Below are positions 1 to 64,000 of a DNA stretch of 64,000 nt, piece by piece. Source of the DNA: Polytrichum commune. Lineage: Eukaryota; Streptophyta; Polytrichopsida; Polytrichales; Polytrichaceae. The notes beneath the pieces are model-generated. The model had not been told where the DNA came from. It saw only the letters and a program-made list of their open reading frames with translations, and ran no database searches. The first letter of the stretch is position 1, and each line of letters starts with the position of its first letter. Position numbers and translations under genes: made by a program. The stretch covers positions 1,118,501-1,182,500 of the forward strand of contig OX485808.1 in NCBI GenBank assembly GCA_950295325.1. Direction: 5' to 3'.

Positions 1-221
1 CGGTACATGAGAATAATCCTTGACATCTTGTCCAACCACAATTCCCGTTGACGTCGTCTTGAAGTGTAAAGGCTCCTCCAACTTCTCCATTTCCATGATA
101 GCATCCTCATCTTGAGTCCCATCCACATGCACTAAAGTTACGTCATTCTCTTCTATACTATCAAGCCAAGGTGTCAACCCCCCTAAAATCCACTCTTCTT
201 CGGTGAGCACCTCACATAGTT

Positions 222-1196
222 TTACAAAGAATATTCCTCACTCCGTGACTCAAGAATATCATCGCTCAAGCATGGATGGTGGGACGTGGTCATGATGTCG
301 AATTCGGACTCCAGATAATCCCTCAACCATTGGGCGTACTCCCCATCATCCCCATAATTGTAGAAACTAGGACCTAAACTACCCAAATGAACTACTCCTA
401 CCAAGGCCTCATCATTCTTGCCATCCTCCTTGTTATCACGTTCATCGTCGGAAGATAAAACAATCTCTTGTCTAATCCAACCACCTAACGACCCTATAGG
501 AACTTTGACATTTTTGTCCTCCGGACCATAAGTAATGGATGGTTTGGCTCCTCTCCAATTTACTATGGCATCCGCCATTCTCAACCAAGGCCTACTTAAC
601 AAGATGGGAAATGTATCCTTGTTAGAATGCATTTTGATGACATGAAAGGTGACCATATATTCCTCCCCTCCGGTACTAATCCTACAATCCTTAATCATTC
701 CCAAGGGCACGGCTGGACTTTGATTCGCCATATTGATGATGAAAGGTGACGGACCGGTAAGACTAAGACCCAACTTCTTTATGGTGTACTCCGGTAAGAT
801 GTTCAAACCACTACCTCCATCCACTAGCACATTAGGAACCACCTTGTCCACCACCATAACCTCAATCTCAATCGGTTTGACATCCCGTCTTGGTCCTTTC
901 GTTTGAACAATAGCCGACATCCTAGGCTTAACCTTCCTAGTCCTCCTAGTTACCGGCATTCCTTCTTTGAGAGTCTTCTTCGCCATCGGTGAAATCTCCA
1001 ACAATTGTCCAAAAGTAATATCGGCCTTGAGTGAGCTAAGATCGGCCCATAAATCGTAGCCACTCGATTTCTCCACTTTGGCCTTGCCAACACTATCAAA
1101 CTCATCCAAAGGAATTCCCGGTCCTTCCCAATCTCCCATCTCACTACCGTCCAAATCATGAATGACATTAGGCCTCTCCCTATCATGAAGAATCAC
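222..1196 (-). pseudogene. Gypsy-1 aspartic protease (retropepsin) region
   Basis: A 324-residue open frame carries a retropepsin-like core. The motif VDGGSGLNIL (about residues 126-135) replaces the usual D-T/S-G triad with D-G-G, a variant I recognise from plant Gypsy proteases. It is followed by the hydrophobic flap region and an ILLSRPWLR motif near residue 200, typical of the second half of the fold. The C-terminal third is acidic linker. The frame starts with a non-ATG codon and overlaps the previous gag frame out of phase, so a frameshift separates them. A stop at 222-224 cuts it off from the expected RT downstream. It would process the Gag-Pol polyprotein in an intact element. It is almost certainly not functional here. 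Confidence 0.75.
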
Positions 1197-2270
1197 ATTC
1201 TCCTCCCTAATTCCATAGTGGCCCTCCTAGCTACTCTAGCTACTCTATCAAATTCCGAAAGTTTAGGAGCCTCATCCGAAGAATACTCCTCTTGACCTTC
1301 TTCTTCTACCTCTGATGATGCCTTCCATCTCCTAGCTCTAGTGGTAACCGCTAATGCCGGTGCCTCATGAGTAACCTCATCTCCCAGACTCTTCAACTCA
1401 TAGGTGATGGCATTGGTGTGTGGAGGCCATTGACCTTGTTCCTCTCCACTATCCATGTGGAGAAGAAGAGTGTCACCATGATGTGACTCCACTACACCAT
1501 CCATAAACCTCACATCTTGATAATTAGACGGACCCGGATCCGTAGGAGGAGGTTGACGCCTATTGTCGAAGTTTTGTGGACCTCCTTGCCTACCTTGAAC
1601 CGGAATGTAACCATTCGCCGTTTGCAATCCCGCCGGTAGATGAGAAGTTTGTCTCGCATTACCATGGTCGTAATACAAATTCGGTGGCCTAAGCTCATTC
1701 GGTGCTCCACCTTGAGGTCTAGCTCCCCTCATGTTGTCCCTCGCTTGTTGTGGATTGGCCACCAGGTAATTCACACTAATAACCTTATCCGGTTGACGAC
1801 ATTCATCCGAAGGATGGTTCCCTCCACAATTACTACAACCATGACTTTGTCCCTCGGGCCAACATTGACCTTATGCATGCCACCTCCCACAAAACGGATG
1901 GAACTCCCTCTTCTCCACGTTTTAACCACCTTGACCTCTAGGAGGAGGTCCCCTATTGTTGCATTGTCCATATTGAGGTTATCCTTTACCTCGTTGGTTT
2001 TGTGGAGGTGGGCCACCGTTTCTTCTTTGATCACGGTTTTGCCCACTCCTACAAAACTGACAAGTATGGCCCGGTTGGCCACATTAAACACACCACAATG
2101 CCGATCAATGTCTACCTGACTCAATTGAAGGAGGAGGACCGGATTGTTGGCTCTTGATCATCAAGGACATTTGATCCGTAAGACTTTGTATTTACTTGAT
2201 CATTACCTCTTGAAATCCCAATTGGCTAGCACCCAATCTTCTCTCCATTTCGTCCAAATGAGGATCCGCT
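1193..2270 (-). pseudogene. Gypsy-1 gag C-terminal part with zinc knuckle
   Basis: The open frame 1774-1193 (193 aa) is the tail of a Gag-like protein. Translating the same frame upstream gives a zinc knuckle at 1799-1837, CSNCGGNHPSDEC, spaced C-x2-C-x3-H-x4-C. The second knuckle of the Gypsy-2 Gag has the same unusual x3 spacing. Between 1840 and 2270 this frame is Q/G/P-rich and carries several stop codons. A frameshift separates it from the capsid-like part upstream. The residues after the knuckle (ARPQGGAPNELRPP and similar) are low-complexity linker. Function in an intact element would be nucleic-acid binding by Gag. The copy is decayed. Confidence 0.65.
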
Positions 2271-3272
2271 CTAGGGTCCGGTAATGCTAGACCTAGGTCT
2301 AATGGGAATGAATTGTGGTATCAATTCATCTTCTCTTCTCCACAACCTCTCATGATATCTATCCAAGGTCTCTACCTCTCTAACCGCCCGCTTGGCATCC
2401 GCCAATGTGTGAGGATTCCTCTCAAAAATTTCCCTAATTATTCCCGACTTAAAGAATCTTTGAATGAAAAATTGTCTTAGTGTGTCATCAGTTAGCATGG
2501 TTCCCACAAACCGTGTACACACTAAATCAAACCTCCTAATGTAAGCCGAAATCTCTTCTTCCCTACATTGTTTAAACGAAGCCAATGCCCTCAAAGCCGT
2601 GCTTTGACCAACCTCCGGTCGAAACTCGTTCAAAAATTCCATTTGCAATTGCTCTCATGCTCTAAAATGTCCCTCGGCATGATCTCTATACCACTCATAA
2701 GCCTCACCCTCCAAGGTAGCGGGAAACCATACCAACCAATATCCTGAATTGGTCACCAACGAACTAGCCAACCTTTCGATGTACCTCTCCATGTGCCTAG
2801 AAGGATCCTTATCCTTGGTTCCATAAAACTTAGGAAGGTGGGAGGGCATATCCACCGCATGTAAATTTTGTGGAACCACATTTGGTAATTCTCTCGGTCT
2901 AACCAATATATCAATGGGGTCCTCATCCAATATGAGATCATCGTCATCTCCTCGCCGTGCCATGTCAACCGGTGGATCTTTTTCTATGTCACTATCAATG
3001 TGTATCGGAATCTCTTCCCTAGATGTATAAGTATCCGATGATATTTCACCAATCAAATCAGAGGGAGTTACCTCTTTCTCCACTCTAATCTCATCTTCTA
3101 ATATCTCTAACAATGGACTAAAACTAGGCTCAACATTCAAACAACTTTCTAATCTAACATCAACATCGTCCACAACATTGTCTACACTAATCCTAGATGA
3201 TCTCCTTCTACGTCTAGATCTTTCTAATCCTAATGTCAAGCTCGGTTTTTGGAATCGAGTCTTACCTTGCAT
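2271..3272 (-). pseudogene. Gypsy-1 gag N-terminal/capsid region (Retrotrans_gag)
   Basis: Two frames in the same phase (3272-2655 and 2648-2271) form one Gag segment interrupted by a single TGA at 2655-2657. Residues before the stop include LPKFYGTKDKDP, RHMERYIE and EGEAYEWYRD. Residues after it include FLNEFRP, then ISAYIRRFDLVCTRF and DDTLRQFFIQ. These match the capsid-like retrotransposon gag domain (W/F...FL..FRP...). The TGA lies where the family normally has Trp, just before EQLQMEFLNEF, so it looks like a TGG-to-TGA change. The N-terminal 120 residues are charged and not recognised. A frameshift near 2271 ends the segment. Confidence 0.75.
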
Positions 3273-4136
3273 TCCCCAAAGAATCGATCAACCCTGACTT
3301 GACCAATCATATTCCTTACTACCTTCACTCATTAATATTATCACTTTTCTTGGTGTGAATTAAAAATTGAGGAGATGGGGAAGAGAACCTGCAAGCCCAC
3401 TTAGATGAACAATCCCAAACATGGGATAGGTATGCTCATATCAATTTCCGGTTGGGCTAGAGCATCACCTCTAAAACCTTCCCTTCCATTGACACTCACC
3501 ACAATACCGAGAGTGAGGGGCTGACCGTCGTCATACACCGCATCAACCGAGGCATCACCCTCTTGTCTCCAATACTATGCTATGACTAAGAAATTACCCT
3601 CTACAACGGATAACGACAAACACGAGTACAAAAATCATTCCTTAATTAGTTACCAATTCACTTTGAAGAAATTTCGTACCTTGAGCAATCGCGTCCCCCT
3701 GCAAATTAGCACTCCCCTCGACCGTGACTCAAGCGATAATAAAAACAAAATTTCTAAACTAACAATCTAATCTAAGCAAAACCCCAAGACTTAGAGACTC
3801 ACCCCGAGGTGAGTGTCAAAGTCTAATGTCCTAAGGTTAATTACCCCTCTAATTTCTTAGTGAACTAATCGATCATAAGTTCTTTTATATTTTTAGTAAC
3901 TCCCCAAAAATGTTGAGGACGTACCTTCGCCGTGCTCCCTCCTCAAAACAAAGATGCATAAAAAAAATATGCAATTCATTCCAAGAAAATAAAGAAAATG
4001 AACTAAACTAGAAAATCACCAAAATCACAAAGTATAAGTAAGATACTTACCATGAGTTAAGTGTTTATCCCTATATCCCACGATGTCGCCTCTAAGTCTT
4101 CCCCAATCGTCTCCAAGTCTTCCTAATCTCGCTTAA
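3273..4136 (-). other. Gypsy-1 untranslated leader
   Basis: This stretch lies between the primer-binding site and the first gag frame. I see no convincing coding sequence in it, and the short open frames are chance. It is the usual position of the 5' leader and packaging region of an LTR retrotransposon. Confidence 0.5.
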
Positions 4137-4154
4137 CTCCCGGCGGACGCACCA
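4137..4154 (-). promoter_or_regulatory. Gypsy-1 primer-binding site
   Basis: On the minus strand, four bases after the LTR ends, the sequence reads TGGTGCGTCCGCCGGGAG. It begins with TGG, the complement of a tRNA CCA end, and continues as a plausible acceptor-stem plus T-arm complement. I could not assign the tRNA with certainty (an arginine-type tRNA is possible). The position fixes the LTR boundary. Confidence 0.65.
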
Positions 4155-4158
4155 TTTA

Positions 4159-4360
4159 TGTGAGGCCAAACCACACACCCTTAAGCGTCCTAGTCCGGGT
4201 GAGGGAACGGGTATCACATTCGTGTTGATACAATTCCCTCTTACCAACTCCATAAAATTCCATTTAAATTCCCATTAAATATTTTACACCAATTTATTCC
4301 ATAACACAAGTACAACCATTGAAAAATGCTCTTCCCCAATTATTCCCTTCTACCCACACA
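4159..4360 (-). repeat. Gypsy-1 5' LTR (202 bp)
   Basis: The plus strand reads TGTGAGG... to ...CCCACACA, giving TG...CA ends in both orientations. The primer-binding site lies just inside. The last 60 bp in element orientation match the end of the solo LTR at 5870-5930, including CACCCGGACTAGGACGCT. The partner LTR is outside the window, so the target-site duplication cannot be checked. Confidence 0.7.
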
Positions 4361-4408
4361 GTATATGTATGTATATATATACATATATATACATATATAT
4401 ATATATAA
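4361..4408. repeat. TA/TATATG microsatellite
   Basis: Alternating TATATG and TA repeats lie between the Gypsy-1 LTR and the left end of duplication copy A. A shorter TA run (19424-19442) sits at the same place in copy B. Confidence 0.85.
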
Positions 4409-4924
4409 CACATTAATTTAAGTTTCATTTTAGAATAGCAAAGACCCTTTCAAATGGTAAGCTACAAAAATTATAACCTTCATGCTATTTAGGATTTTGT
4501 AATGTTTTTGACGTGCAAGTTAATTACATGCTTTATCAACGATTCACTTTGGGAATGAAATCCTAGTGTGAGCCCAAAATGGTGCCCACATGTGGTGATT
4601 AACTCTTCGAAACCAATTTTAGTTTGACTTTGATGTGTTATGATGATTCACAAAACATAAAAAGAGTGAAGTGTGGTGTGGATTTAACTTTAGGCATTAG
4701 GTGGTGTTGTGTGATTATTTCAAGGTTGATTTCAATAAGAGAATGCCTTGATTATGTGAGTAGGGGGGAAGGTGAGGCAAGGTGAGCTCCGCGGGCTAAA
4801 TGCCCACTTTTGGATCCACCTTGTTGGTTTAGAAATGAGAAGGTTTTGTGGATGGGGATTAGTCCCTACTTTGGAGGAGAGGGTTAAAGGATTGTGATTG
4901 GAGGTGCTAATCCTCTCACCCTAT

Positions 4925-5012
4925 CCTCACCTCTCTCTCCCTCTCTCCCTCTCTCCCTCTTTGTTACTTAAGGTGTTTTTCTCTCATTTTCCTCTCTCTC
5001 TCTCTCTCTCAA
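4925..5012. repeat. Pyrimidine (CT/CTCTCTCC) microsatellites inside solo LTR
   Basis: Two CT-rich runs sit in the U3-like part of the LTR, separated by a short spacer. Such tracts are common in plant LTR promoters. A promoter role here is only a guess. Confidence 0.7.
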
Positions 5013-5226
5013 TGCCTCCCAAGTGAGTGAGCTCTTAGAGCTTAAGATTGCACGTGGTGATTAGGTAGTAGGTAGTGAAATTAGTGTGTTAGATTAGTTC
5101 AATACTTAGGAGCAAGGAAAAGGAAAGAAGAAGAAAAACCTAGAAAACATTTGATTAGTGGATGAAAGGGTTTGTATTAAGGTGCAGCTAGTAGCTGGGT
5201 TACCTATTCGGGTGTTGGAACTCTGT

Positions 5227-5385
5227 GGGATTAGACTGCAGCTGGGCTGCTGGGTGGCTAACAACACCGAGACCGTGGAATTAGACTGCAGTTGGGCTGC
5301 TAGGTGGCTAACAGCACCGAGACTGTGGGATTAGACTGCAGCTGAGCTGCTGGAAGGGCTAACAGCACCGAGACCGTGGGCTAGA
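5227..5385. repeat. 50-bp tandem repeat, three copies, inside solo LTR
   Basis: The unit begins TTAGACTGCAGCTGGGCTGC and recurs at 5231, 5281 and 5331, an exact 50-bp spacing. Each copy ends with AACA(A/G)CACCGAGAC. The copies differ at several bases. It is absent from the related short Gypsy-1 LTR. Confidence 0.85.
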
Positions 5386-5935
5386 TTGCAGTCGCGATGC
5401 TTAGTAACAAATCATAATTAGGCCATCTAGGGGTTAGCAAGGTTAAGCTCAATTAGTGGGTGTTGGCACATTAAAAACTAAATCACATTAGGCCATTTTA
5501 GTGGTGGCCAAGTAGTTAGATTCATTAGGCTAGTTGGTGCCACGTGTGGATTTGTATGAGTGGGTTTAACCATTGAGAAGAGTGTTTTTTTCAACACTTG
5601 CACCTCTCGGTCAAAATAACTCACTTGCATTATTAATGGAGAATGTGGAGGACTCTTGCAATGGCAAGAAAAAGGAGGTGAAGATCAAAAGAGTGAGGGG
5701 AATGTCCGTAAGGGCATGTGCGGCTAAAGCCGCGGGTTGGACTCTTGAGAAATCCAACTCTACCACAAGCCAAGAGGCCAACATTAATAAAACACAATGA
5801 GTGAGACAATATGTGTTCATTTGAACATGAAAATTACTTTGCACATGGTTCAAGGTTGTAGTAGATACATGTGATTCTCAAAGCCATCACCCGGACTAGG
5901 ACGCTAAAGGGTGGTGGATTTGGCCTCACACCTAG

Positions 5936-6290
5936 TCAATTCTTTATTTAGTAAGTGGGCGTGCACATATATATTGGAATTTGGACCTTGAAGACGAAGT
6001 GCACTCCATATGACTTTTGTGGACAAACGGCCTTCAAGAATGCAAGGGCAATGTATTTTTTGAAGTTAGACGGGGTGGGCAAGAGTTTTCAATTAGGATT
6101 TTAACAATTTTATGGGGGGTTGCCCCACCCCCTATCCACCTCCCTATAAAAGCTCGTAGTGGGAGGTATCACATCCACTATTATAGTCTAGTTAATACCT
6201 TCTACTTTCACAAAGTATTCATATGCATTTAAACTAATTACGTGTGATTGAATGTAACTAAATCTAGTTAATTCTGATTAATCCTAAGAG
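5936..6290 (+). repeat. Foldback-family dispersed repeat, copy A left (continues from 4415-4561)
   Basis: Together with 4415-4561 (split by the solo LTR), this is one copy of a dispersed repeat. The same blocks occur at 12880-13490 (minus), 13500-14130 (plus), 14990-15290 (minus), 19454-19965 (plus) and 41840-42260 (plus). Landmarks are AATGGCAAAGACCC, GGCCTTCAAGAATGCAAGGGC, and a following block AAAGTATTCATATGCATTT. No coding content is recognised. Confidence 0.75.
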
Positions 6291-6305
6291 GGAGTGGCTT
6301 TTACG

Positions 6306-6772
6306 GGTACCTCCAAACAAATAAGTTGATCTGCGAGTGCCTTGGCCTTATTGACGTGCTCCAACAAGTCGTCGTCTTCTTGCATCTTGCATGTGAAAAA
6401 CTTACGGCTACTGAAAATGATGTTGGACAAATTCTTCATCTCGTGAATGTTGCAAAGAGTTTTTCATGCTTTCACGGGTTTTTTACAATTTTTAATATGC
6501 GCAAATTGGATATCCACCAAGTTGAGGCCAATGATGAACATGCCCTTTTTGATGCGTCTTTGGTATTCCTTCAACACTTTAGGATATGTATTGGAAGGTG
6601 GAAGTTCCTCATATCCATCCACAATGTCCCAAAGATCCATGGATGCCAAAAACATTTCGATTTTTAACTTCCAAAGATTGAAGTTCCCTCCATTGAACTT
6701 GTCAATGACTCTAGCGGCCTCACTCTCAAATGATGTCATCATACGTTCGGATATACTCTCAAAACACTTCAA
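6306..6772 (-). pseudogene. Ty1/Copia gag remnant (copy A)
   Basis: The minus-strand frame contains FESEAARVIDKFNGGNFNLW, KLKIEMFLASMDLWDIVDG and the following segment. This is the characteristic N-terminal part of plant Copia Gag (UBN2-like). After a stop near 6464, the continuing Gag sequence appears in another frame (NIHEMKNLSNIIFSR, then QEDDDLLEHVNKAKALADQL), so at least one frameshift is present. The fragment ends near 6300. The protease and pol regions are missing. The matching relic in copy B is at 19989-20449. It is a dead fragment that predates the duplication. Confidence 0.85.
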
Positions 6773-7059
6773 CTTACTCTCTTTTTTTGCCTATATTTAA
6801 CCCGGATCAAACTAAGAGTTTATTTTTTACACTCAAAATGTGTGTTTGCGCCTCAAATACTTAAAGTTAGATCTTCTATACTTCAAGAGAATCCTTAAAA
6901 CTCTCAAATCATTCAAATAAGATTTATTTAACCTCAAATGTGTTGCACTTTCAAATACCTCGACTCAAATCTTCTACACCTCAAGAGAAGTCCTAAGACA
7001 TTCAAATCACTCAATTTTGTATTGATCTCAAATATGCCTTACATTCTCAAATAAGTTTC

Positions 7060-7450
7060 TCAACACTCAAGCCTCTCAAATCATGTGCTATTGGAGTCTA
7101 AATACCTTTAAAGCTCTCAAAGAACCTTTGAACACTTAAAATATTCAAGTGAATTGCTTTGAAGTCTAAACACCTCCAAACTTCTCAAATAATCATCTCA
7201 AATAATCAGTCTCTCGAGTCATGTGTTATTAGAGTCTAAACATCTTCAAAATTCTCAAAGGAACCCTTAAATGCTCCAAAATTCAAATCAAATGTTTTGA
7301 AGTCTAAACACCTCCAAACTTCTCAAATAAACCTCTTAACACTCAAGCCTCTCAAGTCATGTGCTATTGGAGTTTAAATGCCTTCAAAACTCTCAAAGAA
7401 ACCCTCGAATGCTCAAAACATTCAAGTCAAATGCTTTGAAGTCTCATAAC
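7060..7450. repeat. 138-bp tandem repeat, three units (copy A)
   Basis: The motif TCATGTGCTATTGGAGT recurs at 7081, 7219 and 7357, exactly 138 bp apart. Each unit contains two related half-units (GAGTCTAAA... and GAAGTCTAAACACCTCCAAAC), so the basic period is about 69 bp. The region is rich in CTCAAA. Copy B has lost one half-unit. Confidence 0.85.
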
Positions 7451-7545
7451 CTTCAACTCTCCAAAGCTCCAAAGCGCCAACCCCTCAAGATTCACTCCGC
7501 AACCTCAAAGCAATCAAATTTCTAGGCACTTCACTTGCATGGTGG

Positions 7546-7550
7546 GCCCA
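7546..7550. other. Empty target site of Gypsy-2 in copy A (GCCCA)
   Basis: GGTGGGCCCACAACTTATTGG is uninterrupted here. In copy B the same site is split by Gypsy-2, with GCCCA on both sides (21153-21157 and 35837-35841). This is the pre-insertion allele. Confidence 0.92.
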
Positions 7551-8509
7551 CAACTTATTGGAATCAATAGGAGATAAGATTGTACAAGTATTGATACCTA
7601 TTCTAAGGCATATGAACAATGTTTGGAGTGAGGTGGGTTTATGCTCTCCTTGCTTTTTTTTATTGATTTTTTTATCTTCATTGGTTCACACAAATAATAT
7701 GGGATAATTCTTATCCCTCTTCGGACTAGCATATTAGTCCAATTTTAACCTTATTATTTTTTATTCCTCTTTCATTATATTTCCATTTCCTACAATCAAT
7801 CTAATGTTCTACCCTCTACAGTTAATGGTTAATAAATGTTTGTCAAAAGAAAAAACACAATCAAATATGTGGAAAAAGTGCTCCAGGATACTAAAACCAT
7901 AATGTTTTTGGTCAAATGCCTAAAAAGAAGGAGAAAAATATTATTTAGATTGGTTTAAATGTAGAGTTTTCTTGAAAAAAAATTGTCAACATAAATTACT
8001 TGCCTCTATAAATTAATGTGTTTTCAAATCCTTATGACGTTCTCCTTCACAAAATTCAAAGTTAATTCATATTTTCATAATTTCACTTAAAATTATGCAC
8101 GGTAATGGAATTATGTACACTGATACAAATCAATGCTCTTTGGAACACCTACAATGAACACACTTGTCATCCGTGTCAATGGACCACGGTCCAAATGACT
8201 AGCTCTTTTAATAATGTGAGCCATCATGTTGAAGAAGGCACCTCATGAGGTGATCACTGTTGGTCAATATTTGTGTAGTTTTAAAATTAGTCATTTATGT
8301 GGAGTTGGCCCCACGTTGGTTTTTTTTATAGGTTTAGTATGGCAACAATGCCCTATTGGTGATGGCTTTAGTAGTCAACTACTTTCATTTATGTAGGTGT
8401 GTCAATCACCCACTTGTTTACCTACCAGCGACGGTTGACCACACGCTACTACCCCAAGGAGGATATATCAAATCATGTGATTGGAAGTGACTAGGATTTA
8501 ACCTCAATA
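7551..8509. other. Intergenic AT-rich DNA, no gene seen
   Basis: The sequence is collinear with 35842-36800 in copy B. I see no open frame with recognisable protein similarity and no RNA gene. Confidence 0.5.
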
Positions 8510-8680
8510 TAGTCTAACCTCGTTAATAGGACACTCGTTTATACAACACCCTTGATAGTATGACACATTTTTGCGAGACCAAATTTTTTAGTTCAAAACT
8601 CCCTCTTTTATACGACTACGACATTCGATAATGCGACATTTAAAATCTCCGTTTTGTCATATTAAAGAGGTAGTTAACAT
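8510..8680 (+). mobile_element. Pogo-like MITE-like element, copy A
   Basis: The element runs from TAGTCTAACCTCGTTAATA to CATATTAAAGAGGTAGTTAA. The ends are imperfect inverted repeats of the AACCTC...TAATACGACA type, similar in style to Emigrant/pogo MITE termini. It is shared with copy B (36800-36976), so it predates the duplication. A related element lies in opposite orientation at 18134-18299. No transposase is present. Confidence 0.55.
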
Positions 8681-9387
8681 TCAAATATTTTTCATCTATA
8701 TTATGTACATCTAAAATACATCCATTTTCACTTGGGAACTACTTGGGAACTTCACTTATCATTAGGAACTTAATGAGAATTAGGGTTACCAATTTAAAAT
8801 TTATTTTTCCCTCTTCCAAATTGTTATAATTTTGGCTACTCATTAAAGCTTACACATTAGATTTCATGTGTTATTATTGAATGTCCACGAAGGAACGTTC
8901 TATCTTTGTTTCGTTCTAGAAATCTTGTACATCTAGTCTAGATCTAGACGGGAGTCACCTTCTTAATTGATTACCAATGTGTGAAAGGGTGAGGAAATTA
9001 CTGCCTACAAGTGTCTTTCATTCACCCAACAAAGAAGCCCTAAAATAGTACACAAGCCACATTTTACTATTTGAAGACATTTGGACACTAGATTTAGGTT
9101 CAAAGAGCCCAAATTAGTCTAGTCTAAGTTATTTGAGATGAAACCACCAAAAATATATAAGGGACAAGTTTTAATGTTGGATGGATGAGAGGTATTTTAC
9201 TTTCTACATTCTTACATTACAAGGCAAAAGCCGGATTCACATATAGATTGCTTCAAAGCCCTCTACTTACACATGTGGTATGCAATGAGTTGGTGGCTAA
9301 AGTGCTGGAGTGGGGCTACGGCATTTGGTGCTCGAAATCCTTGGCCAGCACCTCTTGACCTCTCATCTTGTAGGTGAGAAGGGCCTA
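8681..9387. other. Intergenic DNA, no gene seen
   Basis: The stretch is collinear with copy B 36977-37676. No coding or RNA feature is recognised. Confidence 0.5.
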
Positions 9388-9553
9388 CCCATATGTTAGA
9401 CTTAATTTTAATTGAATGTAGATGATTATTCATTTTTTGAAAGTTACCACTAAAATTTACTGCTAGTTTAGGGTTTGAAATTACAACAAATACCGTAGAC
9501 TTGAAATTACTATGTCAAAAAATGAATTTGGTAACTACTAAAAACAAGATTAA
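9388..9553. repeat. 165-bp dispersed repeat, copy 1
   Basis: The block from TACCCATATGTTAGACTT to the TTGGTAACTACTAAAA region is repeated at 18913-19078 and 37677-37843. The third location lies at the A/B junction, outside the collinear pairing. It is therefore a mobile or junction-associated repeat. Confidence 0.75.
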
Positions 9554-9681
9554 CGTTTGCATACAAGAATATATTTGTATCAAGAGCCATCATAATTAGT
9601 TTGTCATAAAATGTAAGGTAGACCCGGACAATCCGACAAGGTCAACAATAGGAGGAGGTTTGTGTCAAAGGGGGCATATGA

Positions 9682-10010
9682 GGTACACAAAACCAAATAG
9701 ATTTGTTGGCGGTTCAATTCCTAGCCATGTAATCTTCCCTCTACTTGATGGAAAAAGTAGCCACCTGGCCACACACCTCCTATGTTCTCCTAAAAATAAA
9801 ATAAAAAAACCTTTCCCTTAAGGTTCAAGACTAAACTACCGAATGATAGTGGAGAGGTACACAAAACCAAATAAATTTGTTGGCGGTTCAATTCCTAGCC
9901 ATGTAATCTTCTCTCTACTTGATGGAAAAAGTAGCCAAGTGGTCACACACCTCCTGTGTTCCCCTCAAAAAAAGAATAGAAAAGAAAAGAAAAAACCCTT
10001 TCCTACTAGT
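9682..10010 (+). repeat. SINE-like tandem repeat, two units (copy A)
   Basis: GGTACACAAAACC recurs at 9682 and 9856 (174-bp period). Each unit contains GGTTCAATTCC, close to a tRNA B box, about 45 bp after an A-box-like GATAGTGGAGAGG, and ends in an A-rich stretch. This suggests a tRNA-derived SINE amplified in tandem. Copy B has three units. The left flank present in B (37977-38313) is deleted here. Confidence 0.5.
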
Positions 10011-10834
10011 GTTTCCTAGTACTGAATGTTCGGACAATAAGCTCTTGCAAGCTGTGTTGCGGATGGGGCATTTCTAACAAATCTGTAGTTGCTTTCTCAG
10101 CTTCTTGGTTACTCGTGGATACTAGCTCTGGGCAAGGATGGGACAGAAATTCAAGTTACAGAAGCTGTTCCTTGCTGCAAACAATTTAGGTCATCAGAAC
10201 CTCTGATCTAATCATCACTACAATCTTCACTACAATTAGGGGTAATAATTACCTAGCCACTTGCAACCACTTATTCGTCTGCAAAACATTGACAAATTTT
10301 ATGATTTCTGTGCAGATATATATATTGACAGATTCAAAATGTTCACAAATATCATACATCTGTAGTCAACATCAACACGGTACAAACTACTTCGGTGTCG
10401 CCCATGAGCAAGTGATTATTCTAGGAATTCCTACCTAACTTCACTGAAAAAACCAATTAGTGAGTGTGGTACTAATTCAAGTCACACGCAGGATCAAGTC
10501 AGATCACAAACTTACTGAAAGCTGAAGTTGCGTAAAGGAATTTAGTATCACCTTCACTAATTTCCCACACTCACTAATTGGTATATTTAGTGTAGTTACT
10601 ACTTCAACAGTTGCCATGCTAAGCTAAGCTAAACTGAGCTAACTAGAATCTGTTCTTACGATAGACATGCCATAGAAACTCAGGGACATTCAAACAATTT
10701 GACCATACATATTAAACATCAGAGGTAAGTTAATGAAGTACTCCCGTCCTGCCTCTGGAAGTCTCTAGAGAAATGTTATGTAACCAAAAGCCTTACAATT
10801 TTAAAAAGGCAAGCTGGGATGCAATATGAGGGTT
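10011..10834. other. Noncoding DNA downstream of the small gene (copy A)
   Basis: Collinear with 38840-39669. It may include the 3' UTR of the minus-strand gene ending at 10835. No other feature is recognised. Confidence 0.4.
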
Positions 10835-11254
10835 TTATTTTGTCAGGTGAAAAAGCTCTTGGAATTTTGACAGAGACCTTCTTAACAGAGAACTTTTTGA
10901 CGAAGCTCCGTTTGACGAAGCTCCGTTTGACGAAGCTCCGTTTGACAAAGCTCCGTTTGACGAAGCTCCGATTAACGAAGCTCTGTACGAAGATCGTGGT
11001 TGCTTTATGAAGTTGAGCTTCTCGTTCACACAACTAATTGTAATGACTACATTGTCTATCATTTCATCTGATGACAATGTCAATTTCTCGGTGGCGGATA
11101 CAATGACATATTCTCGGTATGTAGCATTTTGATCAACACTGCAAGTGAAAGAATCCCCATCACTTATTTCGGCTAATAAGGAATAAACTCCGGCATTGCC
11201 TTCCTTCAGTGTGAGCCGATGACCTGAATGATTAACAATCCTTGTTGACAACAT
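10835..11254 (-). CDS. Small plant protein of unknown function, copy A (139 aa)
   Basis: I chose the ATG at 11254 because a plausible 3' splice acceptor (polypyrimidine tract then TTTTCAG) lies about 14 bp upstream. The longer frame starting at 11305 would read through that intron sequence. The N-terminal part (STRIVNHSGHRLTLKEG, then AEISDGDSF and TYREYVIV) resembles short uncharacterised plant proteins, perhaps the DUF7748 type. That family assignment is from memory and weak. The C-terminal part contains five GASSN-type pentapeptides encoded by a 15-bp minisatellite, then SKSSLLRRSLSKFQ. Copy B (39670-40020) lacks the pentapeptides and differs at several residues. Between copies the beginning and end are well conserved, which suggests a real gene. 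No signal peptide is seen if the 11254 start is right. Confidence 0.6.
   Translation of the reverse strand: MLSTRIVNHSGHRLTLKEGNAGVYSLLAEISDGDSFTCSVDQNATYREYVIVSATEKLTLSSDEMIDNVVITISCVNEKLNFIKQPRSSYRASLIGASSNGALSNGASSNGASSNGASSKSSLLRRSLSKFQELFHLTK
10899..10993. repeat. 15-bp coding minisatellite in the small gene
   Basis: The unit TTTGACGAAGCTCCG is repeated about six times with small changes. On the minus strand it encodes GASSN pentapeptides without shifting the frame. Copy B has a single unit at 39733-39745. Confidence 0.9.
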
Positions 11255-12299
11255 TTTCCGCCACAGCCTGAAAACTGCAAATGAGCAAATAGATGAAAAA
11301 AACACTTTAAGATCGAGATGGATTAATCAATTCTGTTAGATACACTAGAACACAGACCCAATATAAACATTCCATTGGCATTCAGGACACAATAGCATCG
11401 GACGAGAAATATATCTGTACCTTAAAGGATCTTCCCACACATTCTGTTAAGCGCTCACAGGTACTTCCTTCTTTTCTAAGTGATGAATATTGGATGGAAT
11501 GAGAGCTTCCGCATAATGTGTGCCTCATTCACAAGATTACATTAGTAAAGTTGTATGGACTTCATTTCTTCATATACCTCTTCCTCTGGTTTGTGATGTG
11601 CTTTAATTATTAAAAAATCCTACAGCCTTAAGTTTCATGTGAGGTAAACATAGCACCTGCTAATCATAACTTGAAAGAAGTGTCATGGTGAAGAAAAGAA
11701 CAAGACAGAGGGTCGATCGTAAGATGTTGCAAATCTGGTGTACAAACTCAACACACTTCAAACTAATGTAACTATCTAGAGGATTAGTCTCTTGATTGAG
11801 GATAGGTCACATACATAGGAAGCAACCTTAACGTAGAAATACAAATCTAGGACATCCTATCGCAATCCTATCTTTATGCACTTTGATCAGCGGATAAGTA
11901 AAAACCACTCCTATTGCATAATAACAACAGATATTGCAAGAAGTATGCAAAGACATCAGAAGAGCAGATCCTACATATATTACTTTCTAATTTCCTATCA
12001 AAGTGCGTGCATAACAACTCCTGCCATGAGTTTGCTTTATGGAAGGCCCTAAAAGTTATGGCATCTCGAAGTCATCCTTCAGTATCTGCCATCTAAAACT
12101 ACAATTCTTTCATATTAAGGTAAGGAAGGAGTACTGGAATTGGTGTGTGTAGCCAAACCTTGCTTCTCTTCTTGCAATTAGGGTGGTTGTGCAGAGCAAC
12201 TTCTGGCTTTTGAGAAACCAAAGCCCTACGACTGCGTACTGTAACAACCACAAAGAGATGAGTCTTGAGTGGAAGTTATGTAGTACACATCCTTACCCC
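11255..12299 (-). other. Probable intron of the small gene (copy A)
   Basis: The stretch lies between a donor-like GGTGGG/GTAAGG near 12300 and the acceptor next to 11254. It is collinear with copy B 40021-41060, with few differences. The open frame at 11914-12096 is conserved in B but shows no recognised domain. Confidence 0.4.
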
Positions 12300-12565
12300 A
12301 CCTTAAGTCTCTAAGATTGAAGGAGCTCACTCCGGCTCTCGAGTGTCGACTCTAATTCATCTTGACATGGCCTGAAGTTGACATCATCTTCCCCAAACCC
12401 CACAAACTTCAGCCTAATCAAAGCACGGTCGAGAGAGAGAGAAATCGAACTCTTCGGTAATTGACGCAAAATGCAACAGAATGATTTGCCCGATCTGGCG
12501 GTAGAACTCTTAGCACCCTCACCGCAAACAACAAGACGGAATCTCAACTTACTGGAGAAAAGTCT
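12300..12565 (-). other. Putative 5' exon of the small gene (copy A)
   Basis: On the minus strand a stretch begins near a donor-like CTCCA/GTAAGTTGAG and holds a conserved open frame (12547-12311). Its stop falls just before a second donor-like GTAAGGATG. The sequence is closely conserved in copy B (41060-41330). It could be an untranslated first exon or a separate short ORF. I cannot decide without transcripts. Confidence 0.3.
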
Positions 12566-12769
12566 GTGGCTGATTTAACCCCTCGAAACACAACCCCGTC
12601 TTCTCTTCCTTCCTCAGCTTCGTCGCCTTCTTCAAGCCTGACAGATAGTGGAGGAGAAGCGCAAGATGCGGCTCCTTCAATAAGCTGTTTCCTCGTTGAC
12701 AGATCGCACCCGACTTTGCCACGTTCCTCTGGCTTCTTCGATCACAAACTAGGGTCTAAAGGCCGCTTC

Positions 12770-14235
12770 ACACCATGGCCGGCCAAGTCGAGAGCCCGTG
12801 GGATTGAATGGGCAAACTTTGATGACACTCCAAAGAAATGGGCTGAAAATAGCCAATAAAATATAGGAATTGGAGCCTTTGGCCGGGAGGACGTTAAGTT
12901 TTCCCACGATCTTTTCAGGGGAGGAATATTCAGGCAAGGGCAGCCGTCCGTCGGATTTTGTGGACCCGACCGAAAATTGTTGCCCGTCCGCCTGCCCGAC
13001 TTCGAAAAAACCATTGCCCTTGCATTCTTGAAGGTCACTTATCCACAAATCCCATATTGAGTGCACTTCATCTTCAAAGTTCCAAATCCAATATATATGT
13101 TCACTTCCATTGAGAAAGTAAGCAATTGATTGGGATTTCATTTTGAAAGTGAAACCACCAATAATGCATGTAATTGACTTGGAAGTCAAAAATGTTACAA
13201 ATTCCCCATTAGCTCTGAGGTTATAATTTTTGTGACTTACCATTGAAAGGGTCTTTGTCATTCTAAAATGGAACTAAAATTAGTGATTTTTTTTTAATAT
13301 GTTAAATAATATAGTCTAGTTAACACCTTCTACATTCACAAAGTATTCATATGCATTTAAACTAATTAATTGTGATTGAATGTACTTAAGTCTAATTAAT
13401 TCTGATTAATCCTAATTAAGCCCAATTAAATCAGAAAATATGCTTACCAAATTAATTAAGCCTAATTAATAATAAATTATATAAATTGGAGTTAATTCCA
13501 ATAAATCATGACTAATTCCAGTAAGTAAATTTATAGTTAGTTAGACTTAATTAATTTGGTAAGCATATTTTCTAATTTAATTGGACTTAATTAGAATTAA
13601 TTAGAATTTATTGGACTTAGTTGCATTCAATCACACTCAATTAGTTTAAATGCATATGAAAACTTTGTGATGGTAGAAGGTATTAACTAAAATATTATAA
13701 TATATATAATATAATATAATATAAATCACTCATTTTAGTTCCATTTTAGAATGACAAAGACCCTTTCAATTGTAAATCACAAAAATTATAACCTCAATGC
13801 TAATGAGGATTTTGTAATATTTTTGACTTCCAAGCCAATTACATGCATTATTGGCGGTTTCACTTTGCAAATGAAATCCAAGTCAATTGCTTACTTTCTC
13901 AATTGAAGTGAACATATATATATTGGATTTGGAACCTTGAAAATGAAGTGCACTCAATATGGGATATGTGGATAAGTGGCCTTCAAGAATGCAAGGGCAA
14001 CGGTTTTTTCAAAGTCGGGTAGGCAGGCAGCAGTTTTCAGTCGGGTCCAGAAAATCCAACGGGCGGCTGCCCCCTGCCCAAATATTCCTCTCCCGAAAAG
14101 TTTGTGGGGGGGAACTTAATGTCCTCCCTTTGGCCAGGCATAGTGTGAAGTCTCCAAAGGCCAAGCCCAAAGTCCAATCCTTTGGCCATGAACTCCCACG
14201 GCCTCTCGACTTGGATGGTCATAGTGTGAAGCCTC
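12770..14235. mobile_element. Foldback / long-inverted-repeat element
   Basis: Two arms of roughly 600-700 bp mirror each other around 13490-13500. The left arm (12770-13490) and right arm (13500-14235) share, in opposite orientation, blocks such as TTAATTTGGTAAGCATATTTTC, GTATTCATATGCATTT, GGCCTTCAAGAATGCAAGGGC and CTCTCGACTTGG. No transposase frame is present inside. Long subterminal inverted repeats fit a foldback element or a Mutator-like element with long TIRs. Copy B keeps only the outer right-arm part (41390-41630), so it lost the left arm and centre. Confidence 0.7.
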
Positions 14236-14258
14236 CAAAGGCCAAGCCTAAAGTCCAA
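14139..14258. repeat. 39-bp direct repeat, two copies 81 bp apart
   Basis: CATAGTGTGAAGTCTCCAAA and the following bases at 14139-14177 recur at 14220-14258 with few changes. They form the outer end of the foldback arm and are retained in copy B (41500-41620). A related end (GGCCATAGTGTGAAGTGACCC) is seen at 42587-42607. Confidence 0.75.
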
Positions 14259-14264
14259 ACCTAT

Positions 14265-14940
14265 GTTTGGGGAAAACCAACGTCTAGTTCATTATCAGCC
14301 GATGGATTTCCCCTCATGGCCGGTCCAAATTTCCAACCATCGGATGGCAATCCGACTGTAATTTCAATCCTCTGGCAATTAGATGATGGACCAGAAAATG
14401 TCTTGGAAATGTAGCCGATTCTTCTTGTGAGTTACTAGATTTCAGCCGGAAGCATCCAGAGCGTTATTTGTCCGGGGCATCTGATGATGCACTTGAGGAA
14501 GTACCCTAAACCTCAAACTTTTTGAATTATGCAACCTTTCCATGACCAAATCCAATTGCTTCTATGAAGAATTGGGGGACCCTTGGCCTTCAAGCGGTGA
14601 AGGCATTGCTAGGTTCAATTCTTGCCAAGGATATTAACTCCTCATTAACTCTTCAAATTTAAAGTTTTGAAGATGCCTTTCTTTTCACTTATTCAAGATT
14701 TTGTACTAAGAAATGATTTCTAATAACTTTTCATACATTTTTTAAACAATTAGTGCCGATATGAATTCCATTTAATCGGATATTGGCCAATAAAAATATG
14801 AAAATATAGGCAATTGGCCGATTGATTTTACAAAAGATCGGCTCTTGCCGATGTAAATTGGAAAATATCCGACCCTTCGTAGCAACTACCAGCAATTCGC
14901 CACTAAGGCTTCAAAAACTTCCCGAACTCTAGTCCAAACC
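14265..14940. other. Segment unique to copy A; possible captured gene fragment
   Basis: Missing from copy B. The part 14280-14520 reads in the plus direction with ordinary-looking protein sequence (FPLMAGPNFQPSDGNPTV, then after a stop SRKHPERYLSGASDD in a neighbouring frame). I do not recognise it. It could be an exon fragment caught next to a transposable element, or chance. Confidence 0.25.
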
Positions 14941-14950
14941 CATACCATTT

Positions 14951-14952
<2 letters not shown>

Positions 14953-14981
<29 letters not shown>
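14953..14981. repeat. GA microsatellite
   Basis: An uninterrupted GA run lies at the edge of an inverted foldback-family repeat. Confidence 0.9.
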
Positions 14982-14989
14982 CCCCTCCC

Positions 14990-15290
14990 ACGAACTTTTC
15001 GCCCGCCCGACTTTGAAAAAACCATTGCCCTTGCATTCTTGAAGGCCACTTATCCACAAATCCCATATCAAGTGCATTTCAAGGTCCAAAATCCAATATA
15101 TATGTTCATTTTCATTGAGTAAATAAGCAATTGGCTGAAATTTCATTATCAAAGTGCAACCGTCAATAAAGCATGTAATTAACATAGAAGTCAAAAATAT
15201 TACAAAACCCTCACTAGCATTGAGGTTATAATTTTTGTGACTTATCATTGAAAGGGTCTTTGTCATTCTTAAAATGGAACTAAAATTTAT
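14990..15290 (-). repeat. Foldback-family dispersed repeat, inverted partial copy
   Basis: On the minus strand it matches 13736-14030, including GCAAGGGCAATGG and AATGACAAAGACCC. It is truncated compared with the complete arm. The plus-strand block that follows (15330-15530) is the TATTCATAAGCATTT-type module, also found at 41634-41835. Confidence 0.75.
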
Positions 15291-15639
15291 TTTTTATTTG
15301 TAGTATGCTAAATATTATATTTTAGTTAATACCTTGTACTTTCATAACGTATTCATAAGCATTTAAACTAATTAAGTGTGATTGAATGTAGGTAAATCTA
15401 ATTAATTCTGATTAATCCTAATTAAGCCCAAATTAATCAAGCCTAATTAATGATAAATGTACTTATTGGATACATCATGACTATTCTATTAAAATATATA
15501 TTATATTTAACGCACTCAAAGTTTGAAATTTTAAATCTAGGTCCATTTTAAGAATGACAAAGACACTTCCAATGATAAGTCAAAAAATTATAACCTCAGT
15601 GCTAGTGAGGGTTTTGTGTTTGAGAGATTTCCAACACAT

Positions 15640-17869
15640 CCTACTAAATTAGCGGTTTCGTACCTTACATTAGAATATTAAACATATTTTCAAAAATATA
15701 CTTCAACAAAACCATTTTTTGAAAAGGTTAACAATTAACTCTATCTTTTAAAAATAAGACTTCCAAATAAAATTTGGTACTTTACAAAACAACTTAGTTT
15801 CCATCAAAGCAACATGCATAGGATGGGTATGTCGAGAGGTTAATGCAAAACAATTTCCCTCTAGTGTAAGGTTCTACACTATTTGATGTGTGATGGTGAA
15901 TGTTGTGGACTACACTATGGTGTATCAAACTTACTTTGAAGAATAAGTAACACTATTTTAAATATTCCCACAATATTCACCATAAATAGTGGACACATTC
16001 AATCAAAGTGGTCCACATTAATTAGCTCCACATTGATGGGAATGTTTAATGTACTTTATAATATCAATGAACGAACACAGAAAGTATTCCATGCAAATCT
16101 TCAAAGGTCTGCAGGAGGAGGAGGTCTTCTTCTAGGAGCATAACTTAGAGTCAAGAAGCCAAGGACCAAAGGATGATGTTCCTAAGAAATGTGGGTGTTC
16201 TTTAGTTCATTTTTCATGTTATCCAACTTCTACTGATCAAATTTACACAATCATAATTGTGTTGCATCAACAAATATACGATGAAACATATGCAAAAACT
16301 AGTTTGAAAATTGGATTTCCCCTTACTTAGTTACAGTTATCGAAAATGCACGTTTGTTGATTTATCAACCCGATACATAGGTCTTTCACCCTCTTCCAAT
16401 TACACTCATGTTCAATTTTTTTTTTGCAATAAAGACAATAAGAGAATTCTCATGGAGCTGGAATCTTGCAAAGAAAGGAAGAAGTGGCAACAACAAACAA
16501 TAAGCAGCTTGTTGGAAAAAAGAGGGCAACCAATTGAAAAAATGAACAAAGAAGATTAAAAAAACAACAATAAGGATGTGATTGAGGCTGGCAAATTTAA
16601 TGAAAAAGAAGATGACATGGCAAAAATCAAATGGATAGATTTTGAAATGCATCACTTAATTACTATTTAAGGCAAGATGGACAAGAATTTACAAAAAACC
16701 ACAAACAAGCAAGGTTATTATTATTATTATTATTTACAAAAGTGAGGATATATGTGATGATATGTTGGCAGTATGATGGGGCTGTAGAAGCCTTGGCCTT
16801 AGTCATAAGCTCCTTTCCCCTCCTCCCCTGAGAACCAAGTCGGCCGCTACGGCAAGGGCTTCACAATTTAGTTATTATATTTAATTGTTTTTGCGCAAGA
16901 GAGGGGTTTGAACCCATCTCTTTTATATTCAAAACCTTTCATCCTCCTCCTTCTTCTATCCACTAACCCATCTTACATTTTTGTCTCTACCTACTCAAAT
17001 TACTCTTATTTACAACATGTTCTTAACTTCTATAATGTTGAATTGTTTTTATATTTACCAATCCCAACCTTTTTTTGGTTTTTCCTGCAAGTATTAATTT
17101 TTGGATCAAACTACATATTTTATTCATGAAATTAATTAAAGGTTTCAACCATTCTTGGTTATCATCCCAAAGAAATCAAAAATTAAAAAAAATCAAAAAT
17201 CAAATAATACATGAATGACAAGTGGGCTAATGAGATTTCAAGAATTGATAGGAAACAAACATGTAGCTAGTTTCAAGAAATAAATAAATAAATGGCAACA
17301 AGACAAGTGTGCACAACCAAATTCCTTCTAGTGCTACAAAATCATGGGAAGAAGATGTTATTTCATCATTTGCTTCGTGCTCTTTCATATACGTGAAATT
17401 AAAGAGAATATTGAATTTCTACTAGAACAAGTTGTTGGTTATTATAGGGCTCTTCTTGCATTATTCCAAGAATCCATAAATTTGTTGAAGAATATGGATT
17501 AAAACTTTACTACTCTCCTAGATAAATAATAGTTTTTTTTATGTTATATTTGTTCCACCATCATTGTTTATTTTTGAGATGTTGGATTTATTTCATAGTT
17601 ATACTGCCACTAACTTTCGCCCAATAATTCATGCATTATTTTATCTTTATGGGGGAACAAGTCATTTGCCTTCTCATTTTTTTCTCAATAGAATAAATCT
17701 ACTTCTACGTCATTTATTTCTACATCATCTGCAATTGAAACATCTTGCCTAGTTAAAATCAATATTTTCACTTTAGCAAGTCCAATTTTTTCTCCTTCGT
17801 ACATTCTTCTAGCTAATTCATTTTTTGCTTCAACATTCTATTTATTTTAATCCCTTTGTTGTTTACAAT
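15640..17869. other. Flank of the PIF/Harbinger relic (copy A); no intact gene
   Basis: Collinear with 42805-45030. Short plus-strand frames (16311-16559, and the 17340-17520 region) are partly conserved in copy B, where 44509-44730 is open as 73 aa. PIF/Harbinger elements usually carry a second, Myb-like gene opposite or beside the transposase, so these may be remnants of it. I see no clear Myb signature. A TTA microsatellite lies near 16716. Confidence 0.3.
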
Positions 17870-18860
17870 GCACCAATTGTACAATAATTTGCAAGTTGTT
17901 ATAATATCGGGCTTGTTTTCCAAAGGTACTTAAGATTACTTCATTATTAGCCTCCATCTACCCTTAAAATTTTCAAACGTCTTTTCCACACACATTCTAG
18001 TTGAAGATTGAATAACATTACAATTTTCCTCTTTTCTCGATAATGTAGCATTACTACCTTCAAATAAACAAAATTATCCAAGGCTTCACATAATATGCAA
18101 CATCTCCTATAAGTTCATATGGTTGAAATTTATTACCTCTATAATATGACATTTGGGGGGGTCTAGGAGTGTCGTATTAACATTGTCATAGTCGTATTAT
18201 AGAGGTAGATTTGAACTAGGAAGTTTGGTTTACGAAATTTGTGTCATAATATCGAGGTTGTCGTATTATCGAGTGTCGTATTAAAGAGGTAGGACTGTAT
18301 AAGTTCATATGGTTGAAATTTATTTGCTAAGCATGCATATCCAATTCTTGGAACCTGAAAAACAACCCAGTTGTGAAGACTTCTTAACCAACTGAACTCA
18401 TAATCCTAGAATATATAATATGGTTTGACAATTCCCTATATAATTATTGAATGAAAAAGACTTTCTATGATAGTAGTTTTGTCTACTAATTGGAGCTAAA
18501 ACGTGAATATATGACTCATCTATTGCCCCTATGTTATAAGATATACCATGCAACTGCTATAAGCCTAAATTGCGTTTCACTCGGAGTTTGCACAAAAATT
18601 GGTTGAAGATGCTTCCTAACAACTCTACAAAACTCCCTTACTATTTTTGACAATGTATTCTTGTGTACTCTATACAATACTCCTATGCTTCAATAGCAAA
18701 GATGATTTTTTTGACAAATTCTCTTGCCTATTGGCTATAGCCTATCCTAAACATAATAACATCTATATCTTATATAGAGAAGATAAGGTATCGTGGGTTG
18801 GTTTAAAATTTATAAAATTTCCTATCCATAGACCTTTGATAATATGATCCACCATATTGA
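17870..18860 (-). pseudogene. PIF/Harbinger-type transposase relic (copy A)
   Basis: Read in several frames on the minus strand, the segment shows RKHLQPIFVQTPSETQFR, then GAIDESYIHVLAPIS (the GAIDGTHI motif holding the first catalytic Asp). It then shows YYHRKSFSFNN and, further on, PYELIGDVAYYVKPW (second catalytic region) and STRMCVEKTFENFKGRWR (third, Glu region). The order and motifs are those of HARBI1/ALP1-like transposases. Stops and frameshifts are numerous, so it cannot make a protein. A MITE-like element is inserted within it at 18134-18299. The duplicate relic in copy B is at 45040-45900. Confidence 0.8.
18109..18323 (-). mobile_element. Pogo-like MITE-like insertion flanked by 25-bp direct repeats
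   Basis: The 166-bp insert (18134-18299) has ends TACCTCTATAATATGACA and TGTCGTATTAAAGAGGTA, and an extra GGACTGTA on one side. It belongs to the same family as 8510-8680, inverted. The host sequence ATAAGTTCATATGG...TTTAT is present on both sides (18109-18133 and 18299-18323) but only once in copy B. The insertion is therefore later than the duplication and made an unusually long direct repeat. Confidence 0.75.
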
Positions 18861-18912
18861 ATTGCTTAAGGTGTTGGACGGATGACCATAATGCAAATCA
18901 TGAGATATAATA

Positions 18913-19078
18913 TACCCCTATGTTAGATTTGATTTTAATTGAATGTAGATGATTATTCATTTTTTGAAATTTACCACTAAAAGTTACTACTAGTTTAGGG
19001 TTTGAAATTACAACAAATACCGTAGACTTGAAATTACTATGTCAAAAAATGACTTTGGTAAGTACTAAAAAGTAACCC
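18913..19078. repeat. 165-bp dispersed repeat, copy 2 (at the A/B junction)
   Basis: Matches 9388-9553 and 37677-37843. It begins exactly where the A/B homology stops, so it may mark the recombination point or a later insertion. Confidence 0.7.
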
Positions 19079-19423
19079 TCATCATTTGCTTTGAGCCTTC
19101 GTTAAAAAAAAAACCCAGCAAACAACAACCTGACCTCTACACAAGTAACATACCAACCTCGAGTACGTAAAGCAAGAAATTGTAAGCAACGTCTGTAGCA
19201 ATGACAAGGGAAACCAAGCACTAAACGCTGAATGCACAAGACATAGGATACCGGAAAGAGGTCGCTGGAAGATGAGAGAATGGTGGAATGCAAGGAGCCG
19301 TTTCCATGTGCTAGGGAGCTACACATTCAAGTGCAGTTATTTATGCTTAATTACCTTTAATGATACTTAATTAGGTTGAATGTGTATGAATACTTGTGAA
19401 AGGATAAGGCATAACCTAAACTA
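19079..19423. other. Spacer between the two duplication copies
   Basis: 19080-19330 is unique and of higher complexity, with an A-run at 19106-19115. I recognise no protein in it. 19335-19423 resembles the foldback-family block found at 13590-13700. Confidence 0.45.
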
Positions 19424-19453
19424 TATATATATATATATATATAAAATAAAAAT

Positions 19454-19965
19454 AACACATAAATTCAAGTTTCATTTTAGAATGGCAAAGACCCTCTCAA
19501 ATGGTAAGTTACAAAAATTATAACCTCCATGCTATTTAGGATTTTGTAATGTTTTTGACCTACAAGTTAATTACATGCTTTATCGACGATTCACTTTGGG
19601 AATGAAATCCTAGTCAAATTTTTTTTAGTAAGTGGGCGTGCACATATATATTGGAATTTGGACCTTGAAGACGAAGTGCACTCCATATGACTTTTGTGGA
19701 CAAACGGCCTTCAAGAATGCAAGGGCAATGTATTTTTTGAAGTTAGACGGGGTGGGCAAGAGTTTTCAATTAGGATTTTAACAATTTTATGGGGGGTTGC
19801 CCCACCCCCTATCCACCTCCCTCTAAAAGCTCGTAGCGGGAGGTTTCACATCCACTATTATAGTCTAGTTAATACCTTCTACTTTCACAAAGTATTCATA
19901 TGCATTTAAACTAATTAAGTGTGATTGAATGTAACTAAATCTAGTTAATTCTGATTAATCCTAAG
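19454..19965 (+). repeat. Foldback-family dispersed repeat, copy B left
   Basis: It is the uninterrupted equivalent of 4415-4561 plus 5936-6290 and contains the empty site of the solo LTR at 19609-19613. Confidence 0.75.
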
Positions 19966-19988
19966 AAGGAGCGGCTTTTACGGGTACC

Positions 19989-20449
19989 TCCAAACAAGCA
20001 AGTTGATCCACGAGTGCCTTGACCTTATTGACGTGGTCCAACAAGTCGTCGCCTTCTTGCATCTTGCATGTGAAAAACTTACGGCGACTGAAAATGATGT
20101 CGGACAATTTCTTCATCTCGTGAATGTTGCAAAGAGTTTTTCATGCTTTCACGGGTCCTTTGCAATTCTTAATGTGTGCAAATTGGATATCCGTCAAGTT
20201 GAGGCCAATGATGAACATGCCCTTCTTGACACGTCTTTGGTATTCCTTCAACGCTTTAGGATATGTATTGAAAGGTGGATGTTCCTCGAATCCATCCACA
20301 ATGTCCCAAAGATCCATGGATACCAAAAACATTTCGATTTTTAACTTCCAAAGATTGAAGTTCCCTCCATTGAACTTGTTAATGACTCTAGCGGCCTCAC
20401 TCTCAAATGATGTCATCATACATTCGGATACACTCTCAAAACACTTCAA
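19989..20449 (-). pseudogene. Ty1/Copia gag remnant (copy B)
   Basis: It is the duplicate of the 6306-6772 relic, with the same KFNGGNFNLWKLKIEMF core and the same stop-plus-frameshift break near 20141. Because both copies share the break, the Copia fragment was already dead before duplication. Some residues differ (for example EEHPPF versus EELPPS). No pol sequence is present. Confidence 0.85.
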
Positions 20450-20734
20450 CTTACTCTCTTTTTTGCCTATAATTAACCTGACTCAAACTAAAAGTTTTTT
20501 TTTACACTCAAAATGTGTGTTTGCACCTCAAATACTTCAAGTTAGATCTTCTATACTTCAAGAGAATCCTTAAAACTCTCAAATCATTCAAATAAGATTT
20601 ATTTAACCTCAAATGCTTTGCACTTTCAAATACCTCAACGTAAATCTTCTACACCTCAAGAGAAGTCCTAAGACACTCAAATCACTCAATTTTTTTTTAA
20701 TCTCAAATATGCCTTACATTCTCAAATAAGTTTC

Positions 20735-21060
20735 TCAACACTCAAGCCTCTCAAATCATGTGCTATTGGAGTCTAAATACCTTTAAAGCTCTCAAAGAAC
20801 CTTTGAATACTTACAATATTCAAGTGAATTGCTTTGAAGTCTAAACACCTCCAAACTTCTCAAATAATCATCTCAACACTTAAGTCTCTCGAGTCATGTG
20901 TTATTAGAGTCTAAACACCTCCAAACTTCTCAAATAAACCTCTTAACACTCAAGCCTCTCAAGTCATGTGCTATTGGAGTTTAAATGCCTTCAAAACTCT
21001 CAAAGAAACCTTCGAATGCTCAAAACATTCAAGTCAAATGCTTTGAAGTCTCATAACCTT
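20735..21060. repeat. 138-bp tandem repeat with a lost half-unit (copy B)
   Basis: The anchor motif occurs at 20756, 20894 and 20964, giving spacings of 138 and 70 bp. The second unit has lost about 68 bp, close to one half-unit, compared with copy A. Confidence 0.8.
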
Positions 21061-21157
21061 CAAGGCTCCAAAGCTCCAAAGCACCAACCCCTCAAGATTC
21101 ACTCCGCAACCTCAAAGCAATCAAATTTCTAGGCACTTCACTTGCATGGTGGGCCCA

Positions 21158-23040
21158 TGTAAAACCATTTTTTTGGCTATCGCCTAGCCGAAGTTGGCCA
21201 TTTTCAAAATTTGATGAGATTCATCCGGCTATTAGCCACTGGAGGTCATCCAGTGTGAAAAGGAAGGGCTATCGCCGTTGCGGAGACGGTTACAAGGCTA
21301 ACCGACTGTCTCTCTCCCTTGGCGCTATGAGGAGAGGACAGCCGAGATGGAAGACAGGCTATTTTCACTTTTAGAAATCAGGCATAGTCTCTTAGCGGAA
21401 GCAATAGGCTTTTCAAAGCACCAACTCTCGGTGATCGAGGTTGGATGGCTATTAGGCAGCTAAATCAAAATTTAGCAGAGTAGGCAAGTATGTCGAAGCC
21501 GTGAGATGCGGACTTCGGTAGAACCAGAACTTGGACATTGAATTAAAATTGTAATTTCAGTGCTATAATCTTGATGTAATTGGAAGAGTCAAATTGTGAT
21601 GTGTGTGAGTATGAGCAATATTCGAGAAGTCGAGGTCTTGTCTTGATGATGTGAGAATCTGTGGGTTGAATGTAAGTCAGGCGAGTAGTCTGATGAGAAA
21701 CGTCAGAGAGAGAGAAGTAAAGTCTGTTTTGTCAAAGCCGGAAGCGAAAGATAGATCGGGCGATAGGCGGATAAAAGAGAAAAGTTTGAGTGATAGTCTG
21801 AAAGAGTAGCGTCTGGAGAGTTCGGCATTGTCTAAGAACACTGGCAATAATCTGTGGAGGGCAATGGCCGAGAGCATACAGAATAGTCCGAAGGGCAAGA
21901 AGACTCAGTGAGGTTGTGAGAGCCTCGTGTCTATATCAGTGAGTGTACCTTGGGTGATCGCCTGAGAGATTACAAAATCATGTAAAATCTGAAATGGGAA
22001 GTAAAAGTCTTGGCGATAAGCAAGAGCATATTCGCCGTGATCTGAGAGTCTGTGAGAAGAAGACGCGTTGCTTGAGAGGGGCGATCGCCTGTTCATGAAC
22101 AAAATGACCATATCATCAGCAGTAGACTGAAGTCAGAGAGAGAGTGTGAAAGGAGAGGAAAGAGGCCAATAATCTGAGAAGGAACGGCTATATGAGAGAA
22201 GCTTGTGAGGAGCGAGGCCATTACCAGAGAAAGATTAAGTGGCCATAGCCATTAGTAAAGGCGGAAGCCCAAGAGTCAAAGATAGACGTTACCCGGCAGT
22301 TACCTAGGTAAGAGTATAGCCTGGGTAGGGCCATTAAACAGAGAGAGAAAGGGGAGGAGTGGTCAGTAACAGGTAGGCTATAGGCTGCCAGGACGTTACC
22401 AAAAGGAGGAGACATTACCATCAAAGAGTAAGATTATACCTTGTGCAAGTTCTCAGTAAACAACAGCAGACTAAAGCCTTAACACATGATATCGCCTAGC
22501 CTGTCGTGCGCTGTTTTATGTATTGACAATGTGGATGTTTTTGAGATGAGTTGCCAGGTTCACCGGATAAGTGGAGGTGATGGCTATTAGCTCTGCGACA
22601 CTTGCATGATGGTTGTAAGTTGATTAAAGAAAGAACTAAATTGTTGAATTACCGCAATTGTGATTTATGATAAGCAAAGACTATGCGGATACAAAAAGAC
22701 ATTACCCCGGACTTTGTCCTGACTATGAGCCATTGACCACTTGCCAAGCTTCTGAGCTTCACGACTGAATTAGGTCCGAGCTTTAGAGTGGTAGCACCTA
22801 CCCTGGAAATAGGACAGACAACACTCACTACGGAACCATCACGAATGAATTAATAAAAGGAAGAGAAAAGAATGGGATAAGTTAACATTGAAGAGAGTAA
22901 AGAATGAGAATCACCCTAAAATGTTATTAGGAACCTTAATCCAATGTGACATTAACCCTTATAGACACTAGCTCAGTCTTCCTGGAGACCTTGTTCCCTG
23001 GGTTTTTTGTGGTTTTAAGACATAGCAAAAACTTACTACA
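21158..23040 (+). repeat. Gypsy-2 5' LTR (1883 bp)
   Basis: Starts TGTAAAACC and ends CTTACTACA, with the primer site four bases downstream. Equal in length to the 3' LTR. It is unusually rich in the words ATCGCC/GGCGAT (for example near 21178, 21275, 21758, 21957, 22014, 22081 and 22488). No open frame in it looks coding. Confidence 0.95.
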
Positions 23041-23044
23041 TTTT

Positions 23045-23062
23045 TGGCGCCGCTGCCGGGGA
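23045..23062 (+). promoter_or_regulatory. Gypsy-2 primer-binding site (tRNA-Asp type)
   Basis: TGGCGCCGCTGCCGGGGA differs at one base from the usual plant Gypsy tRNA-Asp site (TGGCGCCGTTGCCGGGGA). Confidence 0.85.
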
Positions 23063-23130
23063 AGGCTGTGGTCGTCTTTTAAGGTTAAATTGGAAAGGAA
23101 CGCAATAACAAATGGTCAACGTCAATCACA

Positions 23131-24099
23131 ATGAACACACAAAACAAATGGAGGTTTAGAGGTCGTAGAACTAGGGATAAGGTGCAAGTAATTGAAAATC
23201 AAAACCAACACTACCCACCTATCTCCAATTCTGCCCTTCCACCTAAACCTTGCAATATTCGTCCAGTGTCAGAACCCATTGTGAGAATTGACAACTGAAT
23301 TTATGAGTATCTTTACCGATAGACTCACTAGATTAGAACATTACGTTTATAACACGTCGGAGAGATTAAAGAGAGATAAATACCGAGAGGATAATCTCCC
23401 AGGTGCAGAAGCACTGTGGTACCAAATTCAGCGAGGGAAAGCGAAAGACTTTAGAGAGGGGATCAGTGTGTCGAGTGATCCAATTAGAGTTCGACCCAAA
23501 CACCGTAGAGGATATTATAGAGATGATCTGACTGAGTCAAACGGGAAACCTAGAACCATCGACATAACTCAATGTCGTTATTGTTCTAGTTAATCCTTAA
23601 CGAATTAATGGAGTGGTGTTGGCAAGTTCCGGACTCTGCCAAACACAAAATTTATTCAGGGGGATATTTATTTTCCGCTTTATATAGATTTTTCCGCTTC
23701 AGCTATCACGGGAACGGAATCTATATTACTCCTGATGTAGCCTTACCCAAAGACTTTATTGAGTCATTTGTAGCATTACCTTTAGAGTTACAACGGGATA
23801 TTACTAATCGTATTTGGAACAACGGGAAGGGATACAGACGAGTAATTGTTGACAACAATTCCCCTGTCTTACCTTTATCCCTTAGGTTCCTATTTTCTGT
23901 TTATGGGAGATTAAAGAATATAACGTCAGAAGTAGTACCCCCTGTTGACGGAACCTGGCAAGGGACTAAGTTGTCTAGAACAGAGTATAAATTTGTGTTT
24001 GGAAAGCCGAATCTAAGGACTACACCTTTTATACCTGATTTCATGGACCGAAATCCTTTGTATTTTAACCCCGTTGACTTTAGAACAACATGTTTGTAG
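23131..24099 (+). pseudogene. Gypsy-2 gag leader frames (broken)
   Basis: Three successive frames (23131-23298 from ATG, 23288-23593 and 23608-24099) occupy the space before the main gag frame, in different phases. The last contains RFFRFSYHGNGIYITPDVAL and LPLELQRDITNRIWN, which looks like real protein but matches no family I know. They could be an N-terminal Gag extension disrupted by frameshifts, or small leader ORFs. The lack of a good ATG for the main gag frame favours the first reading. Confidence 0.45.
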
Positions 24100-24172
24100 G
24101 AAGTCAAGTGGATGATAGGAGACAGTCAAACTGGAACCCGCTCATGAAAAATCTCATTCTCAAACTGCATCC

Positions 24173-25636
24173 GTGAGGAAGGCAGCTAACGCTAAAGCTA
24201 GAGAAGATAGAGCAGCAGCCAGAGAGTATAGGAAGCGAATACAAGAAAGGAGAAGAAGCTGGGTTCAACCATTTTTAGATGTAGTAAGGAGATTTTCTGG
24301 TAGTGGTTCAGGAGGGAATTTTCAGACACCCGTAGATAAGCCTACAACGAGCGGTGAGAGAGAATTCCTATCCCCAAAAGTTTTATTTCCCGATACGACA
24401 CCTCACACTAGTTCACCCACTCCACCATTGTGGGCTACCGCCTATGAACGTACACCATCTCCTCTACTTGACACAACGGTTTACGCCAATATACAAGGCA
24501 ACCCATTGTTTACACCTTATACACCATTAATACCCGTAGCACAATTAATACCTCCTCCCCTACGACCTGTAGTACAGCCTGTAGTACCGCTTCCCAATAT
24601 GGCGGCAAATCCTCCTAGGATCAATAGTGTAGTGAATTTGCCTTATTTTCAGGGTAGACCAGGAACAGATCCTGATGTCCATGTGAGGAAATTCGAGATT
24701 GCATGTGCTGCAAATAGTGTACCTCAGGACAAAATGATGGAAGTATTTGCAGCAACGTTGCAAGAGAATGCATTCTTATGGTACTCCCGCCAACCACCAT
24801 TTGCTGATTGGGATGCCCTTAAGGATGCATTTCTTGTCTACTTCAGACCCTTGGGGTTTGAAAACAGTCTGATGGAAAGATTAAGGACAATTCGTATGGG
24901 CGTAAACGAGGCTGTTGACAGTTATTGGGGAAGAATGAGTGATATATTGTTGAGAATGGGTGCACACCAAATTCCCAACAATTTCTTAAGAAATATATTC
25001 ATAGGAGGATTGTATCCTTTTGAGTTAAAACTATATGTGAGAGAGCGAACCCCAGCTACCGCACAGAATGCATTTACCTTAGCAAAAGCTTGGGAGGAAT
25101 CTTGTGTGGAGGATCAATATACTTTTGAGAATTATAATTATGACCTCTATGACCAAACCCTGAAGGATCAGACTTACTATCCTGTTTTACCTGGTCAATC
25201 TCTAACCTACCCAGGTGCTAAGCCAATGATAGATGCCACCCAATTTAAACACCCTAGCGCAGATCTGTTTAAACCACCCAAGATCCTATCAAAACCTCCA
25301 CTGGTCGGTCAATCTACGTCTCAAGAGTTAGCCTTGATGGATATCACTAAGAAACTTGCAGATCTAGAAGTCAAGATCACAAGAGGGGCTAACAAAAGAC
25401 CACCACCAACTGAGGAAAGGACTAATGTGTGGTGTAATAATTGTAAGGGTCATGGTCATTTGTCCAATGAGTGTCCCACTCCCAAAGGTTTGAGAGTTAA
25501 ATGTACTTTTTGTGGAGGGAACCATTCAGTCAACGAATGCTGGAATTTGTCTAGAAGTCGTGCAGTCAATCAAATAGATACCAACCAGTCACGACCTTGG
25601 CAGAAAGAGCGAATGGGCGATATGCCTAACGCATGA
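24173..25636 (+). CDS. gag: Gypsy-2 Gag (capsid plus two zinc knuckles)
   Basis: The 487-residue frame opens with a basic region and a P/T-rich linker. Residues about 160-320 carry the retrotransposon gag domain (LPYFQGRPGTDPDVHV, ENAFLWYSRQPPFADWDALK, FLVYFRPLGF, and AQNAFTLAKAWEE). Near residues 422-455 are two zinc knuckles: CNNCKGHGHLSNEC (C-x2-C-x4-H-x4-C) and CTFCGGNHSVNEC with x3 spacing. The frame begins at a GTG rather than an ATG, so translation probably starts upstream or the start is lost. It ends in TGA at 25634-25636, directly in phase with pol. It would form the virus-like particle and bind element RNA. Confidence 0.85.
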   Translation: MRKAANAKAREDRAAAREYRKRIQERRRSWVQPFLDVVRRFSGSGSGGNFQTPVDKPTTSGEREFLSPKVLFPDTTPHTSSPTPPLWATAYERTPSPLLDTTVYANIQGNPLFTPYTPLIPVAQLIPPPLRPVVQPVVPLPNMAANPPRINSVVNLPYFQGRPGTDPDVHVRKFEIACAANSVPQDKMMEVFAATLQENAFLWYSRQPPFADWDALKDAFLVYFRPLGFENSLMERLRTIRMGVNEAVDSYWGRMSDILLRMGAHQIPNNFLRNIFIGGLYPFELKLYVRERTPATAQNAFTLAKAWEESCVEDQYTFENYNYDLYDQTLKDQTYYPVLPGQSLTYPGAKPMIDATQFKHPSADLFKPPKILSKPPLVGQSTSQELALMDITKKLADLEVKITRGANKRPPPTEERTNVWCNNCKGHGHLSNECPTPKGLRVKCTFCGGNHSVNECWNLSRSRAVNQIDTNQSRPWQKERMGDMPNA

Positions 25637-28600
25637 TATAATCCCAAGAGAAATTTTAACCGTCGGCAAGTGCCTCTTAATTTTGGGAATCAACCAACTT
25701 GGGGTGAGACCAACCAACCACCAAATTGGAGGGGTCCTCCGTATAACCCCCGAACCCAAAATTATAAAACACCTATGCCCAACCAGTATGTAGTGTGTTT
25801 TAGATGTGGAGAGATAGGTCATTATGCAGGAGATTGCCCCAATCCTAGAAAGGTTCAACAATATATCCCATTGTGTGGAAATTGTAAGGAGGCAGGATAC
25901 CCTACAGCCGAGTGTGATCAACCCCGGAAGGAAGGTCCACCATCTGAGAGGGATTGGAAGAAGGGTAAGCATGTGACTATCCAAGAGGAAGAAATGCAAG
26001 ATCGTAATGTCCATAGAGTTCAACACTCTAAGAGATTAGTTGAGGAAGTGAGTGTAGTGACCACTAGATCCCGAAAACCACCCTTAAAACAACAAAATGG
26101 GTCTAGTACTGAGAGGTTCAATGAACAACACAGTGATGCAGAGACGAGTCTCTCTGAATATTCTCAAGCACCTTTGATTAGAACTCCAAAGGATAAAGCA
26201 ATTGTGGAAGATAATGTTGTATCAACAACAATTCCTGAGAAGGCTCATGTCCCATCACCATCTGTTGTCATCAACCCTCCAGTTTCCAACCACACACCTA
26301 TCTTACCCACTAATATTCTCCAACCCCGTCTAAAGGCCATTGCAAGGAGAGAAAGACCTAAGGTTAAGCCAACATCATCACGATCATCTTGGACGATGAT
26401 GTTATCTAAAGACCTTAAACCCTATGATATCATGGAGGATTTAGATAAAATACAACCAACGATAACAATGAAACAATTGTTGGCTGTTGCACCACAGTGT
26501 CGCAGTTCCTTGAGTTCATCTATGATACGTAGAAGGCCTAAGCCGGCCTCAGTACATGACATTACTTTAAGTAGAGATCCAGGAGCCCCAACAGTTGATG
26601 TTATCATAGGAGGTGCTCTTATACCAGGATTTCAAATTGACACGGGATCAAGTGTCAATTTGATGAATGTTGAAACTATGAATGAGTTAGGGATATCTAA
26701 TGTAGTCTCTACCACAATCATATTAAAAATGGCAGACATCAGTCGTGTGAAACCCCTAGGAGTTTTGGAACAAATTCCAACTCTCGTAGCTAATATTGAG
26801 TATAAGATTGATTATGTCGTTTTTAAGACAATGGACGGTGTACAGTCTTATCCCGGTCTTCTTGGACGCACTTGGTTACTAGATGCACAAGCCAAAGAAG
26901 ATTGGGGAAAGGGTACACTGACCATTGTGAGTGGGTTAAAGAAGATTATTCTACCTCTATTTCCCACCCAATACCATGGTGAAACCCAAGAGGAGGAAAC
27001 CGAATTCACCAGTGATGATGGTTATGAAACAGAGAGAGAGACTACTGTGAGTGAATCCATACATCGGATAAACGATAAACCCTTTCAGTATGGCCCCGTA
27101 GGAATGGGAGAATGTTTCTGTGCACTCGGTGATGGAGATTCTGATGATGCTATTCTAGCATGGCAGAATACCGTACCGGTAAACAGGGTCAGCAACACGA
27201 GAACCCGCAAGTTCGACCACCTAAAACTAGTTCATATAGTGCAAGAAGAGACACAACCTCAAATACTAGTTAAGGATGAGTTAGCTAAGAAATGGGAGCC
27301 TACCATGTTTGAGTCTGACCAACCCGTTAAAAATTATGTAGTCAAAGATGTGTGCAAGGATATGAACTTGAGTGATGATGATGCGCCTCGCATTATCAAA
27401 GTTTATGAGAAGATCACTGAGGACGAGTGGAAATTTTGGAGGGAGTTCTTTAAAAAGAACATTAAAGTCTTTGCATGGACGTACAAGGATTTGAGAGGAG
27501 TACCTTCAGAGATTTGTGAACATAAGATTGTATTAGAGGAAGGAACAACTCCCGTTCGGCAAAGACAATACAGGATGAATCCAAAGTATTCCCTATTGGT
27601 TAAGGAGGAAGTAGATAAGTTATTGGAAGTTGGTATCATTTACCCTATCCCGTATAGTGAATGGGTATCACCCATAGTCGTAGTACCCAAAAAGAATGGG
27701 AAACTACGGATATGTGTGGATTATCGGAAGTTAAACAGTGTCACCAAAAAGGATTACTTTCCTTTACCATTCACAGACAGTATGTTGGACGGAGTAGCAG
27801 GTTATGATTGTTATTCCTTTATGGATGGATTCTCAGGATATAACCAAATTTCCATATACCCACCCCACCGTCCCTTAACTGCCTTTACCACGCCATGGGG
27901 TGTCTTTGCACATGCCCGTATGCCATTTGGAATGTGTAACTCCCCTGGAACCTTTTCTAGATTAGGAGTCAACACATTCCAGAAATACCTCCATCGCACA
28001 ATGGAAGTTTTTCTAGATGACTTTGCGGTTTATAGCACAAGAGAGAAACATGCACAACACCTTCAAGAGTGTTTTGATGAATGCATGAAAGTGGGGATTT
28101 CTATCAATACGGCAAAGTCAGTATTCCTAGTACCCTTTGGCAGGTTAGTGGGTCATATAATATCAAAGCAAGGAGTTGCCACTGACCCAGAGAAAATTGC
28201 AATTATTGCTTCATTGCCGTTACCAACCACCGTTTCAGAGGTCAAGGGATTTTTAGGACACACAGGATACTATCGTCGTTTCATCTTTCGCTACTCAGTC
28301 ATTGCAATGCCCTTGACTGAGTTGTTAAAGAGGACCGATACCCCACCTGTCTGGACTCAGGCATGTACGGAGGCTTTTAACACCCTTAAAAAGAAATTAG
28401 CCTCTGCACCAATATTAGTGGCACCTAATTGGGAAAAGGATTTCGAAGTATATGTGGATGCGTCGAACGTAGCAGTTGGAGTTGTGTTGAGCCAAAAGGA
28501 TGAGAAAGGTCATGACCACCCTATATACTTTGCTAGTCGTCAATTAGTGCAAGCGGAGCGTAATTACACAGTCACAGAGAGAGAAGCCTTAGGAATGATA

Positions 28601-29281
28601 TTCTCAGTGCAAAAGTTTAGATATTATTTATTAGGGTACAAGTTCGTGTTCCACGTAGATCACGACGCCCTAAAGTATATGATAAACAAACCCCAATTGA
28701 GTGGAAGGATAGCTAGATGGGTTTTGTTGTTACAAGAGTTCAATTTTACCATTCAAGTTCGACCTGGTAAGAGTCATGCTAATGCAGATCACTTATCACG
28801 GTTAAGTGATGCATTAGGCACCGAACCCATTGATGACTCCTTCCCCGATGCTGAATTATTCTTTATAGAAAAGGTGTCCCCTGAGTACGCTGAGATAATT
28901 GACTATTTGCAAACCAACACAATTCCCGAGGGTCTTTCTAAGAAACAACAACAGCGGTTAATATTTAAAACGGCTCCATATTCTATCATTGTCGATACCT
29001 TATATAAAAAGGGCAAAGATGGCGTATTGAGACGGTGCATTATGAGTTCAGAAATACCCTTGATTTTACAAGGATGTCATAGTGATCCAGCAGGAGGTCA
29101 TTTTGCGGGTAATGTTACTGCTCGAAAAATCTTACAAGCAGGATATTGGTGGCCCACTTTATTTAACGATTGTGTCACGTATGCTAGACAATGTGACGTT
29201 TGTCAAAGAGTGGGTAAACCGACGGACACCTCAGCGATGCCATTACACCCTATCCTAGCACTAGCACCTTTTGAGAAATGA
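25637..29281 (+). CDS. pol: Gypsy-2 Pol: protease, reverse transcriptase, RNase H, integrase N-terminus
   Basis: In phase with gag after the TGA. A further knuckle, CFRCGEIGHYAGDC, and a degenerate one with Tyr for His (CGNCKEAGYPTAEC) come first. Protease: QIDTGSSVNLM near residue 322 of the frame starting at 25670. RT: LRICVDYRKLN, FMDGFSGYNQ near 717, MPFGMCNSPGTF, and catalytic FLDD near 781. RNase H: YVDAS, TEREAL, HVDHDAL and NADHLSR near 924-1043, with all four acidic positions present. Integrase zinc finger: H-x-H and CDVC near 1140-1180. The frame stops at TGA 29279-29281, in PFEK*GIDFVGP, where the family has Trp. The enzymatic residues are intact, so the stops are the main visible lesions. 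Confidence 0.9.
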   Translation, partial: YNPKRNFNRRQVPLNFGNQPTWGETNQPPNWRGPPYNPRTQNYKTPMPNQYVVCFRCGEIGHYAGDCPNPRKVQQYIPLCGNCKEAGYPTAECDQPRKEGPPSERDWKKGKHVTIQEEEMQDRNVHRVQHSKRLVEEVSVVTTRSRKPPLKQQNGSSTERFNEQHSDAETSLSEYSQAPLIRTPKDKAIVEDNVVSTTIPEKAHVPSPSVVINPPVSNHTPILPTNILQPRLKAIARRERPKVKPTSSRSSWTMMLSKDLKPYDIMEDLDKIQPTITMKQLLAVAPQCRSSLSSSMIRRRPKPASVHDITLSRDPGAPTVDVIIGGALIPGFQIDTGSSVNLMNVETMNELGISNVVSTTIILKMADISRVKPLGVLEQIPTLVANIEYKIDYVVFKTMDGVQSYPGLLGRTWLLDAQAKEDWGKGTLTIVSGLKKIILPLFPTQYHGETQEEETEFTSDDGYETERETTVSESIHRINDKPFQYGPVGMGECFCALGDGDSDDAILAWQNTVPVNRVSNTRTRKFDHLKLVHIVQEETQPQILVKDELAKKWEPTMFESDQPVKNYVVKDVCKDMNLSDDDAPRIIKVYEKITEDEWKFWREFFKKNIKVFAWTYKDLRGVPSEICEHKIVLEEGTTPVRQRQYRMNPKYSLLVKEEVDKLLEVGIIYPIPYSEWVSPIVVVPKKNGKLRICVDYRKLNSVTKKDYFPLPFTDSMLDGVAGYDCYSFMDGFSGYNQISIYPPHRPLTAFTTPWGVFAHARMPFGMCNSPGTFSRLGVNTFQKYLHRTMEVFLDDFAVYSTREKHAQHLQECFDECMKVGISINTAKSVFLVPFGRLVGHIISKQGVATDPEKIAIIASLPLPTTVSEVKGFLGHTGYYRRFIFRYSVIAMPLTELLKRTDTPPVWTQACTEAFNTLKKKLASAPILVAPNWEKDFEVYVDASNVAVGVVLSQKDEKGHDHPIYFASRQLVQAERNYTVTEREALGMIFSVQKFRYYLLGYKFVFHVDHDALKYMINKPQLSGRIARWVLLLQEFNFTIQVRPGKSHANADHLSRLSDALGTEPIDDSFPDAELFFIEKVSPEYAEIIDYLQTNTIPEGLSKKQQQRLIFKTAPYSIIVDTLYKKGKDGVLRRCIMSSEIPLILQGCHSDPAGGHFAGNVTARKILQAGYWWPTLFNDCVTYARQCDVCQRVGKPTDTSAMPLHPILALAPFEK

Positions 29282-30136
29282 GGAATAGATTTTGTTGGTC
29301 CAATTAACCCTCCTAGTAAAAGTGGACGACATCGTTATATTTTAGTTGCTATAGACGATGCCACTAAATGGGCTGAAGCTGAAGCCACTAAACGTGATGA
29401 TAAAGAGACAGTTGCTAAGTTCCTTAAAGCTAATATCCTATCACGTTTTGGATGCCCACGAGAGTTGATTAGTGATAGAGGCACTCATTTTGTTAACGAT
29501 GTCATTGAATTGTTAACAGAGAAATATAAAATCAAACATCGACTCACAACACCATACCACCCGAGAGCAAATGGTCAAACGGAAAAGACAAATGGTATCT
29601 TGTGTAAAATCATAACAAAAACTGTCCAAGGCTCTATGGTGGATTGGGATGTTAAGTTACTAGATGCTTTATGGGCATATCGTACAGCTTATAAAGTCAC
29701 TACAAAATTTACCCCTTTCCAATTGGTGTATGGTCAAGAAGCCATCCTACCCATTGAGTTGGAACTACCCTCTTTACGCATAGCATTGGAAGAAAGGCTA
29801 GATGATTCGGACTCGTTGCAAGAGCGTATCGCCATGTTAGAAAATTTGGATGAAATACGCGGCCAAGCGTATCTTAACACGGCCGCAATTCAGAAATGGC
29901 GCAAAACCTATTATGACAGCAAAATGAAAAATAAAATCATCGCTAATAATGATTTGGTTTTATTATATGATAGTCGATTCCAAAAGTTCCCAGGTAAATT
30001 CAAAATTCGTTGGCAAGGACCCTATAAGGTGGTTAAAGCCTACGAGAATGGATCCTGTGACCTAGAAGATTTCCAAGGACGGCCATTAGCTACTCGTATA
30101 AATGGGAATCGTCTCAAAATATACCACACTAACTGA
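29282..30136 (+). CDS. pol: Gypsy-2 integrase catalytic core and C-terminus
   Basis: This continues the pol frame in phase after the single TGA at 29279-29281. GIDFVGP opens the core. The catalytic triad is visible as Asp in VAIDDATKWAE, Asp in LISDRGTHFV and Glu in ANGQTEKTNG. The C-terminal segment contains WQGPYKVVKAYENG and RINGNRLKIYH, a GPY/F-type module, with no chromodomain after it. It would insert element DNA into the genome. The longest frame without the stop starts at a TTG, so no independent start is apparent. Expression needs readthrough of the TGA, or it is lost. Confidence 0.88.
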   Translation, partial: GIDFVGPINPPSKSGRHRYILVAIDDATKWAEAEATKRDDKETVAKFLKANILSRFGCPRELISDRGTHFVNDVIELLTEKYKIKHRLTTPYHPRANGQTEKTNGILCKIITKTVQGSMVDWDVKLLDALWAYRTAYKVTTKFTPFQLVYGQEAILPIELELPSLRIALEERLDDSDSLQERIAMLENLDEIRGQAYLNTAAIQKWRKTYYDSKMKNKIIANNDLVLLYDSRFQKFPGKFKIRWQGPYKVVKAYENGSCDLEDFQGRPLATRINGNRLKIYHTN

Positions 30137-31025
30137 GGACAGTTTGTATCATTAAGTGGGAGAGGGGGTAGCTAGGTAGAATTAATATGTCGTAAGGTAG
30201 TCAATTAAATTTTTTGATATCATGTAATACAGTTAGGAGTCAAATTAATGTTAAGCCTTTAATGAGAATGTGGAATAAATCAAGGGGTAGCCAGGTAGAT
30301 CGTAGAAATAACAAGTCATAGTCAATTAATATTTTTTGGATGTTGTAATCTTACCCCATAATGAGGAGTCAGTTATATTATGAGTTAAACCCTTTAAATG
30401 AGAATCTGAAATTTAGAGAGGGTTAGGTATAAATTTTAGAAGTATTAAATAATCAAATCAGAGTTGTCACTAAAGCTAGAATTTGATACGTACAATCCAT
30501 GAAGGGCCATAATCTAGAGGGAGTAGGCGATAAACATTATTGGCCATAAGCTGGATAATTAAGTTCGAAGATTGCCATAACAGAATGTGGAATGGATACA
30601 CTAACTAATAATTTGAGAAGTTGAAGTGACAACCAATTCGGCCAAAATCTAATCATTAGTTGTTAAGAGAGGCAATCGGCAACTGATCCATCATGACAAG
30701 TGGCCGCGAAGAGAAGACAGCCACCACCTCGACGTCTCAGGCAGACCCAACGGCGGCGCAGATCAAGAAGTCACATTGCGACGAGCAGGGCCATAGCCAG
30801 TACAGCTTGAGCAAACACAGTTAAGGGCGAATTTGAGTGAACTAGGTTGAGTCTGAGAGAACAGGGTAGAATCTAAGCGTGCATACCATTGTCAAGTGTG
30901 GAAGTTAGCATCTGTATTGAGAGTGCTGGGCAATTGCCGAAGTCTGAGTGTAAGAAGGTGGCGATAGACTACACTGAATAGAGTGTGTGAGGAGATTGCA
31001 TTGAGTCACCAATTGGCTGAGTCCA
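30137..31025 (+). other. Gypsy-2 spacer between pol and the extra ORF
   Basis: It contains a diverged tandem duplication of about 130 bp (30160-30290 and 30290-30425), each copy opening with a purine-rich GGG..GGTAG stretch and sharing TCAATTAA and TTAATGAGAATG-like words. A polypurine tract, GGGAGAGGGGG, lies at 30160-30170. No coding sequence is recognised in the rest, which probably serves as leader or promoter for the 31026 ORF. Confidence 0.5.
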
Positions 31026-33917
31026 ATGGCAGAACCATCCAAGGAAGGGAGAAAGAGAGGAGCTTTGCCTATGGAACCTCTCTCATTTGATGAGATGTCG
31101 GAAGAGTTTAAGGAAAAAGTTAGAGAGAAAGAGTCTCATCTCAAATCAGCGGGGTTGTGGGAGTTTGTCACTCAATTGGAGATCCCCTGGCCATGGCCTG
31201 CTGATTTGTCAGAGTTTGTGCTATCAGCCGGAGCGAGCAATTTTCAGGAGGTGCGAGTGCGCAACCAGCTGATCCGGTTGGAGACGGAGGCGATAGCCCA
31301 AGTGACCACCTTGCCTGGAGTCGACAGCGGCTCTGTGGCGGAGGCATGCAGGGCAATTGACGCTCCAGAGTGGGGAGTAGTCTTCGAAGATGGCCAGTTA
31401 GCGTTCAATGTCAGAAAGCAAGGCTGGGACTTGCAGAAGGCGCTACCACCTTGGCGGAATTGGCTATTGCTCATTCACCAGTGCATTGAGCTCGAGCGAG
31501 ATGGCAATTTTATGGAGCATTGTGTAGTCTGTGCGGCATTGGCAGCTTGGATAAGAGGTACCAAGTTTAATTGGGCGGAGGAAATAAGGTTGAGAATCAA
31601 AGAAGAAGTTGAGAAAGGCAAGTGTCTGAGACCTGTACCCTTGAGATCTGCTGGGTATATAGGTATGTTGTGTCAATTGTCATTTAGCCCTAACATAGCT
31701 TCGGCTACTCGTCGGTCAGTTGCCCCGTTCTTACCTCGACCTACTGGGTTTGTCATGGAGGAGCCCATGCCTCATGTCTATAGCCCTCTCCATAGCCCAG
31801 AACCTCCTGTCATTTTAGAGGAGTATGTGAAGTTGCATGGCGAGAGTCCGAAAGGGCTTGAGTCGAAGGGGTTCTGTCTGCCCTGGAGAGAGGAATCGTC
31901 ATTGCCAGCCCAGAGGCAAATTGTAGAGACAGAGTGGCTAGAAAGGATGGCAAAAGTCATGCAAGAGCTAGAGGATCAAAAGAAGTTAGTTGAGAGCCAG
32001 CAAGGGGAGTTAAACCTAGTTAGTGGAAAGGCATCTCAATTGGCTAAGGAGAATGTCGTATTGACCAAGTCTGTCCAAAAGTTGTCAGATAGGCTTCTCC
32101 AGTCGGATAGTGAACAGCAAAAATGGCAAGTAAAATATAGTGAGGCCGAATCTCTTATCAGTCAGTTGATGAAGGAAAAAGAAAATTGGGAGAAAAGTAA
32201 ACGTGATTTTACCCAGGAGAAGTCTGAGTGGCTAAACCTTAGAGAAAGACAAGAACGGGCTATAGCCACCAAGTCAGCTAAAGTCAAGAGCTTAGAAGCT
32301 CAGGTACGAGCCTTTTTGACAGATGAGAAAGCAGTAATTGATATGCAGCAGCGGGTTAATAGTCTGAAGTCGTTGTCAGAGGCACAATCTGATGTGGTAG
32401 AATCCCTGAAGAGAAAAGTCGAGAGGCTGAAGTCAGGAATATGGGCCATAGAGAGTGTGTGTCCACCCTTTAACAGTCTGTACAAGAATTATGAGTTGCA
32501 GAGAGACATTTTTCTCATTGTGTATGGCCTGAGATCGTCTCAAGTGTTAGAGTCTGTAGAATTTGAGCGATTATGGGAGGAAGCTGTCAGTGAGGGCCAT
32601 GAGAATCTTTTGACAGAAATCCTAGTGAGAGGTGAGCTTAAATTACAAGACTTATTCAAAGGATTTCAGATTATTGCCGATTTGGGAGTTCATGTCTTTC
32701 TGTACTACAGTCAGTTGGAATTGTCTCTAAGTAGTAAGAGGCGATTAGTCTCTGTGGCGGAGGCAAGTCAGCCTACTCGCCTTGTCAATCTCCAGCAAGG
32801 GAATCAAGCTGTTGGGACAGCTATGGCGATTTGCCCACCTCTTTTGCTACAGCCCTGGCAGACTGAGCTTGCACGGCTGAAGGCCAGTTTGGGTAATGAC
32901 ACCTACCTACAGTCCGTCATGTATGCGGCTTCGGAGAGGGTGGCGATCGGCAAGCACCTAGACATTGGAGCTGGTCAATATCAGCTCAAATTTGATCAGA
33001 TGAGTGAGCGATTGGCGAGGAGTTTACAGGCTATCGCCCAGTCGGGAGGACGAATTCAGGTGCAGTTACAGAATCAAGTCACATTTTTCCTGCCCCCGGC
33101 GAGTCTGGTGCAGAGGGCATTGCAATCGACCAAGAGGCCACCGATTTCACCTTTGGCGCATCAGTACTTAGGCAACTATGCAGCATTGTTCGACTTTGAC
33201 ATTGAGGAGCCGATTCCCAGCTGGAAGGCATTTGACTGGATCTTCGAAGACGTAGGCTTGTCGAGGCAAATTAGCACTCGACCGGAAGAAGCACATGACG
33301 TCGTCTACAGGAGGATTTGCCATGGATGGAGTCCGACGCCTCCTGTGACTGTGACCAATGACCCGAGGTTCTGCAATTGCCAGAGGCGCTGGAAGTGGCC
33401 GCCTCATGCCTTGATCGACAACTTGGAGTACAATTGGCCTCTTGTACCTGGGAATTTCATGACGTCTCAAGACTGCTATGAGTCTTACATGCAGTTCTCA
33501 TACGAGCACAGGGAGCATCAAGACCCAGTGTGCTTCCGAGCGGCTATTTTCGCGGCAATTCTGGGATTTTGGTGTAAGAAGTATGATTTCGTGTATAATG
33601 TGAATCTGCTGAGTAAGGCTAATCGCGAGGCGATGTTCTTAACGAAAATCAATTATAACTCAGCAAGATGGTACCGTTGCTTGGAGGCTATGTGCGCTAC
33701 CTATTTCATTATCGGGCCTCACCACAGTTTGGTGAACGAATTTGGGGCCACTCGCTATGGAGTGATCAGTCGAGCCTTGAAGAATCAGAGGCTGACGCTC
33801 AATACGGTGATTCCGCAAGAGGAGGTAATGGCCCCAGGATACATAGAAGATTATGGCCCATCATCACAAAGACAATACAAGAAGCTGGGCCCAGACGGTA
33901 AGCGGTTGAAGAGATAG
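31026..33917 (+). CDS. Gypsy-2 extra ORF after pol (963 aa, unknown function)
   Basis: Starts at an ATG and is open for 963 codons in sense orientation between pol and the 3' LTR, the position of env in retroviruses and of env-like ORFs in Athila elements. Residues 1-235 are globular, with NWLLLIHQCIELERDG and GTKFNWAEEIRLRIKEEVEK. This recalls the putative plant transposon/plant mobile-domain proteins found in Athila-type elements, but the match is weak. Residues about 298-470 are strongly heptad-like (EWLERMAKVMQELEDQKKL onward), a coiled coil. The C-terminal 350 residues are globular, Trp- and Cys-containing, and end in a basic tail (KKLGPDGKRLKR). I see no signal peptide and no transmembrane segment, so an envelope glycoprotein is unlikely. 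Base composition is GC-richer than pol, suggesting a separate origin. Confidence 0.75.
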   Translation: MAEPSKEGRKRGALPMEPLSFDEMSEEFKEKVREKESHLKSAGLWEFVTQLEIPWPWPADLSEFVLSAGASNFQEVRVRNQLIRLETEAIAQVTTLPGVDSGSVAEACRAIDAPEWGVVFEDGQLAFNVRKQGWDLQKALPPWRNWLLLIHQCIELERDGNFMEHCVVCAALAAWIRGTKFNWAEEIRLRIKEEVEKGKCLRPVPLRSAGYIGMLCQLSFSPNIASATRRSVAPFLPRPTGFVMEEPMPHVYSPLHSPEPPVILEEYVKLHGESPKGLESKGFCLPWREESSLPAQRQIVETEWLERMAKVMQELEDQKKLVESQQGELNLVSGKASQLAKENVVLTKSVQKLSDRLLQSDSEQQKWQVKYSEAESLISQLMKEKENWEKSKRDFTQEKSEWLNLRERQERAIATKSAKVKSLEAQVRAFLTDEKAVIDMQQRVNSLKSLSEAQSDVVESLKRKVERLKSGIWAIESVCPPFNSLYKNYELQRDIFLIVYGLRSSQVLESVEFERLWEEAVSEGHENLLTEILVRGELKLQDLFKGFQIIADLGVHVFLYYSQLELSLSSKRRLVSVAEASQPTRLVNLQQGNQAVGTAMAICPPLLLQPWQTELARLKASLGNDTYLQSVMYAASERVAIGKHLDIGAGQYQLKFDQMSERLARSLQAIAQSGGRIQVQLQNQVTFFLPPASLVQRALQSTKRPPISPLAHQYLGNYAALFDFDIEEPIPSWKAFDWIFEDVGLSRQISTRPEEAHDVVYRRICHGWSPTPPVTVTNDPRFCNCQRRWKWPPHALIDNLEYNWPLVPGNFMTSQDCYESYMQFSYEHREHQDPVCFRAAIFAAILGFWCKKYDFVYNVNLLSKANREAMFLTKINYNSARWYRCLEAMCATYFIIGPHHSLVNEFGATRYGVISRALKNQRLTLNTVIPQEEVMAPGYIEDYGPSSQRQYKKLGPDGKRLKR

Positions 33918-33953
33918 AGTTTTGCGGGACGCAAAAAGATAAGCGTGGGGCTA

Positions 33954-35836
33954 TGTAAAACCATTTTTTTGGCTATCGCCTAGCCGAAGTTGGCCATTTT
34001 CAAAATTTGATGAGATTCATCCGGCTATTAGCCACTGGAGGTCATCCAGTGTGAAAAGGAAGGGCTATCGCCGTTGCGGAGACGGTTACAAGGCTAACCG
34101 ACTGTCTCTCTCCCTTGGCGCTATGAGGAGAGGACAGCCGAGATGGAAGACAGGCTATTTTCACTTTTAGAAATCAGGCATAGTCTCTTAGCGGAAGCAA
34201 TAGGCTTTTCAAAGCACCAACTCTCGGTGATCGAGGTTGGATGGCTATTAGGCAGCTAAATCAAAATTTAGCAGAGTAGGCAAGTATGTCGAAGCCGTGA
34301 GATGCGGACTTCGGTAGAACCAGAACTTGGACATTGAATTAAAATTGTAATTTCAGTGCTATAATCTTGATGTAATTGGAAGAGTCAAATTGTGATGTGT
34401 GTGAGTATGAGCAATATTCGAGAAGTCGAGGTCTTGTCTTGATGATGTGAGAATCTGTGGGTTGAATGTAAGTCAGGCGAGTAGTCTGATGAGAAACGTC
34501 AGAGAGAGAGAAGTAAAGTCTGTTTTGTCAAAGCCGGAAGCGAAAGATAGATCGGGCGATAGGCGGATAAAAGAGAAAAGTTTGAGTGATAGTCTGAAAG
34601 AGTAGCGTCTGGAGAGTTCGGCATTGTCTAAGAACACTGGCAATAATCTGTGGAGGGCAATGGCCGAGAGCATACAGAATAGTCCGAAGGGCAAGAAGAC
34701 TCAGTGAGGTTGTGAGAGCCTCGTGTCTATATCAGTGAGTGTACCTTGGGTGATCGCCTGAGAGATTACAAAATCATGTAAAATCTGAAATGGGAAGTAA
34801 AAGTCTTGGCGATAAGCAAGAGCATATTCGCCGTGATCTGAGAGTCTGTGAGAAGAAGACGCGTTGCTTGAGAGGGGCGATCGCCTGTTCATGAACAAAA
34901 TGACCATATCATCAGCAGTAGACTGAAGTCAGAGAGAGAGTGTGAAAGGAGAGGAAAGAGGCCAATAATCTGAGAAGGAACGGCTATATGAGAGAAGCTT
35001 GTGAGGAGCGAGGCCATTACCAGAGAAAGATTAAGTGGCCATAGCCATTAGTAAAGGCGGAAGCCCAAGAGTCAAAGATAGACGTTACCCGGCAGTTACC
35101 TAGGTAAGAGTATAGCCTGGGTAGGGCCATTAAACAGAGAGAGAAAGGGGAGGAGTGGTCAGTAACAGGTAGGCTATAGGCTGCCAGGACGTTACCAAAA
35201 GGAGGAGACATTACCATCAAAGAGTAAGATTATACCTTGTGCAAGTTCTCAGTAAACAACAGCAGACTAAAGCCTTAACACATGATATCGCCTAGCCTGT
35301 CGTGCGCTGTTTTATGTATTGACAATGTGGATGTTTTTGAGATGAGTTGCCAGGTTCACCGGATAAGTGGAGGTGATGGCTATTAGCTCTGCGACACTTG
35401 CATGATGGTTGTAAGTTGATTAAAGAAAGAACTAAATTGTTGAATTACCGCAATTGTGATTTATGATAAGCAAAGACTATGCGGATACAAAAAGACATTA
35501 CCCCGGACTTTGTCCTGACTATGAGCCATTGACCACTTGCCAAGCTTCTGAGCTTCACGACTGAATTAGGTCCGAGCTTTAGAGTGGTAGCACCTACCCT
35601 GGAAATAGGACAGACAACACTCACTACGGAACCATCACGAATGAATTAATAAAAGGAAGAGAAAAGAATGGGATAAGTTAACATTGAAGAGAGTAAAGAA
35701 TGAGAATCACCCTAAAATGTTATTAGGAACCTTAATCCAATGTGACATTAACCCTTATAGACACTAGCTCAGTCTTCCTGGAGACCTTGTTCCCTGGGTT
35801 TTTTGTGGTTTTAAGACATAGCAAAAACTTACTACA
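33954..35836 (+). repeat. Gypsy-2 3' LTR (1883 bp)
   Basis: Begins TGTAAAACC and ends CTTACTACA, followed by the second GCCCA. No difference from the 5' LTR was found in the beginning, middle or end stretches compared by eye. The sequence AAGCGTGGGGCTA just before it is a weak polypurine tract. Confidence 0.95.
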
Positions 35837-36799
35837 GCCCATAACTTATTGGAATCAATAGGAGATAAGATTGTACAAGTATTGATACCTATTCTAAGGC
35901 ATATGAACAATGTTTGGAGTGAGGTGGGTTTATGCTCTCCTTGCTTTGTTTTTTTATTGATTTTTTTATCTTCATTGGTTCACACAAATAATATGGGATA
36001 ATTCTTATCCCTCTTCATACTAGCATATTAGTCTTATTCTAACCTCATTATTTTTTATGCCTCTTTCATTATATTTCTATTTCCTACAATCAATCTAATG
36101 TTCTACCCTCTACAGTTAATGATTAATACATGTTTGTCAAAAGAGAAAACACAGTCAAATATGTGGAAAAAGTGCTCCAGGATACTAAAACCATAATGTT
36201 TTTGGTCAAATGCCTAAAAAGAAGGAGAAAAATATTGTTTAGATTGGTTTAAATGTAGAGTTTTCTTGGAAAAAAATTGTCAACATAAATTACTTGCCTC
36301 TATAAATTAATGTGTTTTCAAATCCTTATGACGTTCTCCTTCACAAAATTCAAAGTTAATTCATATTTTCATAATTTCACTTAAAATTATGCACGGTAAT
36401 GGAATTATGTACACTGATACAAATCAATGCTCTTTGGAACACCTACAATGAACACACTTGTCATCCATGTCAATGGACCACGGTCCAAATGACTAGCTCT
36501 TTTAATAATGTGAGCCATCATGTTGAAGAAGGCACCTCATGAGGTGATCACTGTTGGTCAATATTTGTGTAGTTTTAAAAATAGTCATTTATGTGGAGTT
36601 GGCCCCATGTTTGTTTTAGTATAGGTTTAGTATGGCAACAGTGCCCTATTGGTGATGGCTTTAGTAGTTAACTACTTTCATTTATGTAGGTGTGTCAATG
36701 ACCCACTTGTTTACCTACCATCGACGGTTCACCACAAGCTACTACCCCAAGGAGGATATATCAAATCTTGTGATTGGAAGTGACTAGGATTTAACCTCA

Positions 36800-36976
36800 A
36801 TATAGTCTAACCTCGTTAATACGACACTCGTTTATACAACACCCTTGATATTATGACACATTTTTGCGAGACCAAATTTTTAAGTTCAAAACTCCCTCTT
36901 TTATACGACTACGACATTCGATAATGCGACATTTAAAATCTCCGTTTTGTCATATTAAAGAGGTAGTTAACATTCA
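36800..36976 (+). mobile_element. Pogo-like MITE-like element, copy B
   Basis: Duplicate of 8510-8680, with the ends AACCTCGTTAATACGACA and ATATTAAAGAGGTAGTTAA. The left end is slightly better preserved here than in copy A. Confidence 0.55.
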
Positions 36977-37676
36977 ATTTTTTTTTCATCTATATCATGT
37001 ACATCTAAAATACATCCATTTTCACTTGGAAACTACTTGGGAACTTTAGTTATCATTAGGAACTTAATGAGAATTAAGGTAACCAATGTAAAATTGTCTA
37101 TGTCTCCTCCTCCAAATTGTTATGTTTTTGGCTACTCATTAAAGCTTACACATAAGATTTCATGTTTATTATTGAATGTCCACGAAGGAACGTTCTATCT
37201 TTGTTTCATTCTAGAAATCTTGTACATCTAGTCTAGATCTAGACGGGATTCACCTTCTTAATTGATTACCAATGTGTGAAAGGGTGAGGAAATTACTGCC
37301 TACAAGTGTCTTTCATTCACCCAACAAAGAAGCCCTAAAATAGTACACAAACCATAAGTTACTATTTTAAGACATTTGGACACTAGATTTAGATTCAAAG
37401 ATCCCAAATTAGTCTAGTCCAAATTATTTGAGATGAAACTACCAAAATATATAAGGGACAAGTTTTTATGTTGGATGGATGAGAGGCATTTTACTTTCTA
37501 CATTCTTACATTACAAGGTAAAAGCCGGATTCACATATAGATTGCTTCAAAGCCCTCTACTTACACATGTGGTATGCAATGAGTTGGTGGCTAAAGTGCT
37601 GGAGTGGAGCTACGACATTTGATGCTCGAAATCCTTGGCCGGCACCTCTTGGCGTCTCATCTTGTAGGTGAAAAGG

Positions 37677-37843
37677 GCCTACCCATATGTTAGACTTGAT
37701 TTTAATTGAATGTAGATGATTATTCATTTTTTGAAATTTACCACTAAAATTTACTACTAGTTTAGGGTTTGAAATTACAGCAAATTCCGTAGACTTGAAA
37801 TTACTATGTCAAAAAATAACTTTGGTAAGTACTAAAAACAAGA
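37677..37843. repeat. 165-bp dispersed repeat, copy 3
   Basis: Collinear partner of 9388-9553 and also matching 18913-19078. Confidence 0.75.
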
Positions 37844-37976
37844 TTAACGTTTGCATACAAGAATATATTTGTGTCAAGAGCCATCATAACTAGTTTGTCA
37901 TAAAATGTAAGGTAGACCCAAACAATCCGACAAGGTCAACAATAGGAGGAGGTTTGTGTCAAAGGGGGCATATGAC

Positions 37977-38313
37977 CCATAGAACACAACCCAAACAACA
38001 TTTTTTGGACTAGCTAGGAACCATGGACCAAGTTTTAAACAGTAGTTAAAATGGTTTTTTTGTGTTTAAATAGCTATTTTTTGTGTTCAAAAGAGCCATG
38101 AAATGTACTAGTGGTACTTGACCGTGCTTGCGCCCTCTATGTAGATCTAAATTTCCAAAAAAACATGTGGCCATTTTGCATATTTATTTTACACACAAGG
38201 AGTGGAGTTTACAAGAATATAAAATGGAGTTCCAATTGAGGATAAAGAGCAAGTGCAAAACATACCCCCTTTCCCTTGAGGTCCAAGACTAAACTAGCGG
38301 ATGATAGTGGAGA
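37977..38313. other. Segment of copy B missing from copy A
   Basis: The break in copy A falls at 9680. There is no gene, only AT-rich DNA leading into the SINE-like array. Its last 50 bp equal the 3' part of one array unit, so unequal exchange within the array could have removed it from A. Confidence 0.45.
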
Positions 38314-38850
38314 GGTACACAAAACCAAATAGATTTGTTGGCGATTCAATTCCTAGCCATGTAATCTTCTCTCTAATTGATGGAAAAAGTAGCCAGGTGG
38401 CCACACACCTCCTGTGTTCCCCTCAAAAAAGAAACCAACAAAAACCCCTTTTCCCTTAAGGTCCAAGACTAAACTACCGAATGATAGTGGAGAGGTACAC
38501 AAAACCAAATAAATTTGTTGGCAGTTCAATTCCTAGCCATGTAATCTTCTCTCTAATTGATGGAAAAAGTAGCCAGGTGGCCACACACTTCCTGTGTTCC
38601 CCTCAAAAAAGAAACAAAAAAAAACCCCTTTCCCTTAAGGTCCAAGACTAAACTACCGAATGATAGTGGAGAGGTACACAAAACCAAATAAATTTGTTAG
38701 CGGTTCAATTCCTAGCCATGTAATCTTCTCTCTACTTGATGGAAAAAGTAGCCAGGTGGCCACACACCTCCTGTGTTCCCCTATTTAAAAAAATAATTTA
38801 AAATTTAAAAAATTTAAAAAAAAAACCCTTTCCTACTAGTGTTTCCTAGT
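38314..38850 (+). repeat. SINE-like tandem repeat, three units (copy B)
   Basis: GGTACACAAAACC recurs at 38314, 38494 and 38673 (180 and 179 bp). Each unit has an A-box-like GATAGTGGAGAGG, a B-box-like GGTTCAATTCC about 45 bp later, and an A-rich end. The third unit ends in a longer A/T-rich tail. Confidence 0.5.
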
Positions 38851-39669
38851 AACGTTCGGACAATAAGCTCTTGCAAGCTGTGTTGCAGATGGGGCATTTC
38901 TAACAAATCTGCAGTTGCTTTCTCAGCTTCTTGGTTACTCGTGGATACTAGGTCTGGATACTAGGTCTGAGCAAGGATGGGACAGAAATTCAAGTTACAG
39001 AAGCTGTTCCTTGCTGCAAAAAAATTAGGTTATCAGAACCTCTGATCTAATCATCACTACAATCTTCACCTTAGGAGTAATAATTACCTGGCCACTTGCA
39101 ACCACTTATTCGTCTGCAAAACATTGACAAATTTTATGATTTCTGTGCAGATATATATATTGACAGATTCAAAATATTCACAAATATCATACATCTGTAG
39201 TCAACATCAACACAGTACAAATTACTTCGGTGGCGCCAATGAACAAGTGATTATTCTAGGAATTTCTATCTAACTTCACTGAATATACCAATTAGTGAGT
39301 GTGGTACTAATTCAAGTCACACGCAGGATCAAGTCAAATCATAAACTTACTGAAAGCTGAAGTTGCGTAAAGGAATTCAGTATCACCTTCAATGATTTCC
39401 CACACTCACTAATTGGTATATTTAGTGTAGTTATTACTTCAACAGTTGCCATGCCAAGCTAAGCTAAACTGAGCTAACTAGAATCTGTTCTTACGATAGA
39501 CATGCCATAGAAACTCAGGGACATTCAAACAATTTGACCATACATATTAAACATCAGAGGTAAGTTAATCAAGTACTCCCGTCCTGCATCTGGAAGTCTC
39601 TAGAGAAATGTTACGTAACCAAAAGCCTTACAACTTTAAAAAGGCAAGCTGGGATGCAATATGAGGGTT

Positions 39670-40020
39670 TTATTTTGTTAGGTGAAAGAACTCTTGGAAT
39701 TTTAACAGAGACCTTCTTAACAGAGAACTTTTTGACGAAGCTCCGGGCAAACTTCGTGGTTTCTTTATGAAGTTGAGCTTCCCGTCCACACAACTAACTG
39801 TAATGACTTCAGAGTCTGCCAAGTCATCTGATGAAACTATCCATTGATCTGATGAAACTATCGATACAATGACATATTCTCGGTATTCGGCATTTGTATC
39901 AAATCTACAATTGAAAGAATCCCCATCACTTATTTCGGCTATTTGGGAATAAACTCCGCCAAGGCCTTCCTTCAGTGTGAGACGATAACCTGAATGATTA
40001 ACAATCCTTGTTGACAACAT
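39670..40020 (-). CDS. Small plant protein of unknown function, copy B (116 aa)
   Basis: Paralogue of 10835-11254. The same ATG is preferred because the acceptor-like TTTTCAG just upstream is conserved. The N-terminus (STRIVNHSGYRLTLKEG) and the C-terminus (SKSSLLRRSLLKFQEFFHLTK) closely match copy A. The middle differs more, with extra residues around IVSSDQWIVSSDD. The GASSN array is reduced to one GASSK. An open frame kept in both copies despite an internal length change suggests that both were or are translated. Function is unknown. Confidence 0.6.
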   Translation of the reverse strand: MLSTRIVNHSGYRLTLKEGLGGVYSQIAEISDGDSFNCRFDTNAEYREYVIVSIVSSDQWIVSSDDLADSEVITVSCVDGKLNFIKKPRSLPGASSKSSLLRRSLLKFQEFFHLTK

Positions 40021-41059
40021 TTTCCGCCACAGCCTGAAAACTGCAAATGAGCAAATAGATGAAAAAAACACTTTAAGATCGAGATGGATTAATCAATTCT
40101 GTTAGATACACTAGAACACAGACCCAATATAAACATTCCATTGGCATTCAGGACACAATAGCATTGGACGAGAAATATATCTGTACCTTAAAGGATCTTC
40201 CCACACATTCTGTTAAGCGCTCACAGGTACTTCCTTCTTTTCTAAGTGATGAATATTGGATGGAATGAGAGCTTCTGCATAATGTGTGCCTCATTCACAA
40301 GATTACATTAGCAAAGTTGTATGGATTTCATTTCTTCATATACCTCTTTCTCTGGTTTGTGATGTGCTTCAATTATTAACAAATCCTACAGCCTTAAGTT
40401 TCATGTGAGGTAAACATAGCACCTGCTAATCATAACTTGAAAGAAGTGTCATGGTGAAGAAAGGAACAAGACAGAGGGTCGATCGTAAGACGTTGCAAAT
40501 CTGGTGTATAAACTCAACACACTTTAAACTAATGTAACTATCTAGAGGATTAGTCTCTTGATTGAGGATAGGTCACATACATAGGAAGCAACCTTAACGT
40601 AGGAATACAAATCTAGGACATTCTATCGCAATCCTATCTTTATGCACTTTGATCAGCGGATAAGTAAAAACCACTCCTATTGCATGATAACAACAGATAT
40701 TGCAAAGACATCAGAAGAGCAGATCCTACATATATTACTTTCTAAATTCCTATCAAAGTGCGTGCATAACAACTCCTGCCATGAGTTTGCTTTATGGAAG
40801 GCCCTAGAAGTTATGGCATCTCGAAGTCATCCTTCAGTATCTGCCATCTAAAACTACAATTCTTTCATATTAAGGTAAGGAAGGAGTACTGGAATTGGTG
40901 TGTGTAGCCAAACCTTGCTTCTCTTCTTGCAAGTAGGGTGGTTGTGCAGAGCAACTTCTGGCTTTTGAGGAACCAAAGCCCTACGACTGCGTACTGTAAC
41001 AACCACAAAGAGATGGGTCTTGAGTGGAAGTTATGTAGTACACATCCTTACTTACCCCA
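40021..41059 (-). other. Probable intron of the small gene (copy B)
   Basis: Collinear with 11255-12299. Small indels only; no other gene recognised. Confidence 0.4.
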
Positions 41060-41330
41060 CCTTAAGTCTCTAAGATTGAAGGAGCTAACTCCGGCTCTCG
41101 GGTGTCGACTCTAATTCATCTTGACATGGCCTGAAGTTGACATCATCTTCCCCAAACCCCACAAACTTCAGCCTAATCAAAGCACGGTCGAGAGAGAGAG
41201 AAATCGAACTCTTCGGTAATTGACGCAAAATGCAACAGAATGATTTGCCCGATCTGGCGGTAGAACTCTTAGCACCCTCACCGCAAACAACAAGACGGAA
41301 TTTCAACTTACTGGAGAAAAGTCTGTGGCT
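41060..41330 (-). other. Putative 5' exon of the small gene (copy B)
   Basis: The open frame 41306-41085 matches 12547-12311 of copy A with few changes, and the flanking donor-like GT sites are kept. Confidence 0.3.
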
Positions 41331-41389
41331 GATTTAACCCCTCGAAACACAACCCCGCCTTCTCTTCCTTCCTCAGCTTCGTCGCCATC

Positions 41390-41630
41390 TTCAGCAGTTT
41401 TCGGTCGGGTCCAGAAAATCCAACGGGCGGCTGCCCCTGCCCGAATATTCCTTCCCCGAAAAGTTCGTCGGGGGGAACTTAATGTCCTCCCTTTGGCCAG
41501 GCATAGTGTGAAGTCTCCAAAGGCTAAGCCCAAAGTCCAATCCTTTGGCCATGAACGGCCTCTCGACTTGGATGGTCATAGTGTGAAGTCTCCAAAGGCC
41601 AAGCCTAAAGTCCAAACCCATACCATTTGT
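41390..41630. repeat. Foldback element remnant (outer right arm only)
   Basis: Joins directly to the position equivalent to 12632 of copy A, so about 1.4 kb containing the left arm and centre was removed. It keeps the two 39-bp direct repeats. Confidence 0.75.
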
Positions 41631-41839
41631 TAATACCTTCTACTTTCATAACGTATTCATAAGCATTTAAACTAATTAAGTGTGATTGAATGTAGTTAAG
41701 TCTAATTAATTATGAGTAATCCTAATTAAGCCCAAATTAATCATGCCTAATTAATGATAAATGTATTTATTGGATATATCATGACTATGATATTAAAATC
41801 GATATTATATTTAACGTAATAAAAGTTTAAATTTTTAAA

Positions 41840-42017
41840 TTTACGTCCATTTTAAGAATGACAAAGACCCTTTCAATTGTAAGTCACAAAAATTATAACC
41901 TCAATGCTAATGAGGATTTTGTAATATTTTTGACTTCCAAGTCAATTACATGCATTATTGGCGGTTTCACTTTGTTAATGAAATCCAAGTCAATTGCTTA
42001 CTTTCTCAATCGAAGTG

Positions 42018-42063
<46 letters not shown>

Positions 42064-42260
42064 TTGGACCTTGAAGATGAAGTGCACTCAATATGGGATT
42101 TGTGGATAAGTGGCCTTCAAGAATGCAAGGGAAATGGTTTTTTCAAAGTCGGGCTGGCATACAACAATTTTCGGTCAGGTCCAAATAATCTGGATTTCTT
42201 TCTATGTGGTTGCCCCTACCTAAATCTACCTCCCCAAAAAAGTTTGTGGGTGGGGTGTTT
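41840..42260 (+). repeat. Foldback-family dispersed repeat, copy B internal
   Basis: Shows the standard blocks AATGACAAAGACCC, CATTATTGGCGGTTTCACTTTG and GGCCTTCAAGAATGCAAGGG. An AT microsatellite (42020-42056) has expanded inside it. Confidence 0.75.
42020..42056. repeat. AT microsatellite
   Basis: An uninterrupted AT run, against only a short ATATATAT at the same position in the related repeats. Confidence 0.95.
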
Positions 42261-42804
42261 AATGTCCCCCGTAGAGACGGAGAAGGAGCATCCCACTTTA
42301 TTCTCTACCCAAAACAACCCCTCCAATCTAACGGCCAATATCTTGTCAAATTTTTAAAATTTTATTAAAAAAAATCGAAGACCTCTCAACAATAGTTTGG
42401 GTTTCCGTTCCTGTCCAACCCAAAGTTCCTTTGAGAATATGTCGCCTTGGTCAAAAAATACTATCGTGTATACATTTTGGAGAGCAATGGCCTTTGCACT
42501 TTGGCCCCTTGTGTGAAGGATCAAGAGGCCAAATTCTTAGTTTCTTGCAATTTGATTGGTGGAAATCGACGGCCTCTCGACCTTCGGCCATAGTGTGAAG
42601 TGACCCTAAGTTATAGGAACTTATCGCCACCCTCTTCACATTATTTGTGGTAAATATTTTGGGCCACACTACAAATGAAGAAATCAACACCAGAAATGTC
42701 GGGGATGTCATTGTGGATGCACATTATATTCCAACGGTCCACTATATACAACATCAGAGGTCTATAATGTAGGTTAACGTATTTATATGGAATGGAAATT
42801 AGTG
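42261..42804. other. Segment absent from copy A, with a foldback-type terminus
   Basis: Around 42540-42607 it reads CGGCCTCTCGACC...GGCCATAGTGTGAAGTGACCC, the outer-end motif of the foldback family. No coding sequence is recognised. Confidence 0.4.
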
Positions 42805-45039
42805 TGTGTTTGAGAGATTTCCAACACATCCTACTAAATTAGCGGTTTCGTACCTTACATTAGAATATTAAACATATTTTCAAAAATATACTTCAACAAA
42901 ACCATTTTTTGAAAAGGTTAACAATTAACTCTATCTTTTAAAAATAAGACTTCCAAAAAAATTTGGTACTTTACAAAACAACTTAGTTTCCATCAAAGCA
43001 ACATGCATAGGATGGGTACGTGGAGAGGTTAATGCCAAACTATTTCCCTCTAGTGTAAGGTTCTACACTATTTGATGTGTGATGGTGAATGTTGTGGACT
43101 ACACTATGGTGTATCAAACTTACTTTGAAGAATAAGTCACACTATTTTAAATATTCCCACAATATTTACCATAAATAGTGGACACATTCAATCAAAGTTG
43201 TCCACATTAATTAGCTCCACATGGATGGGAATGTTTAATGTACTTTATAACATCAATGAACGAACACAGAAAGTATTCCATGCAAATCTTCAAAGGTCTG
43301 CAGGAGGAGGAGGTCTTCTTCTAGGAACATAACTTAGAGTCAAGAGGCCAAGGACCAAAGGATGTTGTTCCTAAGAAATGTGGGTGTTCTTTAGTTCCAT
43401 TTTCATGTTTTCCAATTTCTACTAATCAGATTTACACAATCATAATTGTGTTGCATCAACAAATCTACGATGAAACATATGCAAAAACTAGTTTGAAAAT
43501 TGGATTTCCCCTTACTTAGTTACGGTTATTGAAAATGCACGTTTGTTGATTTATCAACCCGATACATAGGTCTTTCACCCTCTTCCAATTACACTCATGT
43601 TCAATTTTTTTTTTGCAATAAAGACAATAAGAGAATTCTCATGGAGCTGGAATCTTGCAAAGAAAGGAAGAAGTGGCAACAACAAACAATAAGCAGCTTG
43701 TTGGAAAAAAAAAGGGCAACCAATAAAAAAAAATGAACGAAGAAGATGAAAAAACCAACAATAAGGATGTGATTGAGGCTGGCAAATTTAATGAAAAAGA
43801 AGATGACATGGCAAAAATCAAATGGATAGATTTTGCAATGCATCGCTTAATTACTATTTAAGGCAAGATGGACAAGAATTTACAAAAAAACCACAAACAA
43901 GCAAGGTTATTATTATTACTATTATTATTATTATTATTTACAAAAGTGAGGATATATGTGATTATATGTTGGCAGTATGATGGGGTTGTAGAAGCCTTGG
44001 CCTTAGTCATAAGCTCCTTTTCCCTCCTCCCCCGAGAACCAAGTCGGCCGCTACAGCAAGGGCTTCACAATTTAGTTATTATATTTTATTGTTTTTGCGC
44101 AAGAGAGGGGTTTGAACCCATCTCTTTTATATTCAAAACCTTTCATCCTCCTCCTTCTTCTAACCACTAACCCATCTTACATTTTTCTCTCTACCTACTC
44201 AAATTACTCTTATTTACAACATGTTCTTAACTTCTATAATGCTGAATTGTTTTTATATTTACCAATCCCAACCTTTTTTTGGTTTTTCCTGCAAGTATTA
44301 ATTTTTGGATCAAACTACATATTTTATTCATGAAATTAATTAAAGGTTTCAACCATTCCTGGTTATCATCCAAAAAAAAAAAAAAAAACAAAAAAAAACT
44401 CAAAGAATACATGAATGACAAGTGGGCTAATGAGATTTCAAGAATTGATAGGAAACAAACATGTAGCTAGTTTCAAGAAATAAATAAATAAATGGCAACA
44501 AGACAAGTGTGCACAACCAAATTCCTGCTAGTGCTACAAAATCATGGGAAGAAGATGTTATTTCATCATTTGCTTCTTGCTATTTCATGTACGGTGAAAT
44601 TAAAGAGAATATTGAAATTCTACTAGAACAAGTTGTTGGTTATTATAGGGCTCTTCTTGCATTATTCCAAGAATCCATAAATTTGTTGAAGAATATGGAT
44701 AAAAACTTTACTACTCTCCTAGATAAATAATAGTTTTTTTTTGGTTATATTTGTTCCACTATCATTGTTTATTTTGGAGATGTTGGATTTATTTCATAGT
44801 TTATATTGCCACTAATTTTCGCCAAATAATTCATGCATTATTGTATCTTTATGGGGGAACAAGTCATTTGCCTTCTCATTTTTTTCTCAATAAAATAAAT
44901 CTACTTCTACGTCATCTACTTCTACGTCATCTACTTCTACGTCATTTATTTCTACGTCATCTGCAATTGAAACATCTTGCCTAGTTAAAATCATTATTTT
45001 CACTTTAGCAAGTCCAATTTTTTCTCCTTCGTACATTCT
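42805..45039. other. Flank of the PIF/Harbinger relic (copy B); no intact gene
   Basis: Collinear with 15640-17869. A 73-aa frame at 44509-44730 (ATKSWEEDVISSFASCYFMY, then KENIEILLEQVVGYYRALL) is helical-looking and could be part of a second Harbinger ORF; its copy A counterpart is broken. TTA repeats (43910-43938), an A-run (44371-44388) and a TCTACGTCA-type repeat (44901-44960) have expanded relative to copy A. Confidence 0.3.
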
Positions 45040-45900
45040 TCTAGCTAATTCATTTTTTGCTTCAACATTCTATTTATCTTAATCCCTTTGTTGTTTACAA
45101 TGCACCAATTGTACAATAATTTGCAAGTTGTTATAATATCGGGCTTGTTTCCCAAAGGTACTTAAGATTACTTCATTATTAGCCTCCATCTACCCTTAAA
45201 AATTTCAAACGTCTTTTCCACACACATTCTAGTTGAAGATTGAATAACATTATAATTTTCCTCTTTTCTCAATAATGTAGCATTACTACCTTCAAATAAA
45301 CAAAAACATCCAAGGCTTCACATAATATGCAACATCTCCTATAAGTTCATATGGTTGAAATTTATCTGCTAAGCATGCATATCCAATTCTTGGAACCTGA
45401 AAAACAACCCAATTGTGAAGACTTCTTAACCAACTAAACTCATAATCCTAGAATATATAGTATGGTTTGACAATTCCCTATATAATTACTGAATGAAAAA
45501 AGACTTTCTATGATAGTAGTTTTGTCTATCAATAATTGGAGCTAAAACATGAATATATGACTCATCTATTGCCCCTATGTTATAAGATATACCATCCAAC
45601 TGCTATAAGCCTAAATTGCGATTCACTTGGAGTTTGCACAAAAATTGGTTGAAGATGCTTCCTAACAACTCTACAATTTTTGACAATGTATTATTGTGTA
45701 CTCTATACAATACTCCTATGCTTCAATAGCAAAGATGATTTTTTCTGACAAATTCTCTTCTTGCCTATAGCCTATAGCCTATCCTAAACATAATAACATC
45801 TATATCTTATATAGAGAAGATAAGGTATCGTGGGTTGGTTTTAAATTTACAAAATTCATATCCATAGACCTTTGATAATATGATCCACCATATTGAATTG
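45040..45900 (-). pseudogene. PIF/Harbinger-type transposase relic (copy B)
   Basis: Same disrupted motifs as 17870-18860, but without the MITE-like insertion. Because the lesions are shared, the transposase was inactive before the duplication. Confidence 0.75.
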
Positions 45901-45950
45901 CTTAAGGTGTTTGACGGATGACCATGATGCAAATCATGAGATATAATATA

Positions 45951-46587
45951 CAGGTTAAACTCTTAAAATGGAATCAATCATATTGTATGTCATATCAATA
46001 TGCTTACACAATGTAAACCTAAATAATATATGATATGTGTATATTAAGTTATATCAACCATAGTTTACTCTGTTTTTGTTATATATACATATACATATAC
46101 ATATAATGTTAAAAATTGTTCGTGCAAATTATATAATTGAATAATTAAATTTCTATTTAGTTGTGACAATACATTATAGTGACTTGTCACATATCATACA
46201 TGTGAACACCTCTCTTTTCAAAAACAAATAGTTACATGGAATCCAATGCCGCATTTGGTCTTGGTGACAACTCATGAGAGGTTAGAATATAAGCCCAAAG
46301 TATCCAAAGCCACATCATGGCCCCTTCTCACTTTTTCCCCATGTACAAAATAGCAAATTCTTCACAATAGCTAGGAGGGGACAAAGGTGTCTTACATGCC
46401 AACTTGAAGGTGCTTAGCGAAATTAAATTCCCTCCAAGCCTCTGGATGGACTCGTAATAAATGACTTTACTTGAGTGCCACAATAACCCAACCTAATTGC
46501 ACATAAAAATATCGGCTAGGGTCTTTCTTAGTGTAAAAATCTTATGAAAGGTCCTTGTGGAGGTTTGCATGTTCAATATACTTGCAC
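45951..46587. other. AT-rich spacer, no gene seen
   Basis: Begins at the right end of duplication copy B. It contains a short ATACAT run near 46085. No coding or RNA feature is recognised. Confidence 0.5.
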
Positions 46588-46591
46588 AAAA

Positions 46592-46617
46592 TATAGATAG
46601 ATAGATAGATAGATAGA
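46592..46617. repeat. TAGA/TATC microsatellite, probable LINE 3' tail
   Basis: On the minus strand the 3' UTR ends in repeated CTAT. Several non-LTR groups end in short tandem repeats rather than poly(A). There is no poly(A) at this end. Confidence 0.6.
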
Positions 46618-46844
46618 AACTCCGGTCCCTTTTAGGGGCCGGCGTGAATAGAGTGTCCGTTCGTAATGCCAACAACCCGATGCCCACAGGACATGGGGAA
46701 GCTGGGACAAAACTACTCTCCTCTTTCGAGGATGGACACTATAGTAACCGAGAAACAAATAATGTGGGCCGATCATGGCCCACGGCGGTGCATGCCTTTT
46801 AGGTATAATTAGTGTTTTTGTTATGAGAGTGAACGCCAAGTCAT

Positions 46845-46991
46845 GATTCCTCGGTTGGTTGTGGGAGGATGTTTGAGTTAAGACGTTCCGGGTTCGATTT
46901 CAGTCGAGTCCGTATGATCGTCTAAAATGTAACGCGTGACTTGGTGTTGCAAGTGAGTAAAAGGCAGGAAATTTGTACCAACCAACCGGCA
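46845..46991 (+). repeat. tRNA-like/SINE-like block with inverted repeat in the LINE 3' region
   Basis: On the plus strand CTCGGTTGGTTGTGGG (A-box-like, 46850) is followed about 40 bp later by CCGGGTTCGATTTC (B-box-like, 46889-46901), the layout of a tRNA-derived SINE head. It lies antisense within what should be the LINE 3' UTR. CGGTTGGTTG at 46852 also pairs with CAACCAACCG near 46979, so the block could fold. Whether it is an inserted SINE or part of the LINE end is undecided. Confidence 0.45.
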
Positions 46992-47049
46992 CCAATCCCT
47001 CATTCTGAGCTGTAAATAGATACTAAATATTATATAAGCTTTTTGGGTT

Positions 47050-50000
47050 TTATGGAGGGTCTAAGTTTTGGGGGAGCGGTTGGTGGTTTTCAATTCTCCT
47101 CTTATGGAGGAGGATGGACATGGCATATTGTATTGCAATGGTATTAATGTTTTTAAAGGTATTTTTGATGGTAACCAGGGGTATTTTGAGATTTTCTTCT
47201 AGTATTTTCATAGATGGGATGTGGGCCATAGCTCGGGCCCCAGCTGTGATGACAATAAGTGGTTCGATTTTCCATCCTTTGGAAGCGATACTATCAATCA
47301 AAGGTTTGTATTTGTTGTTTTTTGCTTCTATTGTTTCTGGGGAAAATCTGTCGTTACAATATGTGAATTCAATAAATTGTATGGTGAGGTTAGGGTCAAT
47401 GTCAATGGGAGGGTCATTTTGATATGGTAATCCTTTAACGCAGAGTATATCAGGTCGAAATCTTGCGTTGCAATGACATCTTTGTGTGTTACATGTGCAG
47501 GGGAGTAGCCAATTGGGGACTGTATTTTCTTGGGGGTTATTATTGAAGGTACCGGCATTCATGAGAGTAAAACATCGGGATTTTTCGGACGAGATTAGAA
47601 GCTTTCTAATTTCTCCGACTGCTTTGTTATGTCTTTTAATTCGTAGTGAGTGTAAATGTTGTTGGTTGCATTTCAGTAGAACATGTAGCCAAGTGTCTGG
47701 ATCGTTTGAATTGCATATAGGGCATGTGATAGAGGGGTACCTCTGGTGACCGAAGAACATTTGTTTTCTAGCATTACCCATGTATGTTCCTGTGCGGAAT
47801 TTAATAAGGCAGGATTTTTGTTTGTCTGTGATTAAGGGATTTGTCCAGAATTCGTTGGACAGTTCTTTGTCAATGTCTATATTTTCTGTCCATTTACACG
47901 TGTTGGGGGTTTGTGTGGCCATGATTGCTATATTGGTTTCCCTATCATATTTTTTAATTTGTTTTTCTAAGAATCTTACTGGGCCTTTGTCTGGGACGTC
48001 TGCCATCGAGGCCCAGACGTCCTTTTGGTAATAATACGGGATGGCGTGGGCATGTTCGTATGGGTGGATGGCAATTCTGTGTTCTAATTCTAACCCGTCT
48101 TTTGCTAGTTTATCCGCTTTTTCATTACCGTCAATGTTGACGTGTGCTCTGACTTTGTATAGTGTGATTGGCTGTGTACGGTCTTGGAGGATTTTTACCA
48201 TGGAGTTGAGTGTGGTTTGGTCGGGGTGACTATTATGGAGAGTGGGGTGTTTAATTTGTGTGTTGAGTAGGTATAATACGTTTAGACTGTTTGTGAATAT
48301 GAATGCGGGTTCATTAGGGAATTTTGTATTGATGATTCTTAGTGTTTTGTGTATAGCCATCATTTCTGCACGTAGTATGTTTTGATGCCCATGGAGTCTT
48401 TTGGCGATATTTAAGCCTTTGGGGCTATAGATACCGTATCCAGTTCTTTCTCTTCTCCATACCCCAGGGGCAATTTCTTTGGGTTTTATAAAGGATCCGT
48501 CTGTGTAGTAGCTAAATTGGGGGTAGAATTTTAGCGGTAAGTTAGTTTGGTAGTTTGGAAGTTGTGGGGTAGGGGTATTATTGTGTGGGATTGTATTTGG
48601 GTAGTTTGATTTGGCCCATTTTTTACTAGGGTTAACGGTGATGTTTGGAGGGGTGGGTGGTGCAGTTTGTGTGTGACTTTGTAGTATTTGGAGGTTATTT
48701 GCTGTGTCGTTTATTAATTTCATTTGTTCGTAGGTGCCTATGTTATTATTTTGGTGATGGATACAAAATATTTGAATGGTAGATGGTTCTTTTCTTGTGA
48801 TATTGAGCTCGGGGGGTATTGTGGGTTCCTCATACGTGATCGTATCAGCGGCGAAATGGGCAATGACGTGTGTGTCTGGGAATGGGCCTGTGTGTGGGTT
48901 GGAGTTTTGGTACCAATTAGTATCCGGAGATATAAGTATAGTGATTGTATATGGATCATTTTGGGCCGCTATGCGCGCCCAGTGAATAGCTTGTTGTAGG
49001 TCTGTTGTATTATGAGGGTGTGCGTAACCGATTCCTTGCCATTTATGGTCAAACGCTTTACCTAGGGATCCAAATATTATGTCTCGCGAGAATGGTGAGT
49101 AGAATTGGGTGAATTGTGTGAGACATGTAACTGGGGATGAAAAATATGAGTGGTTAATATTGAATGTTGTAATCAGGAGATCTAATATTTGGGTTGGTAT
49201 TGTATATTGGGCTCGTTTGAGTGGGTCATTTTTTGGGATACGGTATTTGTACCTTTGGTATAACCAAACAATTTCAGTTTCGAACGATTGGGTAGATGGT
49301 TCTAGACCGTGTGTGTTGTTTTTTGCCAATTGGTATTGTTTCCATAGCCATGTTAGTCTAGCTTTCGGGATGGTAATGAGGTGTCGGCCATTGTCTTCGT
49401 ATATGTGAGCGACATCGAATTGTGTTTGGATGGTATCAGAGTTTGTTTCGATGTCGTTTTCTGGGTTGCATTCATTATTAGAGATATGTGCTAGTGGAAT
49501 TATTGTGGTTGGTGTGACGTATCTTGTGTCTCTATGTTGTTTTGTGGAGAAGTAGGCATTAATTATGTTTGAAAAATGTTTGTGTTGTCTTTCTTTGTAG
49601 TAATGGATAAGTAGGTCTGTGTTGTGATTATATGTGTTGGCTTCACAGTAGGGGTATAGGTCCCTTTGAGTTCGCCATTTGTTATATGTGTTGTTATTTG
49701 TTGTAGTCCATTGACATAAGTACGACGTGACTGCTTTTTTTATTCCGTTATGGTCATTGGATTGTTTTTGTTTATGATCGATTATTTTGTGTATGGGGAA
49801 TTGTCGGGGGTCTTTAAGCATGATGTTGGGAGGAGGGGGTAGAGGGGGGATGGGGAGGTTAGGGGGGTGTACGGGGGCGGTTGGTGGGTGTGGTAGGATA
49901 TTGTGGTGTCTTATTATATATTTATTTTTTAGGGATCTTGGTGGATGGTGTTGTTGGCATGGTAGGGGGCATTGATTACAAGGGGGGTAGCAAAATAATT

Positions 50001-51597
50001 GATTAGCTATGTTAAGTGCGCTTTTGATAAGTTTAGAAAGAGTGGAGGGGTAGATTTTGAATTCGTCCGGATTCATTAGAGTGGTACCATTAGGCATGGT
50101 AATTTGGTCTAGTGTGATTATATTATGTACAAGTAGTTTGTGTAGTAATTTAAGTGAGGTGTTGGGATTTAGGCCATGAAGCATTTGTGCTTCCTGCGTC
50201 CATGCGGTTTCAAGTGGGGATGGGGTTAGTAGGAAATTGTTTATTGTACTTTTTAGGTGGACTCCGGCTTTATGTTTGAGCAAGAATAATGTTATAGTGA
50301 TGGGTGATCTAACACAGTGGTGGTATTTAATGCGGGTGATTTCCTTAGAGCCACCATATTTGGCGAGTATGAATTGAAGTAGACCAACATATATTTTCCC
50401 AATTCTACCTTTATCATTGAGGGCGTTTTGTAGTTGTTCTCCAATGCATCTTAAATAGGCATTTTGTAGTGAGAATGCTTCGATTCCGAATAGATTGTGT
50501 GAGAGTTGTGTAGCGATGTTAGATGTGCATTTGGGTATTCCGCATATCGTTTTGTGAAGTGCTATGATTTTTTTATCGAGTTTTTTGATAGCTGGTATGG
50601 AGTATGGCACTGCGTAGAAGCTGTATGCTATTCCAGCACGTATGACTGTATCTGCCATGTTTATTTTTTGTTTCATAGTAGCTGGGCATGTTACAAGGGT
50701 TTGACACTGTTTTATTACTTTAGCTGTAGTGGTATTTATTTGTGTTTTCCATTTGAATGATGGTGCAAGATTTATTCCTAGATACGTGTATGGTTCATGT
50801 TGGTTTAAGACTGGTATAGGTTGGTTTCTGTAGTTGATATTGGTAGATTGGATTAGGGCTTTGAAGGTTGTAGGGTGAAGTTTGGATTTGTTTGGGCATC
50901 CAGTTATTGCGCACTTGGGTATTCCAAGATCCATTCCTGCCCATTCGCAGAATTTGTCTAGTTTGTTGAGTTGTGTTTGTAGTGTCTCTAGTTTATTGGC
51001 TATTGCTGCTAGGTCATCTGCATATGCTGCTGATGAAATTTTAATTTTAGATGTACCAAAAGTGTATCCATTATTCCCTTGTTGTAGCCATCTGAGGAGG
51101 GGTTCTAGGAATATAATAAATAGATATGGGCTAAAGGTATCACCTTGTATTGTACCTCTTTGAATAGGGATTGGTAAGGTTTTACCGAAGTGTTCACATG
51201 TGAATATTGTTGAGGATTGTGAATATATGTTTCCTATGAGATTTATGGAGTCAGTGAGATATCCCAGATCTTTCATTATGGCTAAAAGTCTGGCGTGATC
51301 AATGGAGCCGAAGGCATTTTTGAAGTCAATGTAAAGGATATATATATCTTGGTTCGTGAGTCTTGCGTCTTCAAGCGCTGTGATTAATAATTGGATTTGT
51401 CTAGAAGTGCTTCTCTCTGCTCTAAACCCTTCTTGACTATCGTGTAATATTTGGTATTTTTCTCCATATGCTGATAGGATAGAAGTTAATGTACTCGTGT
51501 AGAATTTATATATGGTGTTAGCTAGTGCAATAGGTCTATGGTTTGTTAGTTGTGATGGGTTACCTTTTTTGTATAGTAAAACTGTTAGACTGGTTTT
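47050..51597 (-). CDS. LINE ORF2, main part: RT core, MTase-like region, RNase H, finger, restriction-like endonuclease
   Basis: The frame is continuous with 51598-53760 except for the TGA between them; the first in-frame ATG is at 51276, and residue numbers count from it. Before that ATG lies RT motif A (YIDFKNAFGSIDH). RT continues with GTIQGDTFSPYLF and catalytic YADD at 85-88. Residues about 705-840 resemble PCIF1-type adenine methyltransferases: FSSPV at 712, FGSLG near 735, and AHPH at 752-755 where the family has NPPF. RNase H has YTDGS (Asp 926), RAEM (Glu 971), FTNS (Asn 996 instead of Asp) and GNEKADKLA (Asp 1055). CPIC...H...C near 1180 is a CCHC-like finger. RFRPDIL (Asp 1276), FIEFT (Glu 1303) and KNNKYKPL near 1317 form a PD-(D/E)xK restriction-like endonuclease, as in R2 and Dualen. 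The stretch about 190-700 is unassigned. Confidence 0.85.
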   Translation of the reverse strand, partial: KTSLTVLLYKKGNPSQLTNHRPIALANTIYKFYTSTLTSILSAYGEKYQILHDSQEGFRAERSTSRQIQLLITALEDARLTNQDIYILYIDFKNAFGSIDHARLLAIMKDLGYLTDSINLIGNIYSQSSTIFTCEHFGKTLPIPIQRGTIQGDTFSPYLFIIFLEPLLRWLQQGNNGYTFGTSKIKISSAAYADDLAAIANKLETLQTQLNKLDKFCEWAGMDLGIPKCAITGCPNKSKLHPTTFKALIQSTNINYRNQPIPVLNQHEPYTYLGINLAPSFKWKTQINTTTAKVIKQCQTLVTCPATMKQKINMADTVIRAGIAYSFYAVPYSIPAIKKLDKKIIALHKTICGIPKCTSNIATQLSHNLFGIEAFSLQNAYLRCIGEQLQNALNDKGRIGKIYVGLLQFILAKYGGSKEITRIKYHHCVRSPITITLFLLKHKAGVHLKSTINNFLLTPSPLETAWTQEAQMLHGLNPNTSLKLLHKLLVHNIITLDQITMPNGTTLMNPDEFKIYPSTLSKLIKSALNIANQLFCYPPCNQCPLPCQQHHPPRSLKNKYIIRHHNILPHPPTAPVHPPNLPIPPLPPPPNIMLKDPRQFPIHKIIDHKQKQSNDHNGIKKAVTSYLCQWTTTNNNTYNKWRTQRDLYPYCEANTYNHNTDLLIHYYKERQHKHFSNIINAYFSTKQHRDTRYVTPTTIIPLAHISNNECNPENDIETNSDTIQTQFDVAHIYEDNGRHLITIPKARLTWLWKQYQLAKNNTHGLEPSTQSFETEIVWLYQRYKYRIPKNDPLKRAQYTIPTQILDLLITTFNINHSYFSSPVTCLTQFTQFYSPFSRDIIFGSLGKAFDHKWQGIGYAHPHNTTDLQQAIHWARIAAQNDPYTITILISPDTNWYQNSNPHTGPFPDTHVIAHFAADTITYEEPTIPPELNITRKEPSTIQIFCIHHQNNNIGTYEQMKLINDTANNLQILQSHTQTAPPTPPNITVNPSKKWAKSNYPNTIPHNNTPTPQLPNYQTNLPLKFYPQFSYYTDGSFIKPKEIAPGVWRRERTGYGIYSPKGLNIAKRLHGHQNILRAEMMAIHKTLRIINTKFPNEPAFIFTNSLNVLYLLNTQIKHPTLHNSHPDQTTLNSMVKILQDRTQPITLYKVRAHVNIDGNEKADKLAKDGLELEHRIAIHPYEHAHAIPYYYQKDVWASMADVPDKGPVRFLEKQIKKYDRETNIAIMATQTPNTCKWTENIDIDKELSNEFWTNPLITDKQKSCLIKFRTGTYMGNARKQMFFGHQRYPSITCPICNSNDPDTWLHVLLKCNQQHLHSLRIKRHNKAVGEIRKLLISSEKSRCFTLMNAGTFNNNPQENTVPNWLLPCTCNTQRCHCNARFRPDILCVKGLPYQNDPPIDIDPNLTIQFIEFTYCNDRFSPETIEAKNNKYKPLIDSIASKGWKIEPLIVITAGARAMAHIPSMKILEENLKIPLVTIKNTFKNINTIAIQYAMSILLHKRRIENHQPLPQNLDPP

Positions 51598-53760
51598 TCA
51601 TGATGCAGGGATTTGTTTTTGTTTATAGCAATGTTTAAAAAATAAGAAGAGTAATTTATGGAAGCGTGGAGGCATGTTTTTTAGAATTGAATTGGGTATT
51701 TTGTCTGGGCCCGGGGCTTTGTTATTATTTAGGTTTTTAAGACAAAAGTCGTATGTTTCTTGGTCAAAATACGTGTGTAAGGGGGTTTGGGGTTCTCCTC
51801 GTTTGTCAATGATGTATCCGTCTAAGTCATGCCATGGATATTGCCGGACTCCATATGTGCAGTGTAGTGGGTGTGTATTTTGATATTGGCATGTGGGAAC
51901 TGTAGGACGGTTACTGATGGATTGTTGCGTGTATATTTCTGCTGCGATGTCTTCTGGGTTAGTTAATATATTGTTTTGTCTATCAATGATGGAGTCCAGA
52001 GGTGAGGTTTCAGTGTTCTTGAAGACTTTTCGATTTATCTTTTTGGGGTTTTTTTCATACATTTGACGGTATTTTGATATGGCCTTTAGAATGCAGTCTT
52101 TGGTGTATTTTGTGGTGATTTTCCTGGCTTGTTTATTTGCATTTTTTGCGATGGTTGCTATGGCATCAATCCATTCAGTAGGAGGTGCCGTTTGAACAGG
52201 TGGGTGTGGGATGTTTGTGTGTTGGTGGTTTCGTATATCGTTTAGGATGGGGTGTGCTTGCCAGAGTGGATCGTGTAGTGCAATGTATATGGTTTTCCTG
52301 ATGAGGTGATATGTGTTGAGGTGTCTTTTCCATTTTCTCGCAAGTTTGCGTGGCAAAAACCCACCTTGTTGTGATGTTCTGTTCGTAAGGTTGGGTAGTG
52401 GATCTGCTTTACAGGTTTCTTCAATTGTTTCTGATATTTTGTATACAATGTGGTCGAATGTTGTACAGGCTTCCTCCCATTGATCCGGGCTTAAGTGTTG
52501 GTGGTTTTCGAGTAGGGTGTTAAGGGCTTTTATTTGTGCAGAGTTTTCTTCGAAGAATGTTATGTTGAATTTTTCGATGTTTTCTGGTAGTATTGGGTTT
52601 AGTATTCTAGTTGGTGACGTGTTTGTGGGGGGTGGGGATCTGGCTATAAGGGTGTTGTGGGGGATATGTAGTACAACTGGATAATGGTCTGAGTTTAGAT
52701 TCATGTTAGTGTTTGTGGTAGAAATGAATTTGCTGTTGTCTGGTGAGTGAATGTAGAATCCATCTATTAGACTTGTTGATGTGTAATTATAGCCTCCTTG
52801 TCTGGAGATGCTAGTGTTAGTTGGGATATATTCTAGGTTGAGTGATGCGGTGAAAATTTTCCATTGGTAATCTTCTTCTTGTGGAGGGGTGTTAATGTTG
52901 TTATTTTGTCTGCCTGTAAGTGCGATATCTCGGTTAAAGTCCCCACATAATGTATACATGTAATTGGGGTGTATAGTGATTTCGTTAGTGATTTCGTTCT
53001 TAAGGTGTGGAATGAGGCATGTGTCTTCTAAGTGTGTAGGCATGTACATGTGTATGATTAGCCAAGGTATTAGTGGATGGTTGTTTATTTTAATTATTTG
53101 TATGTATGGGGATATATTTACTGGCGTGAGAATTTTGGTGATATTCCCAGGGAATGCATATTTCTTGTGGATAAGTGTGAGTAAGCCTCCTCTTCCGGGG
53201 GTATAAGGCATTCTTTGTTGTATGCATCTTGTGAGTGCATGTGTGTTGTTGAAAATGAGTTTAAATTCCGGAAATAGGTTTTGTATGTATTTTGTAAATT
53301 TATTTGCAGTTAGTTTGGTTTCTTGGATATGTATGATTGCTGTGTTGTTTAGCGAGTTGTTTATTAGGCTTTGTAGGTTTGGTAATGATGTGTTGAGTGA
53401 TGACGCATTCCATGTTATTATGTTTGTTTCGTGCTCGGTGTCGGTGTTAATTCTTGGGGTTGGTGTGGGAGTAGCTGGGGGTGGGGGTGGGTGTGAATAT
53501 TCGTTGATGCTTTCTAGGCATCGGAGTGCTTCAGTGATCAATTGATTTGGGAGGAAGGGAAATTTATTTTGAAGGGTAATTGGTGTTGGTGTATTATCTT
53601 GGTTGTGGATAAATTCATATATCTCTCTGTGTATTGAATTTTTGGGTATATTATATCTTGATTGTTTTCTACAAAAGTTGTGTAGGGGTGAGGTGTTGAT
53701 ATATGCCTTTCGGGGGGGTTGGTGAGGTTGGCCAGGCTGATAATCAATGTGTTCGTCCAT
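51598..53760 (-). CDS. LINE ORF2, N-terminal part: AP-endonuclease and start of RT
   Basis: A 720-codon frame from ATG 53760 to TGA 51598-51600. The endonuclease motifs are complete: ITWNASSL at 115-122, QETKL at 146-150, YMPT at 239-242, GDFN at 273-276, LIDGFYI at 331-337 and NSDHYP at 356-361. These are the metal-binding and catalytic positions of the exonuclease/endonuclease/phosphatase fold used for target-primed reverse transcription. The RT begins near 690 (APGPDKIPN). The TGA falls at IPAS*KTSLTVLLYKKG, a position normally occupied by Trp, so it reads as TGG to TGA. Translation upstream of the ATG meets a TAA two codons earlier, while the leader sequence continues in another frame, so a frameshift probably separates them. 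Confidence 0.88.
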   Translation of the reverse strand: MDEHIDYQPGQPHQPPRKAYINTSPLHNFCRKQSRYNIPKNSIHREIYEFIHNQDNTPTPITLQNKFPFLPNQLITEALRCLESINEYSHPPPPPATPTPTPRINTDTEHETNIITWNASSLNTSLPNLQSLINNSLNNTAIIHIQETKLTANKFTKYIQNLFPEFKLIFNNTHALTRCIQQRMPYTPGRGGLLTLIHKKYAFPGNITKILTPVNISPYIQIIKINNHPLIPWLIIHMYMPTHLEDTCLIPHLKNEITNEITIHPNYMYTLCGDFNRDIALTGRQNNNINTPPQEEDYQWKIFTASLNLEYIPTNTSISRQGGYNYTSTSLIDGFYIHSPDNSKFISTTNTNMNLNSDHYPVVLHIPHNTLIARSPPPTNTSPTRILNPILPENIEKFNITFFEENSAQIKALNTLLENHQHLSPDQWEEACTTFDHIVYKISETIEETCKADPLPNLTNRTSQQGGFLPRKLARKWKRHLNTYHLIRKTIYIALHDPLWQAHPILNDIRNHQHTNIPHPPVQTAPPTEWIDAIATIAKNANKQARKITTKYTKDCILKAISKYRQMYEKNPKKINRKVFKNTETSPLDSIIDRQNNILTNPEDIAAEIYTQQSISNRPTVPTCQYQNTHPLHCTYGVRQYPWHDLDGYIIDKRGEPQTPLHTYFDQETYDFCLKNLNNNKAPGPDKIPNSILKNMPPRFHKLLFLFFKHCYKQKQIPAS

Positions 53761-53995
53761 ATGTTATTAAAGTGGTAATTTTGGGGTTGGGCTAGTATGT
53801 TATTGCATGTGTCTATTGAGGGGTGGATGGTGATGATTAGAGCGTATAGCATATGGGTTAGTGGTGATTGCCTTTGTGTTAGGATATATTGATGTAGATG
53901 CGGGTAGGTGGTTATTGCTTGAGGGTGTAGTGGGTGTGTGTTTTTTAGTATGGGGGCAAATGTGTTTGCTATGTGTTGGTATTCAGGTTGTAGTT
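53761..53995 (-). other. LINE joining region between leader ORF and endonuclease frame
   Basis: No single frame is open from the leader ORF through to the endonuclease. A third frame is open across this whole stretch (QPEYQHIANTFAP, then LTQRQSPLTHMLYALI) down to 53538. The simplest reading is one ancestral frame with a shift near 54015 and another near 53760. Programmed frameshifting is an untested alternative. Confidence 0.5.
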
Positions 53996-54787
53996 TTATA
54001 GTGTTTGGAATGAAGTAGATGTTGGCTCTTTTTTGTGTGTAGCAGGGTGTGTATGTAGGATGTTAGGCATTGGTCCGGGATTGGGTTCTATGTCCCCGCA
54101 TTTTAGCAATTCTAGTTTGTTAATAAAGTAGTATCCGTGGGAATGAAGTGTTTTTGGATTTTTCATGTTTGTTTTTAGATATATTATGATTGTGAACTTG
54201 GTTGTAGTAAAGAGGTTAGGTATAGCGGGTATGATGTTTTCTATTTGTTTGGGTGAGAAGTGTGAGTTTGTATTTTTTATAGATTTTTGGCTTGTTATTG
54301 AGTTAGGTCTCCAGTTATTTATGAAGTGGTATGTGTTATTATTTGTGTGGCGAGGCCGGTAGGCCGAGGCCATTGTATCTTTTGGGTGAGGTTGGTATTT
54401 TGGATGAGGGTTTAATAGGTGTTTGAAATAGGGTTTGTGATGGTGTTTGATGTTGAGGTGAGGTTTATTTAAGGTGAGTAGTTTATATTTACTTTTTGTG
54501 AATAGATTAGGTAAGGTGATTATTGTATTTTTTGTAGTTTTTGGGAGGTAGTATATAGGTTTAGTATGTTGGTGGGTAGGCTCTGTGATTGTGTTAATGA
54601 TGGGGTTGAGGGAGTGGTAGTGTATATATCTTGTTAGTTTTATTTTGTGGCGAGGCCGGTAGGCCGAGGCCGTATTGTGTACTTTGTTGTATTGGATAGG
54701 ATATTGTTGTATTGTGAGTAAATAGATTTGTTTTTGTGAGTTGTTGGGGGGGTTTTCTTTGTGAATTTTTGATGTTATAGTATTCAT
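53996..54787 (-). CDS. LINE leader ORF with two 100-residue repeats and a 2A-like peptide
   Basis: A 263-residue frame from ATG 54787. It contains two diverged repeats in register 300 bp apart. Each opens with ASAYRPRH and later has a PNLFT motif followed by K(Y/F) and a Y-F-x3-L block. The second repeat runs into LLKCGDIEPNPGP, a 2A-like ribosome-skipping sequence, after which PMPNI starts the next product. The frame ends 25 codons later in a stop, where a frameshift to the downstream frame seems to have occurred. The protein is rich in N, H, K, P and T. I recognise no domain. Its product may be released from ORF2 by the 2A step. Confidence 0.7.
   Translation of the reverse strand: MNTITSKIHKENPPNNSQKQIYLLTIQQYPIQYNKVHNTASAYRPRHKIKLTRYIHYHSLNPIINTITEPTHQHTKPIYYLPKTTKNTIITLPNLFTKSKYKLLTLNKPHLNIKHHHKPYFKHLLNPHPKYQPHPKDTMASAYRPRHTNNNTYHFINNWRPNSITSQKSIKNTNSHFSPKQIENIIPAIPNLFTTTKFTIIIYLKTNMKNPKTLHSHGYYFINKLELLKCGDIEPNPGPMPNILHTHPATHKKEPTSTSFQTL
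54071..54118 (-). promoter_or_regulatory. 2A-like ribosome-skipping sequence
   Basis: Encodes LELLKCGDIEPNPGP. The D-x-E-x-N-P-G-P core is complete, preceded by the usual Leu-rich Leu-Leu-Lys-Cys segment. Separation would fall between Gly and Pro (54074/54073). Similar sequences sit at the N-terminus of several non-LTR retrotransposons (trypanosome L1Tc, animal L2/CR1). Confidence 0.85.
54346..54671. repeat. Perfect 26-bp GC-rich direct repeat, copies exactly 300 bp apart
   Basis: Copies at 54346-54371 and 54646-54671 share TGTGGCGAGGCCGGTAGGCC and the next six bases without a mismatch. They stand out from very AT-rich, G-poor (coding strand) surroundings. They encode ASAYRPRH at the start of each leader repeat. 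The rest of the 300-bp units is strongly diverged. Confidence 0.9.
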
Positions 54788-54909
54788 GAATACTATAGGT
54801 AGGGTTTTATTTTTAGTATATATTACTAATTTAATTATGTTTTTGTTTTTAGTATATAAATATACTATAAGTAATTTATAATTATACGCCGCCGGGATGT
54901 TTGTCGAAA

Positions 54910-57108
54910 TTAGTTTGTCAAGTCCATATTGTTTTCAATTTCCGATATGTCCGGATGAGCCGCTTCGATAGCATCCAAGGTAATCTTCATTTGCCTTTGA
55001 AGGAGTTGTATTTGGAACTTGGAATTCTTGTTTGACTCCGCTTGCACATGGTCGGCATAAACTTTTGCCTCTTGCACAATCTCATCTTTAAGGTTCACCA
55101 TTTCCTTTCGTATTTCATCCGTCCCTTTTTTTACCGCTGCTTCTACCATCTTGTTGAGATCTTTGTTGGTGATGTTTTGGTGCGGTCCATTCTCCAGAGC
55201 TTGGATGGTGTTTGCAAGTGCGGTGTTCACGTCTGAAAATCCAAGTCTAACTAGCTCTTCTTTACTAGGTGCATTTATCCCATCTAGACTTTTTGGATGG
55301 GGGGTAAATTCAACATATTTACCAAATATTTTTTCATTTTTCTTAACAAATTTCTTGTAGACAAACGAGTTGAGGCATTGGACATTGCATGAGCCCGTAT
55401 GCTTCCCGTTCTCAAGTCTAAAGTAAAAACCGAGAACATTTAGTTCTCCCATGCATTTTCGGATTCCTTCTTCGATTTGCATGGTTGTTTTTACCTTATT
55501 GAGGTTACGGGCAATTAGAATGAGTGCATTCTTTCGGGCTTTATCATCTTCTGAGAGTTTTTCGTTACTTGCAAAGTTTACATCTACTATTTCATTGAAA
55601 AACGAAAGTTTGAGTGCTTTAATTCTTTTGGCTTCCTCTGGAGAGGGTGCTTTAATCCAAGCAAACTTTGCATCCGCCGATTTTTGCACATTCGTTATTT
55701 CAAAGTCAAGGCCTCGTTGAAATCCATCCCCAACTATTTCTACAAACAAATCATACCATTCTTTACCCTTGATTGACGGGGTTGTGACTTTGACGGAGAG
55801 CATGGATGCAATTGCAATGGTATCAAAGGATTTACACACTTTGCCTATAGCATGTGTAAATCGTCCAAGCTTGAGGATGAAAGGTCTCAATCCACAGAGA
55901 AGGCCATATCCATCCATTTCAGGGTTTTTAAGGTGGAGTTTAATAATTCCACTCCATCTTTTGGTCCCATGAAAACAAAGGACAGCTATGGGCTCTCCTA
56001 AGACTTCCCCGACCTCTATCTTCATTGTTTTTAGTCTATCATTTGTTAAGTTGAGTATCATATCTCTATCCAATTTTATTCTTTCAATTTCAAAATGGAT
56101 AGATATGTGATAGTCCAAAGCAAATCCATGGTCACCCACTTCCACATCTGAAGGAATCTGGGTGAGATTGTAGTGCATTCCCTCCTTACCATCCGTTCGT
56201 ATAGAAGGCCACTCTTCTTGGGCAACGAACGGAAAGGAGGGAGATGACTCCACCATTTCATGTGCTTCAGACTCACACATACCTTTTTTGACTAACTCAG
56301 TGAAAGAAGGTGTTTGAATGAGAGGCATGTTGGCAAATTTTGCAATTGTGTTCATAGCTTGAAAACCAAGCCAATAGGGGGGGCGTGTTCTCTCAGTGGA
56401 TGCTATTCCTTTAACCTTTTTTTGACTTGACAATACCACATCAAGCACTGGACGTTTTCCACTTGTAGAATCTATATTTTCATTTTCAAACAACTTACGG
56501 GATGATGAGGTTGGAGTGATGGTTGCCATTCTGATATAAGCAAAGCAAACAAACGTTTTGTACTTTAGTTTTGAATGAGGTATACTTCTTATTTTCTTTC
56601 CTCTAATTCCTTTCCACAAATTAAGTTGTGGGCCTCCTAGGAATTGAGAGTGAAAGAAGAAATGATTTGCATGTTCTAACATCATATGAGTACTAGTATG
56701 AGTACAACTTGCATTCATCCTATAACACCTTTTCCTATTCATATGAATCTTCATATTAGTATTTACAAATTGGTTGTAAGTGCTCTTATGTAGATTATGA
56801 TTTGTCACAACTCTAACATTCCATACATCTCCTAAGCATTTGAGGCAAGTATAACTAAAAGCACAAGCATCTACCGTTACTACCACGGATCCATTATTTC
56901 TAATGGAGCATTCATTTATGATATGAACATTAAGGTTGTTATACCATACCTTTGGATTTATGACGTTCTTATATGTGTTTTTAAAGCAAGAGTTTGTAAG
57001 GCATTCCCATGTGGTGTGAGAGTTGACACTATGAGAGTATATCCAGTATGGTGTGGCTAGTACTAGCCACATAATGATAACAAGGTAGGTTGCATATGCA
57101 ACCTTCAT
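54910..57108 (-). CDS. ORF1-like protein with signal-peptide-like N-terminus, possible RRM-like region and coiled coil (732 aa)
   Basis: Open for 732 codons from ATG 57108. Residues 1-25 (MKVAYATYLVIIMWLVLATP...) look like a signal peptide. Residues 26-190 contain nine Cys and N-glycosylation-type sites. A second ATG at 56529 (Met194, MATITPTSSSRKLFE) starts a cytosolic-looking protein of 539 residues and may be the real start. That part has two regions that could be RRM-like, including ALILIARNLNKV and GKYVEFTPHPKSLDG, and a charged helical C-terminus (residues about 640-715) that could form a coiled coil. This plan fits LINE ORF1 RNA-binding proteins. Its stop lies 123 bp before the LINE leader ORF on the same strand. 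Codon and base use are balanced, unlike the G-poor LINE, so it may be a separate gene or an older element. Confidence 0.65.
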   Translation of the reverse strand: MKVAYATYLVIIMWLVLATPYWIYSHSVNSHTTWECLTNSCFKNTYKNVINPKVWYNNLNVHIINECSIRNNGSVVVTVDACAFSYTCLKCLGDVWNVRVVTNHNLHKSTYNQFVNTNMKIHMNRKRCYRMNASCTHTSTHMMLEHANHFFFHSQFLGGPQLNLWKGIRGKKIRSIPHSKLKYKTFVCFAYIRMATITPTSSSRKLFENENIDSTSGKRPVLDVVLSSQKKVKGIASTERTRPPYWLGFQAMNTIAKFANMPLIQTPSFTELVKKGMCESEAHEMVESSPSFPFVAQEEWPSIRTDGKEGMHYNLTQIPSDVEVGDHGFALDYHISIHFEIERIKLDRDMILNLTNDRLKTMKIEVGEVLGEPIAVLCFHGTKRWSGIIKLHLKNPEMDGYGLLCGLRPFILKLGRFTHAIGKVCKSFDTIAIASMLSVKVTTPSIKGKEWYDLFVEIVGDGFQRGLDFEITNVQKSADAKFAWIKAPSPEEAKRIKALKLSFFNEIVDVNFASNEKLSEDDKARKNALILIARNLNKVKTTMQIEEGIRKCMGELNVLGFYFRLENGKHTGSCNVQCLNSFVYKKFVKKNEKIFGKYVEFTPHPKSLDGINAPSKEELVRLGFSDVNTALANTIQALENGPHQNITNKDLNKMVEAAVKKGTDEIRKEMVNLKDEIVQEAKVYADHVQAESNKNSKFQIQLLQRQMKITLDAIEAAHPDISEIENNMDLTN

Positions 57109-59110
57109 TTTGCTTACTATCCTAACAAACCTATCAATGCTATGATGTGTCTAAGACTATGTGTGTGCCTATGTGCAAATAATGAGAAAACAAATTAACG
57201 TGTAAACTTACCAAGCGGATGAAGGGCAGCAAAACGACAGTCAGCAACAGCTCCAGCAGCAACACTTCGCCTTCAATCTCCTTGATGTCCCAGCACCTTC
57301 TTTTCTTCCCTGGCAGACATCTAGGAACTTCTTCGAGCTTGGATAGATTTTTGTTGCACACTGGTCTTCCAACAAGTTGGGTTGTCTCGAAAAGCTCCAA
57401 AGTTTCGTATCTCCAAGCTCCAAGCAGCTCCTCGGCTCCAAGCTCTCTATCCGCTTCCCAGTAGCTCCTCAGTTGAAAGCTCCCCAGCAGCTTCGAATTT
57501 CTCTTGTGGCAGGCTTACTTTTGGTGGCAGTTACTCCTAGGTATCGGTGAACTTCGGTGTAGCAGCCTCGCAACCAACAGCATGAAGAGCTCCGTATCCG
57601 GCAGCAACAACGACTTTCACGTCCACCAACAGCACTTTAATATATCCGGGCAGTAACTTCTTCACTTGCAATAGTTCCCTTCGCAGTGAGTTCGGTAGCA
57701 GTAGAAGCCTCCGTCGAACAGTAATTCGACAAAGGGGCAACCTCGGATCGGCGACAGCAGCAGCCTCGGTTCGACTAGCAACGCCTCAGTTTTGCAGCAG
57801 AAACAACTTCGTGTCCCAGCAGCAACCTCGTGTCCCCAGCCTGTACTTCGGCAACCAAGTTCCTTCTTTCTCTGTTGACAGCTCCAAGGGAAGTTGCTTC
57901 CAATAGAAACAAATCTATTTCTAAATGTTTTACCGCAGTTTCTGATCTCAAGGTTCTTGGGAATAAAGACAACAGTCAACCCCCTCCCCTTTCTCTTCCC
58001 TTATCGGCGAGCTCTCCTCCGGGTTGAATCTTCACCGTTTCAAGATGAATCGTAAGGGGGGAGAGTCGGAACTTCTGCTCTCTTTCACTAAGACTGTAGG
58101 AGGCTATGTATTCTTACTATAGTGCGAAAGTTGCATCAAGATTTTCGGTTCTAGCTAAATCATGTTTCAGACTTCTAAGTTGGGTTTCAAATCTAGTGCT
58201 ACCTTCTGATCCTGGAGGTTGGTATCTACTTCGGCTTTGCTTCTGCTTTCTTTTGGATCAGAGTTGGGGGGTTCATGAACCCTCCTCCCTCTTAAGAACA
58301 ATGCGCGATCTTTCACAAAGCTAGAATGCTGGGATGGATGCTTCTGATTCTCACTAAGAACGAACTAAGTTCTCACAAGTTTGGATTCTCACTAAGCTCT
58401 AAATGTTTCTCTATGAACCCAGGATAAGTGACTTCTCTGTGAACCCAAGATAAGATCTCTAAGTCGTATCAAGATATCCTCAATCACTCCTAAGGTTAGT
58501 GCAGGGTCTCTTTTGAGTGTGTTAGCTCTGATCTAATCACTCACTCCTAAGGTTGTTGTGGACGGTAGCTTCTTTGTTTCGTAGTCTGATCTGTGACTTC
58601 TCCTCCGTCATGGATGCGCTCCTTGGCTGTTTGCAAGTGTTGAGATAGCTCACTTCTCTTGGCTTCCTTGGTTGCGGCGTCGGGGTGTGGGCTGCTGTGA
58701 GGCAGACCTCAGCTTCAATGTAGATCTGGGTTGTGGGTGCAGTCCTCAGCTTTGGTGTAGCTCAGCTCCGGAGTGCAGACTGTGGTGTGGGCTTGGTGTG
58801 GTTATTCGAGTGTGTAGCAGCTTCGATGTGCGATGTCTTCGGTGGGCGGTGGCTTCGGTGGACGGCTACGGTGGTGATGTTTGCTTCTGGCCTTAGGGAT
58901 TTTATAAGTGGGCGAGTTGTTCAGGCGGCATCTCTCTATGCCCTTTCAAATTCTGAAGAGGTGGGTGGCCGGGGGGAAAGAGTTTCGGGAGCAGCAGGAT
59001 AGCCGCTTCTACCTTGCCTCTTCCCCCCTTACCTCCAACACCTTCTCAGATCGGACAGGGCTTCGCCGAGAGTGCTCCGATCCTCTATCGGTTCCCCATT
59101 ACCCCTCCTC
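57109..59110 (-). other. GC-richer low-complexity region upstream of the 732-aa ORF
   Basis: Composition rises clearly compared with both sides. 57220-57870 is rich in CAGCAG/CTTCGG words, and 58640-58880 on the plus strand is rich in CTTCGGTGG-like words. A good donor (TTG/GTAAGTTTAC on the minus strand, 57211) precedes the 732-aa ORF, so the region may hold a 5' UTR exon and intron of that transcript. The frame 57400-57140 reads through this donor. No protein family is recognised. Confidence 0.35.
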
Positions 59111-59116
59111 CAAGCT

Positions 59117-59191
59117 TCCTACGCACAAAATATATATATAGATATATAGATATATAGATATATAGATATATATATATATATATATATATAT
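59117..59191. repeat. TATAGA/TA microsatellite
   Basis: About five GATATA repeats run into a TA run. It marks the end of the GC-richer region. Confidence 0.9.
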
Positions 59192-62100
59192 TCTAATGAT
59201 TGCACCTATGTCAACTTTTGGAGTTTAGGATCCCAAGGAGATGAGGCAAGGTAGCTGAACACTCTCGACCACCAATCCCTTTTCACAACTCAGGCCAACT
59301 TATTTTTGTGCACAACACAATATCAATCTTTGATTAGTGCTAACATATCATGGTCAAAATCCAACTTCGCCAAATGTCAGTGGCTAGTTGACAACAAGTT
59401 GAGATTGCAAGTGTAGTTAGGCATTACAATCATCAATTACGGGAATCAAGCATTATTGGTTTTATCACCGATCAGTGATTAGAAAGAGAGTAGGTTGTAT
59501 CATGACTATAGACAATACCCACTTGAAAAAAATAAAAAATATGGTTATTTTCGAAAAACCTTCTAAAAAAAATGAATTGCTTCTTATTTCTAATTCTATG
59601 ATTTTTTTCCCCCTCCCATGTGATTGTACCTTAACTGCAAATATGCTCAATTGCTTAACTGATCATGATTGGGTTGACTACCTTATTTCTTTGTAGATAA
59701 TCTAAAAGCGACTTCCTTGTGAAGGTGCAACATTTGAAAACATCACTTTCAAATAGCTTCATGTATGCTTGGTTACCATGAACCAAGCAAGAAAAGAAAA
59801 AAAGGAGAATAACTCCAATTTTAAGCACGGGCATGAATCAGGTGTTTGTTGGAAGTTCATTTGTATGGCACTCCTACTAGCTGACCCAAATTTCCTCCAT
59901 TCTCTTGCTAGGGAGGCAAACATCATCACTTTAGGGCTTATTAAGTATAGACAAGCTTTTAAGTCCACACATGGTTAGGGTTCACCCGCATTTCCCAGTT
60001 AAGCCTTTGTTTAGAGTAAGTAACCACTAAAACTACACTAAATATGATATTTAGTGTCACCAATTCTAAGTGCCTTGCTTAATACTAATTGCAAATCGTG
60101 GTATAGTGTCACCAATACTAAATGTTAACCAACATTATTTGTAATTGCTTGTAATTTTTTTTCTGTGGACTATAGATTTACAATGTTGCAAATATTGTCA
60201 CCTCTCCAAGTGATTTTTTATCCAAATTTCAATCATCTATGACAATATTTCATCAACATTGTAATATTTCATGGTGAAGAGAATAAGCTAACATATTAGG
60301 CAACTAACCTATATCAGAGCTAATTAATCTCATGCCCGCACCACCTAGTTAAATTTTTGGTTTAAACAAAAGCTATCAAACTAGAAGTTGGCTCTGTTAT
60401 GAATCTTGCTTTTGCAGAGAAAATTGAACCATTTCTTCTCCATTTCGCTATGAGATGGACCAACATTGCTTTTTAAAATTACCATACATATTAGATTATA
60501 AACTATTATGATAATAAATAATATTACAATACCATTATCAATGTTCAAGTTTAGGAAAATTAGTATTATTATTGATTACTTATTAATTATTGTGAAACAC
60601 AAATGGTGTGGGCCACAAAATTGATAGTGCCATGTTCAAAATTTGGGTAAGTTGAGTAAAACTTTGGCACATCAACCTTAACTCATGTATGAAATCGGTC
60701 AACCTTTGATTAGTCATAACCAGGGGGTGCATGTGTGAGTTCGAATAGCTAGCATATGAGTTACTTGATTCTCACTAACTCATATAATTAGCCCATTCTC
60801 CTAACTATGTGATTCAAACGATTTGACCATGGTATTAGTTTACTAGCATTTTGGTTAGCTAATCTTTACTAGCTCATAATTTAGCTAATCCTCTTAAGTA
60901 GGTGGTGTGGATGGACCCTTATCTAGTTAGGGAATTTATTTGCATGGAAAACCCCAATATGGTTGGGTAAACAATTGATGATTTAGCAGTATAGCTCGAC
61001 ATGGCACAAGGAACCAAACATGGGTCGGCACAAATCTCAAACAACAAACCAAAGGCTTTATGCTTCCATGAATCAAGCACCTTTGTAGAAGTCTTTTGTT
61101 TGATGAAAAACAGCAGATCAATGCTCCACACAACAAATGGGGATAACCACCCACTAGTTACAGATGAACCAATTGAGTTTGAGAAAAAACTGGTTGAAGT
61201 TCAAGGCTTCATGAAGATTACCGGTCGTTTTAGAAGACTCGTTGGAATATACTTCAAATTAATAAAGAAAAACCGAAAGATCACAACATGTAACCTGTTG
61301 GATTTGGAAACACTAGCTAGGATCTTGACCAACTAAGTTATGCCCAAAAATCTCCCCAAACATGGGCTCCACACAAAGTCTTCACAAAAGGAGCTTCGAG
61401 GTGGCTGGGAAGTTATGAATACATATTGCCTTGCTTGGTGCAGTGGCACTTCTATCTCTTCAGAGCATGTAACTCTAGTAGTACTCTTTCTTTTTTATGT
61501 TCAAAATTCATATGTAAGTCCGTGTGTTGAGCCCAGGTTAGAGATATTGAGAGTGACGATAATTATCATGTTATAACATGAAAGGAAGTCTGGAATCCAG
61601 GCCTTTGTACAATAACTTACATCGGGATTTGACTGAAGTCGATACTTGCGTCAAATGAAACTTTGTAACGTAGCCCCTCATCCTGTTCTAAGCAAGCTCT
61701 CAGGTACTGCTTTGGCAAGAGATGTTTGCATATGAAGGTGTGAGGTTTTCTTCTCGAGGAGTGACATATAAGGTGTTGCATCCTTATTTTGCACTATAGT
61801 CCTCAATTGAGCTGCTGTGTTGAGCTTTGCACCGCAAGGTCCATAGACATATATTTTCAGCAGGAGTGGTGATGTCAGTTTTGCATGCGGACGTGGAACA
61901 GAGTCCGGGAAGTTCTGGGAGGCAACCGGTAGATTTCCTGCAAATTTTCATTCATCCCGGTTTTTTTAAAATTTGCCCGGAAGTGGCAGTTAGGTGGTAA
62001 GAGTAGTCGGAAAATTTCCTAGAATTTCAATTTCTTCCGGTGGCATTGCCTCCATTGGCCAATTTCAATTGGCAAATTTCCTACACTAAGAAAATATAGC

Positions 62101-62220
62101 CGGTTTTTTTATTTTCATGTATTCTTTGATTTTTTTGTACTTCTAAAGTATTGTTTTGTTCCATATCTCTGTCATGATTTGAACCTGGCTTTGCCCCTAC
62201 CAAATTAGGGCCAGAGATTC
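59192..62220. other. AT-rich intergenic DNA, no gene supported
   Basis: The longest frames (61001-61336, 61340-61576) show no recognised domain and are probably chance. Around 61900-62090 there are repeated CCGGAAATTTCC-like words, perhaps a decayed small transposon. Confidence 0.45.
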
Positions 62221-62276
62221 AGCCTCCCAAAAATGCACAAACCTAGAATAAGATTCATGCATTTTTGGGAAGCTGG
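62221..62276. repeat. Inverted repeat (18-bp arms, about 20-bp loop)
   Basis: CAGCCTCCCAAAAATGCA at 62221-62238 pairs with TGCATTTTTGGGAAGCTG at 62259-62276, one mismatch. It lies about 145 bp beyond the stop of the hAT gene. It could be a subterminal structure of the transposon or a transcript-end hairpin. Confidence 0.7.
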
Positions 62277-62419
62277 TTAGTACGACATGCCCACACATAT
62301 GCAAAAATCAAAGCATGTGTTAAAAAACATAGAGGAAAGAACATACAATCCACCACTAATAACAATCAAAACATGTGGGAAGAGAATGGAAAGCATAAGA
62401 TGCAACCAAATGCAAGGTA

Positions 62420-64000
62420 TCAAGACAAATCATCATATACTGAAGTGGAAGTGCTAGATGTAGGACCCGTGGCTGCACCAGACAGATAAGTAGTTGGGTT
62501 AGCATAAAGAAACTTGTATTTTGTTTCATTCTTCCACATGGGTATGGCATCCATCAAAATAGCATCATACTCCTCTTCAGGCCCTTCTAAAGCAACTCTG
62601 AGTAAAGCTTCCAAGTTTTTGCTTCCCAATCTATTCTTTACCTGTGTTTTAATCAAATTTTGAATGCTAAAGGCTCTCTCACATGTAGCAGTGGAAACGC
62701 ATTGCACTCTAGCAATTTCAACAAGAATAAGTAGATTTGGGTACCTTATTTGTAAAGCATGATTCCAAGTAATCATACCCCACAAATCTCGAAAGGTCTT
62801 GTCCCCCCATTCGGTTGTGCATTGCAATTTGAAGGACAAAAACTCCCTCTTACAAGCCTGGACATCTAGAAGAGGAGAGAAAGAAAAACCTGCATGACTA
62901 CGATCAGTTCCATAAAGCTCAAGCAACTTTTCCAACTCAATAATCCCCCAACTCTGCAATCCAACTTGCTTTGATGGCATGTTAGAGGGATTTAGTATCT
63001 TAAAGCAGGAAATCAAGTCATTGTCAGTAAATCTAGCTTGCAAACCATCACAAACAGCCTCAGCAAATGACCGTTGGAATTGTAGAGCTTCTTCTAAGTC
63101 TACTCCCAACCTAGAGCGTTGAATCTCAAAACCATGATACATGTTACCTCGAATCTCTGATGGCAATTTCCTAAGCAATCCACCAAAAGAGCCATACTCA
63201 GGAAACACATGGTAGCCTGATTCTTCGTTGAATGTTTGTGCATTCAAATCTGTAGTTTCCACAATGAACAACATACGAATTTGGGCTATCTCGGAACGGA
63301 CAATACTACCAACAGTGGTCACATCCACAAATTTGCACTGAAATACCTTTGACAACATAGCCAAGCAATGCAAGATGTCAGCAAGGAAATACAATATGTA
63401 GATGAATTTGAACTGCCCTAACATTTGTAAGATTGGAGTGGTTGTATCTGCATCGCGGCCCTTGCAATCATGAAAGAATGTTAACACAGACTCTAAAGAC
63501 TCACATAGGGTTGTTACAGCTTGCCATCGACTCAACCATCTAATTTTGTGGTAACGCTTCATTGATTTCTTAACATCAAAGAACTCCTCTTGAAGTTTAG
63601 AAAGACCATGCTTGCGCTTGCTAGACTTGTTGAAAAACCCAGCAATTGAATTCAAGAGAGAATCAACTTGGGAAGATATTACCTTGCAATCAGGAGACTT
63701 GGCTGCGTCCAAGGCCGCCAAATTCGTTCGATGAGCAACGCAGTGACATGCTAAAAGGTAAGGATTTACCTTCTCCTTGATTTGGGCAGCCACTCCCCTT
63801 GAATTGCCCACCATGGTGCTGGCACCGTCACTCCCAAATCCGACAAATTTGTTCAAGTCCAACCCCTACTTTCGGATGCTAGAAATCAAGGTCTCATAAA
63901 TCATTGTTGAGTCCTTCTTGCCTTCTTCAATCTGCAACAAGCCAAGAAACAAAGTAACCGGCAAACCCTCCTCAATGATGGTGGCAAACACGACAAGGTG
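62420..64000 (-). pseudogene. hAT-family transposase-like gene (ZNF862-like), 3' part with in-frame TAG
   Basis: The 480-residue segment begins with GLDLNKFVGFGSDGASTM, the conserved block around a catalytic Asp in hAT transposases. It continues with LACHCVAHRTNLAALDAAK and KIRWLSRWQAVTTL. It ends with the hAT dimerisation motif, STATCERAFSIQNLIKTQ and NRLGSKNLEALLRVAL. This arrangement matches the ZNF862/SCAND3-like branch of hAT proteins. The same frame stays open from 63869 to the window end (VVFATIIEEGLPVTLFLGLL), interrupted only by TAG at 63866-63868, perhaps a former Trp. The zinc finger and N-terminus lie outside. With one lesion it may be a recent pseudogene, or a domesticated gene with an exon boundary there; the sequence shows no clear splice site. 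Confidence 0.8.

What the first reader, a model, noticed from the sequence alone, without database searches (positions are those of the whole stretch)
47050..53760. A LINE with both an AP-type and a restriction-like endonuclease, plus RNase H, in apparent land-plant DNA
Seen: complete AP-endonuclease motifs (WNASSL, QETKL, YMPT, GDFN, SDH), RT with YADD, RNase H, a CCHC-like finger, and a C-terminal RPD...E...K..KY endonuclease, all in one frame of more than 2200 codons. Known: elements normally use one endonuclease or the other; carrying both defines the Dualen/RandI group, described from green algae such as Chlamydomonas. Inferred: the neighbouring transposons are plant-type, so this extends the group, or shows a transfer, into a land-plant-like genome. 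The element is nearly intact, hence fairly young.
Basis: partly seen in the sequence, partly recalled or inferred. Interest (0 to 1): 0.92.

Follow-up and report, generated by a model that had tools for sequence, protein, structure and literature searches.

The report
Two-nuclease LINE with PCIF1-like domain
A damaged copy of a rare kind of jumping gene, which carries two different DNA-cutting enzymes, sits in plant-type DNA, and its protein also holds a domain related to the enzyme that marks the capped ends of messenger RNA, a part not described for such elements in the papers we could search.

Summary

This copy is not intact: two frameshifts, one stop, one RNase H Asp-to-Asn change. Plant-type DNA is suggested by an adjoining LTR retrotransposon; the species is unknown and its genome could not be searched. 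New variant of a known kind.

The parts
54343..54671 (-). Two copies, 300 bases apart start to start, of a GC-rich 29-base motif; the downstream copy adjoins the likely ORF2 start codon (ATG at 54373, MASAYRPRH)
   Evidence: 97% identical copies; P0030 begins with MASAYRPRH
54098..54373 (-). Leader peptide upstream of the 2A-like motif (frame -1); 101 codons from the ATG through NPGP
   Evidence: tblastn of P0030; translation
54071..54097 (-). 2A-like (StopGo) motif GDIEPNPGP; P0030 has the same nine residues
53645..54047 (-). Unassigned N-terminal region of ORF2, frame -3; frameshifts near both ends relative to P0030 (ends approximate)
52636..53424 (-). AP-type endonuclease domain (WN, QET, GDFN, SDH motifs)
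   Evidence: Exo_endo_phos_2, 21.6 bits, below its cut-off of 27.4; L1 endonuclease 2v0r, 5.9e-6
50746..51768 (-). Reverse transcriptase (YADD)
   Evidence: RVT_1 2.2e-28; R2 9nl3 1.4e-24
51598..51600 (-). In-frame TGA stop codon inside the RT; P0003-P0006 and P0030, which cover this place, are open here
49579..49809 (-). Possible chromodomain (weak)
   Evidence: Pfam Chromo 0.055, 13.8 bits against a cut-off of 25.1; model shows three strands then helices, block pLDDT 69-77; no PDB sequence match
48691..49440 (-). PCIF1-like methyltransferase-fold domain
49009..49020 (-). HPHN, at the place of the PCIF1 catalytic NPPF motif
48091..48513 (-). RNase H domain; Asn at the third catalytic position (codon 48291-48289)
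47053..47826 (-). C-terminal module: CCHC-like finger (about 47724-47668) and R2-type restriction-like endonuclease (RPD with D at 47451)
46593..47049 (-). 3' untranslated region ending in a (TATC)n tail of about six units (46617-46593), taken as the 3' end

Best explanation
It is a degraded copy of a Dualen/RandI-type non-LTR retrotransposon. Shown: the coding anatomy, in order leader, 2A-like motif, unassigned region, AP endonuclease, RT, PCIF1-like domain, RNase H, CCHC finger, R2-type endonuclease, then a simple-repeat tail. Inferred mechanism: an intact sister copy is transcribed and capped; translation starts at the ATG corresponding to 54373, and ribosome skipping at the 2A-like motif releases a leader of about 90 to 100 residues from the replicase. 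The replicase binds the 3' end of its RNA, one of the two nucleases nicks the target, and RT copies the RNA from the nick (target-primed reverse transcription); the second nuclease and RNase H help to make the second strand. The PCIF1-like domain, most likely taken from a cap-methyltransferase relative before this clade diversified, is in this lineage probably a non-catalytic RNA-binding module, for instance a reader of the capped 5' end that favours full-length templates; in relatives with NPEY it may still methylate. The classification is strong; the role of the PCIF1-like domain is a guess (about 0.3).
Against: No named Dualen sequence was in the tree, and some R2, APE-type and L1-like rows have long branches. 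In this copy RNase H lacks one catalytic Asp, and the position two after the nuclease Glu is Thr in the window, P0001 and P0002, where 14 of 25 rows have Lys. NPPF is found in 0 of 26 rows, so methylation or cap binding is undemonstrated. The window sequence by itself matches PCIF1 in the PDB only at 0.55, and model mc749016b1acb has a mean pLDDT of 59.3. A cysteine protease, recalled as part of Dualen, was not found. The 5' end is not defined, no convincing target-site duplication was seen, and no further copies in the host genome could be read.
Confidence: 0.85

Rival explanations
1. The PCIF1-like domain is an active N6-adenine methyltransferase, used to mark the element's own RNA or cDNA and so to evade host sensing or stabilise the RNA.
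For: Nine of 26 rows keep the Asn and an aromatic residue of the catalytic motif as NPEY; in alignment A2 (9 sequences) F..SP of the active-site loop and D..FG are invariant; the closest solved fold is a cap-specific adenosine methyltransferase.
Against: 0 of 26 rows have NPPF; the three rows of the window lineage have lost both the Asn and the aromatic residue, and the window reads SPVTC where PCIF1 has SPLNC. PMC10544176 says that NPPF mutants (APPA, SPPG) are used as inactive PCIF1 (passage seen).
Confidence: 0.2
2. The element is an algal contaminant or an assembly join, not a resident of plant-type DNA.
Against: Close relatives (57-94% identical, P0001-P0006) form their own branch at 100/100 where they could be placed, apart from the other rows of the clade. 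The window holds a gypsy-type LTR retrotransposon (21149-35836) with a primer-binding site of a kind I recall from plant Athila elements. Neither excludes a join.
Confidence: 0.12
3. Two elements are nested: an APE-type LINE and an R2-type element joined by chance in this window.
For: Each nuclease alone is typical of a different group of LINEs.
Against: One frame runs through these domains, and P0009, an uninterrupted 2450-residue protein, has Exo_endo_phos, RVT_1, PCIF1_WW and RNase_H by Pfam and an RPD...E C terminus aligned with the window.
Confidence: 0.02

Closest known systems
Dualen / RandI group of non-LTR retrotransposons
   Same: AP-type plus restriction-like endonuclease around one RT, RNase H, non-A simple-repeat 3' tail
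   Different: Plant-type DNA instead of green alga; 2A-like motif; PCIF1-like domain, which the passages on Dualen that I could read do not mention; no cysteine protease found (recalled from the 2005 description)
R2 elements
   Different: R2 has no AP nuclease and no RNase H (recalled); the three R2 rows form a separate branch in the tree
L1 / I-type elements
   Same: AP nuclease upstream of RT; RNase H in many of the APE-type rows found
   Different: By eye no R2-type nuclease in the last 520 residues of the six such rows that I printed (P0031-P0035, P0038); separate in the RT tree
PCIF1 (CAPAM), cap-specific adenosine N6-methyltransferase
   Same: Methyltransferase-domain fold, SP of the active-site loop, D..FG motif
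   Different: Embedded in a retrotransposon protein; no NPPF; Pfam reported no separate WW domain in the window pieces
Retrotransposons with methyltransferases (DNMT in Symbiodinium and Klebsormidium; Dam-like in DIRS), PMC5890265, passages seen
   Same: A methyltransferase-type domain carried by a retrotransposon
   Different: Those are cytosine or Dam-like enzymes, in LINE ORF1, DIRS or Gypsy elements; this one is PCIF1-like, between RT and RNase H of a LINE

Membership tests
Dualen/RandI | AP-type endonuclease upstream of RT | tested here: met
   (L1 endonuclease structures, best 5.9e-6); motifs; Pfam on the window alone below cut-off
Dualen/RandI | R2-type restriction-like endonuclease at the C terminus | tested here: met
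Dualen/RandI | RNase H domain | tested here: met
   (3.8e-11); this copy has one catalytic Asp changed
Dualen/RandI | RT groups with named Dualen/RandI elements | tested here: inconclusive
   28-row clade 100/99, but no named Dualen, plant L1 or RTE row was available
Dualen/RandI | Cysteine protease domain (recalled from the abstract of the 2005 description; the passages seen in PMC3636483 and PMC4640811 define the group by its two nucleases) | tested here: inconclusive
   No cysteine protease family listed for the window pieces scanned at E up to 1; for the 23 members only 25 of 34 families were shown; the N-terminal region stays unassigned
PCIF1 methyltransferases | PCIF1 methyltransferase-domain fold | tested here: met
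PCIF1 methyltransferases | Catalytic NPPF motif | tested here: not met
   0 of 26 rows; window HPHN
PCIF1 methyltransferases | Cap-dependent adenosine N6 methylation | not testable with these tools
   needs a biochemical assay
R2 | RT within the R2 branch and no AP nuclease | tested here: not met
2A/StopGo sequences | Core motif (D/G/C/N)(V/I)ExNPGP (PMC12846837, abstract seen) | tested here: met
   GDIEPNPGP in window and P0030; skipping activity not tested
Chromodomain | Chromo profile above its cut-off | tested here: not met
   13.8 bits against 25.1

The most novel reading that the evidence does not exclude
Dualen-group retrotransposons took in a cap-methyltransferase relative of PCIF1 early in their history and use it as a cap sensor, active or not, so that only full-length capped RNA is reverse transcribed; one branch of this group, with natural 2A ribosome skipping, lives in land plants.
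Probability: 0.15. Interest if true: 0.85.

Novelty: new variant of a known kind. Interest (0 to 1): 0.64.

Why it matters
Elements with two nucleases bear on how LINEs moved from restriction-like to AP-type endonucleases. A conserved PCIF1-like domain between RT and RNase H would be a new kind of capture and would link RNA-cap recognition to retrotransposition, which can be tested with a purified domain. It would also widen a group listed as green-algal only in 2015 (PMC4438587, Table 3, passage seen) and give a natural 2A case in plant-type DNA, where PMC12846837 found almost no StopGo motifs in plant viruses (passages seen).

Tried and rejected
Upstream ORF 57108..54910 as ORF1 of this element: set aside, not excluded. 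It has an ordinary base make-up next to the strongly A/C-rich element and belongs to a much more numerous family (96 hits, a lower bound since only 7998 candidates were scored, against seven close ORF2 relatives); no longest-contig length is shared between the two hit lists, a crude comparison. TSD search: one 13-base near-match, judged chance. Host naming through a DUF7748 ORF: three unnamed hits only. Related loci in viral contigs: alignment A1 was unusable; queries from the window, P0023, P0009, P0010 and alignment A6 gave no confirmed relative; prokaryote genomes with A6: none confirmed; each scan used only a few short peptide patterns. NPEY as ancestral state: parsimony undecided, 3 changes over 24 rows. 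Chromodomain: weak; the fold lists of the model show no chromodomain, which excludes nothing. No Rfam family at gathering threshold and no tRNA. On whether a PCIF1-like domain in LINEs is in print: full-text searches of the open-licence library only. (PCIF1 with retrotransposon and other terms; PCIF1 with non-LTR) held 2 and 1 papers, of which I saw listing and abstract start; one search held 5,595 papers and I saw 20. For Dualen/RandI: 14 papers; 178, 40 listed; 6; 545, 15 listed; 6. Subscription papers and Repbase were not searched.
Full report
The observation. On the minus strand a single frame runs from 53763 to 47050 (2237 codons before the final stop) with one in-frame TGA at 51600-51598. 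Profile searches support the four classical domains: RVT_1 2.2e-28 and RNase_H 3.8e-11; a four-sequence AP-nuclease profile against L1 endonuclease structures, best 5.9e-6, while Pfam on the window alone scored Exo_endo_phos_2 at 21.6 bits, below its cut-off of 27.4; a ten-sequence C-terminal profile against R2 proteins, 3.7e-7 for the whole sequence with weaker single stretches.

The family. A protein search gave 53 hits. P0001-P0006 and P0030 are close relatives (57-94% over the best local alignment; P0030 90% over only 6% of the query). P0007-P0029 are 29-38% identical. Of 23 members scanned (the window from 51597 on, P0001, P0002 and 20 of the 23 proteins P0007-P0029), RVT_1 matched 21, RNase_H 21, PCIF1_WW 15, PHD 7, Exo_endo_phos 6, Exo_endo_phos_2 4, Chromo 2 and a C5 methylase 1, at E up to 1. 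Many sequences are fragments: of the 31 aligned rows, 14 have more than 300 residues before RT, and 13 of these show GD.N and/or SD(H) motifs in a rough scan, P0017 not; 26 rows reach the C-terminal nuclease, with the RPD aspartate in 26 of 26 and the next Glu in 25 of 25. P0009, 2450 residues without a stop, holds Exo_endo_phos 2e-13, RVT_1, PCIF1_WW and RNase_H and the aligned RPD...E, so the combination is not a chance join in the window.

The catalytic motif. In 26 of 31 aligned rows there are letters at the PCIF1 NPPF place; the five without are P0003-P0006 and P0030. None has NPPF; nine have NPEY (P0007, P0009, P0016, P0017, P0020, P0023, P0026, P0027, P0029); the window, P0001 and P0002 have HPHN, HPNN and HPHS; the rest vary. 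A review says that NPPF-to-APPA or SPPG mutants serve as inactive PCIF1 and that the helical domain binds the m7G cap (PMC10544176, passages seen). I therefore expect no methylation in the window lineage and leave it open in the NPEY rows. Whether NPEY is ancestral is undecided by parsimony.

RT tree. Of 57 sequences offered (53 hits, the window, three R2 segments), two had no RT match (P0001, P0036) and two were too short (P0002, P0030); 53 rows were used. The window and 27 family rows (P0003-P0029) form one side of a branch at 100/99; the window and P0003-P0006 are together at 100/100; R2 is apart at 100/98; 19 APE-type rows are apart at 100/98; three rows P0031-P0033 sit on a long branch next to R2 with low support (69/30). 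P0031, the only one of the three tested, is closest to L1 in the PDB. The tree is midpoint-rooted, six rows have long end branches, and three have an odd amino-acid make-up. There was no named Dualen, plant L1 or RTE row. Papers define the group by its two nucleases (PMC3636483, passage; PMC4640811, passages), report it from Chlamydomonas and relatives (PMC8226300, passages) and cryptophytes (PMC12747079, passage), and one lists it as found only in green algae in 2015 (PMC4438587, passage).

The 5' part and the 2A-like motif. P0030, a relative that is open there, begins MASAYRPRH and has GDIEPNPGP at residues 82-90. Its matches to the window lie in three frames (54373-54029; 54047 to about 53645; 53718 onward), so the window copy has two frameshifts. 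The same nine residues stand at 54097-54071, 101 codons from the ATG to the end of NPGP. The core motif fits the published one (PMC12846837, abstract and passages); an N-terminal 2A-like sequence of a sea urchin protein was shown to work in plant cells (PMC4981915, passages). A GC-rich 29-base motif is repeated 300 bases apart by the start codon. The 5' end lies somewhere between about 54690 and 54900, judged from base composition only.

The 3' end. After the stop come about 430 bases and a (TATC)n tail at 46617-46593. RandI families of green algae end in non-A repeats such as (ATT)n and (CTATTT)n (PMC3747384 tables, seen). I found no convincing target-site duplication.

State of the copy. Besides the frameshifts and the stop, one RNase H catalytic Asp is Asn. 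The RT is 97% identical to P0003 over 338 columns, so the copy is probably fairly young but not intact; relatives open across its broken places exist in the protein collection.

Host. An LTR retrotransposon occupies 21149-35836, with 1892-base LTRs 99.9% identical, gypsy-type gag and pol domains and, next to the 5' LTR, TGGCGCCGCTGCCGGGGA, which I recall as the tRNA-Asp type of primer-binding site of plant Athila elements. This suggests plant-type DNA. No tool named the organism; the genome search tool was busy at all eight tries.

Mechanism. Target-primed reverse transcription is inferred from the R2- and L1-like parts. The division of labour between the two nucleases, the effect of the 2A-like motif and the role of the PCIF1-like domain are inferred and untested. 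My best guess for the last is a cap- or RNA-end-binding module; the rival is an active methyltransferase in the NPEY branch.

Novelty. The element is a new variant of the Dualen/RandI kind. In the open-licence library only one paper holds both PCIF1 and non-LTR, on host m6A and human LINE-1 (PMC8324889, listing and abstract start seen), and the Dualen/RandI searches showed me no land-plant report (of which 17 and 61 were seen only in part). Subscription papers and Repbase were out of reach, so this may be known there.

Noticed in passing
window 54910-57108, minus strand: A 732-codon ORF without Pfam match that belongs to a numerous unnamed protein family (at least 96 hits, up to 98% identical); its N-terminal third varies among the nine hits printed, apart from short motifs such as GPQLNLW.
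   Followed up: partly
window 47053-54373, minus strand: Strong strand bias of the element: 39% A, 28% C, 21% T but only 11% G on the coding strand, ending near 54900.
   Followed up: no
window 21149-35836: Young gypsy-type LTR retrotransposon with 99.9% identical 1892-base LTRs and an extra 970-codon ORF without Pfam match after pol.
   Followed up: partly
window about 7546-18915 and 35837-45951: Duplicated blocks, roughly 92-96% identical in the main pieces, on either side of the LTR retrotransposon, with further internal and inverted repeats.
   Followed up: no
window 62420-63865, minus strand: hAT-type transposase fragment (Dimer_Tnp_hAT 3.2e-7).
   Followed up: no
window 10835-11326, minus strand: ORF with DUF7748 (7.6e-24); only three unnamed homologues found.
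   Followed up: partly
proteins P0007-P0029: Several relatives carry a PHD-type finger (Pfam in 7 of 23 members; a rough pattern in 13 of 29 proteins) between two halves of what looks like a chromo-like stretch (Y.VQW.P ... V.W.P.WE); P0029 also carries a C5 cytosine methylase domain.
   Followed up: partly
BFVD A0A1V0SFI2 and A0A2P0VNQ5: PCIF1-named proteins of Hokovirus and of Tetraselmis virus 1 (by its name a green-alga virus) are the best viral fold matches, so a giant-virus source of the domain is conceivable.
   Followed up: no
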